The notes below the pieces were generated by a model, which did not search any database, had not been told where the DNA came from, and saw only the letters and a program-made list of their open reading frames with translations. This document shows, in pieces, positions 1 through 64,000 of a stretch of 64,000 nt of DNA. The DNA is from Aurantiochytrium sp. KH105 (taxonomy: Eukaryota > Sar > Bigyra > Thraustochytrida > Thraustochytriidae). The stretch spans positions 1-64,000 of the forward strand of contig BGKB01000092.1 of NCBI GenBank assembly GCA_003116975.1. The letters are read 5' to 3'. Made by a program: the position numbers and the translations under genes. Positions within the stretch are counted from its first letter, which is position 1. Every line of letters begins with the position of its first letter.

Positions 1-332
1 AACATGATCAGGTTGAGCACGATCATCACGACATAGAGCACCGAGTACGCCTTGCTAAAGTACACCCTGTTCGCCACCAGGTAGATCCAGTCCAGGCCCC
101 GCACGCGCAGCTGCTTGCGTCGTTTCTCCGCGAGCTCGTGCTCGGCGAGGCTGCCCGCCGCCACGAAGCTGTGCTGGTCGCCCGCGGCGGGCCGCTCCGC
201 CTGCTGCGCCTGCTGCGCCGCGCCGGCCGCGGGCCCGCGCGCCGCCGCCTCGCCGCCGGCCTCCGCGAGCGCGCCGCCGCTGCCCTCGCGCCGCAGCAGC
301 CCCGCGGCCTGCTCCCGCGCCTCGGGCTCCAT
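1..332 (-). CDS. N-terminal fragment of an unidentified membrane protein (runs off left edge)
   Basis: Reading the minus strand from an ATG at 330-332 gives 110 codons without a stop to the window edge. The first 60 or so residues are Ala/Gly/Glu-rich and low complexity. They are followed by a basic stretch (AEKRRKQLRVRGLDW) and a hydrophobic segment (YVVMIVLNLIM) that looks like the start of a first transmembrane helix, preceded by IYLVANRVYFSKAYS. The charged-then-hydrophobic boundary is typical of a polytopic membrane protein or channel, but I do not recognise the family. The gene is divergent from the ZIP transporter that follows, and the repeat-rich gap between them presumably holds both promoters. 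Confidence rests on the coherent C-terminal 45 residues; the start is less certain. Confidence 0.6.
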   Translation of the reverse strand, partial: MEPEAREQAAGLLRREGSGGALAEAGGEAAARGPAAGAAQQAQQAERPAAGDQHSFVAAGSLAEHELAEKRRKQLRVRGLDWIYLVANRVYFSKAYSVLYVVMIVLNLIM

Positions 333-360
333 GGCCGCCCCGCCGCCGCGCGCGCCCCGC

Positions 361-423
361 CAGCTCGTGCGCCAGCTCGTGCGCGAGCTGTGCGCGAGCT
401 CGTGCGCGAGCTCGTGCGCGCTC
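361..423. repeat. Short tandem repeat of about 12 bp (GCTCGTGCGCGA type)
   Basis: About five imperfect copies of a unit like cagctcgtgcgc / gagctcgtgcgc lie directly upstream of the minus-strand gene start. They keep reading frames open on both strands and so create false ORFs. Confidence 0.8.
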
Positions 424-560
424 GGCCCGGCGCCGGCGGAGTTCGCGATCTGCACGTTGACCGCCTTCCTTCTCGCGGGGCTGCCCTCGATCGCCTTCCT
501 TCCCTGCGGGCAAAGCCCAGCCCAGCGCGGCCAGCCGAGCAGACCGCCGCGCCGAGCCCG

Positions 561-561
561 C

Positions 562-633
<72 letters not shown>

Positions 634-634
634 C
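561..634. repeat. (CAGG)n tetranucleotide microsatellite
   Basis: About 18 nearly perfect copies of CAGG in the divergent intergenic region. A tetranucleotide cannot be coding without cycling through frames, which argues that the open frames across it are not genes. Confidence 0.95.
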
Positions 635-712
635 CCGCGCCGGCGCGCCGCCGCGCCGCGGAGGCCGCGGTCGTCGGGAGATCGCGGCGGCCGATCGCGG
701 CGATCGAGGCGA

Positions 713-757
713 CATCCATCCATCCATCCATCCATCCATCCATCCATCCATCCATCG
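713..757. repeat. (CATC)n tetranucleotide microsatellite
   Basis: About 11 copies of CATC, 50 bases before the first plausible ATG of the ZIP transporter. On the minus strand it reads as a meaningless GWMD-type repeat. Confidence 0.95.
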
Positions 758-806
758 AGCAGCGCCCGCGCCTCGACGCGGCTCCGACCCCGCGCCCGCG
801 CGCGAA

Positions 807-2003
807 ATGCCCGGCACGCGCGGCGCGGCGCTGCGCAGCAGGCGCGCCGCGGGCGGAGCCGCGGGGCCCGCGGCTGACCGCGAGCAGGAGATGCCGCGGG
901 AGCCTCGAGAGCGCGCCGCGACGCGGGACGACGACGGGAAACCCGGCGCGGTGGACACGGACGCGGCCAGGGAGGGCGCCCTCCCGGAGGGCGACAGGGA
1001 GTGGGCCAGCCCGACGTCGGCGAGCTCGAAAGAGGGCAAGATCCGAATTATCCGCAGCAGTAGTGGCAACAATCTCGGGAAGCGGCTCACGCGGCCACGG
1101 CAGATGGTTCTGCTGGGCGTTGCGCTGGCCGTCACGGCGCACAGCGTCTACTTCTTGAGCGCCAGACTTGGTCCTCGGGCTCCACTCTTTGACCTGCACA
1201 AGGCACCCTTGCACGATGCCATTGGCGTGGTCTGGAGCTCGGGGTGGATCACCGCAGCGTCGACGGGTCTCGGCGCCATCCCCTTTGTGCTCGTGAACGA
1301 GCTCAGTCCGCGTCTTGTGGCTGTTTGTAACGCCGTGGCTGCGGGAATGATGATGGCTGCCGCCCTGGGTCTCGTCGTGGAGGGTTGCTTGGAGGAAACG
1401 GCGCCCGACACAATGTTCACGCCCATTTGGCGCGTGTTGCTGGGTCTCTATCTGGGTGTCGGCTTTGTCAAGTTGTCTAGTCACGTTGTCGGCGACGAAG
1501 TAGACCCGGCCGAGGTTCTTGACGATATGTCTCGCAGCAAATCGCGCGATATCGACACGAAACGCGCCATGGTGATTATGGCTGTCATGACCCTTCACTC
1601 CTTCACCGAGGGGGTTGGCATTGGCGTTTCATATCACTCGCAGTCGCTGGGCGGCTTCATTTCAGCAACCTTGGCGGTGCACAATGTGCCAGAAGGGATT
1701 GCCGTCGCCATTGTTCTCATTCCTCGGGGATTCGGCGTCCTTGCCACGACTCTTTGGTGCATTTTTTCGAGCCTGCCGCAGCCGCTCATGGCAGTGCCCG
1801 CCTATCTATTTGTAGACTACTTTCGTTTCGTTACACCTGTGGGCTTTGGGTTTTCGGCGGGCGCCATGGCCTTTGTTTCGCTCTTTGAGCTCTTGAGCGA
1901 GGCACGTGAACGCCTTTCGGCACGAGAGGCATACTCGATTATGGCTCTTGCCATGACTGTGATGGGGCTCACACAAGCCTTTTTGCGCGAGAAGACCATG
2001 TAG
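807..2003 (+). CDS. ZIP-family (zinc/iron-type) metal transporter, copy 1
   Basis: Predicted 398-residue polytopic membrane protein. The first ~100 residues are hydrophilic; hydrophobic segments follow from MVLLGVALAVTAHSVYFL onward. The ZIP signature is clear in the C-terminal half: LHSFTEGVGIGV then, one helix later, AVHNVPEGIAVAIVLIP. The His and Glu of HS(F)TEG and HNVPEG are the expected metal-binding residues of TM4 and TM5. Known ZIP proteins move Zn2+ or other divalent metals into the cytosol. A paralogue lies at 5392-6408 with the same landmarks (VWSSxW, HNVPEG, SSxPQPLMAVPA). The start is ambiguous: the in-frame ATG at 807 is used, but 891 (MPREPRERA) is as good and matches the paralogue's N-terminal length better. 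The open frame upstream of 807 runs through microsatellites and is rejected as coding. Substrate unknown. Confidence 0.85.
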   Translation: MPGTRGAALRSRRAAGGAAGPAADREQEMPREPRERAATRDDDGKPGAVDTDAAREGALPEGDREWASPTSASSKEGKIRIIRSSSGNNLGKRLTRPRQMVLLGVALAVTAHSVYFLSARLGPRAPLFDLHKAPLHDAIGVVWSSGWITAASTGLGAIPFVLVNELSPRLVAVCNAVAAGMMMAAALGLVVEGCLEETAPDTMFTPIWRVLLGLYLGVGFVKLSSHVVGDEVDPAEVLDDMSRSKSRDIDTKRAMVIMAVMTLHSFTEGVGIGVSYHSQSLGGFISATLAVHNVPEGIAVAIVLIPRGFGVLATTLWCIFSSLPQPLMAVPAYLFVDYFRFVTPVGFGFSAGAMAFVSLFELLSEARERLSAREAYSIMALAMTVMGLTQAFLREKTM

Positions 2004-2429
2004 ACCAAGGTGATGCGAGCAATGCATGTCGTGTACACTAGTCGTTGCGAGATTCTGCGTGCAATGTTTCGGCGTTTGCGACACGTTGTGTCTGCACAAG
2101 GCTGGGCCTAGAAGTGCACTCAAGCGCGTCTTGGGAAACTGATCCTTGCAAGGAACGCTTTCAAACGTCGAGACGCTTGAATTCAAGGTAGAAGAGACGG
2201 AACCTTTTCGGTTCATGAAATCATAATAGTGTCAGAAGGTCTATTGCTATGATTGCATGGCGTTTAGCATGGTCATACAAAGGACCCCCCACCGTTTCTT
2301 TTCACAAGACTAAGAAGTGCTTCAATTTTGCTTCGTCAGTTGTCTTTCTTCTCTTTTCTTTTGTAAATTTGCACCTCGAGGAAATCAAGGGAAAGACGAC
2401 ATGATGGAGGATGATGGTCATTTTTAGAA
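2004..2429. other. Convergent intergenic region (3' regions of ZIP copy 1 and the flavoenzyme)
   Basis: The sequence is AT-richer than its neighbours with no coding signal. It should hold the 3' UTRs and polyadenylation signals of both convergent genes; nothing else seen. Confidence 0.6.
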
Positions 2430-3992
2430 TCAATGACCAAACACCAAGAATCTGCTTGGTGAAAACGCTGGTGCCTCGCGCTCCAAGCCGTAGCGCAAAA
2501 AGTCCGACTCGCCCGCGTAGGAAAGCCCGTCTGCGGTTGCAAGTTGATGAGCCAAAATGCGTGCTGTACCCGCAGCCATGGTCCAGCCTACAGGTCCATG
2601 GCCTGCATTGACCCAAATGTTGGGCAGCGGACCGGGCGCGCGACCTGTGTACGGCAGGGAGTCGGGCGTCATGGGCCTCACACCAGACCATGGCGTTGAC
2701 TCCTCGGTCCATGTCATGTGCGGAAAGAGCAGGCGGGCGCGGGTTTTGAGAGCAGTGCCGTAGCGCTCGCACTGGGCCTCGGTGACCGGGGTGGAGCCGT
2801 CGCCAATGAGATCTGCAAAACCGGCAAGACGGACCGTTCCATCCTCCAAAGGAGTCAATTGGAAGCCAAGGTCGCCGCTGACGTAGTCTGCGATGCCGGC
2901 GCGTGGGCCGTATTCCACCCCATGGAGGTCAATGCTTGCGCCACGAAGACCGACCATGGGGAGCGCCGTCATGCCGAGCTCCCGTTGCACTGCATTTGTG
3001 CTTGGGCCACAACACAGAACCACGTGGTCCGCTTCAAGCGTGCTTGTTGTCACGCCGCCAGCGTCACCCGAAGACGTTAGCACGACGCGCAGACGTCGCG
3101 AGCCTGCTGACGTCTCGGAGACGCTGCGGATTCGCTGGCCAAAGTGGAAACGTACAGGCAGAGGCCCACGCTCGCAAAGACTGCGCACTTCTGCGGTGAA
3201 TTTGCGCGCATTCGCCGTATAGTCATCGAGAACAGCGACACAGCCTGGCTCCATGCCCTGCGCGATCATCTTGTCAAAGTAGGATTCCAGGAAAGGAAAG
3301 GTGGAGATACACGCCTGGCATGAAAGTTGATTCCAATGCTTGAAGCCCGCACTGCTGGCCTTTTGCGCGCGCTGCACGCCTTGTTCAAGCGCCTCTTGCG
3401 AGCCGTACACCCACACGTTGTCGAATCGCAGGTCAACACTGGCGGCACGATTGGGGAACTGCGCGATGAGCGCGGATGTCGAGTCCTGGCACAAGTGGGA
3501 CAATCTGCGAAAGATTGCATTTTTGGCCTCGGTCTGTTTCTGCGTGCATCCACGCACAAAGTGCGCTCCCCAGCGAATCACATCGAGACTGAGCTCTGTC
3601 GTAGACGGCAGGGCCCCCATGGACTTGAGTGCAACGGCGTCTGGGTTGCTCGTGGAGCCTGGACCTTGCGATTGCTCATCGCCACCTTTGCGCGACGGCG
3701 CCACGAGAGTTTTGAGGTTCTTGATTGAAACCAGCGACTTGAGGGTGCTCGGGTTCGAGAGCGGGTAGGTTGACAGCAGCGTAGGGCAGAATCTGCCAGC
3801 GTTCGCAAAGCTCGTTTCGAGCGCGACTTCCTGGCGCGCTTCGACCACCGTCACGCGCAGACCGGCCTCGCGAAGGGCGTGCGCTGTGCAGACGCCAACG
3901 ATCCCGGCCCCCACCACCACGACCTCGCGCGTGCGCGGTGCCGTTGCTGTCAGCTCCGCGCGACGTGCCGGGTCTGCCGCCGCGGCTTTCAT
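2430..3992 (-). CDS. FAD-dependent D-amino-acid dehydrogenase-like oxidoreductase (DadA/DAO family)
   Basis: 520 residues from an ATG at 3990-3992. The N-terminus holds a Rossmann dinucleotide-binding motif, VVVVGAGIVG (G28-x-G30-x-x-G33), followed by an acidic residue at the end of beta-2 (VTVVEA), which binds the FAD ribose. SFANAGRFCP is a typical DadA element after the first strand. Near the C-terminus, WSGVRPMTPDSLPYTGRAP and NIWVNAGHGPVGWTMAAGTA are the hallmark FAD-contacting motifs of D-amino-acid dehydrogenases. Known relatives deaminate D-amino acids (for example D-Ala) to 2-oxo acids using FAD. No obvious signal peptide or membrane helix. An insert around residues 95-115 (KGGDEQSQGPGSTSNP) is low complexity. 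The gene lies between the two ZIP paralogues on the opposite strand. Substrate is not provable from sequence. Confidence 0.85.
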   Translation of the reverse strand: MKAAAADPARRAELTATAPRTREVVVVGAGIVGVCTAHALREAGLRVTVVEARQEVALETSFANAGRFCPTLLSTYPLSNPSTLKSLVSIKNLKTLVAPSRKGGDEQSQGPGSTSNPDAVALKSMGALPSTTELSLDVIRWGAHFVRGCTQKQTEAKNAIFRRLSHLCQDSTSALIAQFPNRAASVDLRFDNVWVYGSQEALEQGVQRAQKASSAGFKHWNQLSCQACISTFPFLESYFDKMIAQGMEPGCVAVLDDYTANARKFTAEVRSLCERGPLPVRFHFGQRIRSVSETSAGSRRLRVVLTSSGDAGGVTTSTLEADHVVLCCGPSTNAVQRELGMTALPMVGLRGASIDLHGVEYGPRAGIADYVSGDLGFQLTPLEDGTVRLAGFADLIGDGSTPVTEAQCERYGTALKTRARLLFPHMTWTEESTPWSGVRPMTPDSLPYTGRAPGPLPNIWVNAGHGPVGWTMAAGTARILAHQLATADGLSYAGESDFLRYGLEREAPAFSPSRFLVFGH

Positions 3993-4277
3993 GGTCGCTG
4001 TCGCTGTCGCTCCTGGTCTCCGCCTCCGTCACCGTCTCGACGCGGTGCGGTCTGCGGGTCCGAGTCCTCCGCTCAGCTCGGCGTTCTGCGTTTGCCGCTG
4101 GGTCGTAGTATCCTCATGTTCCACTTGGCGCGGCGCCGCATCGCCACCTTCTTTGCTAGTCCCCGCGACGGGAGCTCAGGAACACCTCCGAGCCGAGGCC
4201 TCTCGCTGCCACGCACGCAAGCGCATGACGGCAATTGCAAGCTGCAGCCGCAGCTGACGACGATTATACGTTAGAGA

Positions 4278-4334
4278 CTGCTGCAGGGGCTGCTGCTGCT
4301 GCAGCAGCATGCAGCTGCAGCATGCAGCTGCCGC
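4278..4334. repeat. Palindromic CTG/CAG cluster
   Basis: Interleaved CTGCTGCAG and GCAGCATGCAGC elements form several overlapping inverted repeats able to fold as hairpins. Located in the upstream region of the flavoenzyme gene. Confidence 0.7.
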
Positions 4335-4835
4335 TACAACCCCCGGAATAACGTGAAGGTGGCACGTGCCGGCCGGGGTCAGTCGGGCCCACGCTCCGCT
4401 CTCGCCTCTCTCCGCCTTTGCGCCTCCTCTCCTTCGCAGGAGCAGAGACCGCGCTCGCCTCGCTGCCGGCCAGGCAACTGTCCGCCTGGACGCGCCACGT
4501 TGCGGCGGGCAGCAGCAGCTGCAGAGCGTGGCGAGGTCTTGGCCGGCGTGCGTGCGTGCCTGCGAGTGTCGACCGGGTTAACAGATCGAAGGCGGAAACA
4601 ATGAGCAAGCAAGCGCCGGCCGGGGCGCCATCTTGGACCCATGCCGGCGGCCAGCGCGCGACCGCGCGCGACCGGCAGACCTGCGCGGCGCGGACTCGCA
4701 TGCGGTCTTCGTCGGCACGCCGCGCTGTGCCGAAGAAGGGCCCTTTCTGCGCACGCTCTGCCGCGGCACGGGCATCACGACCCGAAGGCAAGGCGAGGCA
4801 AGGCGAAGCGGAGCGTTGACGAGCTGGCTGCCTCG

Positions 4836-4905
4836 CAAGTGGAGAATGGGCGGCGCGCAAGTGGGGAGTTTCGCGGCGCGCAAGTGGGGAATAGCCGGCG
4901 CAAGT
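4836..4905. repeat. GCGCAAGTGGnGAA repeat in promoter region
   Basis: Three copies of gCgCAAGTGGgGAa plus a partial fourth (GCGCAAGTCGAAG), spaced about 20-23 bp. The same motif is clustered upstream of eS17 at 61611-61740, so it may be a promoter element rather than a chance repeat. Confidence 0.6.
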
Positions 4906-5391
4906 CGAAGAGAGGCGGCCGGCCGGACGGCCGCCTAGAGAGAGAGAAGAAAGAGCGGCAGACCGGAATCGCAGCGCCGCGCGGAGGCAGCTCGCGCAGC
5001 GCAGGCACGCCGGAGCGCGCGCGGCACCGCCCTCCCTCCCTGCAGGCGGCGCGCCCCTCCCCTCCCTTGCTTCTACGCGGTCCCTTCCCTCGCGTGGCGC
5101 GGGCTGCGCAGCGCCGCGACGCAGAGGCCGCCGGCCGGACGCAAGGCGTCGACTCTTTTTGGCCTTTGCCTTTCGCACTTGGCCTCTACTTCGTCGAGCG
5201 GCCGGACGCGGTCAAGGCGCGGCGCTGCTCCAGCAGTGAAGAGCGCGCAGATAGATCCTGGCGGAGATTGCGCTGCGGAAGCACGAAGACCTTTCGTCGC
5301 GAAGTGACGGGAAGCAAAAGAGAAAACGAAGAACAAGGAGAAGAGGAAGAAGGAGAAGCACGAGGAGGGCGACAAGGTGAGGCCGGCCAGC

Positions 5392-6408
5392 ATGGCCGTC
5401 CTGCAGTCGACCATGCCAAACCCACAAGACCCCGAGCTGCCCAGGCGACTGGGAGCAAGAATGACAGATGATCACAGTTCCACCTCGAACTCTGCCACGA
5501 CGAAGGTGATCGAATTGGGGCCCAGAGACTTGGAGGAGGGCAAAAGTCAAAGACCAAGTTCTGGGGTGTTGGAGAACGCCTGGCAGTTCATGCTGCTGTT
5601 CCTCGCGGGCCTTCTCACCGTCCATAGCGTTAACGTCTTGCAAAGAGATGAAACGGAAGGCGTCATGCTCGTGTGGAGCTCTGCGTGGGTGACGGCCGCG
5701 TGCTCGGCTCTAGGCGTGGTTCCATTCTTTTTTATCAAAGACCTCGAATGCGTGGCTGGCGCGGGCAACGCGCTCGCCGCAGGCGTCATGACGGCAGCCT
5801 CGCTCGGACTTCTCGCAGAGGGACTCATGGAGCCCACCACACCGGACACGGCCTTTGAGCCTTCGATCAAGGTCCTTGTTGGCATGTATTTAGGTGTTGG
5901 CTTCATGAAAGCGTCGGAGCGCCTCATCACCGAGAAGGAGGCCGTCGACTTAGCAGAAGCCAAGAGCTGGCGAAGGGCTGTGGTCATTATGATGGCCATG
6001 ACCTTTCATGCTTTCGCAGAGGGCGTGGGCATCGGCGTTGCGTTTAGAACTCACACGCTCGGATCCGTCGTCAGTCTTTCCCTCGCGCTGCACAATGTTC
6101 CAGAGGGGATTGCCGTTGCGGTGGTGCTCATTCCGCGAGGCTTTTCATCAGTTGCGACTGCGCTCATGTGCATTCTGTCAAGCATTCCGCAACCGCTCAT
6201 GGCCGTGCCGGCTTTCATCTTTGTGGATTCCTTTGCATCGATTATTCCCATTGGTTTTGGATTTGCTTCCAGTGCTATGCTCATGGTGTCGACGCTCGAG
6301 CTCATGCCCGAGGCGCTTGCTGCGATCAGCGCTTGCAGGGCCTACTCCATCATGTTTTGCTCCATGCTGGCTATGTGCGCGCTTCAGGTGGTCATTCGCG
6401 CCATGTAA
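5392..6408 (+). CDS. ZIP-family metal transporter, copy 2
   Basis: 338 residues from the first in-frame ATG at 5392 (alternatives 5425 and 5461). A short hydrophilic N-terminus precedes about eight hydrophobic segments starting at FMLLFLAGLLTVHSVNVL. The metal-site helices are FHAFAEGVGIGV and LHNVPEGIAVAVVLIP, as in copy 1. Landmarks shared with copy 1 include VWSSxW, PDTxF, GxYLGVGF and SSxPQPLMAVPA, so the two genes are paralogues on the same strand, separated by the oppositely oriented flavoenzyme gene. The variable cytosolic loop between TM3 and TM4 is short and lacks the His-rich stretch of many ZIPs, as in copy 1. Inferred role is divalent metal uptake or release across a cellular membrane; substrate and membrane are unknown. 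Confidence 0.85.
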   Translation: MAVLQSTMPNPQDPELPRRLGARMTDDHSSTSNSATTKVIELGPRDLEEGKSQRPSSGVLENAWQFMLLFLAGLLTVHSVNVLQRDETEGVMLVWSSAWVTAACSALGVVPFFFIKDLECVAGAGNALAAGVMTAASLGLLAEGLMEPTTPDTAFEPSIKVLVGMYLGVGFMKASERLITEKEAVDLAEAKSWRRAVVIMMAMTFHAFAEGVGIGVAFRTHTLGSVVSLSLALHNVPEGIAVAVVLIPRGFSSVATALMCILSSIPQPLMAVPAFIFVDSFASIIPIGFGFASSAMLMVSTLELMPEALAAISACRAYSIMFCSMLAMCALQVVIRAM

Positions 6409-6903
6409 ACGTGCATCGTGTCGCTCTTCATAATTTGGGGCCCCAGCTTCTTGTAGCTTGTTTTGATAGATGGTTCATTCACGTCGCCTCTCGTTTTAGT
6501 GCACTGGAGCGAAACGTTGAATACCCAACAAGAACAACAAGAATGACGCCACACGCTTCACAATGCGCATGGCAACTTTGAACTCCCTTCCCCCACGGAC
6601 CCTGCCTGATTTTGTATTTCATTTCGTAAAAACGCTTACCAACACAAGACTTTTCTCTCTCCTTGGTGGTCCTTCCTCCTTATTTTCTTGCTTGCATTGC
6701 AGTTCTGTTGCAAGACCAGAAATCTCTATTGTCCTGTCATGATCACCCGCGCTCGCTCCAACAAACCTTTGGAACGTTTTCAACACATCAATTTATTATT
6801 ATTTTTTGAAGGGGGGGGGGAGGGGAGAAATTCAACGCAGTCATGAAGAGGAAAGCGAGACGTCAATCATCTACGGTAAAATACGATATCGCAGTGTCAG
6901 AGT
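6409..6903. other. Convergent intergenic region with poly-G tract
   Basis: 3' region of ZIP copy 2 and of the coiled-coil gene. AT-rich for this genome, with a run of ten or more G around 6811-6825. No gene seen. Confidence 0.6.
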
Positions 6904-7788
6904 CTAGGCAGGAATTTGACCTTGCAGCAAAAGCTCAAAGGTGTCGACGAGCTCCGGTGCCTCCGCTTCTCGTAACAATACGGCTGCAGTGGCAACGACA
7001 TCCTCGCGTGTCACGTGCCCGCGATTGAGCTCTTTCATGCTCGAGAGCAGCTGCGCAAACTGCTCCTCGGAAAGAAGCGTGCGCGCCTTGCCAAAGAACT
7101 CGCGCCCGCGTCGCGAGAGCTCTTCAGGATCGACCGAACCATGAGGTGAGACTGGAATCGTTGGTGACTTTGACTTGGAAGCACGTCCCAATGAAGTTGC
7201 CGAGGAGTATGAAAGCGACAACGGCGAGCTAGGTGCGGTCGTAGATACACGTGGAGCAGTACGCCCTAGCGTATGCGGGTATGCAGATTGTCTTGCGCTC
7301 AGACGCTCGTCAATCTCGGCGAGCAGCTCGGCGTGATGATTTGTTGATTCTGTTTCCAGGTGGACGAGCTCTGGCGGTCGCAGTCGTCCATTATGTGCAA
7401 GGTGTCGCCCCCGGCTTGTAGCAGGACCTTCGCGTTGACGTGGACTCCATGTATGACTCTTTGTCTCCCCTATTCGGTATCGGTATGGATCCTTGAGCCC
7501 GCGCGGACTATGCTGATCGATCGTTCCGGGCAATGGAGGAGGCCGCGATGATGCGACCGAGGTCGACGAGGATGTTGATGCCGACCGCGAGGGCCGCGCG
7601 TGAGTCATTTGTGCAAGCAACGCGTTGCGCTCTTCCACGAGGCGTCTGTTTTCCTCGACAAGTCTGTCGACAACGCCTTGGTGTTCTCTGCGCACGGCCT
7701 CGACTTCTTGGGCGTGGATCTCACGCTCGTTGGCGAGCTCCTCTTCGAAAGCCTGCCGCACGTGCTCGAGCGCCGCCTCGAGTGCCAT
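6904..7788 (-). CDS. Coiled-coil protein with At4g15545-like C-terminal domain
   Basis: 294 residues from the ATG at 7786-7788; the frame stays open upstream but only with a TTG start. Residues 1-60 are a strong coiled coil (alternating Glu/Arg with Leu/Val heptads, EENRRLVEERNALL). The middle is Ser/Pro-rich and probably disordered. The C-terminal 60 residues, GREFFGKARTLLSEEQFAQL followed by SMKELNRGHVTREDVV, match the conserved C-terminal pattern of the plant protein family represented by Arabidopsis At4g15545 (FFrqARsrLSyEQFsaFLanIKELN...treETL). Function of that family is not established here. The family's usual N-terminal segment before the coiled coil is missing or lies in an unrecognised upstream exon. 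Divergent from the IQ-motif gene at 8091. Confidence 0.7.
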   Translation of the reverse strand: MALEAALEHVRQAFEEELANEREIHAQEVEAVRREHQGVVDRLVEENRRLVEERNALLAQMTHARPSRSASTSSSTSVASSRPPPLPGTIDQHSPRGLKDPYRYRIGETKSHTWSPRQREGPATSRGRHLAHNGRLRPPELVHLETESTNHHAELLAEIDERLSARQSAYPHTLGRTAPRVSTTAPSSPLSLSYSSATSLGRASKSKSPTIPVSPHGSVDPEELSRRGREFFGKARTLLSEEQFAQLLSSMKELNRGHVTREDVVATAAVLLREAEAPELVDTFELLLQGQIPA

Positions 7789-8090
7789 CTTTCGGAGCGA
7801 GCGCCGCAAACGCAACGCCCTCGCGCCCCGGGCCCTCGTCTCACCTCGCCTTGGCTCACGTCACGGTTGGAGTTTTACAATTGGGCTTGGTTCACCGCTT
7901 CTCACCCAGCCGTTGAACACTGGCAAAGCCTGAGCAGGCCGCCTGAGGCGGTATGACAGACCGAAGGAGACCTTTCTTTGACGTGACGCGCTCGCTCGTG
8001 TAGGACGACAACGCCGGTGTTGAAGCTTATTCCGACAACGGGCGACCTCAGGGTTGGCGCACGGGACGTTTTGCGAGCAACATCAAAAGC
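7789..8090. promoter_or_regulatory. Divergent promoter region between coiled-coil and IQ-motif genes
   Basis: 300 bp between two divergent ATGs must hold both promoters. No specific element recognised. Confidence 0.4.
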
Positions 8091-9467
8091 ATGGCTCTCA
8101 CGCGCCTCGATCTTGATGAGCTGCTCCGGTTCGAGTCCCAGCGAGCCCAGGACCTGGCCACGCTGCTCTCCGGCGGCGACAAGCTTGCCGACCAGGAGCG
8201 GCAAAAGTGCATGCTTCGAGAAAGGTGGCGCAGACAACATGAAGACCTTACGTTGGAAAAATGCTCGCCAGAAGCCATGGGCCGACTCGACGCGAGTGTG
8301 TTGCAGTCGCTCAAGCAGCACGTCAAGGCTTCGACCGGGACGCGAATCGAGGAGGGCTTCAAGTCATTAGCATCGTCATCGTCGTCGTCAGCAGCAGCAG
8401 TGCGGAGATCGTCCGTCGCTGCTATAACGCCAGGATTTGATGACCTGACGTGTCTGCGATGTTGGCCGCATCTCTCTGCACAGGGCGACTCAGAGGAAGA
8501 AGGACTTTTGGTTTTGGTACGCACGGCCCGCGAGTTTATGGATAAAGTCTTGCAAGGCAATCGGAATCCAGGACCAAAACCCGGCGTTGCGTGGGAGCAA
8601 CGCTGGCGCCATCGCGCTGAGCGCTTGAAGAGACAGTACAGTGCACAGGTTCTTCAAGGTAACATTCGAGGTCTTCTCGCACGTATCAAGCTCCGCAAAA
8701 TTGCTGCAGTGTCTTGCATTGCAAGGTGGTGGCTTCGTCGCGCTCGGCAAAACGCGCGAGTGCACGATCTTAAAGTCTTGATGCGCGTTCGCACTTTACA
8801 ACGTTATTGGAGAAAAGTTTTATTGCGCAAACGAACGCGCTCAGACGTCAAGGTAAGCGTCACGCCAGATTGCGAGTCAGCTGTCATTCATATGCAGAGA
8901 CTCGTTCGTGGTTGGCGCGCACGGCGCGTACTCTATCAGCGTCAACGTTGGAAGCGCAGACTGCTTGCAGAAGCTCGTCTTTCGCGCGCGTGGAGGTCGA
9001 CGCGGCATCGTCTTGCCGACAGGGCAAATGCAGGAGTTCTCGCAGATCTCGCGGCCTCGGAACTCTCCTTGGCAAAGGATTCCTTGGAAATGGAAGCGCT
9101 CAAGATCGCAGAACGCGACGCATGTGCTCAGCAAGTTCGCGCCTACGAAAAACGTATTGGTCATCATCTGCGGCGGGCCAAGCTTCCACCAGGCTGGGTT
9201 CTTTCCGAAGAAGAAACTGACGATTCTGCGTCAAGTGGTGATACGCGTGTAGAGGACGGCCGTGCGAATCGCAATCGGTACTTGAACCTCAAGTCAGGCC
9301 AGCTCGTCGATAAGCACCCTAACTTGACCAAGCTCGACGAACTTAAGATGAAGGCGCGGCGCGGCGCGGATCGGGCGCTGCAAATGCGCCTTGAGGAGCT
9401 TGACGCCCTCAAGGCTGCGATCCGAATGCAGCATGTTGCACTTGTTGAGCAAACAATGAGAATGTAG
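8091..9467 (+). CDS. IQ-motif (calmodulin-binding) protein with WW-like C-terminal segment
   Basis: 458 residues. Three basic IQ-like helices occupy the centre: around residues 184-215 (AQVLQGNIRGLLARIKLRK), 225-250 (VRTLQRYWRKVLLRKR) and 263-290 (AVIHMQRLVRGWRARRVLYQ). These fit the IQxxxRGxxxR pattern that binds calmodulin or EF-hand light chains. Toward the C-terminus, KLPPGWVLSEEET...NRYLNLKSGQLVDKHPNL resembles a degenerate WW-type unit as seen in several ciliary or centrosomal proteins. The last ~40 residues are coiled coil (LQMRLEELDALKAAIRMQ). No enzymatic motif. It sits tail-to-tail with an EF-hand gene, and its last codons are part of a triplicated sequence. Specific function unknown; a cytoskeletal or basal-body role is a guess. 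Confidence 0.75.
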   Translation: MALTRLDLDELLRFESQRAQDLATLLSGGDKLADQERQKCMLRERWRRQHEDLTLEKCSPEAMGRLDASVLQSLKQHVKASTGTRIEEGFKSLASSSSSSAAAVRRSSVAAITPGFDDLTCLRCWPHLSAQGDSEEEGLLVLVRTAREFMDKVLQGNRNPGPKPGVAWEQRWRHRAERLKRQYSAQVLQGNIRGLLARIKLRKIAAVSCIARWWLRRARQNARVHDLKVLMRVRTLQRYWRKVLLRKRTRSDVKVSVTPDCESAVIHMQRLVRGWRARRVLYQRQRWKRRLLAEARLSRAWRSTRHRLADRANAGVLADLAASELSLAKDSLEMEALKIAERDACAQQVRAYEKRIGHHLRRAKLPPGWVLSEEETDDSASSGDTRVEDGRANRNRYLNLKSGQLVDKHPNLTKLDELKMKARRGADRALQMRLEELDALKAAIRMQHVALVEQTMRM

Positions 9468-9966
9468 TGTTGTATAAACTCTGAGACGGCTTGGCCAATT
9501 AGAAGCAACAAAAGGCAGCAGCGCGTGGGTGGACGTTCCGTCCGAAGCATTGAAAAGGAAAGGCCTTTTAATTTTAATTTTAATTATACTTTTTGATTTT
9601 GTAAGACGAGGTTCCGTACAAGTACCAGCAAACAATGAGAATGTCAAGTTGTGAAAAGTCCGACACGACTTGGTCAACAAGAAGGAACAAAAAGACGACA
9701 GCGTGTGCGTGGACATGTTGTCCGAAGCATTGAGTCTATATCAAAGGAAAAGCTTTGATTACACTTTTTGATTTTGTGATGAAAGACGAGGTTCCGTAGA
9801 AGTACCAGCAAACAATGAGAATGTCAAGTTGTGAAAGTCCGACACGACTCGGTCAATAAGAAGGAACAAAAAGACGACATCGTGTGCGTGGACGTGCTGT
9901 CTGAATCATGGAAAACACAAAAAGGAAAGCTTTGATTATAACTTTTTGATTTCAAGACGAGGTTCC
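9448..9966. repeat. Threefold tandem duplication of a convergent-gene 3' junction
   Basis: Three imperfect copies of a roughly 180-bp unit begin at 9448, 9627 and 9807 (agcaaacaatgagaatgt) and run to the element gacgaggttcc at 9605-9615, 9785-9795 and 9956-9966. Copy 1 starts inside the last codons of the IQ-motif gene (EQTMRM-stop); copy 3 ends inside the last codons of the EF-hand gene. So the duplicated unit contains the 3' ends of both convergent genes and everything between. Copies 2 and 3 are more similar to each other than to copy 1. Confidence 0.9.
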
Positions 9967-10744
9967 ATGGGAATGCCGACCTTTGTTTGTGCGCTGAATT
10001 GCAACACAATATTCTGAAAAGGAGAGCTCCCCATCGCCGTCCTGAGTGCTGAGATCCTCGCCAAAGAGGAGCTTCATTTGCTGTATAAAACCGGAAGAGG
10101 AGAGTTAGCTGAGCTGTCAAAGTAATGTACAATGGGAAACTTACGCCTTCGAGTCTGTCCCGTCCGTAGCGTGTGTAGAGCATGTGCATGGTCTCGTCAA
10201 CCGTGACTTTTCCGCTGCCGTCTTTGTCATAAATCATAAACTGGATGACGTTGAATAACTGGCAAGGCTCAAGACCAGTTGTATCTGCGAGGTTTCGCTG
10301 ATAGGTGAGCTTGAACTCTTCCCAATCCACGACGCCGTCGAGACTTTCGTCGACCTCCCAGATCATCTCCTCGATTTCTTTTTTTGAAATTGGCTTGCCA
10401 AGAGTTTTCAAGCATTCTGCAAGATCTGCAGGTCGAATTCGGCGCTGCGGATCACTGTCGAGAACTGCGACTTCTTTTTCCAAGGCGGCGATTTCTTGTC
10501 GTAGGGTTTCGTACTCTGCTTCAATTTCCTCGCTTGACATGGCCTCTCCCTCTTTGTTTGTGACAACAATGTTGTCGGGTGCCTTTCTGTGCGCTACAAG
10601 GCGATCTCGTCGGGCACGCTGAGGCTGCAGCCGTGCGTACAATTTGCTCTTGGGTTGATAGTTGCACATTGTATTGTACACGCGCAAGAGCTCCTTTTCC
10701 TCGTTCTGCGAGATACCCTTTGACCCTTCTGCGTCGGCCGTCAT
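9952..10744 (-). CDS. EF-hand calcium-binding protein (two exons)
   Basis: Coding sequence is complement of 10145-10744 joined to 9952-10080; 242 residues. The intron (10081-10144, 64 nt) has GTAAGT at its 5' end and TATACAG at its 3' end, and splicing restores an EF-hand frame. Without it the frame runs into meaningless sequence. Protein layout: a helical, basic N-terminus with coiled coil (SSEEIEAEYETLRQEIAALE), then three EF-hand loops: DESLDGVVDWEE, DKDGSGKVTVDE and, in exon 2, TQDGDGELSFSE. The third lacks Asp at position 1 and may bind Ca2+ weakly. The composition (long N-terminal coiled coil before EF-hands) resembles axonemal or centrin-like calcium sensors, but no specific orthologue is recognised. 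The terminal codons HGTSS-stop lie in the triplicated repeat. Confidence 0.85.
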
Positions 10745-11407
10745 TGTGAAGGCTATCCGTGTACTTCTTTCCTGATGATGCTCCTTTGGTGCTTCTCTTT
10801 TGTCGGCTGTGTAGAGTCGCTCCTGTTCTTATGCTCGCTTTTCTCCGCCGCTTCTGCAGCCTGTGACGTGAAAGTATGAATGACCTTTTCGTCAATCTCC
10901 TCAAGTCAACAGGAGGGATGCATTGTCGGAGTTCTTGTCTCACGCACGTGCCGCTGCAAATGTAATGGTAGCTGGAGTGGAGTGATCTTCGCGAGGCCCC
11001 AATGCCACGACAAAAAGTGAAAGAGACCTATATAACGGACTAACGGATTCCTGGAGACCGTGACTCGACTCGTCGAGACAGAAATTTGCGTTGCGCACAT
11101 CGCGGCAGGTCGTCGGAAACGGTGTTGTTGACGAAAATGTTGGAGTGGCGGAGCTAGCTAGCGAGAGCACAAGCGCGCTGCTAAAACTCAAGCCGCCACT
11201 CGTCGCGGACGCAAGGCCGCTGCCCGCGAGAGACAAAGGACAGCGCGTCGTCGCGGCTAGGCGAACCAGTCGTTCTCGCGGCAACAGCGCTTGCTCAGGA
11301 GGAACCCGGTGTAAAGTCGACACAGGGGACGAGCCCTCGGACGCCGGTACGCTCGTACGCTCGTGCGCTCGTACGCGTCGAGCGAGCTTGAGCCGCGGAA
11401 TCAAAGA
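10745..11407. other. Divergent intergenic region (EF-hand / TMEM128)
   Basis: Both promoters must lie here. A TATA-like string (cctatataacgg) occurs at about 11027-11038, on the plus-strand side leading to TMEM128. No further gene seen. Confidence 0.5.
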
Positions 11408-11917
11408 ATGTCGAGCAGACCGCGACGAGCGCAGTATTCGCGCGTAAATGAGTCAGCGAGCGAGGATGCAGCTAGCCAGAGTAGCAAGTCAAAGTCGACG
11501 CGAGTCAAGGCCCGCTCAGCTCGCGCGGCCCGTGCCGAGCTCTACGCGATCAAACTGCACGCGGCCCTCTGGGTGGCAGGAGCCGTTGCTGTCGTGGTGT
11601 ACACTGACTTTTTCACCGTGGCGCGAACGAGCCCCGATGTGAACCGCATATGGTTTAATCTTGGGCTTTTCCTCTTTGCAGTCGCAACCTGTTTGGTCTT
11701 ATACATGGCAATTTATGTGCCGCGAGTACTAAAATGCGACTTGGATCCCTCTGTGTACAGCCCGAAGATGCTTCCAGTGACGGGCACAATATCTTTGCTC
11801 AGTGGTCTCTTTCTTCTGATTGGCCTTTGGCCTGCGTTTGGGCTCTTTACGCCAGCTATTCTTGGCGTTATTTGGATTGGCGGCCTCATGAGCGCCCACT
11901 TCTTGCCCTCAGTCTAA
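11408..11917 (+). CDS. TMEM128: TMEM128-like four-helix membrane protein
   Basis: 169 residues from the ATG at 11408; the frame upstream opens only with GTG. A Ser/Arg-rich hydrophilic N-terminus of about 50 residues precedes four hydrophobic segments: LHAALWVAGAVAVVVYTDFF, WFNLGLFLFAVATCLVLYMA, LPVTGTISLLSGLFLLIGLW and PAILGVIWIGGLMSAHFLP. The order and landmarks (ALWVxG...YTDFF; YxxxYVPRVLK; ALWPxxGxxTP; HFLP end) match transmembrane protein 128, a small conserved eukaryotic membrane protein reported in the endomembrane system, with no enzymatic function known. Length is close to the family's (about 160 residues). No signal peptide. Confidence 0.75.
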   Translation: MSSRPRRAQYSRVNESASEDAASQSSKSKSTRVKARSARAARAELYAIKLHAALWVAGAVAVVVYTDFFTVARTSPDVNRIWFNLGLFLFAVATCLVLYMAIYVPRVLKCDLDPSVYSPKMLPVTGTISLLSGLFLLIGLWPAFGLFTPAILGVIWIGGLMSAHFLPSV

Positions 11918-13484
11918 AGAGGGATGTATTTTTCGGTACACTCTGCTTGCATGCTGCTCAGAGAAAAGAATATGGATGCGCAATGTTGTCCCTCTTTGCC
12001 CCATCTTCATCGCAGCTGCTATAGCTGATGCCGCTCCGTGTCGGAATTACACGATCGCAGAGAATTAGATTGGCACACATTGGTTTCTGATCATTTGGTA
12101 AAAAGAACTTGAATGGGCACTGAGCTGTCCTCTTGCTGAATGAATTCAAAATCGTTTACAGAGGCAAAAACGAAGAGCGCTCATCAGACATTGGACTAGA
12201 AAACGTAAAACCGTGCAACTGATTTTCTCGAGTCAATGGAAGGTTCTTACGGACATCATTTTCGCTTTTTTTGGAAGAAGGACAAAATCCGGATATTGAC
12301 GACCATTCCAGACTGTACCTACCGGCCCTGCTGTCTGCGACATTTTTTCAAAAATGAGACACTATCAAGTTGGCGTGAGCTAGTACGGCTTGAGAATGGA
12401 TAGTTACCGCGGCGATAGGCCTCGTCCGGACAAAATTGACTTTTTAATTACTTTGCAAATGGATCACGGCTGCTACAAGCCTTCTTTAGAAATCAAGCTC
12501 CTTTCTCGAGCTTGGCAGACTCGTCCATCAACTTGATAACAAGCACCGTGTCCTTATTTTTTAGGCCAAACAAAGGCTCATGTCGAGCAATGCAGTATGA
12601 CCTTTTATTCTAGCCATAAATATAGGAAAAGCTGCCCAGCCCCTTACGCTCGAATGTTTTCACATTAATCCTTTTGTGGAAATAACGTTCATCTAAGTCA
12701 CGATCAAGGGAGATCTAAGACGAATGTTTTGGCGTCTCCAACATCGCACCTCTCTTCGCTTGCAGTGCTTTCGGCCGCGTCGATGGCCATAAAGAGATCG
12801 GAGACTGGCTGCGCTGTTCTCCACGCCAGCCTGAGCCAATTAGGCAGTTGGTTGTGCACTGTCCAACTAACAGTAAGCGCTTGTGCACTGTCCGCGCGTG
12901 CCAACGTGTGCGCTCGTGTTGGTTCTTCGCCCAAATCGCTAACCCCCCCGCCCCCCCCCCCCCCACACACGCCCCCCCTTGTCAACCTCGAGCGCGCGCG
13001 TCGCTGCGCGGTAAGTTGGCGCGTCTGCGCAAGTCAGCGACCTCCCCCTCGCCCCCCCCCCTTCCCCTCCCGCGCGACACGCCTCGTCCGCGCGCGCCCT
13101 GCGAGATCGCCAGCCCAGGCTCGCTTTTCTTTGCCTCCCCTTGGAGTTGAAGACTTTCCTTTCTCCTCCCTTCTCGCTGCTGCTTTCTCGTCCGTTCTCG
13201 CTGCTGCCGCTCGCTCGCGTCGCTTATCCGCTTGCCCGCCGCCCCCCTTCCCCCCTTACTCTTCCCTCCCCTTCCCCTCCGCGCGACACGCCTCGCGTCG
13301 CATCATCAATCAGCCCAGGCTCGCCTTTCTTTGCCTCCCGACCGGAGTTGAAGACTTGCCTTCTCTCTTTCCTTTCTCATCTCTTCTCGCCGCTGCTTTC
13401 CCGTCCGTTCTCGCCGCTGCCGCTCGCTCGCGTCGCTTCTCCGCTTGCCCGCCCGCCCTCGCTCCCCTCGTCGCCGCCGTCAAT
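11918..13484. other. Intergenic region before the WD40-Roc-COR-TIR gene
   Basis: 11918-12720 is AT-richer with no coherent open frame and no recognisable mobile element. 12720-13484 is C-rich with a poly-C/CA tract around 12950-12975 and a 200-bp direct duplication. It keeps the downstream frame open on the plus strand but encodes only Pro/Ser/Arg-rich sequence, so it is read as promoter and 5' leader. Confidence 0.6.
13061..13456. repeat. Direct duplication of about 200 bp in the 5' leader of the WD40-Roc-COR-TIR gene
   Basis: The blocks starting cttcccctcc..gcgcgacacgcc and continuing through cagcccaggctcgc, ggagttgaagac, cgtccgttctcg and gctcgctcgcgtcgctt occur twice (first copy about 13061-13247, second about 13271-13456; the element cagcccaggc is at 13111 and 13311, exactly 200 bp apart). 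Copies are diverged with small indels. Confidence 0.85.
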
Positions 13485-16400
13485 ATGGTCCTCATTCAAG
13501 ACAGTGTGTACGGCGTCGCGCAGACCGCCGACCTCGTGCTAGCTGCCAGCGGAAATCACTTGACTCGCAATGACGGCTTCTTGCGCGCGTGGAGCAAGAA
13601 GGACGGCGCCCTCGTCTTCGAGATGAAGACGCCCAACAATCAAGAGGCCAACACAGTGGCCGTGCAGAGTAACCTGGCCGCCGTGGGGACTGACGCAGGC
13701 GGCCTCTTTCTCATTGACCTGGCCAACGCCACCGTCCTGCAGACCCTCCAGGGCCACACTGGCCATGTTTTGAGCATCATTTTCGACGGCGACAAGGTCA
13801 TCTCCGGTGGCGGAGCCGCCGACAAGACCATCCGCGTCTGGGACAGGATCAGTGGCCGAGAGACCTTGAGGATTGACGCCGGGGCGAGGGTCGGGAGCCT
13901 TGCCGCCCACGAGGACCTGCTTGTGGCCGGGTTGGGCGACTATACCGTGCGCATCTTCGACCGGGCCAGCGGCGGCCCACGCCACTTCCTCACGGAGGCG
14001 ACAGACTGGGTGCGAGCGGTCGCGATCGACGCGCAGCGCATGGTGAGCGGGTCCGACGACAACAAGGTGAGGGTCTACGGCGTGCCTTCCTTCCAGCTCG
14101 TCCGCGTCCTTGAAGGGCACACCAACTGGGTGTACTCTGTCGCGCTCGAGGAAGACCGCATCCTGAGCGGGTCCAACGACAACACGGTCAGACTCTGGGA
14201 CGCGCGCAACGGAGACGCGCTGCACGTCTTGCATGGACACTCGGACACGGTGTACTCGGTCTCTTTCTTGGGGTCGGAGATCGTGAGCGGATCTGGGGAC
14301 AACAGCGTGCGCATCTGGGACGCGGAGACGGGCGCCTCAACGCGCGTGCTGGACGGCACGGAGGCCGTGCGGCCCATCGAGGAAGTGCTCGGCGCCACTG
14401 CGACTACTGCGGCGGCGAAGGAGGCGCTCAAGGCGGCGCTGGCGAACGGGGACCCCGCGGAGCTGGGCCGCTGCAAGCTCATGGTCGTCGGTCAGGGCGC
14501 CGCCGGCAAGACGTCCGTGGTGCGCTCGCTGCTGGGCATACCGCCCGTGGCGGAGCACATCTCGACGGTGGGCGTCGAGCTCAAGCGCACCGATGCCGAG
14601 TCATGGCGGGAAGAGGAATTTGACAGCGGCTTTGAACGCCAGGCGTACCGCGTGGCGGCGCTGCGCATGGCCGTGCAAGAGGAGCAAACGGCGAGCGAAA
14701 TGCAGCAATCATTGCCAAGGCGCGTGTCCCAGGGCTCTTCAAATTCCGTCTTCACCGCGGAGGTGCAGGTGGAATTGGTGCCTGAGGCCGAGGTGGCGCG
14801 GCGCTTCGACATTGAGGAGATCGGGAATATGGCCGGCAAGACACAGTCAGGTCAGAAGATTTACTTTACGATCTGGGACTATGCGGGTCAAGACGTCTTT
14901 TACGCGCTACACCACATTTTCCTCACGCGCGAGGGCGGCGTCTTCATGGTCGTCTTCGACATGCAAGAACTCCTCATCAAGCAAGATCAAGCCCTTGGGT
15001 ATCTTTCTTTCTGGCTTAACTCGGTCAAGCTGCATGCACCCAAGGCCCCTGTCCTTTTGGTCGGAACACATTATGACCAAGCCTCCAGCCGTGATAGTCT
15101 GCAGACAGTTGAAAAAACTCTGCGGAAGGATCTGAAAGCGCTGCGTGGTATCAAACTCGTCAAAAACCACGCGCAAAGACTGAGCTTCTTTCCGATCAAC
15201 AACATGAGCTCTGCGGCAGATCGTGCCGTCGACCTTCGGCAAGCCGTTGAAGAGACCGCCTCGGAGCTCGAGTCCGTTTCGCAAAAGATCTCGCTGCGCT
15301 GGCTTATGGTCATCGACGACCTCATAAAGCTTGACTGCGATCACGTTCCCTTTTCAGCGGTGCAGGAACTAGCGGACCAGTATCACGCTGGCGACCAAAC
15401 AGACGAGCTTCTCAAGTTTTTTCACGAACTCGGAATGCTCGTTCATCTTCGCGCCACCGACACCTTGCACGACAAGGTCATCCTGAACCCACAATGGCTC
15501 TTGGACAAGCTGGCGCGAGTGATTGCGGACGAGATCCATGTGCAGGACATCTACTTTGACAAGAGGCTTTCCCGACTCGAACTCGAGAACGACTTTGCAC
15601 TCTTGCGCGAGAAAGGCATTGGTTCACGATCTCTGTTCGAATACTTGTGGAACGAGGAAGAGGTCGAATACCTCGTGGACTTCATGCGCGGCGCCATGCT
15701 CTTGTCGAACTGGAACTTCCCCGAGAGGTCGCTGCCGAGACAGCGCCAAAATGAGACACTCTACCTCGTGAGTAGTTTGCTCAAGAATTCGACCGACGCT
15801 GATTTTGATGCCGAAATTATGGATATGGACCCCGGCCTGACATGCGTTTTGGACTTTACCAAGTTTTTCCTTCCGGATGGCGTCTTTGCGCGAATGCTGT
15901 CGCTTTGTGCGCAGTACAGCGGAGACGTCAACAACGGCAAGCGCGCACCTCAGCTTGCCGGAGATCGAGCGATTGTTCGCTTCGGCCTCTCGGTATTTGC
16001 GCTCGAGCAGGACAACAACAAAATATGGGTTCGCATGGCAAAAGACGCGCACAAACCGGCAACTACACTCAAGACGCTGGTGAGCATTTTTCGCGGGGCG
16101 CGCCATGCCGTGTTTCGGGACTTGCCGTGGGAGCTTCTGTTGCAATCCCCGTCAGACGACTCTGTGCTGGTCAGGTATGACGCCATGGTCGAGGCGCGCA
16201 AGTCCGGGACACGCCTCGTCATGTCTGTGGGAACGAGAAATGCCAAAGTTCGAGAGTTTGGTCCCTTTTTTGATGACGGCTCATTGACGGATGAGGTAGA
16301 TACGAGTCCTGCGGAGAAGGGGAGTATTCTTTTTTCTGGTTTCAAGTACCATGTCTTTATAAGCCATCGGCAGGTTGATGCAGGGGATGCCTGCAACCTC

Positions 16401-16778
16401 ATGGCGGAGAAGCTTCGGCATCGCGGACTTAGTGTCTGGATTGACCAGGTTATTGAGGGTAACCTCGCAGAGGATGTCATGAGACGTGGCATTCGTGAGT
16501 CCAAGTGCTATTTGCTTTTTCTTTCCAAGACGGTGTTCTCCGACGCCGTGAAAATGGAGCTGGAAACAGCGTTGCGAGAGGAAAAACCCATTTTACTCGT
16601 GCACGAGGGCGACCCATCTCGCCCGGGTTTTGCCAACTTTTCCAAATACATCAACGATGCCCCGGCATCGGCCAAACATCTTTTCACAGAGAAAGAGTCC
16701 ATGCCTTTTCAGCGTCGTCTGTACCTTGCAGAAGCTTTTTACAAGGAGCTCGTTGAGCGCATCAGTGCCACCAGATGA
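13485..16778 (+). CDS. WD40-Roc-COR-TIR protein (ROCO family with C-terminal TIR domain)
   Basis: 1097 residues from the ATG at 13485, chosen because three paralogues in this window start at the same alignment position (MxxI..SVxxVAQ). Residues 1-290: seven-bladed WD40 propeller (LEGHTNWVYSVALEEDRILS, DNTVRLWDARNG, DNSVRIWDAETG). Residues 330-550: Roc GTPase with P-loop GQGAAGKTS (336-344), switch-II DYAGQ (465-469) and GTHYD (527-531) as the G4-type base-recognition motif. Next comes COR, with the family pattern FFHELGMLVHL...VILNPQWLLDKL. Residues 953-1090: TIR domain (YHVFISHR; ESKCYLLFLSKTVFS), with a Glu at 1025 in MELETAL where NAD-cleaving TIRs have their catalytic Glu. Soluble; no membrane helix. 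Known ROCO proteins are dimeric GTPases and TIR domains signal or cleave NAD; an immune-type or cell-death receptor role is inference. Confidence 0.92.
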   Translation: MVLIQDSVYGVAQTADLVLAASGNHLTRNDGFLRAWSKKDGALVFEMKTPNNQEANTVAVQSNLAAVGTDAGGLFLIDLANATVLQTLQGHTGHVLSIIFDGDKVISGGGAADKTIRVWDRISGRETLRIDAGARVGSLAAHEDLLVAGLGDYTVRIFDRASGGPRHFLTEATDWVRAVAIDAQRMVSGSDDNKVRVYGVPSFQLVRVLEGHTNWVYSVALEEDRILSGSNDNTVRLWDARNGDALHVLHGHSDTVYSVSFLGSEIVSGSGDNSVRIWDAETGASTRVLDGTEAVRPIEEVLGATATTAAAKEALKAALANGDPAELGRCKLMVVGQGAAGKTSVVRSLLGIPPVAEHISTVGVELKRTDAESWREEEFDSGFERQAYRVAALRMAVQEEQTASEMQQSLPRRVSQGSSNSVFTAEVQVELVPEAEVARRFDIEEIGNMAGKTQSGQKIYFTIWDYAGQDVFYALHHIFLTREGGVFMVVFDMQELLIKQDQALGYLSFWLNSVKLHAPKAPVLLVGTHYDQASSRDSLQTVEKTLRKDLKALRGIKLVKNHAQRLSFFPINNMSSAADRAVDLRQAVEETASELESVSQKISLRWLMVIDDLIKLDCDHVPFSAVQELADQYHAGDQTDELLKFFHELGMLVHLRATDTLHDKVILNPQWLLDKLARVIADEIHVQDIYFDKRLSRLELENDFALLREKGIGSRSLFEYLWNEEEVEYLVDFMRGAMLLSNWNFPERSLPRQRQNETLYLVSSLLKNSTDADFDAEIMDMDPGLTCVLDFTKFFLPDGVFARMLSLCAQYSGDVNNGKRAPQLAGDRAIVRFGLSVFALEQDNNKIWVRMAKDAHKPATTLKTLVSIFRGARHAVFRDLPWELLLQSPSDDSVLVRYDAMVEARKSGTRLVMSVGTRNAKVREFGPFFDDGSLTDEVDTSPAEKGSILFSGFKYHVFISHRQVDAGDACNLMAEKLRHRGLSVWIDQVIEGNLAEDVMRRGIRESKCYLLFLSKTVFSDAVKMELETALREEKPILLVHEGDPSRPGFANFSKYINDAPASAKHLFTEKESMPFQRRLYLAEAFYKELVERISATR

Positions 16779-17710
16779 ATCCCACGAGAACTTGTTTGAA
16801 AATTGATTATTGTTTGTTTCAATCGAATTCGATGCCTACCCTTTCCACCTCTTTACGCTTGCAAGTACGCGCAAATTTTTGTCGTTTGTTGATCTGTCTG
16901 TTCACGATATTGAATCTCCTCTGCTTGCATATTCTCGCAGCCAAAGCCTCGGACAATGGTAAAGATAACCGATGCATGCCATTTCAGTTCAGGTCGGAGT
17001 GCCGATCCCCGTTGTTGACAGACTCTGAGTATGTTGAGCATTGTTAAAATTCGGAAAATCGCGCCCGCGACGTTCGAACAAAAATTGTGCACCATTGAAC
17101 GAGCAAGTATTCGACATACTTTACATCAATGCTTGCGTCTGGTACGCGATGCAAGCAACAGTGGTTTTGTCTCACAGCCAAGTCTCGTTCTGCAGATCAT
17201 GAATGTGTCGATATATGCTTACAGAAAATGTCGATCGAAGTTGGCGAATTTCACGTTGCGAGGACTCGGGAAAATGCATCTCAACCGCTCGGTCTTATCT
17301 TGAGGATTTCCAAGCCACTGCTGAGTTTTCCTGAAACGTACAGTGAAGCCGTCTTGAGCCAATAAACTCGATTCCTTTTTTTTTCTTTTTTTCAGTTCTT
17401 CTCAGGTGAATTTGGTGAAAATGACAAGTGTATGCTCACTTGCTCATGATGATTGTTGTCTGTGTCTTTTTTTATTTAATCTCAACACACAGATGGATGG
17501 AGACAGAATAACTGTCTGAGAAATTTCAGCGAAAGCACATGGAAGAAGAGCAAGAGTGCAAGGATGATCAATTATGCTTTCTCTTTTAGTATGCGGCGTT
17601 CAAAAGAAGACGGTCGGATTTGCGTAACGTATGCTCGATTGTGCTCATGTGCACAGACCATACGCATATGCATATGTATGATATGGCATGGTTTGTTCGC
17701 TTCCACTCAT
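16779..17710. other. Convergent intergenic region (WD40-Roc-COR-TIR / DHFR-TS)
   Basis: 930 bp, AT-richer. It includes a T-rich tract near 17370-17395 and an alternating catatgcatatg palindrome near 17664-17680. Small ORFs show no domain. Nothing else seen. Confidence 0.6.
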
Positions 17711-19351
17711 CTACACAGACATTTCCATCTTGATGGTCTTGTGTGGCTTGTAGCCCACGAGCTCAAGATCTTCGTACTTGAAGCCATCAATGTCAGTGTT
17801 GTCCGTGTTGATCTTGAGCGTGGGAAAGGGGCGGGGGTCACGCAACAACTGCTCTTTGAGCGGCTCGACGTGATTTTTGTAAATGTGACAGTCGCCAATC
17901 ACGTGAATGAATTCGCCCGCGCGCAAGCCCGTGCACTTTGCAAGGAGGTGCGTGAGCAAGGCGTAGGAGGCAATGTTGAAAGGCACGCCAAGACCAATGT
18001 CACCAGAACGCTGGTACATTTGGCACGAAAGCTCGCCCTTTGAGACATAGAACTGAGCAAACATGTGGCAGGGCGGAAGCGCCATAAGGTGGAAGGCAGC
18101 CGGGTTCCACGCCGAAAGGATCATACGACGATCGTTGGGGTTGGTTTTGATCGTGTGCACAAGCTGCGCAAGCTGGTCGACACCCTTGCCCGAGTAGTCA
18201 TCGTGCATAGTAGTGTAGTCCGCGCCAAAGTGCCGCCACTGAAAACCATAGACGGGGCCGAGGTCACCTTCCTCTCGGTCTGTGAGGCCAATCTTGTCGA
18301 GATATTCACGAGACCCGTTGCCATCCCAAATGTGAATGTTCTTTTCTTGCAGTGTCTTGGCGCTCGTGTCGCCTGACATGAACCAGAGAAGCTCCTCGGC
18401 GACGCCGCGCCAAAAGACGCGCTTCGTCGTGAGAAGCGGGATGGTGTCGTTGCGAAGGCTGAAGCGCATCGTCGTGCCAAAAGTGGACAAGGTGCCAGTG
18501 CCAGTGCGATCGCCGCGGTCATCACCGTGCTCAAGAACATAACGCACCATGTCCAAGTATTGAAGTTCCTCGTGACACGAGGAGCGTTTGGTGACAGGGT
18601 GTGCGATGGGCGGGCGCGCGTTCTCCGTAAAAGGAGCCTCGGTTTCAGCTTCGGGAGAATCCGTAGTGGCAGCCGCCGGTTCTGGGCTCGTCGAGCGACG
18701 ACGATCGGAGGCCTCGGCGGCAGGGTCCACATCTGCCTCGCTCGTCTTGCGTACAAAGTGCAGAAACTCGTACTGGATGCCATCTTCTTCCTGCCGACCC
18801 TCGGGAGCGAGTTCCGGATGTCCAGCGCATCGAAAGACCGCCTCGTCAATTTTAGGAAAGAACGTGTCGCACTTGAAGTCACCGTAGACACGCGTGAGAA
18901 ATACGGAATCGCAAGCTTCGTGCGCAAGTGCCTCAGCGTACACGCTGGCGCCACCAATGACGATGGCGCGCTCGACATCAGGGCGCGCGCTGAGCTCCTT
19001 GAGTGCGGCATCAAGACTGGCGAAAATATCGACCTCCTTGGGAATGTCGAGCTCCTTCCGCACAGCCTCGGCGCCTGACTTGTCGGCGGCCCGAGTCGAA
19101 AGCACGACGTTAACGCGTCCTTCGAGCGGACGCATCTTGGCGGGAATGCTTGTCCACGTTTTTCTGCCCATAATGACGGCGTTCTTCTTGCCCTCTTCGC
19201 GCGCCGTGCTCGTCAACAGCTTAAAGACGCGCAGCTCGTTGCGCAGGCGCCAGGGGAGTCTGCCTTCGATCCCAATGCCGCTGCCGCTCTCTGCCACGGC
19301 TACCGCCAGGCTCACCGGCAGGCACGCCGCCTTGCCGACGTTCCCGCTCAT
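17711..19351 (-). CDS. DHFR-TS: Bifunctional dihydrofolate reductase-thymidylate synthase
   Basis: 546 residues from the ATG at 19349-19351. N-terminal DHFR (about residues 10-205): [29 protein letters not shown] and [13 protein letters not shown] are the folate and NADPH motifs. A Ser/Pro/Glu-rich linker of about 60 residues follows. C-terminal TS (about residues 265-546): [20 protein letters not shown], the nucleophile Cys in [30 protein letters not shown] and the extreme C-terminus KIKMEMSV-type tail (here KTIKMEMSV). TS converts dUMP to dTMP using methylene-tetrahydrofolate, and DHFR regenerates tetrahydrofolate. The fused enzyme is characteristic of plants, alveolates, stramenopiles and kinetoplastids and absent from animals and fungi, so it informs the host assignment. 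All catalytic motifs are intact. Confidence 0.97.
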
Positions 19352-19666
19352 GCTGCCACGCGCTTCCGCTCTCTCCCGCACCGCACCGCGTCGTGCGCCT
19401 GTCGTCGCGAGTCCACCTTCGTCCGCCGACTCGTGCTTGATATTGTTTTGCTACCCGCTGTCGGTCTTGGTCACCTAACGACCATCCTAACCACCATGAC
19501 CAGCCTTTCCCCCAAAAAAACAAAAGGGGGGACGCAAGACAACTTTTGGTGGGCCATTGTAGCAAAGGCAAGAAGATGATGCAAAAGAGTTGCTGGTTGA
19601 TGCACATGATGTTGACCGCCAACGTAACGTAAATCACCAGAGCAGAACCAAGGGTAATTTGTTTGT
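19352..19666. other. Short intergenic region upstream of DHFR-TS
   Basis: 315 bp between two minus-strand genes: promoter of DHFR-TS and 3' region of the membrane protein. Contains a CCCCCAAAAAAACAAAAGGGGGG inverted run near 19507-19530. No gene. Confidence 0.5.
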
Positions 19667-21667
19667 TTACATGGCAAAGGAGATATTGAGGCTGGGGGGA
19701 CAGCTTGCCGTGATCTCGGCGTGCGCGACCTTCATGAGAGTTAAGGGGGACACCGGAGGGGCGGGAAGGGAGGAAGACGCCATCACTTCTTGACCTGGCG
19801 GATCAAAATACGGAATGGCAGCATAGTCGTACAATGCGGGCGGCTGCATGACCGGGTCCGCGCTGTTATAGGCGTCGTGCACAAACTGCATGCGAAAGAT
19901 GGAGTGTTGCTTGAGAGCAAAGTCCTTCCCGAACAAGGTCTTGCGGAAATAAGGAGAATCGCGAGATATCCACCGTCGAGGCGGCGCGCGGTTGAAAGCA
20001 AGAACTGCAATTTCGTCGCCCTTGTCCACGCGTATAGAGTCCAGACAGCGAAGAGCGACACGCTTGTCATACGCCAAACATTCGCCCGTCTCCTCGTAGC
20101 CATTGCAATCGAAGATGACGCTTGGCTTGGTCATCTCACAAACAAGCTCTACATTTTCTGCTTCCATAACAGCTGTCAGAACTTTCTTCTTTGCAGCGTC
20201 CATGGACCCGCCGAGTTGACTGTTGCACTCAATCAAGCTTGGCAGGGCCAGCTGATTACGGAAAGGCTCAAGCGTAAGAAATGCATTTTTGCCACGAAAG
20301 ACAAAAACCGAGTCTGCCATGGTCTGGTGCGTATGAACGTGAAACTCACGCGCCGTGCCTGCAAAAGGAAAACGAAAGCGATGCCACATGACTGAGTGAC
20401 TTGGGTCGGCCGGAAGATCATATGTGCAAGGTCCCGTGCCGAGGCAGCCGTTGCCCGAGTGCAGATAGGTTACGGGGCGGGCAGGGGTGGCGTCCTTGTG
20501 CAAAATGACAGCATCGAGGTAAATTCCTGACAACGTTTCGTTTAGAACATTGTTCAGGTCGAAATCCCCGGAGAACCCTGTTTGCTGGTCGTATATGAGG
20601 TGGCCCTCGTCGTCGGCAAGCTCATCCAGCAGACACGCGAGACCGCCTTCGGAAGCCTGGCATTCACTGTCGCCATGTGCTTGCACAAGTACATGGTGCA
20701 AGTCGCTGTTTGATTGGTATCCGTGAAGCGTTTTCTTCGCAAGCTCGCTCCGCGCAGTGTAAGCGAAAAGGTGAGCGTGATGAATATGCAGGGGCGGATA
20801 ACCGATGGCAGTCCCATTCGCAAATGTTGGAAGAAACATGCCACCCATGACAGAAAAGGTTTTGCCCATGTGACTTCGACGAAGACCACCCACATCTTGC
20901 CAGGATCCCGAAGCCCAATCATAGCCACCGGGCATGTAAAAAGGACCGACCCGATCAATCGTGACGGTGACACCCTCTCGAGAGGGATCAGGAAAATGAC
21001 AGACCTGGTGCAAGAGCAATAGCTTCGTGGAACATTTCCGGTGGGGCTCCTTGCAGAGGACGAATTTTCTTCCAGAGGTTGAGCCTTTGATGAGCTGCCA
21101 GCCGGTCTCATCCGGTTCCTCCTGACTCTCGACGTTCCTGGTTAGCTCCAGGTGCCGGTCGAATTGTCCGCAGAATTTTGCTCGTGCTTCCATGAGTTCA
21201 TCGAATCGTTTCCGTTTCCGCTTGATGCGTTCTTGGTCATGAATGAGAACCTTGTACTTGGGATCCGTTCCGAGTAGCGTTGTCGACCGGTCCTGCAGGT
21301 ACAGATCCCATTCTTCGCGCGGAACAGCGCCGTTTGGGCTGTCGATAAGCTGTTTGGAAGACGATGTAAGACCGTCATCGTTCCATGTCGTTGCGGCTGC
21401 AAAGAAGATTATGAGCGCAAAGACGAGGCTGCCCGCACCAAGGGCCATCCTCGTGACTTTGGCGTGTCTCGCCGCGTCGGATGTCGCCTGCTCATCCTTT
21501 GCGTCAGAGATGAAGGGATCTTTGGTGGGCACGAATGCCTCTGTTTCCTCTTGTCCTTTCTCCTCGAGCTGCTCATTTTCTTCGGGTGCTGTGCGAGTGG
21601 CTGCGGCTTTTTCACCACCTGAGGCCAGCGGCACGCGGACGTCCTCGCCGTCCTCCTCGGCCTTCAT
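19667..21667 (-). CDS. Single-pass membrane protein with histidine-cluster lumenal/extracellular domain
   Basis: 666 residues from the ATG at 21665-21667. An ATG at 21865 extends the frame by 66 residues, but a TATA-like CCTTTAAATAC on the minus strand lies between the two, which favours the inner start. Layout: acidic cytosolic N-terminus of about 75 residues, one transmembrane helix (ALGAGSLVFALIIFFAAA), then a large ectodomain with many Cys. Two His clusters stand out: YPPLHIHHAHLFAY (near 20775-20800) and EFHVHTHQTMADS (near 20325-20350). Their spacing and HxH form suggest metal binding and loosely recall the HHM and HTH sites of copper type-II monooxygenases, but I cannot establish homology. 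Type II topology is inferred. Family not recognised. Confidence 0.75.
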   Translation of the reverse strand: MKAEEDGEDVRVPLASGGEKAAATRTAPEENEQLEEKGQEETEAFVPTKDPFISDAKDEQATSDAARHAKVTRMALGAGSLVFALIIFFAAATTWNDDGLTSSSKQLIDSPNGAVPREEWDLYLQDRSTTLLGTDPKYKVLIHDQERIKRKRKRFDELMEARAKFCGQFDRHLELTRNVESQEEPDETGWQLIKGSTSGRKFVLCKEPHRKCSTKLLLLHQVCHFPDPSREGVTVTIDRVGPFYMPGGYDWASGSWQDVGGLRRSHMGKTFSVMGGMFLPTFANGTAIGYPPLHIHHAHLFAYTARSELAKKTLHGYQSNSDLHHVLVQAHGDSECQASEGGLACLLDELADDEGHLIYDQQTGFSGDFDLNNVLNETLSGIYLDAVILHKDATPARPVTYLHSGNGCLGTGPCTYDLPADPSHSVMWHRFRFPFAGTAREFHVHTHQTMADSVFVFRGKNAFLTLEPFRNQLALPSLIECNSQLGGSMDAAKKKVLTAVMEAENVELVCEMTKPSVIFDCNGYEETGECLAYDKRVALRCLDSIRVDKGDEIAVLAFNRAPPRRWISRDSPYFRKTLFGKDFALKQHSIFRMQFVHDAYNSADPVMQPPALYDYAAIPYFDPPGQEVMASSSLPAPPVSPLTLMKVAHAEITASCPPSLNISFAM

Positions 21668-22276
21668 TTCTTGATCAAGAGGTATATGACTTCTTTCCAC
21701 GCACAAGAGCAGCGCGAGGAAAGTGGTGGCGCTGGCAGCAGGAGCAGCACCGGCAACGGCGGCCACGGACGCGCGCGGCCAGGGTATCGCGAGCCGGCCG
21801 CGGCGACGCGCCACAGTATTTAAAGGTTCTGCCCGGCGAAAAAAACGTGATGTGCGTGTACACATTTGTTTTTAAGGTCTCGGGTGGTCGGTCGGAGGCA
21901 CCTAATCGGGGTCCCCGGTTCTTCGTCGAGAGAACGTGGAGAAGGCGAGAGCACGCGAGCACCCGGGGCCCGACGCGAGACGGATTCAAGGTGATAAATA
22001 ATGGAGAGAGACACGTCTCTTGAGGCAGATACCAAATCTGCGCTAAAAGTCTTTCTTTTTCTGGTGTGGCTATAGGCCTAGTTGCTGGCAAAGTTGTTCG
22101 TTCCTGCATGCAGTGCATGCGCTCCAGGTAGTATCAAGATTTTGGAGAAGAGCAGCAAGAAAACAGTATGACTGGAAGGAGAGAATGGCAACTTTGCGAC
22201 CATTGCGCAGCACAAGAACATCGATAAGTCTGACGCGATGTAGCTGAAGACCGTCCGCGGACCTGCCATCGGCGCG
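21668..22276. promoter_or_regulatory. Divergent promoter region (membrane protein / HROB-like gene)
   Basis: Contains the TATA-like motif agtatttaaagg at about 21815-21827, which read on the minus strand is CCTTTAAATACT and lies about 150 bp before the preferred start of the membrane-protein gene. Frame-open sequence across it is judged non-coding. Confidence 0.45.
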
Positions 22277-24397
22277 ATGACCGACCTCGAAAGGTCTGAC
22301 TTGCGACGCGCTGGTTTGACTCTCGCTGCCCCCATGTCGGGCATAAAGCATGCAAAAGCGCTTCGAGCACAGAACGTGGAGCTCGCGCGCTTGCAGTGCT
22401 GGCGCGCGAGGATGGCGGACCCGGAGGAGGCGGCGCGCGCGGCGTCGCAGGCCGAGTCGGTCTTCTCGTACGGCAACCTATCGTTCTCGAGCTCGCAGCC
22501 GCAGGCCGAGCGCAGCCGCAAGAGAGCGGCACGGCGGGAAAGCAACCACCGCGAGCACAACGGGGACCACGCACGGCGGAACCGGCGCGAGCGCGACGGC
22601 GGCCAAGCGCCTCGGGACGCAGAGGATGCTGGACCAGGATCAGGAGCACGCGATGGCCGCAAATGTCAGACCAGCGAGGCGAAAGCTGCCGAAGGCGAGG
22701 AAGAGCCGCGCAAAGGTCGCAAGGTCCGCAAGTCACATGTTTTTTGGGCGGCGCGCGCCAACGCGGCCATCAGCAGCGACTTTTGTCTAAAGCTTTCTTC
22801 GCAAGAGGTGCAAAGTATGGGCCAGACGGCAAAGCTAGGTCTGCGGCAAGACTTTCGACCGCCGCGACAAGCGCCCGTCGCCGCATCCCGATTTGACGTC
22901 CGGGCTGATGACGCGGCGCAACTTCAAGGAACCATCTTTGAACAACCTGCGCCACGAGCAGCAAAGAGACCTGATCATGGAAATGACGATGCATTCGGAG
23001 AAACGTCCCGTCTTGTCCAATCCACGTTGTCCTTCGCCACGGCTCCTAAGCGCTCGCGCACGAGCAAGTGCTTTGACGTTGCGCCGGTCGACGAGGATGA
23101 GGCCGCACTAAGTGGGACCGAGCCGGAACGCTCGGCAGACGGGCTCGCCGCAGAGGCTGAGGCACGGCAGCGGCGCAATCCCTTTGAATCCGCGCCCTGG
23201 CGCATGGTACAAAGACGATTTCCTTCAGCCTTGGAGGAGTATTCTGTGCGAGCCATTCTGGAGAACCGTCTTGGGAATGCGAGAAAGGTTCCCACTCTGG
23301 CCGTGATCGTGCTCAAGACGCACTACCTCGAAGAAGGTGCGACCTGTGTTCTCGCGGATCCAACGGGTGAAATTGAATCAGAGGTCCACCCACAAGTTCT
23401 TAGTTCAGACCAGTACGATTTCGTCGAAGGCTGCGCCGTCGTGCTCAAGGACTTTACTGTCTTTCGTGCGCACTTGAATCGTGAAGGCTATGCAAGTCAC
23501 TCCGTCATCATTACACCGCGCAATATCGAGCGACTTTTTGGCGCAAACGAGATGACGGATACGCAAGATCAAGCGCATGTTGACATCGAAGACAAGCAGC
23601 CTGTCGACGCGGAAGACGACAGCGATCTTGTGGGCTGGCTATCGGGCAACGCGGCAGAGGACGAGGCAACGAAACAGTCTGATGAGGTCCATCATCGAGA
23701 GGATACAGAGTCGTCTCTGCGCTTGAAGCAATTTGAAGCCTTGCTCAGTTCCCAAGCATCATCGTCATCGCGAGAGCAAGAGCAAAAGCAAGAACAAAAG
23801 CAAAAGCAAAAGGAGAAACAGACGCAACATCAGGGGGAGAAGACGCCCGCAACGCCAGACGTGGGTAAAGAAACAAAAGCGATGGACCGGGGAAAGACGT
23901 TGATGTCCACAAAAATAGACCCTGCAACCACAGAGGATGCAAGCCCGCGCATGGAGCAAATGGAAACCATCCACGATTCACAAATGTCGGTGTCGGTTAA
24001 AGAACGCAAGACGCAGGGCCGAGAGCTCGAGAAGCCCCCAAAGCCGACTGTGGAAGGCAACACTACAACAGTGACAATTCACCAGCAAGACACTTTAGTC
24101 TCCTCCTCCTCCTCAAGGGACGACACCATTCTCGCAGGAACTGCAAGCTCGCGCATGAAGCAATTGGAGGTCATGCTGACGTCTCCGTGCGAAGGCGCCA
24201 AGCAAAATGCATCGCAGTCCTCTGATCCAGACTGCGCTTTTGCCTTCGCCTCGCAGGCTGCCACCGTCGCCGTCGCGGACCCAGCCACAACCACTACTGC
24301 CGCGACGCCCGCCATCGCTTCAACGCAAGCTTCCTCGTTCAACGATGATCGCTGGCTCGATGACGACGCCGACGCCGACGAGGACCTTTTCGCCTAA
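22277..24397 (+). CDS. HROB: HROB-like OB-fold protein (homologous recombination factor)
   Basis: 706 residues from the first ATG; an in-frame ATG at 22412 (MADPEEAARAAS) is an equally good start. The N-terminal 320 residues are basic and low complexity with a TLSFA-type short motif. Residues ~310-425 are the only globular part: FPSALEEYSVRAILENRLGN, then KVPTLAVIVLKTHYLEEGAT, CVLADPTGEIESEVH, GCAVVLKDFTVF and SVIITPRNIERLFG. This matches the OB-fold of HROB (C17orf53/MCM8IP), which loads the MCM8-MCM9 helicase during recombination repair: the shape K(I/V)P.LAV(V/I)...DPTGE...VH...G.VL.LK...VF....(Y)L.VTP.N is conserved. The C-terminus is disordered, with Gln/Lys repeats and a three-times repeated xRxKQxExxLxS motif, ending in an acidic tail DDDADADEDLFA. 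Nuclear role inferred. Confidence 0.7.
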   Translation: MTDLERSDLRRAGLTLAAPMSGIKHAKALRAQNVELARLQCWRARMADPEEAARAASQAESVFSYGNLSFSSSQPQAERSRKRAARRESNHREHNGDHARRNRRERDGGQAPRDAEDAGPGSGARDGRKCQTSEAKAAEGEEEPRKGRKVRKSHVFWAARANAAISSDFCLKLSSQEVQSMGQTAKLGLRQDFRPPRQAPVAASRFDVRADDAAQLQGTIFEQPAPRAAKRPDHGNDDAFGETSRLVQSTLSFATAPKRSRTSKCFDVAPVDEDEAALSGTEPERSADGLAAEAEARQRRNPFESAPWRMVQRRFPSALEEYSVRAILENRLGNARKVPTLAVIVLKTHYLEEGATCVLADPTGEIESEVHPQVLSSDQYDFVEGCAVVLKDFTVFRAHLNREGYASHSVIITPRNIERLFGANEMTDTQDQAHVDIEDKQPVDAEDDSDLVGWLSGNAAEDEATKQSDEVHHREDTESSLRLKQFEALLSSQASSSSREQEQKQEQKQKQKEKQTQHQGEKTPATPDVGKETKAMDRGKTLMSTKIDPATTEDASPRMEQMETIHDSQMSVSVKERKTQGRELEKPPKPTVEGNTTTVTIHQQDTLVSSSSSRDDTILAGTASSRMKQLEVMLTSPCEGAKQNASQSSDPDCAFAFASQAATVAVADPATTTTAATPAIASTQASSFNDDRWLDDDADADEDLFA

Positions 24398-24840
24398 ATT
24401 TTGGCACCGGCCCCCAGGAAACCTGACCGCCCTCGGCCAGCTCGACTTGCCATTTCTCCTCGCCGTCCGGGACGCTGCCGCTCCTGCGGGCTGGCTCTGC
24501 CGCGAACTTGGCTCCAAGCCGCCTCCACACCTATACCAGCAGTACAGTGCAGTGCAGTGCTGGTTATTCGAGTCGAGATTCTTCGAGAGTGTTCCAGAGT
24601 GTTCCAGAAGCTGGTTCTGGTTCTGGCTGGAAGGATCGCGAAGGAAGCACGGGCCGCCGCGTCCCGGACGAAGGAAAAAAGCGAAAGGGCCGCGGCGGGA
24701 CGCAGACGAAGGGCGAGGGAGAGAGCAAACCCGGAACTCGGAAAGCACGAAGACACGCATCGAGCGAGGAGGAAGGAAGAAGCACAGCAGCAGCAGCAGC
24801 AGCAGCAGCAAGAGCAGGAGCGACTGCGACCTGCGCCACC
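24398..24840 (+). promoter_or_regulatory. Hsp104 upstream region with heat-shock-element-like cluster
   Basis: At 24565-24627 TTC and GAA half-sites recur (attcttcgag, gttccagag, gttccagaag, ggttctgg), including a perfect inverted pair TTCCAGAA at 24602-24609. This is the core of a heat-shock factor site and is suitably placed about 230 bp before the Hsp104 ATG. An (AGC)n run at 24786-24810 lies in the presumed 5' leader. Function inferred from the gene it precedes. Confidence 0.55.
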
Positions 24841-27645
24841 ATGGACCCGTCCAAGTGGAGCGATGAGACGACCAAGGTGGTGAACGCCGCGCACGAACTG
24901 GCCGTGAGCAAGGGCCATGCGCAGCTGACGCCAGCAGTGGTGGCCGCGGCGATGCTGGAGCAGTCAGCCTCGCTGGGGGCGAGACTCGTGGACAGGGCTG
25001 GCGGCGACCGTGCGGGTCTGCTGCATGAAATTAATATGGCCGTGAGCAAGATGCCGACCCAGGATCCGCCCCCGGCGCAGCTTGCGCCCTCGAGCGGACT
25101 CCTCGGCGTCTTGCGTGCGGCAAGCAACTTTCAAAAGAAGCAAGGCGACTCGTTCTTGACCCTGGACAGTCTCCTCAAGGCGCTGGCGGGCGACGCCTCC
25201 CTCAAGTCAGCCTTTAAAAGCGCGGGCCTCACGCCAAGCAAGATCGAAGAGGCCGCCAAGGCAGCTCGCGGCTCAAGTAACAAGCAGGTTCACAGCCGCA
25301 GCGGCGAGCAGAATTTTGAGGCACTCGCCAAATACGGTCGGGATCTTACCCAAGCCGCCATGGACGGCAAGCTCGACCCCGTCATTGGCCGCGACCGCGA
25401 GGTCGCGCGTGTCGTACAAATCCTCTCGCGCAAGACCAAGTCCAACGCCATTCTCGTCGGCCCTCCCGGTGTCGGCAAGACCGCCATTTGCACCATGTTT
25501 GCCACGCGCATCGTCCAGGGTGATGTGCCCGAGTCAATTGTAAACTGCAAGCTCTGGGAGCTCGACGTGGCCGCGCTCCTGGCAGGGGCCTCTCATCGCG
25601 GCGAATTCGAGGAGCGCCTCAAGTCTGTGCTCAAGGAAATCGAGGAATCAGATGGCCAGATTATTCTCTTTGTGGACGAAGTCCACCTTCTCATGGGCGC
25701 AGGTGGCGGCCAGGGCGCAGCGGACGCGGCCAACATTCTCAAGCCCGCCCTTGCGCGCGGACTCAAGTGCATTGGCGCCACCACGCTCGACGAATACCAA
25801 AAGCACATCGAAAAGGACAAGGCCTTTTCGCGCCGCTTCCAAAAGGTGGATGTGCAGGAACCTAGCATCGAAGACACCGTTTCGATCCTGCGCGGTATCA
25901 AGGACAGCTACCAGTCCCACCACGGTGTGACGATCCAGGACGCAGCCGTGGTTCTGGCAGCCAAGCTTGCCAAGCGCTACGTTACGCAGCGGCGTCTTCC
26001 AGACTCGGCCATTGACCTTCTCGACGAGGCTGCTGCGCACGTTCGCGTCCAGCTCGACTCGCAGCCCGAAGAAATTGACCGTCTCGAGCGCCGCAAGCTG
26101 CAGCTCGAGGTCGAGGAGACGGCGCTCAAGCAAGAAAAGGACAAGGCCAGCAAGGAGCGTCTCAAGGCATGCCAGCGCGAGCTCAGTGCTATTGAAGATG
26201 AACTGCGCCCTCTTCGTCTCAAACACGCTGACGAGAAGAAGCGCGTCGACGAGCTGCGCCGCCTTCGCAACAAGATCAAGGAAGTTCATCTCAAGATCGC
26301 CCAGGCGGAGCGCGACCGCGACCTCACCAAGGTCGCTGACCTGCGCTATGGCGCTATCCCGGAACTCGAAGGCCAGCTCGAGCGGCTCACTGTCGAGGAT
26401 GCCAAGCGCAAACTCGAACAGGCGGACGACCGTCTCTTGACCGAAATCATTGGCCCCCAGGATATTGCCATGGTAGTCAGTCGCTGGACCGGCATTCCCG
26501 TGGACCGTCTGCAGAGCTCCGAGTCTGACAAGCTGCTCAAGCTCGCGGCTCGTCTCAAGACGCGCGTTATCGGCCAGGACACGGCCATTGACGCCGTTGC
26601 GGACAGCATCATTCGCGCACGCGCCGGTCTCGCGCCCGAAACGCGGCCCATTGCAAGTTTTCTCTTTCTCGGCCCTACAGGTGTCGGCAAGACCGAGTCG
26701 GTCAAGGCGCTTGCGCAGGAGCTCTTTGACGATCCCAACAGCATGGTGCGCATCGACATGTCCGAGTACATGGAGAAGCACGCTGTATCGCGTCTCATTG
26801 GCGCGGCGCCCGGCTATGTTGGCTATGAGGAGGGCGGCCAGCTTACCGAGGCGGTCAAGCGTCGCCCGTACACGGTGATCTTGCTGGACGAGGTCGAAAA
26901 GGCGCATCGCGACGTCTTCAATGTCCTGTTGCAGGTATTGGACGACGGCCGACTCACCGATGGCCAGGGCACGCTCGTTGACTTCCGCAACACGATCATC
27001 ATCATGACTTCCAACATTGGCAGCCAGTATCTGATTGATGCCGCGGCTGCAGCGCAATCGAGCAAGCGTCGTCGCATCTCCCAGAACCGTCCGGAGAGCG
27101 ACGGCGTTGTCGATGACGATGCCGACGATGTCGTCTCCGACGAGGGATCCATGGACCTGGACAATGCCAAGGCCTCGGTTATGCGCGAAGTGCGGGCACA
27201 CTTTCGTCCGGAGCTGCTCAACCGTCTCGATGACATTATCGTCTTTGAGCCTCTCGCGCAATCTCAGTTGCATTCGATTGCGGAGCAGCAGCTCGACGTG
27301 CTCACGCGTCAGCTCAAGGTAGACCGCAATGTGACCGTCAAGGCGACGCGCGACACTCTCGACTACATTGTCAGCGTTGCCTATGATCCGGCATATGGTG
27401 CCCGCCCGCTGCGTCGCTGGCTTGAGCGCCATGTGGGTACCGACATTGGTCGTCTCATTCTTTCTGGCGCAGTTGCGGACTCGGCGTACATTTCGATCGC
27501 AATGCAATCTGAGGCTGTGCCCAAGGGTATTACCAAGTCCATGCCTTCTCCGGGCTCGAGCGACCTGCGCTATGACATCACCATGTCAGCCCGCAGCAGT
27601 GACGAGTACGACACGGACACCCCGATGGCGGCTAGCAAATACTAA
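24841..27645 (+). CDS. HSP104: Hsp104/ClpB-type AAA+ disaggregase (cytosolic)
   Basis: 934 residues; the ATG at 24841 sits in a CGCCACCATGG context and begins the Clp N-domain ([17 protein letters not shown]). Upstream frame-open sequence is rejected. First AAA+ module: Walker [10 protein letters not shown], Walker [12 protein letters not shown] coiled-coil M-domain follows ([20 protein letters not shown]). Second AAA+ module: Walker [11 protein letters not shown], Walker [13 protein letters not shown], arginine-finger region [11 protein letters not shown]. Hexameric Hsp104/ClpB threads aggregated protein through its pore with Hsp70. No transit peptide, so cytosolic/nuclear. Odd: an acidic insertion of about 45 residues in the second AAA+ module, between [10 protein letters not shown] and VMREVRAHF, begins with the basic patch [11 protein letters not shown]. 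The C-terminus ends DTPMAASKY rather than the DDLD of yeast Hsp104. Confidence 0.95.
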
Positions 27646-27830
27646 AGTTTGAAGTGTAGAGAACGAACACAAAATGCATGTACTATCTTTTTATTCGCCT
27701 CAGCTGCAGATTCTCATCTCTTGAATTTTCTCGTTGCCGTCTGTGTGTGGCTGCACTGGGTGGTGTTATGATTAAAAAATCTTGTTGTCCTGCCTTGCAT
27801 TCTAAATCGACGGTCTCAGGAAAATTCGTT

Positions 27831-29471
27831 TCAGGTCGTTTGTGAGGTCTGCGCTCCAACAAGACTTGCTAGTTCGTCAAGACTTGACGACATTTCTTGT
27901 GTGAACGTAACAAATTCCGTGCGCAAACGACATAGATCCAGCTCGGCTTGCTTCACCCGAGTCTCAAGAGATCGCACCGTACCAGCCAATCGAGACCCAA
28001 GAGGTGCAGTCTTTTCGACACGTGATTTACCAATATCACGCTTGGCAGCCGATGGAGCTTTGCTCTGTCTGTGAGGCAGTGCCTTGTCACTTTTACGTCC
28101 GTCTTTTTCTTTGCGCGCTTGCCCAGATATTGGTTTGGGGTGTCGTTGCTCTTGTTGCGAATGCACGTTTTCCTTTGTCGAGAGCGACGCAGTAAAGTTT
28201 TCCTCCGGAACACACTCGTCTCTGTCTACAAAGACAAAGGAGATGCCGACCTCTGTAAGCACCAAAACCGCAAATTCTGCTTCGGCAGAGGCACCGCTTT
28301 CTATTGCCCATGACGGCACCTTGTCTTCTTCAAAACGACAACTCGTCGCGCCGAGAATCGAACCACCTGCAATTGAATGCATTCCCCTGCGCAAGATATC
28401 CACAACGGCACTCGCCGGTCTGTCAAAACGTCGAAAACCATACAACTTGGTCTCCTGCGGCTCGTCGCGAGACCCTTGCACGCCCGGCGGCGTGAATCCG
28501 CCCATGATCCAGAAGCCTGCATCCGCGGTCTCGAGACGAAGCGGCAAAAGCCACTGTGCTTTGGCATTTGCACACAACGCTTGGTACGAGACTCTTTCTG
28601 CGCCAGATGGCACAGAAACAAGCTTGCGCATGCCGTCTCGACGCACAAGAAGAGCAGTCTCTCCAGGCTTGATCCATTGTGCAGCCAGCCAGTGCAAACC
28701 GAGACCGACGTGTTGCGCTTGTGGTTCCGAGTCTTCTTCACGCTGCTCTTCGCCTAGATTGACGTACGCTGCACGGCCCTCTTCAAGAGTGAGAACGAGT
28801 ACGTGTCGACCTTGTGGACAAAATGTGCATGACGCAAGGGGAATGTTTATTGAAGCGAGCTGGATTTGGGGTTTGTGCGAGGCCAGCTCTCTCGCGGAAA
28901 GGCTATGGTCATATTCGAAACGGGCAATCTCGCCCGATGAGAACGCGGTCGCAATCCAGAATTTGCCCTCGCCCGAGACGGCTTCTCGTCCGGTTGCAAG
29001 TGCCACGAGTTGAGGTTTGTCCACAAGTTTACCCAGCTCTACCCGCGTCCGAAGTTGCCAGAGCACGGGACTTTGAGCTAGCGGTGAGGCTACATGGCCA
29101 GCGATCGCTCCAAACCAGGCGCGAAAGCCCAGCTGAAAGACCTTGAGCTCGTCGTCCACGACAACGGCGAGGACTTCTGCGCCGGGGTCAAGAAATTGCA
29201 GCGCCTGCACGTCTCCCGCGCCAACGCGTTTACTCATGAGAAACGCCATGCGGACGTCCCCCGCGCGGCCTCCTTCACTGCCCTCCAAAGGCTCGACGCG
29301 GCGCGTGTGCTCCAGGTGGAAGAGGTCGACGCGCGCGGTCCCGCGGCGCGCCGCCGCGACGATGCCCATGCCCGACGACATGGACACCGCCGCCTGCGCG
29401 CCGCGGGCGCCGGCGTCAGCGCCGTCCGCGCGGGCGCCGGGGTACGCGTGCACGCGCGCGCGCGACGCCAT
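27831..29471 (-). CDS. Unidentified beta-propeller-like protein with C-terminal coiled coil
   Basis: 546 residues from the ATG at 29469-29471; a later ATG (MSSGMGIVAAARRGTARVDL) could also serve. The N-terminal ~370 residues are rich in short beta-strand patterns typical of a degenerate WD40 propeller (VQALQFLDPGAEVLAVVVDD, SGEIARFEYDH, CTFCPQGRHVLVLTLEEGRA, EFAVLVLTEVGISFVF), without canonical GH-WD repeats. A Lys/Ser/Gln-rich linker of about 90 residues follows. The last 45 residues are coiled coil (LETRVKQAELDLCRLRTEF). No catalytic motif or membrane segment. It converges with Hsp104 and is divergent from the coiled-coil gene at 29765. No family recognised; an adaptor or scaffold is the only reasonable suggestion. 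Confidence 0.65.
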   Translation of the reverse strand: MASRARVHAYPGARADGADAGARGAQAAVSMSSGMGIVAAARRGTARVDLFHLEHTRRVEPLEGSEGGRAGDVRMAFLMSKRVGAGDVQALQFLDPGAEVLAVVVDDELKVFQLGFRAWFGAIAGHVASPLAQSPVLWQLRTRVELGKLVDKPQLVALATGREAVSGEGKFWIATAFSSGEIARFEYDHSLSARELASHKPQIQLASINIPLASCTFCPQGRHVLVLTLEEGRAAYVNLGEEQREEDSEPQAQHVGLGLHWLAAQWIKPGETALLVRRDGMRKLVSVPSGAERVSYQALCANAKAQWLLPLRLETADAGFWIMGGFTPPGVQGSRDEPQETKLYGFRRFDRPASAVVDILRRGMHSIAGGSILGATSCRFEEDKVPSWAIESGASAEAEFAVLVLTEVGISFVFVDRDECVPEENFTASLSTKENVHSQQEQRHPKPISGQARKEKDGRKSDKALPHRQSKAPSAAKRDIGKSRVEKTAPLGSRLAGTVRSLETRVKQAELDLCRLRTEFVTFTQEMSSSLDELASLVGAQTSQTT

Positions 29472-29764
29472 GGCGGGTCCCCGGCGGCCGCCCCGCGCCG
29501 GCCGCTCCCGACGGTTATGCTCTTGCCGCACCGGGACGAAGCGTCAAAGATATCCAGAGGCGAGGTCGAGACAAAGTTCGCAGCGACGGTTAAGCTGGTT
29601 AAGAGTTACAGTTAGTCCGTTCGGCAACTTCGCTTCGAGAGCGCGACCCGAGGCGGCGCGGCGCAGACCCGCAAGGGAAAAACCGCGCGGCGCGCGAGCC
29701 CGCGCGAGCCGCGCGAGCTCGGCCGGCCGCTGCGCGAGGGCGCGGAGGCGGGCCGGCGGAGAGC

Positions 29765-31942
29765 ATGGCGGACCCCGAGGCGGAGCTGTCGGCGGCCATG
29801 GCGGAGCTGACGGCGCAGCTGGACGCGAGGTCGACGACGAGCGCGAGGACGACGACGACGACGACGGCGACGGCGGCGACGGCGACGGGGAGCAGGGGCC
29901 CTGCGGGGAGGAGGACGAGGGCCGGCGGAGGAGAGGCCGAGGAGGAAAGCCAGGCGGCAGCCGTGGCGGTGAGGAGACTGTCGAGGTCCAGGAGGAGGGG
30001 GGCCGCGACGGGAAGCTGGGAGGGCGGCGTCAACGCCGACGACAACGAAATGCTGGCGGCCGCGCGTCAAGACCCAGAAGAGGCCAGGGATATGGCGTTT
30101 GGACGAAACGCGTGGCAGAATGTCCCGGCAATCGTGCGCGATAAAATGCTCGTTCTCTCCCAGACCGTGGCCACGCAGGCGACGGAGATTGCAGACCTCC
30201 GAAGCATCGTGACCGCTCTCCAGGAAAGCTCCCGCGACGCGGCCTCACAAACCTGGGTTGAAACGAATGTGAAAAAGCTTTCTTCGACTCAGGACGCCCG
30301 CATCGAAGGACTTGCAAGGCGCGTTGACCACATGCGGCAGACGGTCGACCTCAAGGCAGATGCCGCATATCTCACGAGCTGCCTGCTGACCAAGGCGAAC
30401 AAGTCCGAAGTAAACTCGATGCAAGCCAAGGTTGACCGGGCAGCGGAGCGCGTCGAGACAAATCTTCGTCAACAGCATGATGATCGATGGGAAAGACTCC
30501 AGCGCGCCAGCGAAGCCTACCGCGAAGGCGTTGCAATGCAGTTGCAAGAAGCGCTCCGATCCATGTCAACGCAGCGCGCCAAGATCGATGAGCGTATTGC
30601 AAGGGTGCAAGCGTCAATGCGGGACCGTCTGGACCGTCCGGAGACGACAGAGAGCGGTGGCAGCTCGAGTGGCAGCGATAGCTTTGGTTACGACGAGCCT
30701 CGTTCTGCCTACGCAGCAAATGGGGAATTGATTCGTGGGAAAAGCCGCCGTCGCCCTCACGGCCCGGCCAATGGCGGGAAAACAGGCTCCAACGCGGATC
30801 CGACTGCATCTCGCGAATTCAACAGTCTCGTACGCCAGGTAGAGACGCTGGCGGCAGTACAGTCGAAAATGCAACAGGTCATGCAAGAACTCGAGTCGAG
30901 GGTTGACTTGAGCGCGAGCAAGACCGATCTGCAATCCATCGCTGCCGAAAAGGCAAATAAGCTTTCTGTTGCCAACGCGATCCACCGCAAGGCGAATAAA
31001 GATGATCTGGAAAACACAATTGCCGCTCTCACGGCACGTCTACAGGCAGTCGAGGATGGTCTTTCGGGAGGCAGCGCGCGCCCGAGCACGGGGAAGATGG
31101 GACGTCTGCGCACCGATCTCGATCGCGCTCTCAAAGCATTAGAAAACGTGCCGTCGCTCGAACAGGTTGGAACTGCGCTCGATAAACTCGCCGAAGAGCT
31201 TAAGCCTCAGATTGATAATGCGCTTCTCGGAGTAGATCAGCTACGCCGCAACGCGGGCAAGAACCATGCTGGAACAGGCGTCAATGAGGGTGCAAGTGGT
31301 GTTGCAAATCTTTCTGCAATCGAAGGCCGCGTCAGAGCCGCGCACGAACGCTGCGCATCGCTTCAATCTGATCTTGAAGAAAGATTCGGTGATGTAACCG
31401 CCAGACTTCGTTCAGTAGAAGATCAAATCGTAGCGCAAGATCTCGTCGCTAAACGCATGGAGCTGTCCGGGGTGACGCATCACGATGACAACATCGATGA
31501 CGAGATTGAGGACGTTGCTCTTGAGATTGTCTTTAGTGATAGTGACGAGGACAATAATGAGTTCGTCGCCGAGGACGTCAAACAAGCCTTCGAGGCTCGC
31601 TCGATGCTTGGCAAACAAGCCGCGCACGTGCAATTATCGGAATTACATGAGCTGGCGCCCGCGCGACGACCCTCACCGCGAAAAGGTACGCGCGCATCTC
31701 GTCTAGGGAGCGGTGTGGCTGGCACCCTTAAATCCAAGTCCAAAACTAGCGCATCATCTAAACCAAAGATTGTGAAGGGAACGCGCAAAAAGGTATCGAG
31801 CGGAAAGGGAAGCCGAGCGACCAAGAAGAAACATGAATGTGCTGTAGGTGCTGCTGCACGCGAGGTGGTACGCGATCGACTTCAGCGGCAAGTTTCGGGG
31901 TCGCGGAGGGGGCGCGACGGCCTTGGACAGCGCCCAAAATAA
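29765..31942 (+). CDS. Long coiled-coil protein with KA-type repeats
   Basis: 725 residues from the ATG at 29765. Residues 1-100 are low-complexity Thr/Ala/Gly. From about residue 115 to 540 the protein is nearly all helical with heptads and periodic 'kAdk..' elements (VDLKADAAYLTSCLLTKANK, ASKTDLQSIAAEKANKLSV, HRKANKDDLENTIAALTARL) of the kind seen in ciliary and centriolar coiled-coil proteins. The C-terminal 150 residues are acidic then very basic (RKGTRASRLGSGVAG, KGTRKKVSSGKGS). No enzyme motif. The 3' end converges with the LACTB-like gene. I do not recognise a named family. Confidence 0.7.
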   Translation: MADPEAELSAAMAELTAQLDARSTTSARTTTTTTATAATATGSRGPAGRRTRAGGGEAEEESQAAAVAVRRLSRSRRRGAATGSWEGGVNADDNEMLAAARQDPEEARDMAFGRNAWQNVPAIVRDKMLVLSQTVATQATEIADLRSIVTALQESSRDAASQTWVETNVKKLSSTQDARIEGLARRVDHMRQTVDLKADAAYLTSCLLTKANKSEVNSMQAKVDRAAERVETNLRQQHDDRWERLQRASEAYREGVAMQLQEALRSMSTQRAKIDERIARVQASMRDRLDRPETTESGGSSSGSDSFGYDEPRSAYAANGELIRGKSRRRPHGPANGGKTGSNADPTASREFNSLVRQVETLAAVQSKMQQVMQELESRVDLSASKTDLQSIAAEKANKLSVANAIHRKANKDDLENTIAALTARLQAVEDGLSGGSARPSTGKMGRLRTDLDRALKALENVPSLEQVGTALDKLAEELKPQIDNALLGVDQLRRNAGKNHAGTGVNEGASGVANLSAIEGRVRAAHERCASLQSDLEERFGDVTARLRSVEDQIVAQDLVAKRMELSGVTHHDDNIDDEIEDVALEIVFSDSDEDNNEFVAEDVKQAFEARSMLGKQAAHVQLSELHELAPARRPSPRKGTRASRLGSGVAGTLKSKSKTSASSKPKIVKGTRKKVSSGKGSRATKKKHECAVGAAAREVVRDRLQRQVSGSRRGRDGLGQRPK

Positions 31943-32180
31943 GGTGAGCGTGGAGCGATTACGAGAAACAAAAGATGGCCTGCTCGTGGAAAGCGCAGGT
32001 ACACTGAGACAGTAACGTGATCGCTCGCGCGCGTGCGCCGATTGATCGATCGGCCGACCGACGGACCGACCAACGGGCCAAGCAAACTGTAAGACAAACA
32101 AGAAGTAAAAATAAATGTTTACCAACCTTGGCATACGCGTGTACTGGTGGTGATGTTTGCTTGTAAAAGTGTAAGCCGAA

Positions 32181-33622
32181 TCAAGCCTTGCGGGAAGTGA
32201 GCGCTTCATGAAAGGTCGTAAGCAGACGAACACCGCGCGCCTTGTGCTGCTGCGAGTCGAGGCCGTTGACACAATACGCCATGACGGCCTTGAGCTCTGG
32301 GTTAAAGACCTGCAAGTGAATAAACTACGAGTTAGCATCCAGATTACTTTGTGGAGCATTGAACGCGAAAAATTCGTCAAACTTACCAGAACGCTTCCAC
32401 CCGCACCGCCCCATCCGACCCAGCCAGGCGCACCAAAGATCTCAAAGCGATCAAGTCCCCAGCCACAGTTTGAAAGCTTCATCTTGCGGCACATGAACTC
32501 GTCCTTGAGCACAGTGTGACGCTCGGCATCAAAACCAAGAGCAGACTTGAGTCCCTCTGACGAAAGATAGTCACCCTCAAGAAGATTGCGAAGAATGCGT
32601 CCAACGGATCGGGCATTGGAAACGCCCGCCGCAGAAGAAAGCGGAAGCGCGCGCACTTCAGGGTTGTTGCAGATCTCGTAGAGGCTTGCAGGAACGTCGC
32701 TGAAGAGAGCGAGAACCCGCGATGCAGGCGAGCCCTTGGTGGTCATGCCCTTGATCACCTCGCGATCAAAAGGCTGCAACGCGTCCATGGGACCGAAAAA
32801 GAGACTGAGGAGGGAGCGCGGGAGGTACGAGTACAAGAGGTAGCGCAGCACGACAAACCTGCGTGACTGCGTCGGGTAGTGCGTCGACACGCGAGATTGC
32901 CACTCAGAAGGGCAGCCGATGGAGAAGTCGATCTTGTCGTCCTTGTTGACGATTTCCTCGGCAACGAATTCATCAATGCTACGTCCATCAACGCGGCGAA
33001 CGAGCTCATTCGCGTACATGCCGCGCGTAACAGCATGGTAGATTTGACGCTTGGGAGGCTGCTCGGTGACATACTCTGGCTTGTTGGCCTCGAGGAACTC
33101 GCGTGCCTTGTCATGATCGGAAAAAATCTTAAGGCCCTCGGCTTTGGTCGGTGCGGGATTGAGCGTGCTCACACCGGCCTGATGGCGCATGAGGTCCGCC
33201 ACGGTAGCTTTATTGTCGAGACTGGGCCAGTACTTTGCGATGGGCGCGTCGTAGTCGAGCTTGCCTCGATCCGCCAGCATGGCCATAGCAAGCGACTCGA
33301 TCACTTTGGTGCAACTGAAAATTACCGTGAACGAGTCTGCCTCGAGTTTGTGTTCCTTGTCGCAGCCGCCATTCAAGTCGACCACCAGCTCACCATTGAC
33401 ATAGCAGGCCAGCTGAGAGCCCACCTCTCGGCCCTCGCGGTAGTTGGCCTCGAAGGCCTTCTTGACGGCTTCCAGACCGGGCTGGAGCTTGTTGGTGTCA
33501 ATCTCCAACTTGCGCTCTCGCTGCTGCTTCTTGAACGCCACGCCGCCCATCACTGCGGCGCAGAGCAGCGCCGTGCCGGCAACGAGCTTGTTGCCGGCGA
33601 CCCACTCGATCACCTCGCTCAT
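32181..33622 (-). CDS. LACTB-like serine beta-lactamase-fold protein (two exons)
   Basis: Complement of 32387-33622 joined to 32181-32309; 454 residues. The intron (32310-32386, 77 nt) has GTAAGT and TTGCAG ends. Splicing replaces a meaningless 200-residue tail with VFNPELKAVMAYCVNGLDS, which completes the fold. Start: ATG at 33620-33622. An N-terminal membrane helix (LVAGTALLCAAVMGGVAF, residues 13-30) anchors the protein. The catalytic S-x-x-K is FSCTK (S103, K106), a YHAVTRG segment fits the second-motif Tyr, and GWVGWGGAGGSV corresponds to the third-motif region (H/W-x-G). This is the serine beta-lactamase-related family of eukaryotes (LACTB, nematode LACT), which act as serine hydrolases or peptidases rather than antibiotic resistance enzymes. 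Convergent with the coiled-coil gene. Confidence 0.88.
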
Positions 33623-34175
33623 CCTCGCGTGCTCGAATGCTCGCGTGCTCGACTCTTCGCCTCCTCGTTCCGGACTTGCCCGAGGCTCGAGATCCCGCGG
33701 ATACTCGCAGCTACCCGGTCGGTCGGACACAGAAATTTTCGGCGGGTGGAAAAGTCAAATAAAAGCGCGGCAAAAGCAAAAGCGTCACGAAAAAGGGGGA
33801 GGGAACGACAGAAGGCATGGCAATATTGCGGTCTGACTGTGAGGAAGAAGACGATAAAGTTGAGCGATTGTAGCTTGGTCCAGGCTTAGGCCTAGCAGCG
33901 AGTTGTGCCTTGAATGTTCCGCGAAGAGATGCGGACTCGCGTGACGGCCGCGAGAATCAGCCTTTTGTTGTCAGAATATGAAGTCGGAGAACGGTCTTGA
34001 GAAAATCATCGCCCTCTGCAATCATGAACCTTTAATTTCAAAGTGAAACTGTTGAGGCAAGCGAAGAGATGATCAAAACTTCACTATGGCCGACGTAAGA
34101 GGTCAGAACTCGTTCTCTCTTTCTCTCGATCTCTCTCAATGCCTCTCTACACAAGTTGAACAATGGATCATCATA
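33623..34175. other. Intergenic region upstream of the LACTB-like gene
   Basis: Promoter of the LACTB-like gene and 3' region of the kinesin. AT-rich in the second half; ctctctttctctcgatctctct near 34115-34138. No gene seen. Confidence 0.5.
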
Positions 34176-37100
34176 TTACTGTTTTTGCTGTTTCTGTTTG
34201 GTAGCCTGGCCGAGCTGCGTACGACGGCAGCGATTCGCAAAGGTGAGCGAGCACAGAGTCTCTGGGGCGTTCCACTCGACAGGCGAGACGTTGACGAACA
34301 TGAGCACCTTGGATGAACCGCTGAGCGAGTCTTGAAGCAAAAAGGTAAGTTTCGAGTCGCGAAATGGCACATGGTCCTGCTTCTCGTTGCCAAGCGCTTG
34401 AATGACATTGCCGAGCGCCGAGAGCGACTTGTTTATGTTCTTGGCCTCGGTGAGCATGCCGCCCGTCGCATTTGTTTTGTCGAGACGCTCAGAACCAGCA
34501 AGATCAATGAGATTGAGCTTGGAGCGTGTTGTAAACTTTTCGTGCTTCGCCACGAGCGTAATGGTAACGACCAAGTGGGAGCGGGACGAGTGCTGATTCA
34601 CATTGTGGCGGCCCACGGTGCGGTTCAAGATGCCCTTCTTCATGAGTTCCTCAACGCGTTCCATTGACTCGATTGGAACCTGTTCCAGACCGGGCACATG
34701 GAGACCGTGCGGCCCGCGACGAACCTCTAGCTTCTTGCGCACCTGGTGCTGTGGGAGCTGTTTGGGGTCCACAGGCGCCGCAAAGAGATCTCGAATAGAC
34801 TCATTGTAAATCTCCAGCATTGACATCTCCACAGAATACTCGACGAGGCCCTTGCGCTCCTCCACGGTATCAAAGAGCGTCTGAAAAGTGCGGTGGATCA
34901 CGCCGCGGTCGGTGTCCGTTCCGTCCATTGTATACGTCTTGCCCGAACCCGTTTGTCCGTAAGCAAAGATGCATACATTGTATCCATCAAGAGCAGACTG
35001 CACGAGTGGTTCGACCTGAGCATAGACCTGAGCTTGCTGGGATGCGGGATTAAAAACCTCGTCAAACTCAAAGAGGTCATTCTGGTCGCGACAGGCCAGC
35101 GACTGAACGAGCTGGATCTCTCCCTCGTTTGGAAAGCTCACCACCACGTCAGCCTTGCCGGACTTTGTCTCATGGCCCAGCACGGGCCGGACACGGCAGT
35201 ACACGCGAATGTTACCCTGGAGATCGACGAGCTTGTTGTGAATGGCGCGCCGCTTGCGAATTTCGTCGGCAAGGCGGTCTTCAACTGCAGCCACCGTCTG
35301 CTTCATGGCCTCAAACTCCATTGGGTCGATTGACTCAGCATTACGCAGCGTCTCGAGGTCCTGCTCGAGCTGCGCAACGCGACGTGCCTTTGCCGCAAGT
35401 TCTTGGGTTTGACTCTGAAGGCGCTCTTCCTGCTCTTGGAGCTTTTGCTCGTTGGCAGCGCCCGTGCGGGCGTCATGAGCACGAATTGCGGTCTCCATTT
35501 CGTCCTTGCAACGCGCGAGATTTTGTTCGAGACTGCGAGACTTTTCTTTGGCGCGCCGCAACTTCATCTCGAGGTCGGCGACCTGCTGCTCGTGCGCTTC
35601 GTTGCGCGAGGAGAGCGCGGCAAGTTCCTCGATTTTGGCTTGCGCGGCGGCGAGCTCACGACGTAGCTGGGCGCCCTGCGCGGCCTCGCGCGCAAGATCC
35701 TCACGCGTTGTCTTGGCACTCGATTCGAGAACCTCGCGCTCGGAGGCTTCGCGCTCGTGCGTGCGGGCCAAGCCCTGCGCATTTTCGCGCGCAGCAATGA
35801 GCTCGGCATGCGTCGCGTCGAGCTCTGCGTCCTTTTCATGCAGCTGCTCGCGCAGACGATGCAGAGAGGACGCGAGCTCTTCGATCTTGCGCGTCGCGCC
35901 ATCATCGGCCTGAGAGCGTTTCTTGCCGGCTTCCTGCATGTCGACGAGGGCCTCTTGCGCAGCCGCGAGATCCCGCTTGGCACTTTCCGACGCATCCGCG
36001 GCTCGTTGCGCCTCGTGCCGAAGGGCTGCGGACGTGGCGAACTCTTGCTGAAGTTCAGCCTTGACCTGCGTGAGAGCTTTTTGCAAGACATCGCGCTCGT
36101 TACCGGCTCGCGTGGCGCGACGCTCAGCAGCGTGAAGCTTTTCCTCTGTATCAATGAGTTCGGACTTTTGCTGGGAGAGCTTGTCGTGGAGATTTGACAC
36201 TTCGTCGTGCAATTCCTTGAGCTCTGCGCTTTCTCCGCCTCGCGCGCCGCCCTTGCTACTTGCAGAGGAAGGAGAGCCTGCGGATGCCGACGCTTTCTGA
36301 GGCGAGGCGCGCGACGCAGCAGCGAGTTCATGACGGACTGTTTGCACCTCACGCTCAAGAGCGTCGGCGCGATCTTGAGCCTGTTGCGCATCTTGTCGCA
36401 GGCGCGCTGTGGTCTTGAACTCGAGATCGAGCTCGACCTTGACCTTGTCGAGTGCGGACTGCACCACGTCGCGCTCGTTGGCGGCTCGATTGAGCTGACG
36501 CTTCGACGCTTCGAGAGCCTCCGTGGTTGCGAGAAGTTTGTTCGCCGATGTCGAAATCTCGGTGCGCAGACGCTGGAGCTCTTGCTCTTGCGCATGGGTC
36601 TCCTGATCTTGCCCGTTACTCCTGTTAGTACCGCTGTTTGCAGCAGCTAAATCTCTTGAGCGAAGTCTACGTTCGGCCTCGGAAGCTCGCTGCTTAGCCT
36701 TGGTCCTGTCTTCTTCAGCTTGTTGGCATTGACGCCGCACCTGATCAAGTTCGGCCTCAAGACCCACGACTTGCTTGCGGGACGCGAGACTGGCCTCCAT
36801 TTCTTCGTTGAGCTCCTCCTTGACTTGGCCGAGAGCGTGCTCCAAGCTCCGCTTTGCCGCGGCCATATCTTCGAGTTGTTGCGCAAGAGCCTCGCGCTCT
36901 TTCGACTCGTTCGCATTCGCGGGCTTTGGCGAAGCTGCATGACTCGCTTCATCGAGAGCCCGTTGGCGTTCATCGTCAAGCTCTGCCTGGAGCGCATCAA
37001 GCTCTTTTTCGGATCGAGCTCTTTCCTCCTTGAGCGAGCGCTTGAGTGCCGCGACGCGCGCGCGCTCCTCCTCCAGCTGGACCTCGAGTGATTTTGTCGC

Positions 37101-37865
37101 CTGCGCGCGTGTGGAGAGGATGCTGTTGTTGTACTCGTGAATTAGATCTGGCACATCCGTGTAAAGCACGCTGGCGGAAAACCAGCACGAAGTACCATCA
37201 CTGTAAACTGCCTTGTATTGCATGTCAACCTCACCATCGGGCAGTGCTGACGCGCGATGATCCGTGATGCTCTCAATGAGATTCTGATCTTCGGTTTTGT
37301 CTTCGTAATCGTCATCTTGATGTTGATTGTCATGCGCTTTGGGAGCTCGCGGGGGATGTTCGTCCGTGTCGAGTGGGCTCAGACCGAGCTCTTCGGTCAT
37401 TTTCCGCTCGCGCTCGGCAACGTCAATCTCTCGCCCTGGAGTCGATGCGACGGTGTGGCGATATTGTTTGGGTTGCTCTTTGTGGACATGATGACTCTGA
37501 CTTGCTTGCGCTTGAGCAACATTTGCAGTTGCGGCGCCGAGCTCACGAGACCAATTGACCGAGCTGGCCCTGCGTTGGCGCTCCTCGTTGGCGATGGAAG
37601 GGTTGTCGCGAAGCTTTAGAAAGAGTCGTCTGTACGGCTCGTCGAGCGGATTTTCCCACGTGCTTTGGCCCGTACGATGATTGTAGTAGTACGGATTACC
37701 ATCGGCGTCCTCAGCAGGCTCCCATTCTCTAGGCAGGTCGGCAGTGAGCGCCTCTTCGGCGAGCCAGAGGAAGCCCGCGTCGCGCTGAGGGTCCATGCCC
37801 AAAAGCATAGCATGGTCTACGACTGCCTTGCGGAAGACATCGTCTTCGTTGCCGCCGAGCTCCAT
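34176..37865 (-). CDS. Kinesin-14 with N-terminal CEP164-like WW domain
   Basis: 1229 residues from the ATG at 37863-37865. N-terminus (about residues 10-75): VVDHAMLLGMDPQRDAGFLW then LPREWEPAEDADGNPYYYN and GQSTWENPLDEPYRRLF. The layout of a short helical lead with (L/I)GMDP, a WW domain with both Trp, then NPLDE.YR is that of the CEP164 N-terminus. About 750 residues of coiled coil follow. The motor is C-terminal: neck-like LVDLQGNIRVYCRVRPVLG (the kinesin-14 signature), P-loop FAYGQTGSGKTYTMDG, switch I NQHSSRSH and switch II LIDLAGSERL. Kinesin-14 motors move to microtubule minus ends. All nucleotide motifs are intact. The frame continues open upstream but is rejected. Localisation at basal bodies is inferred from the WW module only. 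Confidence 0.95.
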   Translation of the reverse strand: MELGGNEDDVFRKAVVDHAMLLGMDPQRDAGFLWLAEEALTADLPREWEPAEDADGNPYYYNHRTGQSTWENPLDEPYRRLFLKLRDNPSIANEERQRRASSVNWSRELGAATANVAQAQASQSHHVHKEQPKQYRHTVASTPGREIDVAERERKMTEELGLSPLDTDEHPPRAPKAHDNQHQDDDYEDKTEDQNLIESITDHRASALPDGEVDMQYKAVYSDGTSCWFSASVLYTDVPDLIHEYNNSILSTRAQATKSLEVQLEEERARVAALKRSLKEERARSEKELDALQAELDDERQRALDEASHAASPKPANANESKEREALAQQLEDMAAAKRSLEHALGQVKEELNEEMEASLASRKQVVGLEAELDQVRRQCQQAEEDRTKAKQRASEAERRLRSRDLAAANSGTNRSNGQDQETHAQEQELQRLRTEISTSANKLLATTEALEASKRQLNRAANERDVVQSALDKVKVELDLEFKTTARLRQDAQQAQDRADALEREVQTVRHELAAASRASPQKASASAGSPSSASSKGGARGGESAELKELHDEVSNLHDKLSQQKSELIDTEEKLHAAERRATRAGNERDVLQKALTQVKAELQQEFATSAALRHEAQRAADASESAKRDLAAAQEALVDMQEAGKKRSQADDGATRKIEELASSLHRLREQLHEKDAELDATHAELIAARENAQGLARTHEREASEREVLESSAKTTREDLAREAAQGAQLRRELAAAQAKIEELAALSSRNEAHEQQVADLEMKLRRAKEKSRSLEQNLARCKDEMETAIRAHDARTGAANEQKLQEQEERLQSQTQELAAKARRVAQLEQDLETLRNAESIDPMEFEAMKQTVAAVEDRLADEIRKRRAIHNKLVDLQGNIRVYCRVRPVLGHETKSGKADVVVSFPNEGEIQLVQSLACRDQNDLFEFDEVFNPASQQAQVYAQVEPLVQSALDGYNVCIFAYGQTGSGKTYTMDGTDTDRGVIHRTFQTLFDTVEERKGLVEYSVEMSMLEIYNESIRDLFAAPVDPKQLPQHQVRKKLEVRRGPHGLHVPGLEQVPIESMERVEELMKKGILNRTVGRHNVNQHSSRSHLVVTITLVAKHEKFTTRSKLNLIDLAGSERLDKTNATGGMLTEAKNINKSLSALGNVIQALGNEKQDHVPFRDSKLTFLLQDSLSGSSKVLMFVNVSPVEWNAPETLCSLTFANRCRRTQLGQATKQKQQKQ

Positions 37866-38922
37866 GGCGTCGCGCCAAGGTGATCGCGCGCCGTCCTCAG
37901 CGCCCGGCCCCTCTCGGTCCTGCTTTGGCCGTGGCAGCGTGCGAGCTGCTGCAAGCGACTTCCAGCGCGTCGCGTTATGGACAGCGCTGGCCTCACCATT
38001 TTTTTCATTCCACCGGCACGAGACGGTTACACTTGTTGTTATCGACGCGTACGGTGACCGGTGACCCGAACGAAGGGGCTGGCCCGCACTGCACCTTTTC
38101 TCTCCTACCTCACGTCTCAAGAATTTGACGAAGCTGATAAGCAGAGTTGTTGCTAGATCTGGGAGCAAGCGGATGATGAAGTGATCGTCCAAACCAAAAA
38201 CGGTTGGGGGAAAAAAGTTGAAATGAAGATGACAAGATACAAGCACAAGAAAGGTCAAGACGTTCAATGAAGCTTCTGCCACCCTGCCCGATGATCGCGC
38301 CAGGTTTTGAATGAAGACTTGAGCGGGCTCTCCATGCGTTTAGTCGTTAGACACATACGATTTCAAGAAGGTATGACGCGTCAAGAGAGAGCGAAGTGCG
38401 CGTTGTCACTGGAATGGAAAACAGGAAACAAGACGAGAGGATTAATTTTAAAAAAAAAATCGTCTGATTTCATGCCAGCAAGATTCCTACAATGATGCAG
38501 AAGAAGCGGCCGAGTCCACAAAACTTTTCCCTTTGATATAAACAGAAACAGGTGAAGGTCATCATTATACGGCAGCCAAACCTGAAAACCACTGTCTGAT
38601 GTCATGCCTGCAATCCTCCCAAGGTGATGCTAAAGAAAAAAAAACCGTGTCACGCCGCGAGTTTAGGTACTGAAAAAAGAATATGTCTGATTTCATGCTA
38701 GCAACATTCCTATAATGATGCAGAAGAAGCGGCTAAGTCCACAAAGCTTTTCCCTTTGATATAAACAGAAACAGGTGAAGGTCATCATTATACGGCAGCC
38801 ACTGTCTGATGTCATGCCTGCAATCCTCCCAAGATGATGATGAAGAAGAAAAACCCGTGTCACGCTGTGAGCCAAGGTAATGGAAGAAGAAAATGACTGA
38901 ATTCATGCTTGCAACATTTTTA
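37866..38922. other. Intergenic region upstream of kinesin and downstream of the aminotransferase
   Basis: 37866-38450 is the presumed kinesin promoter with no element recognised. 38463-38922 is filled by the tandem repeat listed next. No gene. Confidence 0.5.
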
Positions 38923-38950
38923 CTACGATGATGCAGAAGAAGCGGCCTCG
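38463..38950. repeat. Tandem repeats derived from the aminotransferase 3' end
   Basis: Copies start at 38463, 38686 and 38896 (tctgatttcatg / actgaattcatg) and each carries the string atgatgcagaagaagcggc. In the third copy this is the real terminal coding sequence of the aminotransferase (SSASS-stop on the minus strand). Spacing is 223 and 210 bp. Within each unit a second, related half-unit (tctgatgtcatgcctgcaatcctccc...gatg) shows an older internal duplication. Confidence 0.9.
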
Positions 38951-40179
38951 TCGACGGCCTCAGTAAAGATTTCCACAGCACGGTCGATCTCGTCGGCGGA
39001 GACTGTGAGAGGAGGAATGAAACGAACGGTTTCGAAGGCAGAGCAACCAAGAAGAATCATGTCGCGATCAAGGCAAGCCTTGGATACTGCGCCCTTGATG
39101 CCCGACAACTTGGTGTTGAATTCTACGCCAACCATGCATCCAAGTCCGCGCACATCGGAAACGATGTCAGGTCGATCCTTTTGAATGCCGCGCAAGGCGT
39201 CCATGAGTTGTGCGCCTCGATCGTGGCTGTTCTGGACAAGATTTTCGTCCTTGATGACTTGCTGCGTGGCGATGGCCGCAGCGCAGGCGACCGCATTTGC
39301 GGTGTAGGTTCCGCCCATGGTGCCCGGATCCTGCTTGTCTGTGATATCCTGCCGCGACCAGACAGCAGCAAGAGGAAACCCAGACGCGATACCCTTGGCC
39401 GTGACGAGGATGTCGGGTACGACGTCAAAGTGTTCGGTGGCAAAAAGCTTGCCCGTGCGCCCAAATCCTGTCTGCACCTCGTCCATGACGAGGAGAATGT
39501 CATTGGCCTTGCAAAAAGCTTGCACGTGCTCAACGTACTCGCGCGTCGCCGGGACATAGCCGCCCTCTCCAAGCACGGGCTCCATGACCACGGCCGCAAT
39601 GTCGTCCGGGTGAACCTGCTGCTTGAAGAGGAGATCGAACTCGGCGATGGCCTTGGCCGTGGAGGTGCCTTGATGCTCGTAGGGAAAGGGGGTGACATAG
39701 ACGGAGGGCATGAAGGGTCCAAACTTTTGTCTGTAGCCGCGGCCCGAGGTCGTCATGGCGGCCGTGCCGAGTGTGCGGCCGTGATAAGACCCTTGCATGA
39801 CGATGACGCCGCCCTTGCCGGTGGCGTTGCGTGCAATCTTGACGGCGTTCTCGACGGCCTCGGCGCCCGAGTTCGTGTAAAAGACGCTGTCCAGCCCCTT
39901 GGGCATGAGTGGCTGCAGTACGTCGGTGAGTTCGAGCATCTTGTCATGGTAGGCAATGTTGACCTGCGCGTGGATGACCCTGCCGACTTGCTCCTGGGCA
40001 GCTGCTACGACGCGGGGATGGCAGTGGCCCGTGGACACGACGCCAATTCCGCTCGCCATGTCTAGCAGCTTGCGGCCCTCCTCCGTGGCGACCCAGCATC
40101 CCTTCGCCTCGGTCACGACCAGGTCCGCGAGCCGTCCCACGCCCCTGTTGATGGCCCGCTTCGCCGAGACATGCGCCAT
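38923..40179 (-). CDS. Class-III PLP aminotransferase, GabT-like
   Basis: 418 residues from the ATG at 40177-40179 (MAHVSAKRAINRG); the longer frame through pentanucleotide repeats is rejected. Landmarks: VVSTGHCHPRVVAA, FYTNSGAEAVENAVKIAR (PLP phosphate site), GSYHGRTLG, VVMEPVLGEGGY, LVMDEVQTGFGRTGKLFA (Asp binding the PLP pyridine) and the Schiff-base Lys in TAKGIASGFPL. Length and motifs match bacterial-type 4-aminobutyrate aminotransferases, which convert GABA and 2-oxoglutarate to succinate semialdehyde and glutamate. Other omega-aminotransferases are possible. No transit peptide is obvious, unlike mitochondrial GABA transaminases. Its last codons form part of a tandem repeat. It shares a repeat-rich divergent promoter with the methyltransferase at 40740. 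Confidence 0.92.
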   Translation of the reverse strand: MAHVSAKRAINRGVGRLADLVVTEAKGCWVATEEGRKLLDMASGIGVVSTGHCHPRVVAAAQEQVGRVIHAQVNIAYHDKMLELTDVLQPLMPKGLDSVFYTNSGAEAVENAVKIARNATGKGGVIVMQGSYHGRTLGTAAMTTSGRGYRQKFGPFMPSVYVTPFPYEHQGTSTAKAIAEFDLLFKQQVHPDDIAAVVMEPVLGEGGYVPATREYVEHVQAFCKANDILLVMDEVQTGFGRTGKLFATEHFDVVPDILVTAKGIASGFPLAAVWSRQDITDKQDPGTMGGTYTANAVACAAAIATQQVIKDENLVQNSHDRGAQLMDALRGIQKDRPDIVSDVRGLGCMVGVEFNTKLSGIKGAVSKACLDRDMILLGCSAFETVRFIPPLTVSADEIDRAVEIFTEAVDEAASSASS

Positions 40180-40739
40180 CCCCTCGACCGGGCCTCCGCG
40201 CTGCTCCCTCTGCCCTGCGCTGCTCTGCTCTGCTCTGCTCTGCTCTGCGTCGCCGTTGCCGCGCCTCTTCTCCGCGCAGAACCTGCTCTGCTCCTGCGCA
40301 AAGCTCGGCGCTCTGGTCGAGGCTCTGCTCCGCGCTCTGCCGCTGCGGCTCGAGCAGAGCAAGCAAAGCAAGCAGAGCAAGCAGAGCAAGCACGGCGCGC
40401 TTCCCGCGTCCCTGCTCAGCGCCGAGCCACGCCGAGCCACGCCGAGCCACGCCGAGCCACGCCGAGGAAAGAAGCGTCCCGCCCGCCCGCCCGCCCGCGT
40501 CCTCGGCGCCCCGAAGCCTCGCGGCGCGGCGGGCGCGGCGGGCGCGGCGGGCGCGGCGGGCGCGGCGGAGATGGGACGGGACGATCGATGATGGGCGGGG
40601 CCGCTGGCGGGGAGTATCTTTCTGCAGGTTAATTAACGGCGCGCGCGGCAGGTCGCGGCAGACCGTCAACGCGCGCGACCGGCGGGCGCGGCAGAGCTCT
40701 CGCGCGGCAGCTCTTGTGCTGCACGCGCGCGCAGGGACG
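40180..40739. repeat. Divergent promoter region packed with short tandem repeats
   Basis: Five different arrays lie between two ATGs: (CTCTG)n at 40216-40248, an AGCAAGCAG-type array at 40356-40393, a 10-bp gccgagccac array of about 4.5 copies at 40421-40466, (CGCC)n near 40480-40497, and a 9-bp ggcgcggcg array at 40528-40568. A palindromic ttaattaa lies at 40629-40636. The repeats explain the long false ORFs on both strands. Confidence 0.85.
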
Positions 40740-41783
40740 ATGGCGGAGTGGTCGACGCCGCAGATGGCCGCGGCGGCGGCGGCGGCGGCGACCGTGGGCG
40801 TGGTGGCGACGCTCTGGGCGACGAGCGCGACGGGCGGCGGCGACGCGGCGCGCGCGCTCTGGGGCGGCGGCAGCGCGGGGCGCAGGGGAGGCCGCCGCGT
40901 GGTGCTGGTGGGCGCGGGGCCCGGAAGCGCGGACCTCATCACCGTGCGGGGCGCGCGGGCCATTGCCGAGGCGGATTTTCTCGTGCACGACCGACTGGTG
41001 TCGCCGGAGCTGGTGGCCATGGCCAAGCCGGGCGTCACCCTTGTCAACGTGGGCAAGGCGCCGACCAAGAAACGGTTTCCGCAGTCTGAAATCAACCAAA
41101 TCCTGGTGGACCTTGCAACAAATGCGCACGCGCACTACAAAGTGCCCGAGAACGCTTCCATTGTGCGACTCAAGGGCGGTGATCCGTTCATCTATGGCCT
41201 GGGCGGCGACGAGGTCATGGCGCTGCGCGAGGCTGGCCTTGCGTGTGAGGTCGTTCCCGGCCTTTCGAGCGCGACAGCAGTGCCAGCCTGCGCAGGAATC
41301 CCCGTGACGCAAAAGGGAGTGGCCACCTCGTTCACGGTTCTCACGGGTCACGTGGCGCCGGGCGAGCCGGGCGCCGCTGACTGGGCGCACGTGCCGCGAC
41401 AGGATGCGACGCTTGTCGTGCTCATGGGTGTCAAGAACATGCGCAAAATTTGCTCGTACCTTGTGTCTTCCGTAGGCTGGGCGGCCAGTACGCCGGCTGC
41501 CGCGATTCAAAGTGGAACGACAACGGGCGAGGTGGTTGTGCGCGGCACGCTCACTACACTTGCCGATAAGGCCGAGCAGGCCTCGTTGGCGTCACCCACA
41601 ATTCTCGTGATTGGCCAAGTGTGCGACGTGTTGGAGCCTGGAGCTGTCATTCCGTATGCTCAGCTGGAGAATCTTGCCAAGGCCTCAGATGGGACTTCGC
41701 AAGCTTCCTCATGGCTGCCGGCGCCGCCCCGCAACATTTGGGGCCTGGCGCGGCCTCCGCCCTCGGAAGAAGCAGAAAAGTAG
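40740..41783 (+). CDS. Uroporphyrinogen-III C-methyltransferase (SUMT) with N-terminal membrane anchor
   Basis: 347 residues from the ATG at 40740. Residues 8-30 are an Ala-rich hydrophobic helix (MAAAAAAAATVGVVATLWA), a likely membrane anchor or organelle signal absent from bacterial CobA. The catalytic domain follows: VVLVGAGPGSADLITVRG (SAM-binding loop), DFLVHDRLVSPEL, VRLKGGDPFIYGLGGDE, CEVVPGLSSATAVPACAGIP and FTVLTGH are the standard SUMT motifs. SUMT methylates uroporphyrinogen III twice with SAM to give precorrin-2, the first step to siroheme, the cofactor of sulfite and nitrite reductases. There is no fused oxidase/chelatase domain, so the remaining siroheme steps must be encoded elsewhere. 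Divergent from the aminotransferase. Confidence 0.93.
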   Translation: MAEWSTPQMAAAAAAAATVGVVATLWATSATGGGDAARALWGGGSAGRRGGRRVVLVGAGPGSADLITVRGARAIAEADFLVHDRLVSPELVAMAKPGVTLVNVGKAPTKKRFPQSEINQILVDLATNAHAHYKVPENASIVRLKGGDPFIYGLGGDEVMALREAGLACEVVPGLSSATAVPACAGIPVTQKGVATSFTVLTGHVAPGEPGAADWAHVPRQDATLVVLMGVKNMRKICSYLVSSVGWAASTPAAAIQSGTTTGEVVVRGTLTTLADKAEQASLASPTILVIGQVCDVLEPGAVIPYAQLENLAKASDGTSQASSWLPAPPRNIWGLARPPPSEEAEK

Positions 41784-42052
41784 AGCTCTTGACGGAGATT
41801 GTGCTCGGTATGACGCGATCGTCGTGCGATGAGCTCAGCCAGCTGAATCTGTACGTATCGGTGTGCAGAGGACTCAAGAAGAACAAGAACACAAGAACAA
41901 GAAGTACTTAGCATAAGCTGCACTCGCGCAAATCCTTGCACGCTCGGACAGACATTCCTTGTATGAAAAAACAAATATGGAGAGAAAAAAGAGACAAAAG
42001 GAAAGAAACGAAAGGGCGCGGCAAGGCAGAGAAAGAGAGAAAAGAGGCAATT

Positions 42053-43240
42053 CTACATGTAATTATGCGCAGCTGCGGCCACAAGAGCGACAACCACTAC
42101 GACAGCTGATACTGTGACAATGAATGAAGTCGTAGACTGACTTTTGGGATCTTCTTGTTCATCTTCCTTTTCATTTTGAGGTGCGAGACCCTTCTTGCCG
42201 CCACTACCGTTGAGTGCAGACGGGGAATCCTTTTCCTGTGCAGCAGCAGCAGCTGAAGCAGTGGACTCATCCTTTTGGCCCTTTGGTGCAAGCTTGCGCA
42301 GATTGACGAGATTCTCGGCAATCATGCCCGTGGTGTAGTCCTCAACCTTGGAGCGGTACGAGTCTGGGACACTAACGCGCGCGTCAAGATCATTGGCAAT
42401 AAGTACGAAGCAGCCGCCCTTGGCAGGTCGAAGTACCATTCCGCCAAAACTCTGCGTCGCGCGCTTGCGATCGCCAGAGTCTGAGGGCGCAGGAACCTCG
42501 GGGTGCTCGTTGAGGCCGAGATGCACAATCACCTCTGTCCCATCCGATTCGCGCGAATGCTTGATGGCCATGACAACGTCCCGTGGGCGCATAAACATCA
42601 TAGCTTTCATGACAAGATACTTGACATCGAGTCCGCCGACAGGCGAGACCTCGTCGATCGTGTCGATATTAGTTTCGACCTCCTTCATGCGCGAGAGAAG
42701 AATTTGAGCGAGGGAGGCGGGCGAAGCGTTGGGCACGAGCCCAGAGACGCATCGTCTGCCGAGATCCGGATTGTTGCAGCTGGTGAGGCCGTTCTTGGAG
42801 CTGCAGAGCTTCCAGTCCGGAGGGCAGTGCCGCGCATCGGCCTGAACGGCGTTTGCGAGTTCAAGCAATTCGCGACGGACCTTGGTCGCGCTGGCAATAA
42901 GTCCGGTCTCGTCCTCGGGGATGCGTAGAAAGCGAAAGAGGGCTGGGCTGGTCCCGGCCTTCTTTACGACCGCGAGCAGGAGTGCATTGAGGCCGTGTTG
43001 CCGCTTCCGTGGGGACTTGCTGCCGAAAACCTTGCCGGGCAGCTCGTCCTCTCCCGCGCGGACCTCTTTGGAGAGGGCGTCGAACTCGCGAAAGCGCCTC
43101 CAGGCCGTCCCGCTCGCGCCGTCCTCCGTCTCCCACGCCACCTCGTACTCTACGTGGCCCTTTTCCGCCGTGCGCCAGTCTTTGACGCGCGCGCTGCGCA
43201 CGGTGCGGGAGTCGTTGTTGTTGTCCTTCTCGTTCACCAT
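42053..43240 (-). CDS. PX domain plus START-like domain, tail-anchored protein
   Basis: 395 residues from the ATG at 43238-43240 (MVNEKDNNNDSRTVR). Residues ~10-105 look like a PX domain: VEYEVAWETEDG, WRRFREFDALSKEV (the RRFREF phosphoinositide-binding strand-helix), LPGKVFGSKSPRKRQHGLNA, then FRFLRIP. Residues ~170-315 resemble the C-terminal two thirds of a START lipid-binding domain: KYLVMKAMMFMRPRDVVMAI, FGGMVLRPAKGGCFVLIAND and MIAENLVNLRKLA as the final helix. A charged, Ser/Gln-rich linker precedes a single C-terminal hydrophobic helix (FIVTVSAVVVVVALVAAAA) ending HNYM, a tail anchor. PX binds phosphoinositides and START carries a lipid, so transfer at a membrane contact is a reasonable inference. 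The START part is shorter than the usual 200 residues. Confidence 0.78.
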   Translation of the reverse strand: MVNEKDNNNDSRTVRSARVKDWRTAEKGHVEYEVAWETEDGASGTAWRRFREFDALSKEVRAGEDELPGKVFGSKSPRKRQHGLNALLLAVVKKAGTSPALFRFLRIPEDETGLIASATKVRRELLELANAVQADARHCPPDWKLCSSKNGLTSCNNPDLGRRCVSGLVPNASPASLAQILLSRMKEVETNIDTIDEVSPVGGLDVKYLVMKAMMFMRPRDVVMAIKHSRESDGTEVIVHLGLNEHPEVPAPSDSGDRKRATQSFGGMVLRPAKGGCFVLIANDLDARVSVPDSYRSKVEDYTTGMIAENLVNLRKLAPKGQKDESTASAAAAAQEKDSPSALNGSGGKKGLAPQNEKEDEQEDPKSQSTTSFIVTVSAVVVVVALVAAAAHNYM

Positions 43241-43860
43241 GTTGTCTTCCTCTGCGAGCCTCGCGTACACGTAGAGAGGGAGGGGCGGAGGGAGCGGGAG
43301 GGAAGAAAAGCGCTGTTGCCCGCGCTGTTCGCAAGCGCTGCCTGCCCTGCCCTGCCCTGCCCTGCCCTGCCCTGCCCTGCGCAAAAGCGCGATAGATCTG
43401 GGTTTGTTTGCTTCACGTGGCAGGCCAGCGGCTTCGGCCGGACCTTGAGTGAAGGTGTGAGGTCCGCTTCATTTTTATCGTTCGAGCCAGCCAGCCAGCC
43501 GGCCAGCCAGCTAACCAGTCCAGTCACCCAAGCCCAGCCATTTGCCCGTCGCGGTAGGCTCTAGAGGGAGGGACGGAACGCCCGACTTTGGTGTGGATGA
43601 TCATGCGATTGATGAGCAGCAGAACGATGTCGACGCATGCGTCGAAGTGGACATCTATCTGCCAAAGGGGCTTTTTGTAAGCCTAGCCAGAGCGAATGCT
43701 CCGGAAGAGTGAGTTACATTGTGAGTAGCAAAGAGATGAAGAGGATGCCTCATTGCTATGTTTGAGGCCGGCCTGACTGTCAGTCAGACCGTCAAGCCTG
43801 AAGAAATGAGAGTGCGATGGTTTTCAATATCCAAAACACAGTTCAATGATACAAATGATG
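43241..43860. other. Intergenic region with (CCTGC)n array
   Basis: Upstream of the PX/START gene: about eight CCTGC copies at 43340-43380, then an AGCC-type array at 43484-43517. The remainder is unremarkable 3' region of the WD40-only gene A. No gene. Confidence 0.7.
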
Positions 43861-44904
43861 TTAAAGCATATAAGACTCTCTGGTGCTGGCATTCGCGAGC
43901 GAGGTTTGACGTTCGAGTCCACGATCTCGTCGCCAAGGCCAGCAGCCAGCAAAGCAGCCAAAAGGAGGAGTTGAAGGAGACGGTGGGGCGTCTGCTGCCT
44001 CAAGAGCGAGTGCCAGCGCACCCCACGTTCGCGCAGATGGCGAAGCCTCGGTGCCGTCAAAAGCGCGCTTCACGGCGCCCGTCTCCACGTCCCAGATCTT
44101 GACAGAGCAGTCCCATGATCCACTGACAATATCAGACCCCAGCAAAGAAACGGATTGCACTGCATTCGAGTGTCCGTGAAGCGTACGAAGCTCTTGACCA
44201 TCCGTAGCATCCCAGACTTTGATGGTCCTGTCCCAAGAACTGCTGACAATGGTATCTCCGTCAAGTGCAACGGAATTGACCCAGCTTGTGTGTCCTTCGA
44301 GGGTGTGAAGAAGCTCAAAGGAAGGCACGTCGTAGACCCGAATTCGTCGATCGTCAGATCCGGTGACCAAGTGTTTGTCGTTCATGGCAATAGATTTCGC
44401 CCACACTGTCGGCACGCTGAAAATATGCACACGTTCGCCAGTAGACTTGGAAAATACCTGAACTGTGCTGTCTTTAAAACCTACGACAATGAAATCGTCT
44501 TGGGTGGCAAGACCGCCAACTTTTGAGCCAACTGAAATTGTTGAAGTGCATACCCCGGTGGATGCGTCCCACATCCGAATGGAGCCATCCCAAGATCCAG
44601 AGAACACGACGCCACCATCCAAAACGACGTCCCAAACGGCGTCCGTGTGTCCTTGCAGCACGTAAACAACTGCCCCCGAGAGGACGTCAACAAGATAGAC
44701 GGCACCTGTGTACGTCCCGACAACAGCAAGATTGCCGTGAACATCGACGGCCAGGGCTCCTGCGTTATTGGGCGTCTTGACCTCCAAGACCAAGGCGCCC
44801 TCTTTGCTCCACGCGCGGAGAGCGGGGTCGAAGCCGCCGCTTCCGGCCACGATGAGCTCGTTCGACTGCGCGACAGCCCAGACGCTCCCTCCGATACGAC
44901 CCAT
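43861..44904 (-). CDS. WD40-only protein A, paralogue of the WD40-Roc-COR-TIR sensor domain
   Basis: 347 residues from the ATG at 44902-44904 (MGRIGGSVWAVAQSNELIVA), the same start position as the WD40-Roc-COR-TIR protein and two neighbours. The frame stays open upstream but without similarity. Seven WD40 blades follow (YVLQGHTDAVWDVVLDGGVV, DGSIRMWDASTG, LEGHTSWVNSVALDGDTIVS, DRTIKVWDATDG, LHGHSNAVQSVSLLGSDIVS, DCSVKIWDVETG), ending at AFDGTEASP where the large protein continues into its linker. The unique C-tail of about 55 residues holds FGCFAGCWPWRRD, Cys/Trp-rich and possibly membrane-associating. No Roc, COR or TIR sequence follows within this gene. Predicted function: protein-protein interaction. 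Confidence 0.9.
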   Translation of the reverse strand: MGRIGGSVWAVAQSNELIVAGSGGFDPALRAWSKEGALVLEVKTPNNAGALAVDVHGNLAVVGTYTGAVYLVDVLSGAVVYVLQGHTDAVWDVVLDGGVVFSGSWDGSIRMWDASTGVCTSTISVGSKVGGLATQDDFIVVGFKDSTVQVFSKSTGERVHIFSVPTVWAKSIAMNDKHLVTGSDDRRIRVYDVPSFELLHTLEGHTSWVNSVALDGDTIVSSSWDRTIKVWDATDGQELRTLHGHSNAVQSVSLLGSDIVSGSWDCSVKIWDVETGAVKRAFDGTEASPSARTWGALALALEAADAPPSPSTPPFGCFAGCWPWRRDRGLERQTSLANASTRESYML

Positions 44905-45729
44905 GGCGCTTTTGCTTCCTGTCTTGCCGAGCCGAGATCCTGTTGCTCTGCTAATCCCAAACCACCAAGCCAAAACGCAGCCACGATGGCGCGAGCGAAC
45001 TACGTTTGCCACGCACGAACTGCAGCACCCGGGCACGGCGAGAGCGTGGGCGGCCGCCGGGGCCGAGGCGTCTCGATTGATCGATTGCGCGAGCCAGCCC
45101 GAGTTGAGTCGCCTGTGAGTTGAGCTGGTCCTGTCAGCCAGGCAGGCAGCACCTGGGCGTGTGCCGCCGCTACTGCAACTGCACGTGCTAGGCAAGTTGA
45201 AGGTAAAGTAAAACCTCTGACTGTGAAGGCGGCACGAGGTGACGCTCCGCGGAACATGCTGGAACCAAGGCGAGAGGGGGCTGCCAGCGAGGGGTAGATC
45301 GGCCCTCGCAGCGGCAACACGCAAGCCCAAGTCTTCGGATGACGGTGGTAGAGGCTCGCGGTACGTCTCACATCGACGAGAACGCCAGCGGGCGTACTTA
45401 CGTGTGGTTTGGCTCTGGATTTTGCCTGGACCACTCATTCGCTGATCATCTGCATCATCACACTTTGCCGCGCATGTCCCGTTTTCGGCCGTCCAGGTCA
45501 TGTAGCAGACAACCCACTCCACTACAGTGAAGTATCGTCATTGCACGAAGAACGGTTTTGCCAGCTGCGAGGACCATGCACAGCATGCCACTTTGTCTAT
45601 ATCAACATTCTATCGTTCGTTTCGCTCATGAGACTGGTAACAAACTACACACACATAAATTGGTTTTAGCTTTGATTTTGCTGGCTTCCCCGGACACGAA
45701 ATTCGGGCGTCGGGGCTTCGTTTTACAAA
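44905..45729. other. Intergenic region between WD40-only genes A and B
   Basis: 825 bp: promoter of gene A and 3' region of gene B. I looked for remnants of Roc, COR or TIR in all frames and saw none. No gene. Confidence 0.55.
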
Positions 45730-46899
45730 TTACAAGTCTTCGGCGAGGGACGCACCTGATGATGATGGGTTGCGTCGGGTTCGATACCATTGAGAAAAGA
45801 GCATGCGCGGCAAAAGGTCGCCCTTGATATCTTCATGAATAGTTCTTCGCAATCGCTCGAGCTGTTGTTGTGGATGCTCCTCCTGCTTCGCCAACTTTTG
45901 CTGCTGTTTTCGCTGTTTCCTCTTCTTTTGCCATTGCGTCTTTCGATCTAGCAGAGAAGACGACAACGAGCAAACTGGGACTTCCTTGCGGTTCATCGCT
46001 CGGTTCAAAGCTGCCAATTCCCGAGTGGACGGCAGCGGTTCTGTTCCGTCATACGAATGCTTCAAGGCCCCCGTGTGAAGGTCCCAGGTTTTTACAGAAA
46101 AGTCCCAAGCCCCACTCACAATGTCGGAGCCAAAGATTGAAACCGAAAGGATGGCGTTGTCATGTCCGTGGAGCATCAAGAGCGGGTCACTCGTATAGCA
46201 GTCCCAAATGATGATTGTTGTGTCCCACGAGCAGCTCACAACACGGTTTCCGGCGACAGCGACAGAGTGCACCCAGCTTGTATGTCCTTCGAGGACGTTG
46301 AGCAGCTCAAACGAGGGTATTGCGTAGACCCTCACCTTTTTGTCATTCGAGGCGGACACCAGGTGGCGCGCGTCCATCGCGACCGAGTGCACATCGTCGC
46401 CTGCGTCACGAATCACCGCAAGAGTTTCTTCGGTGGTCCTGTCAAAGATGCGCACCGAATTGTCCACCAGGAAGCCTGCGGCGATCAGGTTGCCGTGCGT
46501 GGCAATGCCGCCGATCTTGGGTCCAACGAAGATCGACTGCACGCACTCGCCGGTCTCCTCATCCCAGATCCGAATGGACCCATCCCAGGAGCCCGTGACG
46601 ATCGCGTCGTCGAGCACGACGCTCCAGACCGCTGCCGTGTGGCCTTGAAGCTCGTGCACGACTTCTGCGGCGAGCACGTCGACGATGAAGACGGCGCCCG
46701 GAAAGGTTCCTGCTGCGGCGCGGTTACCCCGCACGGCGACGGCCAGCACTCCAGCCTGGTTGGGCGTGGCCATCTCGAGCACCAGCGCGCCCCCGCGCCT
46801 GGTCCACGCCCTCAGCACCGGGTCGAAGGCGCCGCTGCCGGCCACGACCAGCTGCTCCGACTGCGCCACGGCCCACACGCTCCCGTTGATGAGCCCCAT
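45730..46899 (-). CDS. WD40-only protein B, paralogue of the WD40-Roc-COR-TIR sensor domain
   Basis: 389 residues from the ATG at 46897-46899 (MGLINGSVWAVAQSEQLVVA); longer starts lie in a GC-rich low-complexity leader and are not conserved. Seven blades align end to end with protein A and the large protein (HELQGHTAAVWSVVLDDAIV, DGSIRIWDEETG, LEGHTSWVHSVAVAGNRVVS, LHGHDNAILSVSIFGSDIVS, DFSVKTWDLHTG) and end at the shared SYDGTEPLPS. The C-terminal tail of about 95 residues is unique: strongly basic and Gln-rich coiled coil (QWQKKRKQRKQQQKLAKQEE), then LLPRMLFSQWYRTRRNP. The tail could be a nuclear signal or a dimerisation element. Between A and C in the same orientation. Confidence 0.9.
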   Translation of the reverse strand: MGLINGSVWAVAQSEQLVVAGSGAFDPVLRAWTRRGGALVLEMATPNQAGVLAVAVRGNRAAAGTFPGAVFIVDVLAAEVVHELQGHTAAVWSVVLDDAIVTGSWDGSIRIWDEETGECVQSIFVGPKIGGIATHGNLIAAGFLVDNSVRIFDRTTEETLAVIRDAGDDVHSVAMDARHLVSASNDKKVRVYAIPSFELLNVLEGHTSWVHSVAVAGNRVVSCSWDTTIIIWDCYTSDPLLMLHGHDNAILSVSIFGSDIVSGAWDFSVKTWDLHTGALKHSYDGTEPLPSTRELAALNRAMNRKEVPVCSLSSSLLDRKTQWQKKRKQRKQQQKLAKQEEHPQQQLERLRRTIHEDIKGDLLPRMLFSQWYRTRRNPSSSGASLAEDL

Positions 46900-47895
46900 C
46901 CCGCCCGCCGCGCCTCCCGCCGCGCCTCCCGCCTCCTCGCCCGCCCGCGCAAGCCCGCCCGCGAAAGCCCGCGCCCGGCCCCGCGCAGGAGCGAACGGGT
47001 TCTGCCGCCTGCCTCGCGCCGCTGGCTCTGGCCGCGGCGTGCGCATCCCGGCGCGCTTCTTCGCACCGCCCGCCCGCCCGCTCCCAGTGCCAGCCATCCC
47101 TCCCTGCGCGCTGCAGCGCTGCGCCGGCCGAGAGGAGAGGAGGAGAGGGAGGAGAGGACGGCACGCCGCGGCGACGCCCGCGCTCCCCCGCCGGCTCGGC
47201 CTGGCCTGGCTCGGCCTGGCCTGGCCTGGCATGGCATGGCGTTCACGCAGAGCACCCACGGTCGATGGCTCCTACACCGCCACGTGCACCAAAACACGCG
47301 TCGACGCAGTTCGTGCTTCTCGTTCGTCCCTGCGCTGCTGCTGCGGCTCGACTCGACTCGACTCGACCCGCCTCGCCTCGCAGCGGCAAGGCAAGGCAAG
47401 GCAAGGGCAGACGCGTGAGGAGAGAAGACGAGGCGAGGCGAGACGAGAGCAGAGCAGGCAGGCCGGCCCAGGCCACGCGCGCTGGCCTGCGCGCGCACGG
47501 GGAGCGGCCAGCGCCGGAGGAGCTGGGGCGAAAGTGGCGCGAGGTCGGGACTGCGTGCAGGGCAGAGCAGGGGAGCGGGAAGGAAGGGTGGACCGAGTTG
47601 AAGGTATCGGCGTTGACATGTGGGAGAAGAAGCCAAGGAGGACAAGGACAAGGAGGAGGAGAAGAAGAGCAAAAGTATGATTCACAAAGAGGTTGACTGG
47701 TGGGAGGGAGGTATTGCAAGGGGAGATGAGCGGCCTCGACGAGCAAGACTTCACGGCTGTTCGTGTGTCTGCGTTGTCATGATCTACGCACCACTGCAGT
47801 CTAGGCTCAGCTCAGCTCAGCTCAGCTCAGCTCAGCTCCGCTCAGCAAGGCCTTGGGGCTTTTTCAGGCTTGGCCTAGTAGGGCCTAGTTATCCG
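46900..47895. other. Intergenic region between WD40-only genes B and C, repeat-rich
   Basis: Contains ggcctggc-type repeats near 47195-47240, (GACTC)n near 47348-47366, (GGCAA)n at 47385-47405, and (CTCAG)n, about eight copies, at 47805-47845 close to the end of gene C. Open frames on both strands are compositional artefacts. Confidence 0.7.
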
Positions 47896-48798
47896 CTACC
47901 ATAGACAAAGACACGATGAGGAGGACGAAGAAGACTCGAGCAGTGGCTCCATTCCATTGAGCACATACTTGGCAGAGCCAGACTCGAGATCCCATGCCCG
48001 GACAGTTCCGTCCCAGGACCCAGAAACAATCTCTTGCCCCACAAGAGAGACGGATTGCACGTCTCCTTCATGATCCTGGAGCATGTGAATTTGCTCGCCA
48101 GAATCAGAGTCCCAGACTCTCACCGTATTGTCTGCCGATCCGCTGACAATATATGCGCCCTCGAGCGCAACGGACCACACACGATGACTGTGTCCCGAAA
48201 GAACGTGGACGAGGTCGTATGAAGGCAAGGCGTAAATTCGAATCATGCAGTCATGCGACCCCGTCACAATACGCTCAGTGTCCATTGCAACGGCCCCAAA
48301 CACATCGGTTCCTTCGCGAATGACACGTAAGCGTTTGCCGCTATCATGTTCAAAGACGCGAATGGTGCCATCCTGCAAGGCGGTTGCAATCAATTCTCCA
48401 TTCGATGCAAGGTCTCCCACCTTGGACCCTGTTGCGATTGTCTTGATGCAATCCCCGCCCGACTTGTCCCATACGCGTATGGTTCCATCCCAAGACCCAG
48501 AAACGACCTCATCGTTGAGGATGATGCCTCCGATGGCGTCTTCGTGACCTCTTAAAGTCTGCACGAGCTCACCAGATTCAACATCGACAAGGAAAATGTT
48601 GCCTTCGTACGTGCCGAGTGCAGCCAGGTTGCCTTCTAGCGCCAGGGTTGTCGCTGCGGCCGCATCTGGCGTCTTCAATTCGAAAATCAAGGCGCCCGCT
48701 TTGGTCCACGCGTACAAGGCCGGGTACTCCCCTGCCGTCGCCGCGACGATGAGCGTCTCGGACTGTGCGACCGCATAGACCTCGCTAAGGCGGCCCAT
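47896..48798 (-). CDS. WD40-only protein C, paralogue of the WD40-Roc-COR-TIR sensor domain
   Basis: 300 residues from the ATG at 48796-48798 (MGRLSEVYAVAQSETLIVA). The frame continues upstream only through a (GTGC)n microsatellite. The propeller is complete (LVQTLRGHEDAIGGIILNDE, DGTIRVWDKSGG, LSGHSHRVWSVALEGAYIVS, DNTVRVWDSDSG, LQDHEGDVQSVSLVGQEIVS, DGTVRAWDLESG) and ends at VLNGMEPLLE, with only a short Ser-run tail and final CLCLW. It is the most minimal and most diverged of the three. Same strand as A and B and the first in their row. Likely an interaction module without its own effector domain. Confidence 0.9.
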   Translation of the reverse strand: MGRLSEVYAVAQSETLIVAATAGEYPALYAWTKAGALIFELKTPDAAAATTLALEGNLAALGTYEGNIFLVDVESGELVQTLRGHEDAIGGIILNDEVVSGSWDGTIRVWDKSGGDCIKTIATGSKVGDLASNGELIATALQDGTIRVFEHDSGKRLRVIREGTDVFGAVAMDTERIVTGSHDCMIRIYALPSYDLVHVLSGHSHRVWSVALEGAYIVSGSADNTVRVWDSDSGEQIHMLQDHEGDVQSVSLVGQEIVSGSWDGTVRAWDLESGSAKYVLNGMEPLLESSSSSSSCLCLW

Positions 48799-48815
48799 CG
48801 TCCGAGCGTCCGAGC

Positions 48816-48816
<1 letters not shown>

Positions 48817-48870
<54 letters not shown>

Positions 48871-48871
48871 T
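48817..48871. repeat. (GTGC)n tetranucleotide microsatellite
   Basis: About 13 copies directly upstream of the start of WD40-only gene C. On the minus strand it reads ARTHARTH, an artefact. Confidence 0.95.
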
Positions 48872-49914
48872 GAGCGAAAGCAAGCAAACAAGCAAGAGCG
48901 CAAGGGAGAAGACTAGTGTGTCTTCTCGCGCGGCGTCGTGCCGAGGAGGAGCTGCAGCGCGCGCGCAGATGCGCCTCCTCTTTCAGGTCTGACCCCTGTT
49001 TTGGTTGCAGTGCAGCGGTTTGGGCAGCGCGTGCCGCACTTTTTCTTTTAGCCTACTTTCGAGCGAGGGAATTTTTTTTTCTCTCTTGGCCGGCCTATCC
49101 CTTCCACACAACGGAACGTGGCGGGCACTGCCAGTGCGAGTTGTCGTGCATGTCCGCTTGGTTCGTAACATCGGTCAGAAAAGAATTGGAAAGAATTGAG
49201 GTGATGAATGAGACGCAACAGAGGAAACGAAAGCAATTGATGCCAGCGATGACATCAATTTGCAGGAAGAAAGGAAAGAAGATGTTTGCACGGCGTCCTT
49301 GAGCAAAAGCAGCTTCACTTCTACGGCAACGCGCGCAAACAAGCGCAAAAGATATTTTCGGCAGCTAAAGGCAAAATGCGTCGATGTCTGCTGCACGAGG
49401 TTCGATGACTCGGAGTTTAATCGATGATGCCCGTCACGATGATCTTGCCACCATTTGCGTCAACTACAATTCTTGCTTCTTTTGGGGGATTGTGGAAACA
49501 ATGACTTTTTAACAAGGCCTTGTCCGATTTTTTGATACGGCAGAAAGAGATCCTCAAGTGAGAGGCGTAACAGCAAAGAAGAGAGATGCTGGGCATTAGA
49601 GCAATGGAGACATGATCGATACGACACATACAGTGTGTGATTTTTGAGTAGTTGGTCGACGCGTCGGTAGTCCCTGTCCGAAAGACGTAAGAGGATTCCG
49701 TGTAGTACGCGTGTGCGCAGCTCAAGGGGAGAAAAGAGAAATGCAAAGAAGTCATGCAAAACACGAAAAACCCGTCTTTTGGCTCTGGAGTTGTTTGGAC
49801 ATGCCGTGGAAAAAAATACCTAGAGTCTGATGTTGTCGCGGCTCGCATGGTAAGCCCAAGAGGTAGTGTGTATAGCACAAACAAGAGCTTGAAGAGCTAA
49901 AAACTAGACCGACG

Positions 49915-50160
49915 TTTCGAAGTCTCCGACTCGTCGCCTCGGCCTCTCCGTCACTCTTAGCTCGTTAAGCACTTTTGTAACTTTCGCACCTTCATAACTT
50001 TGATATAAAAAGTTCCCTGCGTTCCCGTACCTCCGGTTCTTCTAGAAAACACCCTATAGTCAACATTTGTCTACAATATTTCGGCGTCCGGTGCGCTCCG
50101 CACAGCCCGAACCTTCTCGAAGGATCGTCGTTAGTAGGCCCTCTTAGTGATTTTCTAGAG
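49915..50160 (+). promoter_or_regulatory. Heat-shock-element-like cluster upstream of HSP90
   Basis: Inverted TTC/GAA pairs: TTCGAA at about 49917, TTCTAGAA at 50040-50047, TTCTCGAA at 50114-50121, and ttttctagag near 50150. A TATA-like tgatataaaa lies at about 50001-50010. The density is higher than expected by eye for this GC-rich DNA, and HSP90 genes are classic heat-shock-factor targets. The 500-bp distance to the ATG implies a long leader or a leader intron; the string gaggtacgtgac at 50307 is a possible donor. Confidence 0.5.
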
Positions 50161-50657
50161 ACTCCAACGACCGGTGGCGCGGTGCACGCCTCACTAAACT
50201 CGTATGAGCGCCCGTTTGCAGCGTGTGCAAGGCGGAGATCGAAAGAGAGATTGGCGGCGCAGCACCAGACCCGAAACCTGCACAGCGAGCCTGCCCTGCC
50301 CCGACAGAGGTACGTGACGCACGACGAGACGACCGCGCTGCGCGCAAGTCCTCGGACATCACTCTTTCTTTCGCGTGGCCCTCGTTCTCGCTCCTTTCCT
50401 TCGCAATCCACGCACCGCCTTGCTCGTGTGCCGCGGACGTTGCCCCTGAGGAGCGCGCACGCATTGCGTCCCTTGGTGAGCTGGCAACCGCCCGTTTGCG
50501 GAGAACAAGGCACCAAAGGAGAGAAAGGAGAAGGAAACCGGAGGGCGCAAGAAGAAGAGTGGGAGAGAGTGAGAGTGAGAGAAGGACCCGGGACGAGAGA
50601 GACTAACTGAAGGCGAACGCGATCAACCAACAGCCAGACAACAAAACACTAGGAACC

Positions 50658-52805
50658 ATGAGCGACGATTCGGAGACGTTCTCGTTCGCGGCGGACATCA
50701 GCCAGCTGCTGTCCCTGATTATCAACACCTTCTACTCGTCCAAGGAGGTCTTTCTTCGTGAGCTCATCTCGAACTCGAGCGATGCCCTCGATAAGATTCG
50801 CTTCTCGTCCATCGCGGACCCCTCGGTCCTCGAGGCCAACGAGAAGATGGAGATCAAGCTCATCCCTGATAAGGCCAACAAGACCCTGACCATCTGCGAT
50901 ACCGGCCTCGGTATGTCCAAGAAGGACCTCGTCACCAACCTCGGTACCATCGCCAAGTCCGGCACCAAGGCCTTCATGGAGGCCCTTCAGGCCGGTGCTG
51001 ACATCTCGATGATTGGTCAGTTCGGTGTGGGCTTTTACTCCGCCTACCTCGTCGCCGAGCGCGTCGAGGTGCACTCCAAGAGCAACGATGACGACAAGCA
51101 GTGGGTTTGGTCCTCGAGCGCTGGTGGCTCGTTCACCGTGGCCGAGGACACCGACTACGAGAAGATCCCCCGCGGTACCCACATTGTCCTCCACCTCAAG
51201 GACGACCAGGAGGAGTACCTCGAGGAGCGCCGCATCAAGGACCTCGTCAAGAAGCACTCCGAGTTCATCAGCTTCCCCATCTACCTCCTCGTTGAGAAGG
51301 AGACTGAGAAGGAGGTCACCGACGACGAAGAGGAGGAGGAAGAGGAGGAGGGCGACGCCCCCAAGGTCGAGGACGTGACCGACAAGGAGGAGGAAGGCGA
51401 GAAGAAGAAGAAGACCAAGAAGGTCAAGGAGGTCACCTCGGAGTGGGAGCTTCTCAACAACCAGAAGCCCATCTGGATGCGCAAGCCCGACGAGGTCACC
51501 ACCGAGGAGTACGATGCCTTTTACAAGAGCATCAGCAACGACTGGGAGGCTCCCCTCGCCACCAAGCACTTTTCGGTCGAGGGTAACCTCGAGTTCCGCG
51601 CTCTCCTCTTTGTGCCCAAGCGCGCTCCCTTTGACATGTTCGAGGGCGGCAACACCAAGAAGAAGAACCAGATCAAGCTCTACGTGCGCCGTGTCTTCAT
51701 CATGGACAACTGCGAGGACCTCATGCCCGAGTGGCTCGGCTTTGTCCGCGGCATCGTCGACTCTGAGGATCTCCCCCTTAACATTTCCCGCGAGACCCTC
51801 CAGCAGAACCGCGTGCTCAAGGTCATCCGCAAGAACCTCGTCAAGAAGACCCTTGAGCTCTTTGCCGAGCTCGCCGAGGACGACTCGGCCGACGGCAAGT
51901 ACGCCAAGTTCTACGAGGCCTTCTCCAAGAACCTCAAGCTTGGTGTGCACGAGGACTCGCAGAACCGCAACAAGATTGCCGAGCTCCTCCGCTACCCGAG
52001 CACCAAGTCTGGCGACGAGATGACCTCGCTCAAGGACTACATCTCGCGCATGCCCGAGAAGCAGCAGGGTATCTTTTACATCACCGGCGAGTCCCGCAAG
52101 GCTGTTGAGAACTCGCCCTTCCTCGAGCGTCTTCGCAAGAAGGGCTACGAGTGCCTCTTCATGGTTGACCCCATTGACGAGTACGCCGTCCAGCAGCTCA
52201 AGGAGTTCGAGGGCAAGAAGCTCATCTCCGTCACCAAGGAGGGTCTTGACCTCAGCCTTGATGAGGACGAGAAGAAGAACTTCGAGGAGGAGAAGGCCAA
52301 GACCGAGAAGCTCACTGAGCTCATCAAGTCTGTGCTCGACGACAAGGTCGAGAAGGTCATCGTCTCTGACCGCATGGTCGACTCGCCCTGCACGCTCTCC
52401 ACCGGCGAGTACGGCTGGTCCGCCAACATGGAGCGTGTCATGAAGGCCCAGGCCCTTCGCGACTCGTCCACCATGGGCTACATGGCTTCCAAGAAGACCA
52501 TGGAGGTCAACCCCTACAGCAGCATCATCCAGGCCCTCCGCACCAAGGCCGATGCCGATGCCTCGGACAAGACCGTCAAGGATCTTATCTGGCTCCTCTA
52601 CGAGACTGCCCTCCTCACTTCGGGCTTCAGCCTCGACGACCCCGTCCAGTTTGCCGGCCGCCTTCACAAGCTCGTCAAGCTCGGCCTTTCCATCGATGAC
52701 GCCACTGACGGCGATGATGGCCTCGATGATCTTGACGACCTTCCGGCCCTCGACGAGTCCGGTGGTGATGATGAGGACTTCTCCGCCATGGAGTCCGTCG
52801 ACTAA
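50658..52805 (+). CDS. HSP90: Cytosolic HSP90 chaperone with MESVD C-terminus
   Basis: 715 residues, full length. N-terminal GHKL ATPase: [30 protein letters not shown] and [15 protein letters not shown] charged linker of Glu/Lys runs follows (about residues 215-260). The middle domain starts at PIWMRKP and contains [16 protein letters not shown], the catalytic-loop region and client-binding surface. The C-terminal dimerisation domain follows ([12 protein letters not shown]). There is no signal peptide or KDEL, so cytosolic. The terminal pentapeptide is MESVD; nearly all cytosolic HSP90s end MEEVD, which docks TPR co-chaperones. Codons are strongly C/G-ending (CTC, GAG, AAG), as in eS17, consistent with high expression. 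Single exon. Upstream heat-shock-type elements support stress induction. Confidence 0.98.
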
Positions 52806-53691
52806 TTGTCCAGCGTTCGCGCTATCCTGTGAGTCTGGCCGCGTCTCCTTTGCCATTGCCTAACAACTTTGACGAGAGTTAGACTCTCTTTTATCTAAAA
52901 GAAGGAAATCTAATTTCGTCTTTTCGTGACAAAATTTACCTCTTTTATTCTACCAGTCGCTTAACTTCTTGTTGTCCGGCCTCCTTGTTGACTTTACAGT
53001 ATACGTATGTGAGAACTTGAATCTCGGAGCGAGCACGTTGAAGTCGAACATGAAGCAAAAGGTAGTATAGTCCCACATGCTCGCTCGGTTCTCGAAGCAT
53101 GTTCAATTCGAGCATGAAGAAAAAGATGTGTAGTAGCGGTAGTGTGCTCGTTCAGTTTGCGTCTTTATCAAACTTTTTCAAAAAAAGGTGATGAGAGAGC
53201 CCAAGCGCCTCTTGACTTGTGAAGAAGGCTGCGGAAGAAATCGAGAATCCATCGATTCGTTCATAACACGATTCCTGAGATCTAGAAATTCGTTTATACT
53301 TCAAGAGTGGTAGTATACCCCTTTAACCCCCAAATAAAAAAGACATCGCCTCTCATTACCTTTGGCCATCGCCTGGTATCCGCATGCATTCGCCTTTCGC
53401 CTCGCATCCGCTTTTCGCCTCGCACCAAGAAGCCATCGCCGCCCACAAAAACTAGCAGCAGAAGCAGCAGGTTTTTCGCCAAGGCAAAGAGGCAGGCCGA
53501 CAGAAGCAGTAGCAGGGAAAAACAAAGAGCAAAAAGCGGACAAGGCTCTGCTCGTGCGCGGCGTGCGGCCGGTCAGCCGATTGATCGGCCAAGCGAGCGA
53601 GCGAGCAAGCTAGCGAACGAGCAAGCCAGCGAGAAAGGTCTCTCGCTCGCGCGCAACAGCAGCCGAAGGTGCGAGTTGCGTGCGATATATC
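52806..53691. other. Intergenic region between HSP90 and the galectin-RRM gene
   Basis: Contains a degenerate direct repeat of about 68 bp at 53026-53160 and a tcgcct/catccgc-type repeat near 53365-53445. The last 250 bp are the presumed promoter/leader of the next gene. No gene seen. Confidence 0.55.
53026..53160. repeat. Degenerate 68-bp direct repeat downstream of HSP90
   Basis: Two diverged units align through gaGcatgAAGaaAAagatgtgTAGTA / gaacatgAAGcAAAaggTAGTAtagt and gtGCTCG(c)tC(g)gTT. It resembles an older version of the gene-end duplications seen elsewhere in the window. Confidence 0.5.
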
Positions 53692-55461
53692 ATGACGACC
53701 ATCCGTATCAAGGTACCGCGCGGCGGCGCGGCGGCGGCGTCGAACGTGGACATCGACATTAGCAGCAGCAGCGAGGACGAAGACGAGGTAGGGTCGAACG
53801 CCGACAAGTCGTTGACCGGCGACGCCGAAAATACAGACCAACGCAAGCCGCAGGACCGAGACTACGAGCCAGAGCGCCTCGAGACCGCTCCGGGGCTGGC
53901 CGGCAGGGGCAGCGCCGCTAGCGCGGGCGCCGGGCTTGGCAGGCATGGCGAAGATGACGACGACGATGACGATAACGACTCAATCGACAAGTATATGCCC
54001 GCCTCCGCGCAGTCAAAACCGGCAGCCGGACACGACGACACCTTTTCCAACCTTTCTGTCCCAGAGCGCTATCAACCGATTATTCACGAGCTCACAGAGC
54101 AAGAGCGTCGACTCTTGGACAAATTCGTGCGCTCCAAGAAACTTGTGCTGAAGATGCCGGTCCGCATGGAGCAGGTCGCAGCCGCTCGACGCGCGCAAGA
54201 GAACGAGCGCAAGCGACGCGGAAACACCTTTACGGATTCTGACCGTGTCGCGGGTCTCGTCAAGCGTCCTCGCATCAACGTCGGAGGACCGCTCGCAGAC
54301 GGCGCGCACCCACAATCTCCGCCACAACAGCCCATGCTCTCGCAGAGAGGGGCTCAGCCGCGGACTCCCACGCAGCTTGACCGTGGCAAATCGATCGCCG
54401 CTCTTAGTACCCATTATGACGATGCAGGCGTGCTCATGCTTTCGGACTGGCGTTCCACCGAGAGCAAAGAGCCCCTGGTCATCGAACTTCCAAACCTCCA
54501 ACACGAACCCAACGCCGCCGAAGGCTCGGGCAACTCGCAAAGTGTTCAGTCTGGAAATACCGTTGTTGTCTGGGGGACCTTCCCGGATGCTTCCGAGCGC
54601 TTTTGCATTAATTTGGCGCCGTCCACCTCGTACAAGGAAAGTGACCCAAATACCGTCTTTCTGTACCACTTTAATCCTCGCGACGGCTGGGGCAAGAAGC
54701 AGATCCAACAGAACGCCTTTGTGCACGGCAAATGGGGCCGTGCTGATCGGGCTGTACAGAGCATGCCGATTGTGAAAAACAAGCGCTTCGAATTACGAGT
54801 CACCGCTACGCCCAAGGAGTTTCTCATTTTTCTTGACGGAAGGCACTTTGACACATTTGCAAACCGTGCAGACCCTCGCTACCTACAGCCGGGCCGCTCG
54901 CTATACCTCATTGTGCCTCTCGTCGAGGATCACTACGGCGACAAGGAAGATGTCAAGATTCATGGTGTCTGGTGGGGCCATCGCCCTGCGCGAATGCGCA
55001 GCCCCTCACATAGTGGGCCGGCCTATTCTCCCAACAGAAGGTTTCCTTCTGGCCCTGGTGGCATGTCGGGTCCGCGACCTGGCCCCGGCGGCGGGCCTGG
55101 CGGCGGGTACGGCGGAGGCCCGGGTTTTCATTCACGAGGGCCCCCACATCCTGGCGGTCATCGCCGGCCAAGGTCCACGCCACAGCTCGAGGAAAAGGTC
55201 CTCTTTGTTTCGGGGCTTCCCAAAGACACTGGGTCGGCATTCAACGAGCTCTTGCGACTTTTTGAGCATTACGGCGTCGAAAAGGATCACAATGGTCAGC
55301 CACGCATACGCGTCATCGAAGGCAAGGATTTTGCCTTTGTTACGCTGCGCGAAGAGTCAAGTGTTGCCGAGGCCATTCGTTTTCTCGACGGCAAGCCCGG
55401 ACAGGCTGGTCTCACACTTTCGGTCACTCGTGCCCGTAAACGACCAGGCTACCACGGCTGA
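53692..55461 (+). CDS. Galectin-RRM fusion protein
   Basis: 589 residues from the ATG at 53692. Residues 1-240: acidic Ser/Asp runs (phosphorylation-type) and a helical basic patch (AARRAQENERKRRGN) that could serve as a nuclear signal. Residues ~288-428: galectin carbohydrate-recognition domain, NTVVVWGTFPDASERFCINL, then YHFNPRDGWGKKQIQQNA and WGRADRA. By galectin-1 numbering His44, Asn46, Arg48, Asn61 and Trp68 are present (here H326, N328, R330, N341, W348), but Glu71 is replaced by Ala351. A Gly/Pro/Arg-rich linker follows. Residues ~500-585: RRM, with VLFVSGLPKDTG as RNP2-type and FAFVTLREESS as RNP1-type strands. Binding of RNA is likely; sugar binding is uncertain because of the lost Glu. 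No signal peptide. A nuclear RNA-binding role is inferred. Confidence 0.85.
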   Translation: MTTIRIKVPRGGAAAASNVDIDISSSSEDEDEVGSNADKSLTGDAENTDQRKPQDRDYEPERLETAPGLAGRGSAASAGAGLGRHGEDDDDDDDNDSIDKYMPASAQSKPAAGHDDTFSNLSVPERYQPIIHELTEQERRLLDKFVRSKKLVLKMPVRMEQVAAARRAQENERKRRGNTFTDSDRVAGLVKRPRINVGGPLADGAHPQSPPQQPMLSQRGAQPRTPTQLDRGKSIAALSTHYDDAGVLMLSDWRSTESKEPLVIELPNLQHEPNAAEGSGNSQSVQSGNTVVVWGTFPDASERFCINLAPSTSYKESDPNTVFLYHFNPRDGWGKKQIQQNAFVHGKWGRADRAVQSMPIVKNKRFELRVTATPKEFLIFLDGRHFDTFANRADPRYLQPGRSLYLIVPLVEDHYGDKEDVKIHGVWWGHRPARMRSPSHSGPAYSPNRRFPSGPGGMSGPRPGPGGGPGGGYGGGPGFHSRGPPHPGGHRRPRSTPQLEEKVLFVSGLPKDTGSAFNELLRLFEHYGVEKDHNGQPRIRVIEGKDFAFVTLREESSVAEAIRFLDGKPGQAGLTLSVTRARKRPGYHG

Positions 55462-55658
55462 TCATGGGTCGCCGTCTTGCAAAAGAAACCAAACGACGAA
55501 CAGTACAATTTTTCTCTTTCTTTTCCTGTTTACCTTTCTTCGACAATCTCTTGCGGCGCTGTCTGTCAGGCACCCATCAATCCAGCCAATCAGCCAGCCA
55601 GCCAGCTGGTCAGATGACCGAACAGCTAAAATGAGACTAGAACTTTGCTTGCGCATCG

Positions 55659-56804
55659 TCACTTTTTCTTGCCCTTTTTCTTGGCGTTCAGCTCCGTCTC
55701 GACAAAGATTGCGTGCCGTTCATGCGCGCGCTCGCGAGCGTCCTCGAGCTCCTTCTCGCGCTGCTCGCGCTCCTGCAAAAACTTGCGCATGCGCTCCTTG
55801 TGCCGTTCCTGCGCGCGTGCCTCCGCAGCGAGCTCTTCCTCGACAACTTTTTGCTCTCGCGCATTTTCAAGATCGATTATGGCTTGCTGCTGTCGCTGCA
55901 CACGGAGTTCGGCATGAAGCTCCACCTGTCGGTCGAGGTAAAGCGCCTTGTTATCATCCAGAGTTTGCAAGATCACGTCCACATCACTTTGCAAGGGCAT
56001 GCCATTGAATTCAATGTCGAGTGATCGAATCGTCTCGTTCTTGCACACGGTGCGCGCGAGGGCCGCGACACCGCGCTGGCCGAGGTTTGTGCGCGCCAAG
56101 TTCAGACAGGTTAATGTCTTGTTTGCTAGCAGCGCCTCGCTCAAAGCATCCACGCCACCAAAGTCGTGACCATCATCTGTAAGATTATTGTCCTCGAGGC
56201 CAAGCGTGACGAGGTGACTGTTGTCCACGAGTCCCATGCCAAGCGCAGCAAGACCTTCAGGCCCCACACAGGTGCGTGCAAGCTCAAGCCGCTGCAAAAG
56301 AGTATCACCCCTGGCCAAGGCGGCCCCAAGAGCCCGCGTGCCTTCATTTCCGATCGATCCATTCGAAAGGTCGAGCGCCACGAGTGAGGTGCATCCTGGG
56401 AGCGCCGCTGCGAGGACACGACCCATGGGCGCTCCACCGATGAAAGTCGCCTCGGAGGCAGAGCGATTTTCCTTGGCGAGCTTGAGAAAGAGTCTTAGCT
56501 TGCCGTCTTTGGCTACAAGTTGCTGATCCTCGCGCTCGTTGGCGAGCTTTCGCTGCTCTTCACGCAGTCTTTCCTGCTCTTCGACGATGCGCTGTGCACG
56601 CTCACGTTGCGCAGCATTGTAGCGCTCCAGATCTTGGACGAACTCGCGGTCAAAGGCATCTTGAAGCGCGTTTTCATCTTCTGCTAGAATTCCGAGCGGC
56701 TGAATGTCGCGGGACTGCAGCTCGCGTCGAGTGTCGTCGCGCGAGAGGCCCTTGGCCGTTCGCTGTTTCGGCGGCTCCAGCGCCAGCGGCTCGTCGATGT
56801 CCAT
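55659..56804 (-). CDS. Leucine-rich-repeat (RNI-type) protein with flanking coiled coils
   Basis: 381 residues from the ATG at 56802-56804 (MDIDEPLALEPPKQRT); an in-frame ATG at 56927 would add 41 residues, but its frame crosses a (CT)n microsatellite. N-terminal coiled coil (RAQRIVEEQERLREEQRKLA). Central five ribonuclease-inhibitor-type LRRs of 28-30 residues: LVALDLSNGSIGNEGTRAL, LQRLELARTCVGPEGLAAL, LVTLGLEDNNLTDDG, LTCLNLARTNLGQRGVAAL and IRSLDIEFNGMPL. C-terminal long coiled coil, Glu/Arg-rich, ends in a Lys-rich tail KKKGKKK. The LRR-plus-coiled-coil layout is common in axonemal proteins, but no orthologue is recognised. Same strand as MSH4 upstream (239 bp gap). Confidence 0.85.
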   Translation of the reverse strand: MDIDEPLALEPPKQRTAKGLSRDDTRRELQSRDIQPLGILAEDENALQDAFDREFVQDLERYNAAQRERAQRIVEEQERLREEQRKLANEREDQQLVAKDGKLRLFLKLAKENRSASEATFIGGAPMGRVLAAALPGCTSLVALDLSNGSIGNEGTRALGAALARGDTLLQRLELARTCVGPEGLAALGMGLVDNSHLVTLGLEDNNLTDDGHDFGGVDALSEALLANKTLTCLNLARTNLGQRGVAALARTVCKNETIRSLDIEFNGMPLQSDVDVILQTLDDNKALYLDRQVELHAELRVQRQQQAIIDLENAREQKVVEEELAAEARAQERHKERMRKFLQEREQREKELEDARERAHERHAIFVETELNAKKKGKKK

Positions 56805-56854
56805 GGCGCATGCAAGTGCAAGCGCAGCTGTTTTGTCTGCGTTTGCATGCACGT

Positions 56855-56878
56855 GCTCTCTCTCTCTCTCTCTCTCTG
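56855..56878. repeat. (CT)n dinucleotide microsatellite
   Basis: About 12 CT units immediately upstream of the LRR-gene start, probably in its 5' leader. Confidence 0.9.
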
Positions 56879-57042
56879 TGGCTCCTTTGGCTGCTTGACC
56901 AATTTGGGACGTGACCTTGTCCACCATCTTTGGCTGTGATGCCCTGCACTGTGGCGGCACTGCACTTTTTCCCTGCAACGGATAGGCGCCGTAGCCGTCG
57001 GCACCTAGGTATTCAACAGAGAAAGAGAGAGTCACAGTCAAG

Positions 57043-59571
57043 TCAATGTGAGTCAGTCACTACGGGCAAAGTCTGGTGGCGGGTCTGAAGACGGATCAGC
57101 GCCGCGCGCAGGTCAGGCAAAGTCATCGTCTGCGCGTTTCGTAGCAAGACCTCGAGGCCAGCTCTCTTGGCCTCGAGCGAAACGCGGTGCTCCAGTAAAC
57201 GCTCTCGTACGATGCGAGCATCGGCAATGGTGGCTTGAGGAAAGCCGCAAGCTTCTGCAAGGCGAATGCCGTAGTCGCAAGGGATCTCAGGCGTAGAAGC
57301 AGAAACATGGGCTGCCGAAGAAGCACGCGAATGCGAGGCATCTTGGCTTGTATGCACGAGATGGCTGAGCACGAGGGCTTGGGTGACCTCGTCAATGCCA
57401 ACGGAGAAACGAAGAACTTGAACTCCGGGAAGCACTTCAAGCTGGCGAAAGTGGGTCGCAAAAATCGTAAGCGTTCGTGGACGCTGCAACAGAAATTCGG
57501 ACGCAGCCCACGCTAGAGCAAGGCCCTCTCGAGAACTCGTTCCGCGACCGAGCTCGTCAATGAGCACGAGCTGACAGGTGCCGTTCTCCGCTCTGTCGGA
57601 CATGGTCCTGGGAGAAGTCCGTAAGATGTGCGCTAGCTCGGTCATTTCGAGGCTAAATGTAGACGCGTTGGCCTCAAGATTATCTTCCGTTCCAATGCGC
57701 GTCAGGATACGCTCCACAAGCGGAATCCGTGCCGCTCGAGCCGGGACCCACGCACCTGCTTGGGCCATAATGACAATGAGCGCCGTTTGCTTGAGCAAGG
57801 TCGACTTTCCGGCAGAATTGGGCCCCGTTACAAGTGCCATCTTTTGCAGACGGAGATCGTTTGGCACGAAAACGTCGACCTCCGCTGCCACAGCAGCAGC
57901 AGCAGCCGCTGCCGCTGCCGCTGCCGCTGCCGCGGCATTAGTAGCTGCATTCGACGTGGGCACGATTTCAGACACCAAAGTCTCGGACGCTCGAGCTTTG
58001 CGTGCTTCGCGCTGACGTTCGAGCGTCGCTTCCACGAGCAGGTGACGCCCTTGGTCAATCGTCAGGTCTGGATCTGGATCTTGCGCGTTGAGTGCGTAAA
58101 TCACGGGGCGAACGACTTCCGTTTCCGCAGCCATGTTGGCAAAGCCTTGGAGAACGTCGAGAAGCGCAACGGCCTCAGCAATGGCGTAGAGCGCCGGAAG
58201 AGCGGTCTTGACGTTGGAGCGCAAATCTTCGAGGTGTAGCTCCGTGCGGCGGAGCGCTTCGCGCGTGGCCTGTTCCTGTTTGAGATTCAAACTGGCAAGC
58301 TCCTTGGTTGTGCAGTCGACAGTCTTCTTGTGAAACGCAGGACGAATGAGAAGCGATCCAAGTCTTGCTGGCGTGGCGTGTTCGCGTGGGACGCGTAAGT
58401 GGTAGCCACGCTTGACAGAGAACCAAAGACAGGCCTCGAGATCTTCATGCTGCGTGTTGAGCTGCGTCACGTACTGTTTCATTTGTGCGATTTTCTCCGC
58501 ATATGTTTGCCGCGCGACGTCAAGAACACCATCGAGACCCGTGACGACGCAGTAGACAACCTCGATGCGCTGCTCCTCGGGGCTTCGCTGGAAACTAACT
58601 CCAGCTTGGAGCCGCTTGGTCAGCGCTTGCTCGAGATCCATGAGCAGCGGACGCGTCTTTGTGATGGAGGCAATGAGCGTCTTGCCGAGACGCGAGGCGA
58701 GTCGATCGGCTAAATCAGCCTCGAGAGCAAGAAGACCGCGAAGATTTTCCAATAAGCGAATGGTGTTATCCGCTTCGCGCTTGAGCGTGACGAGAGTGAA
58801 TTGCTTGGGCCGGGCCGCATAGTGCGAAGTAAGCTGATCCATGTCGTGGAGGCCCGCAAGATGATGTGTCACGAGGTCGCGAAGCGAAGAAGCATCAAGC
58901 AGCTCTTGAACGAGGCCTTGGCGCCCCGTCACGACGGCATGTTCACATGGAGGCGCAACGAGCTCGGCTCGCAATCTTCGAGCGCCTGGCGCAGTGACGG
59001 TAAAATCGAGAAAATCCACGACAGCCTTGCGTGAGGCTGCGGGCTGGCGATGTTGACTAAGCACGGCGCGCCGGTCCTCGAGGAGCTCGAGGATGCTGAC
59101 CGTGACATTATCGAGGGTCATGCGAGAACGGTCGTCGTCATCGATACGGACGCGAAGCGATCCCTCTGCAAAACGCGCGTCCTGCGTGAGCTCAACAAAG
59201 CCCAGCAAAGCAGCTGCGGCACCCCTGCAGAGGTAGCGGCGGTCTAGCTCGCGGAGGTCGAGGTCCACGGAGCTGAGCGCTCGAATTTTGTCGAGTCCGT
59301 GGTCTTCAGAGAAGACTCGACGAGGTCTCGTCTCCACGTGCCAAAGACTCGCATTGTCGCGCACAAGTGCCTCATAGAGCGCACTTTGCACGTGTGTGGC
59401 AGGAAAGATGACCTCGCAAGCCTTGCAGCCGACGAGCGTGGCTCGAGTGGCCTCGTACAGCTTTCCATCTCGAACTTGGCAAAGGTGCAAGATAGGGTTG
59501 CCGAGGTCGATCCAAGCGAGGCCCACCTCGCCGCTCTTGTTGCCGATTGCCGCTGCGATCACGTGTGTCAT
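57043..59571 (-). CDS. MSH4: MutS homologue, MSH4-like (meiotic)
   Basis: 842 residues from the ATG at 59569-59571 (MTHVIAAAIGNKSGEVGLAW). The N-terminus matches the MSH4 opening (VIAA.....GEVG.A.IDL.NP...L.Q..D...Y) and lacks the mismatch-recognition domain I with its Phe-x-Glu, as MSH4 does. Core lever/clamp domain in the middle. C-terminal ATPase: Walker A TGPNSAGKSTLLKQ, signature STFSLEMTELAHIL, Walker B LVLIDELGRGTSSREG and IFATHFRQLEVLP. MSH4 pairs with MSH5 to stabilise recombination intermediates in meiosis. Odd: a run of about 15 Ala just before the ATPase domain, coded by a GCT/GCC/GCA repeat at 57890-57935. MSH5 is not in the window. Its presence implies a meiotic cycle. Confidence 0.85.
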   Translation of the reverse strand: MTHVIAAAIGNKSGEVGLAWIDLGNPILHLCQVRDGKLYEATRATLVGCKACEVIFPATHVQSALYEALVRDNASLWHVETRPRRVFSEDHGLDKIRALSSVDLDLRELDRRYLCRGAAAALLGFVELTQDARFAEGSLRVRIDDDDRSRMTLDNVTVSILELLEDRRAVLSQHRQPAASRKAVVDFLDFTVTAPGARRLRAELVAPPCEHAVVTGRQGLVQELLDASSLRDLVTHHLAGLHDMDQLTSHYAARPKQFTLVTLKREADNTIRLLENLRGLLALEADLADRLASRLGKTLIASITKTRPLLMDLEQALTKRLQAGVSFQRSPEEQRIEVVYCVVTGLDGVLDVARQTYAEKIAQMKQYVTQLNTQHEDLEACLWFSVKRGYHLRVPREHATPARLGSLLIRPAFHKKTVDCTTKELASLNLKQEQATREALRRTELHLEDLRSNVKTALPALYAIAEAVALLDVLQGFANMAAETEVVRPVIYALNAQDPDPDLTIDQGRHLLVEATLERQREARKARASETLVSEIVPTSNAATNAAAAAAAAAAAAAAAVAAEVDVFVPNDLRLQKMALVTGPNSAGKSTLLKQTALIVIMAQAGAWVPARAARIPLVERILTRIGTEDNLEANASTFSLEMTELAHILRTSPRTMSDRAENGTCQLVLIDELGRGTSSREGLALAWAASEFLLQRPRTLTIFATHFRQLEVLPGVQVLRFSVGIDEVTQALVLSHLVHTSQDASHSRASSAAHVSASTPEIPCDYGIRLAEACGFPQATIADARIVRERLLEHRVSLEAKRAGLEVLLRNAQTMTLPDLRAALIRLQTRHQTLPVVTDSH
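57890..57935. repeat. Trinucleotide repeat coding poly-alanine in MSH4
   Basis: CAG and CCGCTG-type repeats; on the coding (minus) strand a run of alanine codons. In-frame trinucleotide, so length changes would not disrupt the gene. Confidence 0.9.
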
Positions 59572-60343
59572 GCTCGCTTCTCTTCTTGTCCTTTTGTCCT
59601 TGTGCAATGGTTCTTTCGCTGTGTGATGATGCTCCGGCTCAGTGCAATGATGCTTTCGGATTTGGATTTGAATTTTTGAACCGACGTTCGCTTAGGAGAC
59701 AACATGAAGACAAGTCGGCTCATCTTCTTACTTGGGAGGCGACAAGACCGAAACCCAATTTGGGGTTCAGAAGTCTCCGACGAAAGGGAGCGAAGCATCA
59801 CACAGTGAAGAGACAGAAGTTCATCCATTCATCCATCCAAATGCGCTACGCACGGCTATTAGGCTTCGGATGTGTCATAAAATAAGAAAGGATAAAAAAA
59901 GGAAGAGGGGAAGATCCTATGTCACAATCGAAAGCCACAAATCTTCTACATAGCCTCGTGCGGCATTCGGTGATCTCACACTCGCTCAAAACGTTTTCTC
60001 TTGCACACATGCATCCATCACATGCCGACCATCATTTCATCACATGCCTCGCAATCAACGTGAAGACAACGAGCGAGCGCTACAGCGTCGCTCGCGGGCG
60101 GGTCGGACGAATCCTCAGCATCATCTTGAGACGACGCAGAACTTGCGAAGCACGGAGCGAGCAGAGCAATCTGACAATCCTGCAGGCCAGACGCCGTCGC
60201 GCTTGCCTGGGAGAGCAACGTGAACATTCAAGGTCGACGAGGTGTCGTCGGACGAGCGCGACCGCACTAGGCGAAAGAGCCTGAACGCGAGGAGTTCGCG
60301 TCGCGCCTGGCAGAGAGTCGAGCCGAGCAAGACCAAGATCAAG
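59572..60343. promoter_or_regulatory. Divergent promoter region (MSH4 / SDR)
   Basis: 770 bp holding both promoters. The first 350 bp are AT-rich, the rest GC-rich. Minus-strand ORFs across the SDR are shadows. No specific element recognised. Confidence 0.5.
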
Positions 60344-61177
60344 ATGGTAGGAAAACAAAGCACGAGCAAGAGCCATCCCGGCGCAGAGTTCCTGAGTAAG
60401 AAGTTTGATGTGACGAACAAGGCGATTCTCATCACCGGCGCGTCGAGCGGCTTTGGCGAGCACTTTGCGAAAATGTACGCCGAGGCCGGATGCCGCGTCT
60501 TCGCGCTTTTGGCGCGGCGTACTGGTCGTCTCGAAGACCTGGCCGCCGATCTCAGGCAGTCCTATCCCGATATTAATATTGCTACCGTCCAGTGCGACGT
60601 GTCCAAGACGGAAGACATTCCTCGCGCCTTTGATGAGGCGGAGAAGAAGACTGGAAGGTGCTTTGATGTGATTGTCAACAACGCCGGCATCGGGCCCGTT
60701 GTGCGCGTGCTCAACGAAACGGAAGAATCTTACAACATGACAATGGACGTCAACACGCGTGCGTGCTTCTTTGTGGCCCAGGAAGCCGTGAAGCGGCTCA
60801 AGGCGGCAGAGCAGCGTAATGGTAGCATCATCAACATCTCGTCCATTTACGGAAAGCGCGTGGGCCATGGCCACGCGGTATACTCGATCAGCAAAGCAGC
60901 CTTAACGCAAATGACCAAAGCCATGGCTATCGAGGTTCTCGGCGAAGGCGTTCGCGTGAACTCTGTGCACCCTGGTTTCTTCCGCACCGAGCTCACGCAA
61001 GATTACTACGACTCGCCCAAGGGCGACGCTTTTTTGAAGAAGCATGTTCCCATGGAACGACTTGGCCTTCTCGAGGAGCTTGATGGCGTCATGCTTTTGC
61101 TGGCCAGCGATGCCTCCTCATTTATGACTGGCGCCGAGCTCCTTGTCGACGGCGCGCACACCACTTCGAGCCTCTAA
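60344..61177 (+). CDS. Short-chain dehydrogenase/reductase (SDR)
   Basis: 277 residues from the ATG at 60344. Classical SDR: cofactor loop AILITGASSGFGEHFA (TGxxxGxG-type, T31 onward), then an Arg-Arg patch after beta-2 (LLARRTGRLEDLA) that favours NADP(H); CDVSKTED; NNAGIGPVV (NNAG motif); catalytic Ser in INISSIYGKR; YSISK as the YxxxK active site; and HPGFFRTEL. The final GAELLVDGAHTTSSL fits the family's C-terminal substrate lid. Single exon, no signal or PTS1-type terminus. The substrate cannot be inferred. Confidence 0.93.
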   Translation: MVGKQSTSKSHPGAEFLSKKFDVTNKAILITGASSGFGEHFAKMYAEAGCRVFALLARRTGRLEDLAADLRQSYPDINIATVQCDVSKTEDIPRAFDEAEKKTGRCFDVIVNNAGIGPVVRVLNETEESYNMTMDVNTRACFFVAQEAVKRLKAAEQRNGSIINISSIYGKRVGHGHAVYSISKAALTQMTKAMAIEVLGEGVRVNSVHPGFFRTELTQDYYDSPKGDAFLKKHVPMERLGLLEELDGVMLLLASDASSFMTGAELLVDGAHTTSSL

Positions 61178-62348
61178 GCAACAATATTTTCGATCACTTG
61201 GTCACCTCACCCTGTTTCTTTTCTGTCCCCTTCTTTTCATTACAAAAGGTTTACAGATCAGCAAACTCCGTCCATAACAAGAAAAAGAGTCACTTGTGTG
61301 ATCTTTCTTCGAAAATCAAATCACTTACATTTTTTTCTGTCCTCACGAAGGCACCGCCACATATCGAGCGACATCACCCCTTTCCCATTCCCTTCAGCCC
61401 CCACTCAGAACTTGTTGATATGTTCCCTTGATTCCCCTTCCCTTTTGCGCAACCCCTTTCTCAGCCTATTTTTCGGCGCCTCTCCGCGCCGTACATCCAC
61501 AACCCTAGCCCTACCTCGCTGTCCCTCCTCTCCGCCGTGTGCGGCTGCGCGCAAGCGCTCTATCGCGCCGATTCTGCACTTGGGCGCGCGCCATACCCGA
61601 CTTTGCGCGGCCTGGGCAAGTGGGGCAAAGGGGCGGCCACGCCGGCGCGGGGGCGCGCAAGCGCGCGAGCGGGGGCCGCAAGTGGCTAAAGCGGCGGCGC
61701 AAGTGGAGAAAGCGGCGGCGCAAGTGCGCAATCGGCGCGGCCTGCCAAAGGCGGCGTGCAAGCAGGCAGGCAGGCGGCCGAGCGGCGCCGCATAAACAGC
61801 CAACCAGGAGCCAACCAGGTACGTGCGCGCGAGGCGGGGGCGCGCGACGGCGCTCGCGCGGGCGCAGGCGGCTCGCGCGGGCGCGGCGAGGCCCGGACGG
61901 CGCGGAGGAGACCGCGCCTGCGCGCTCGAGCGGGCGCGCCGCGACGAGAGACGCAGGCCGGAGATGCGGATGGAGACGGGCGGCATGCAGGCCTCGCTCG
62001 GGCTTTGTTTGCTGAGGAGGCGGAGCTCGACGGCGGTGGCGGCGAGAGAAAGCCTGCCGACGTGGACGACGGGGCTGCCGAGGAAGGAGAGCGACGCGGA
62101 GTCCATGTGTCGATGCGCGATACCGTAGACATGGGTGCGGATCTGCTCTTGGACGAGGTCGTTTATGAGAGGAAACAGGAGGAGGGGAGAGGAGGGGAGG
62201 GGGGCTGGCCGGCTGGCTGCCTAGGCACAGCAAAACGAAGCAAACCAAACCGAGTGAACGCTGATTTGACTGACGTATTGACGCTTGACTCTTTGACGGT
62301 AACCTGATCACGATCACAGACGTCCTCGTACGCCTCTCACACACAACC
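61178..62348. other. Intergenic region upstream of eS17
   Basis: The first 260 bp are T-rich (3' region of the SDR). The remaining part is very GC-rich promoter DNA with false ORFs on both strands and the GCAAGTGG repeat (next entry). No gene. Confidence 0.6.
61611..61740. repeat. GCGCAAGTGGnnAAAGCGGC repeat in the eS17 promoter region
   Basis: Units ggcaagtggggcaaag, gcaagtggctaaagcggcg, gcgcaagtggagaaagcggcg and gcgcaagtgcgcaatcggc, the last three spaced 21 bp. The same core occurs in tandem at 4836-4905. Confidence 0.7.
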
Positions 62349-62720
62349 ATGGGCCGCGTTCGCACCAAGACGGTGAAGAAGTCCGCCAAGGCGGTGGTGG
62401 AGCTCCACTATGCGCGATTGACGCTTGACTTTCAGACCAACAAGCGCCTCTGTGAGGAGGTCGCCATCCTGCCGTCCAAGCGGATGCGCAACAAGGTTGC
62501 CGGCTTTGTGACCCGCCTTATGAAGCGCATTGACCGTGGCCCCGTGCGCGGCATCTCGCTCAAGCTCCAGGAGGAGGAGCGCGAGCGCCGCATGGACTAC
62601 GTCCCTGAGGTTTCCGCTATTGACCTTGACACCATCGAGGTTGACGCCGACACCATGGACATGCTCAAGGAGATGAAGGTCAACATCCCCAACGTCCAGG
62701 TCGCCCGGACTCGCTACTAA
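62349..62720 (+). CDS. RPS17: 40S ribosomal protein S17 (eS17)
   Basis: 123 residues. [57 protein letters not shown] and [19 protein letters not shown] are the conserved eS17 core, followed by the family's YVPEVSA element and a short acidic C-terminus. Component of the small ribosomal subunit head/beak region. Length matches other lower-eukaryote eS17s (about 120-135). No intron, unlike many eukaryotic ribosomal-protein genes. Strongly biased codons (CTC, AAG, GAG, GTC). Confidence 0.98.
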
Positions 62721-63143
62721 ACCATACGTACAACATCCCCTTTTTACATATCCCCTTTGCTCCCCGCTGTTCTCTTCTCTTATCCCATCTCTCTGCTGCT
62801 CTTGTGTCTTGCTCGGTGCTTTCCGTTCTTGCACGCTTAACCTACCTCCCCGAAAGAAAGTTGTCTCGAGTGTGCGCGCGAGACCTCGGAACTCGGTTCT
62901 TGCTCAGCTTCTTGGTTGGTGGACATGAATTCCTCCTTTCGATCAACGTGACATCTCCGATTGATCAATTGATCGATTGATCGAAAGAAACAAAGCAAGA
63001 GCGAGCGATTGGACAAGCAATCCTCGGAAGAGCCCAGGGAACGGGTGTTGCGGCGATCCGCACGACGCGCTTGCTAGAGCTTGCTCGAGTCGCTGCGAGG
63101 TGCGAGCAGACGTAGACAGACAGGAAAAACAAGGACAAGAATC
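62721..63143. other. Intergenic region with GATC-rich palindrome
   Basis: 3' region of eS17 and promoter of the TPR gene. At about 62958-62983 gattgatcaattgatcgattgatcg forms nested palindromes (TGATCAATTGATC). No gene. Confidence 0.6.
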
Positions 63144-64000
63144 ATGAGCGGCGCAGCTCCTCTGATGGCCGAGGGCCAGGCCGCGCTGGCGCAGCTCAAG
63201 GCGCACGGCGGCGGCGGCGGCGTCGACGAGTCGGAGCGCGATGTTGTGGCCGTGATTGTCCCTGCGGATGTCTCAGAGCCTGTGCGCGAGGTGACGGTTC
63301 ACCAGGCCAAGGGCAAGGCGCTTGGATGCTTTGTGGATTTTTGCAAGGACCACTTTAGCAGACAGGTACTCTCGGGAAACCAACTTGACACGTACCGCAA
63401 GCAGGTTCAGGAGCAGGCCAAGAACCAGGAAGTCTCGGAAGAAATGATCAAGAACTTGGCTGCACGCACCATGGTGGACATGGTCGTCCTGCACCCCAAC
63501 CGCCCCGACACGGGTTTTGTCTCAATCAACATGTATGTGGACGACAAGGGCATTGCCAAGGAACTCCCCATGAATCCCCGTGCAAGCGCCATTGTGGCCG
63601 CGTGTGGACAATCGACGCAGGTTCTGGGTGACGCCTTTATTGGCAAGCAATTCGACGACGAGGATGGCTTTTACCGCCTGGACTTCTTCGCCAAGGACCT
63701 CGATACCTCGCTGCCGTGGATGAAGTTCGCCGGCGCGTACAACCAGCGAAACGCTGGCCAGCAGCATCAGCCGTCTGCGGCCCAGCTCAAGCAGCTCGCC
63801 CAGAAAATGTCAGCCAAGCCACCTCCGACGGCCGCGGAAAAGGCCGCCAAGCACAAGGAGCACGTGACGTCGCGCAACGCCATTGTCCTCAAGGAAAAGG
63901 GCAACCGTCTTTTTGCGGCTGGAAAGGTTCCCGAGGCCCTCGAGGCGTATGGCGAATCGCTCAAGTTGGCGGGCGTCACGGATATTTCTGCTTCTGCTGA
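63144..64000 (+). CDS. N-terminal part of a TPR-containing protein (runs off right edge)
   Basis: 285 codons without a stop from the ATG at 63144, so the gene continues past the window. Residues ~30-215 form a globular domain: VVAVIVPADVSEPVREVTVH, GCFVDFCKDHFSRQ, MVDMVVLHPNRPDTGFVSIN and FYRLDFFAKDLDTSLPWMKF. I do not recognise it. A Gln/Pro/Lys-rich linker leads to LKEKGNRLFAAGKVPEALEA, a canonical first TPR helix pair (K-x-x-G-N-x-x-F-x-x-G-x-x-x-x-A) near residue 255. TPR arrays of this class often bind Hsp70/Hsp90 C-termini, but the part that would show carboxylate-clamp residues lies outside the window. Confidence 0.85.
   Translation, partial: MSGAAPLMAEGQAALAQLKAHGGGGGVDESERDVVAVIVPADVSEPVREVTVHQAKGKALGCFVDFCKDHFSRQVLSGNQLDTYRKQVQEQAKNQEVSEEMIKNLAARTMVDMVVLHPNRPDTGFVSINMYVDDKGIAKELPMNPRASAIVAACGQSTQVLGDAFIGKQFDDEDGFYRLDFFAKDLDTSLPWMKFAGAYNQRNAGQQHQPSAAQLKQLAQKMSAKPPPTAAEKAAKHKEHVTSRNAIVLKEKGNRLFAAGKVPEALEAYGESLKLAGVTDISASA

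Follow-up and report, generated by a model that had tools for sequence, protein, structure and literature searches.

NLR-type repertoires occur in plants, animals, fungi and bacteria. In the WD40 repeats of Podospora HET-D and HET-E, four positions per repeat are described as being under positive selection, and the variable codons of the NWD/HET-E repeats are given as 7, 9, 25 and 27 (PMC1805685, PMC2873952; excerpts of both). ROCO proteins form a second point of reference: according to the available part of a recent survey, the LRR-ROC-COR proteins of brown algae are candidate immune receptors that have expanded and show diversifying selection on a presumed ligand face, LRR-ROC-COR being the only layout in these algae, with 9–47 ROCOs per species; unicellular SAR relatives have at most four, and Schizochytrium aggregatum is among the species searched (PMC11378527). 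ROCO proteins that carry a TIR domain are on record from Chondrus (TPR-ROCO-TIR; PMC11378527, same excerpt) and from Aplysia (PMC9334734, in excerpt).

Here we describe a protein family in which Roc-COR, a GTPase switch unrelated to that of NLRs, carries a sensor and an effector of the NLR kind, in dozens of copies. A search of one open-access library returned no earlier report of WD40-Roc-COR-TIR, and no literature on thraustochytrid TIR domains or relevant labyrinthulomycete NLRs.

Results

A ROCO gene with a WD40 propeller and a C-terminal TIR domain

The gene lies in the window, by which we mean the entire 64,000-nucleotide stretch of DNA that was analysed, and runs uninterrupted from its ATG to its stop codon (Table 1); the start methionine is common to most complete paralogs examined. 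A preliminary description made from the DNA alone had read it as a single exon, which would fit the open frame predicted both here and in most paralogs. The same description had named a seven-bladed WD40 propeller, a Roc GTPase, a COR domain, a linker domain and a C-terminal TIR, and had proposed HMM searches for Roc, COR and TIR. These assignments are borne out with one exception: the WD40, Roc, COR-A and TIR_2 matches all lie above the curated Pfam cut-offs, the Roc motifs GQGAAGKTS, DYAGQ and GTHYD are found at residues 336, 465 and 527, and the 28 strands of the propeller model are arranged as seven blades of four (the pLDDT in Table 1 is a mean). The exception is the linker. A family profile aligns throughout this region with C. 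tepidum Roco (chain 3dpu), which identifies it as COR-B and rules out a new domain.

Table 1. Features of the WD40-Roc-COR-TIR gene, in window coordinates (codons and residues are numbered from the start methionine; entropies are listed in codon order)
Feature	Position	Strand	Evidence or value
WD40-Roc-COR-TIR gene	13485..16778	+	one open frame, 1097 aa
Seven-bladed WD40 propeller, aa 1-291	13485..14357	+	Pfam WD40 2.5e-28; AF2 model pLDDT 93.6, 28 strands
Blade 1 d-a loop pair, codons 7 + 9	13503..13511	+	entropy 3.12, 2.47 bits
Blade 1 b-c turn pair, codons 29 + 31	13569..13577	+	entropy 3.27, 2.17 bits
Blade 2 d-a loop pair, codons 54 + 56	13644..13652	+	entropy 2.42, 2.11 bits
Blade 2 b-c turn, codons 70 + 72	13692..13700	+	entropy 2.62, 0.27 bits; codon 70 variable, 72 not
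Blade 3 d-a loop pair, codons 94 + 96	13764..13772	+	entropy 2.85, 1.56 bits
Blade 3 b-c turn pair, codons 112 + 114	13818..13826	+	entropy 3.26, 1.84 bits
Blade 4 d-a loop pair, codons 135 + 137	13887..13895	+	entropy 3.08, 2.63 bits
Blade 4 b-c turn pair, codons 151 + 153	13935..13943	+	entropy 2.82, 1.49 bits
Blade 5 d-a loop pair, codons 175 + 177	14007..14015	+	entropy 2.39, 2.66 bits
Blade 5 b-c turn pair, codons 191 + 193	14055..14063	+	entropy 2.53, 2.81 bits
Blade 6 d-a loop pair, codons 215 + 217	14127..14135	+	entropy 2.59, 2.59 bits
Blade 6 b-c turn pair, codons 231 + 233	14175..14183	+	entropy 2.96, 2.05 bits
Blade 7 d-a loop pair, codons 255 + 257	14247..14255	+	entropy 3.17, 2.95 bits
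Blade 7 b-c turn pair, codons 271 + 273	14295..14303	+	entropy 2.88, 3.00 bits
Roc GTPase, ~aa 330-545	14472..15119	+	PF08477 4.8e-18; motifs
P-loop within Roc	14490-14516	+	
COR-A, aa 605 to ~700	15297..15584	+	PF16095 7.7e-12
COR-B (earlier 'linker'), ~aa 701-945	15585..16319	+	family profile vs C. tepidum Roco 3dpu
TIR, aa 957 to C-terminus	16353..16775	+	PF13676 (TIR_2) 1.9e-12; best PDB profile match SARM1/TIR-1
Glu1025 codon	16557..16559	+	aligned with Glu of SARM1/TIR-1 'KE'

Roc is thus followed directly by COR-A and COR-B, which is the layout of a ROCO protein. Its nucleotide-binding part matches Roc/Ras families in Pfam and, by profile, Roco and LRRK2 structures; NACHT and NB-ARC are absent among the best 25 of the 44 Pfam families that the protein matches. 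The sensor-switch-effector layout first proposed for this gene stands as far as its domains are concerned, and the sensing step gains support from the concentration of paralog differences in the propeller loops (see below). Of the likeness to NLR immune receptors that had also been drawn, the layout holds: the receptor would work like an NLR, but it is not one, its switch being Roc.

A large family in a two-haplotype assembly

The gene is not alone. The Roc-COR-TIR part is present in at least 58 gene copies in the same genome (60 matches), a lower bound bearing in mind that 58 of 220 candidates were scored; because the same architecture recurs as paralogs across the genome, its origin by chance is excluded. 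Near-full-length copies number 53, of which 47 have a frame of at least 1030 residues with no in-frame stop; two of the 53 contain in-frame stops, and in some copies the propeller is frameshifted. Complete copies mostly span 1096–1108 residues. COR-A matches total 124 (116 above the cut-off) in an assembly that retains both haplotypes, and at the window locus these haplotypes differ in the number of receptors and in their signalling parts. No confirmed relative emerged from the pattern matches in genome and viral contigs (115 and 112, with two short patterns each), which speaks weakly against a bacterial or viral source. The genome also holds PUFA-synthase-like genes, as would suit a thraustochytrid; they score 930 bits against a cut-off of 1010, and matches below the cut-off occur in 11 of 14 control genomes as well.

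Variable positions in the propeller

When the propeller sites of 23 copies are ranked by variability, 22 of the top 28 lie at four positions in each blade (P ~2e-22). These are the residues that flank a conserved V and a conserved D; the rule comes from the fungal paper, and the 28-site set was fixed after a first entropy list had been seen. Mean entropy at this set is 2.52 bits in register and at most 1.64 bits when the set is shifted by 1–8 codons; for blades 4–7 alone, the values are 2.66 and at most 1.55 bits. In the predicted model the variable sites occupy the d-a and b-c loops on one face of the propeller. They correspond to codons 7, 9, 25 and 27 of the Podospora NWD/HET-E repeats; one codon of the 28-site set, codon 72, is not variable. 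A presumed binding face that changes from copy to copy at a few fixed residues, in an otherwise almost constant domain, is to be expected if the repertoire serves immunity or the recognition of self and non-self.

The same genome encodes a TIR-NACHT-like-WD40 protein that varies at the same repeat positions as the receptor propeller. Near-identical WD40 repeats are present in L070. Matches to NCBIfam and PADLOC are weak and at the level of domains; the strongest link the WD40 part of L070 to HEAT-ARM_XIII (1.4e-18) and its NTPase part to Avs1b (5.3e-8).

A near-invariant scaffold around changing codons

By a parsimony count made on recombining sequences, dN/dS is 2.35 at the 28 variable codons and 0.61 in the 257 other propeller codons, with 0.26 for Roc-COR, 0.29 for COR-B and 0.21 for TIR; dS is itself raised at the variable codons (2.95 vs 0.96). 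A site test at an uncorrected P<0.05 picks out 8 of 291 propeller sites and 2 of 378 Roc-COR sites. Over 253 pairs, mean four-fold mismatch is 0.078 in the propeller vs 0.44–0.51 in COR-A, COR-B and TIR. Seven same-scaffold paralogs, picked for low silent divergence, differ across their 21 pairs at 16 of 2940 four-fold sites (0.5%) and at 420 of 540 variable residues (78%). There are apparent haplotype pairs in which most variable residues differ (22 of 27 for L010/L012, 24 of 28 for L022/L021 and 21 of 27 for L023/L030), with 0/148, 0/148 and 1/149 four-fold mismatches, respectively, elsewhere in the propeller. Between L023 and L031, 42 nucleotide differences lie in the 28 codons, 10 in eight flanking loop codons and 4 in the other 255. 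In four further pairs, apparent haplotypes or close copies, the variable sites are little changed (L024/L026, 0/26; L027/L028, 4/25; L009/L014, 3/28; L013/L018, 1/26).

A constraint on codon usage is an unlikely source of the low silent divergence, because three WD40-only genes in the window, compared with their counterparts on the other haplotype, have changes at 11/187, 27/265 and 17/209 four-fold sites; these genes do not have the variable-site pattern of the receptors. Dispersed receptor copies are mosaics of one another. Linkage between variable codons is weak (in 21 paralogs, the joint identity ratio is 1.19 at 2 codons, 1.14 at 14–22 codons and ~1 beyond), and therefore shuffling of old codon blocks does not by itself explain the variable codons.

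The TIR domain and Glu1025

The preliminary description had placed a glutamate, E1025, at the NADase position of the TIR domain. A profile of 16 family TIRs agrees, in that it aligns Glu1025 with the glutamate of the SARM1 stretch DWVHKE, which we take to be the catalytic residue of SARM1/TIR-1; the position is nearly invariant across the 16. Glutamate is kept in 26 of the 26 receptor copies with a readable TIR, out of 28 copies (25 were counted by pattern, and L011 by eye). The best PDB relatives of the TIR profile are the NAD hydrolases SARM1 and TIR-1. In L054, a related ROCO-TIR of the same genome, glutamine replaces this glutamate. A structure model of the TIR from the single sequence has a pLDDT of 39. 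These alignments suggest that the TIR most likely acts by cleaving NAD.

Discussion

We consider it probable that these proteins are receptors for recognition within the cell, built around a ROCO switch, and that ectopic gene conversion and very strong diversifying selection have jointly diversified them. The d-a and b-c loops of all seven blades make up a propeller face that would bind a variable ligand; Roc-COR, going by homology, may relay binding by changing its conformation or dimer state in a GTP-dependent way; the TIRs at the C-terminus would then be brought together and act, most likely through NAD cleavage, in defence or cell death. Ectopic gene conversion would homogenise the propeller scaffold and make mosaics between dispersed copies, and selection on four residues per blade would add to the diversity of the repertoire. 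Counting against this reading are the raised dS at the variable codons, the small number of sites that pass the site test, the four pairs with little change at variable sites and the weak linkage between variable codons.

How diversity is divided between selection and mutation is a matter on which the near-invariant scaffold and widely changed contact codons have a direct bearing: they allow selection alone to be tested against a mutational mechanism. A dedicated process might supply many loci with copies of one propeller scaffold and alter specific codons as it does so, such that mutation, besides selection, creates the diversity; we regard this as unlikely. The three haplotype-like pairs that differ at most variable residues speak for it, as does the 42-to-4 split of nucleotide differences between the 28 codons and the other 255 in L023 vs L031, and so does the near-random joint identity of variable codons beyond one blade. 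Moreover, some sites have 7–9 combinations of the first two bases with a fixed third base: codon 94 ends in T, which is rare as a third base here, in 22 of 23 copies; codon 217 ends in C in all 23; and codons 175 and 215 end in G in 22 of 23. However, of the 27 sites that are truly variable, just 7 have a single third base in at least 90% of copies, the rest being mixed, mainly C and G; third-base G+C at the variable codons (89%) is that of the scaffold (90%), which argues against random NNN; and no template or non-coding copy is present among the matches listed (40 of 95 and 134 of 636 candidates scored). At many variable positions adenine does not predominate, and adenines in the adjacent conserved Asp, Thr and His codons are seldom changed: this base pattern is at odds with a classical adenine-directed diversity-generating retroelement. 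The same picture could also result from strong selection in a large population. It is thus with low expectation that we raise site-directed diversification, in which some 28 binding-face codons would be rewritten during or soon after the copying of the scaffold among dispersed loci to give a germline repertoire. If it did occur, diversity-generating systems would have a counterpart in eukaryotes, one that acts on a ROCO-TIR receptor and is possibly common also to the TIR-NACHT-like-WD40 proteins of this genome. That collapsed or chimeric copies in the assembly mimic the mosaics and the variation is very improbable: both haplotypes are kept and a few copies have stops or shifted frames, as noted above, yet in many open frames the differences hit the same codons in every blade, in register, and the window's WD40-only genes are free of such differences.

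The reading that we favour, recognition receptors shaped by gene conversion and selection, has two further competitors that concern function. The family may govern whether cells or mating partners are compatible, a role that HET-D and HET-E have in Podospora, instead of sensing pathogens. The shared variable positions with fungal allorecognition repeats (as the excerpts report them) and the differing receptor numbers and signalling parts of the two haplotypes point in that direction; on the other hand, a repertoire dozens strong fits many ligands at least equally well, and the fungal authors, in the parts available, suggest pathogen sensing even for the hnwd genes. We hold allorecognition to be a possible, if somewhat unlikely, role. 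As for the effector, TIR adaptors without enzymatic activity exist. It is doubtful that the present TIR is such an assembly or scaffold domain, acting through partners without NADase activity: the glutamine of L054 is in keeping with that idea, but the glutamate retained in all readable receptor TIRs and the kinship by profile with NAD hydrolases both argue against it.

With C. tepidum Roco and LRRK2 the family shares the Roc-COR core; these have other sensor domains, and LRRK2 has a kinase and no TIR. SARM1 and TIR-1 are the closest solved TIRs by profile, with the glutamate aligned; their layout is ARM-SAM-TIR, and unlike the window protein they have neither Roc-COR nor WD40. The ROCO-TIR proteins of Chondrus and Aplysia likewise join Roc-COR to TIR; in the accounts available to us, they have other sensor domains, few copies are reported and no hypervariable propeller is described. 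The brown-algal LRR-ROC-COR proteins, as far as the excerpted survey goes, are alike in that they too are ROCO proteins that have multiplied, with a repeat domain at the N-terminus whose presumed ligand face is under diversifying selection. They differ in that this domain is encoded by LRR exons that are shuffled and alternatively spliced, whereas the WD40 propeller here is in an uninterrupted frame. Set against the four or fewer ROCOs of unicellular SAR species in that survey, 124 COR-A matches would be a striking expansion if the host is a thraustochytrid.

The family also resembles the HNWD proteins (HET-D, HET-E and HET-R), the fungal NACHT-WD40 NLRs: according to the excerpts, these too have a WD40 sensor that is diverse at the same four repeat positions (PMC1805685, PMC2873952), and a scaffold that is homogenised through exchange between copies. 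In those same accounts the HNWD switch is NACHT and the effector an N-terminal HET domain, in contrast to the Roc-COR switch and C-terminal TIR described here; the fungal repeats are near-identical and variable in number, whereas our propeller sits at the N-terminus, varies little in length and has seven blades that are distinct from one another. Four hypervariable repeat positions are common to fungal NLRs, the TIR-NACHT-like-WD40 protein and the window family: one sensor solution on two unrelated switches.

Domain architecture of the receptor

The receptor gene is a stop-free frame of 1097 codons whose protein matches the Pfam models for WD40 repeats, Roc, COR-A and TIR_2, all above the curated cut-off; Roc, COR and the C-terminal TIR, as read in the preliminary description, are thus borne out. 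The propeller was modelled from the window gene together with three further propellers encoded in the window; the model has a mean pLDDT of 93.6, and its 28 strands make up seven four-stranded blades, in keeping with the seven-bladed WD40 propeller already proposed. The 50 PDB entries listed by Foldseek for this model are, judging by their titles, all β-propeller proteins. A profile of 18 Roc-COR-TIR sequences of the family matches the C. tepidum Roco protein (3dpu), and the match runs on across the latter half of COR; the stretch between COR and TIR, originally taken for a separate linker domain, is therefore COR-B. The TIR part of the same profile matches the SARM1/TIR-1 NAD hydrolases. In a TIR profile of 16 rows, Glu1025 is aligned with the Glu in DWVHKE of SARM1, which we take to be the catalytic one, so this residue keeps its assignment to the NADase position. 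The TIR structure model, derived from a single sequence only, has a pLDDT of 39.

Features of the window and of two further loci of the same genome
Feature	Location	Strand	Remarks
WD40-Roc-COR-TIR receptor	window 13485-16778	+	1097 aa
Bifunctional DHFR-thymidylate synthase	window 17714-19450	-	downstream of receptor
HROB-like (homologous recombination OB-fold) protein	window 22277-24394	+	
Three tandem WD40-only propeller genes	window 43864-48903	-	propellers 46-49% identical to the receptor's
Galactoside-binding lectin domain protein	window 53680-55458	+	near WD40-only cluster
MutS-family gene	window 57046-59607	-	
L070, TIR-NTPase-WD40 locus	G000 C24:10200-13900		open at both ends
L072, receptor-scaffold propeller	G000 C26:115720-116620		

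Family size and haplotypes

The genome to which the window belongs (76 Mb in 367 contigs) was searched with the Roc-COR-TIR part. By our count, the 60 matches represent 58 gene copies dispersed over many contigs; since 58 of 220 candidates were scored, this copy number is a lower bound. Of the at least 58 copies, 5 are partial and 53 nearly complete, at 64-100% identity; among the 53, a stop-free frame of at least 1030 aa is present in 47, and two are interrupted by in-frame stops. COR-A has 124 matches (116 above cut-off) and TIR_2 at least 150, all above cut-off (150 of 258 candidates scored).

Both haplotypes are retained in the assembly. Two receptors on contig C101 lie opposite the window gene, and the DHFR-TS gene (Pfam) beside the receptor is present on both C101 and the window's contig, C92, at 99% identity. 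PUFA-synthase-like genes are also paired in the genome (their PfaA-like match reaches 930 bits where the model's cut-off is 1010, and such sub-threshold matches also occur in 11 of 14 control genomes, so that these genes hint only weakly at a thraustochytrid), and five receptor pairs align at 92-95% over ~5.3 kb. Bearing in mind that two haplotypes are kept, we infer ~30 receptor loci per haploid genome.

Variable sites on the propeller

In WD40 repeats of the Podospora NWD family, codons 7, 9, 25 and 27 are under strong positive selection, flank two conserved positions and fall in the d-to-a loop and the b-c turn at the top of the propeller, according to passages of Paoletti 2007 (PMC1805685). 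Our site analysis started from 31 copies (30 from the Roc-COR-TIR search, plus C101b), partial stretches of further copies from the COR-A search being left out. Loci L012, L021, L025, L026, L028, L029, L030 and L038 were removed as haplotype duplicates or broken; the 23 sequences retained include the close pairs L009/L014 and L013/L018, and L018 and L033 are without the first part. Ranked by variability over these 23, the top 28 sites of the propeller include 22 that belong to the equivalent 28 positions of the seven blades (P ~2e-22, a value that is not blind because the 28-site set was drawn up after the first entropy list). Mean entropy at the 28 sites is 2.52 bits, and shifting the set by 1-8 codons lowers it to 1.64 or less; for blades 4-7 only, where the register is unambiguous, the values are 2.66 and at most 1.55. 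Codon 72, although in the set, hardly varies. In the propeller model the variable pairs occupy the start of strand a and the segment between strands b and c in every blade, and from propeller anatomy they should lie on the top face.

Parsimony dN/dS is 2.35 in the 28 codons, 0.61 in the 257 remaining propeller codons and 1.19 for the entire propeller; outside it, values are 0.26 (Roc-COR), 0.29 (COR-B) and 0.21 (TIR). The dS is also higher at the 28 codons (2.95 vs 0.96). Single-site tests are weak: at an uncorrected P<0.05, 8 of the 291 sites in the propeller pass, and 2 of the 378 in Roc-COR.

Low silent divergence of the propeller scaffold

The mean four-fold mismatch across 253 pairs rises from 0.078 (propeller) through 0.19 (Roc) to 0.44 (COR-A), 0.51 (COR-B) and 0.49 (TIR); of the variable propeller residues, by contrast, 79% differ. 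Seven paralogs picked for a common scaffold (21 pairs) show four-fold mismatches in 16 of 2940 propeller comparisons (0.5%), differences at 420 of the 540 variable residues compared, or at 776 of 1620 when the nucleotides of those codons are counted, and a COR-TIR four-fold mismatch of 53%. L023 and L031 are separated by 42 nucleotide differences at the 28 codons, by 10 at eight loop codons next to them and by 4 at the remaining 255; the five other pairs listed give 39-43, 6-12 and 6-17, respectively.

The variable residues were also compared within ten pairs that appear to be haplotype partners or close copies. They differ at 22/27 in L010/L012 and 24/28 in L022/L021 (four-fold 0/148 in the rest of both propellers), at 21/27 in L023/L030 (four-fold 1/149) and at 22/26 in L031/L038 (four-fold 13/138). 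Four pairs show little change: L024/L026 (0/26), L027/L028 (4/25), L009/L014 (3/28) and L013/L018 (1/26). L036/L029 and L020/L025 say little, one member's propeller being broken or badly aligned. The L038 copy has a different N-terminal stretch before its propeller.

The WD40-only genes of the window served as a control. Against their C101 partners, they differ at 5/327, 13/360 and 59/511 residues and at 11/187, 17/209 and 27/265 four-fold sites (genes 1, 2 and 3); nearly all differences of gene 3 fall in a low-complexity stretch before its propeller. By eye, differences in the three genes are not clustered at the variable positions. Hence the pattern is not a common property of WD40 genes, of this chromosome region or of codon usage.

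Mosaicism and the origin of diversity

Another observation came from the first C101 receptor, which differs from the window gene at 3/28 variable residues and 7/145 four-fold propeller sites; their COR-TIR is not shared (four-fold 73/195). We scanned the window gene against 22 other sequences in 60-codon windows. In its propeller, 95-99% of the nucleotides agree with this C101 allele; in COR-A it comes nearest to L011, in codons 841-900 it matches the C101 allele once more (0.967), and in the TIR it comes nearest to L015, L016 and L010. Dispersed loci thus exchange their sensor and signalling parts. L072 and others are receptor-scaffold propellers with no adjoining Roc-COR-TIR among the matches listed; such propellers are possibly donors or stand-alone binders.

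The best-supported reading is that the loop face of the propeller would bind a variable ligand, that Roc-COR would then switch, and that the TIRs would cluster and act, probably on NAD. The propeller is assigned the sensor role because of its variation pattern; homology to named families suggests the Roc-COR switching and NAD cleavage.

Selection together with gene conversion explains the mosaicism and the homogenised scaffold. We consider it unlikely that a dedicated mechanism copies the scaffold and rewrites specific codons while copying. Third bases are fixed at some variable sites (T in 22/23 at codon 94, C in 23/23 at codon 217; in total, one base reaches at least 90% at 7/27), the variable codons are weakly linked and silent change is near zero, which together argue for recent changes in place; the third-base G+C of variable codons (89%, vs 90% in the scaffold) speaks against random NNN mutagenesis. 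Adenine-directed mutagenesis of the classical retroelement kind is a poor fit.

Related proteins and known systems

L070 encodes a TIR, an NTPase matching NPHP3_N (a NACHT-type NTPase) and near-identical WD40 repeats. In the nine repeats compared, amino acids vary mainly at repeat positions 8, 9, 11, 25 and 27, which are, as in the receptor propellers, the residues beside V and D, plus one neighbour, with few changes in other codons; the receptor's sensor pattern thus recurs on a different switch. The layout is that of HNWD, with a TIR where HNWD has HET. Elsewhere in the genome, further open frames (~1300-1900 aa) that match both TIR and WD40 look similar to L070. The genome also encodes ankyrin-repeat-TIR proteins (L001, L005) and ROCO-TIR proteins: L039, L041, L043, L045 and L055 have no sensor domain by Pfam in the stretch read, and in L054 Gln replaces the conserved TIR Glu.

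The window protein is a ROCO protein with a TIR; because its NTPase is Roc, we reject its membership of the NLRs. Searches of one open-access literature library yielded no report of WD40-Roc-COR-TIR or of such diversification. According to PMC11378527, brown algae have 9-47 LRR-ROCOs that undergo exon shuffling and diversifying selection; the paper counts no more than four ROCOs in unicellular SAR species, among which it names Schizochytrium aggregatum, and reports TPR-ROCO-TIR in Chondrus. Excerpts of other papers record ROCO-TIR proteins in Aplysia (PMC9334734) and, for the ROC-COR proteins of Trichoplax, a figure legend whose list also includes TIR (PMC4104024).
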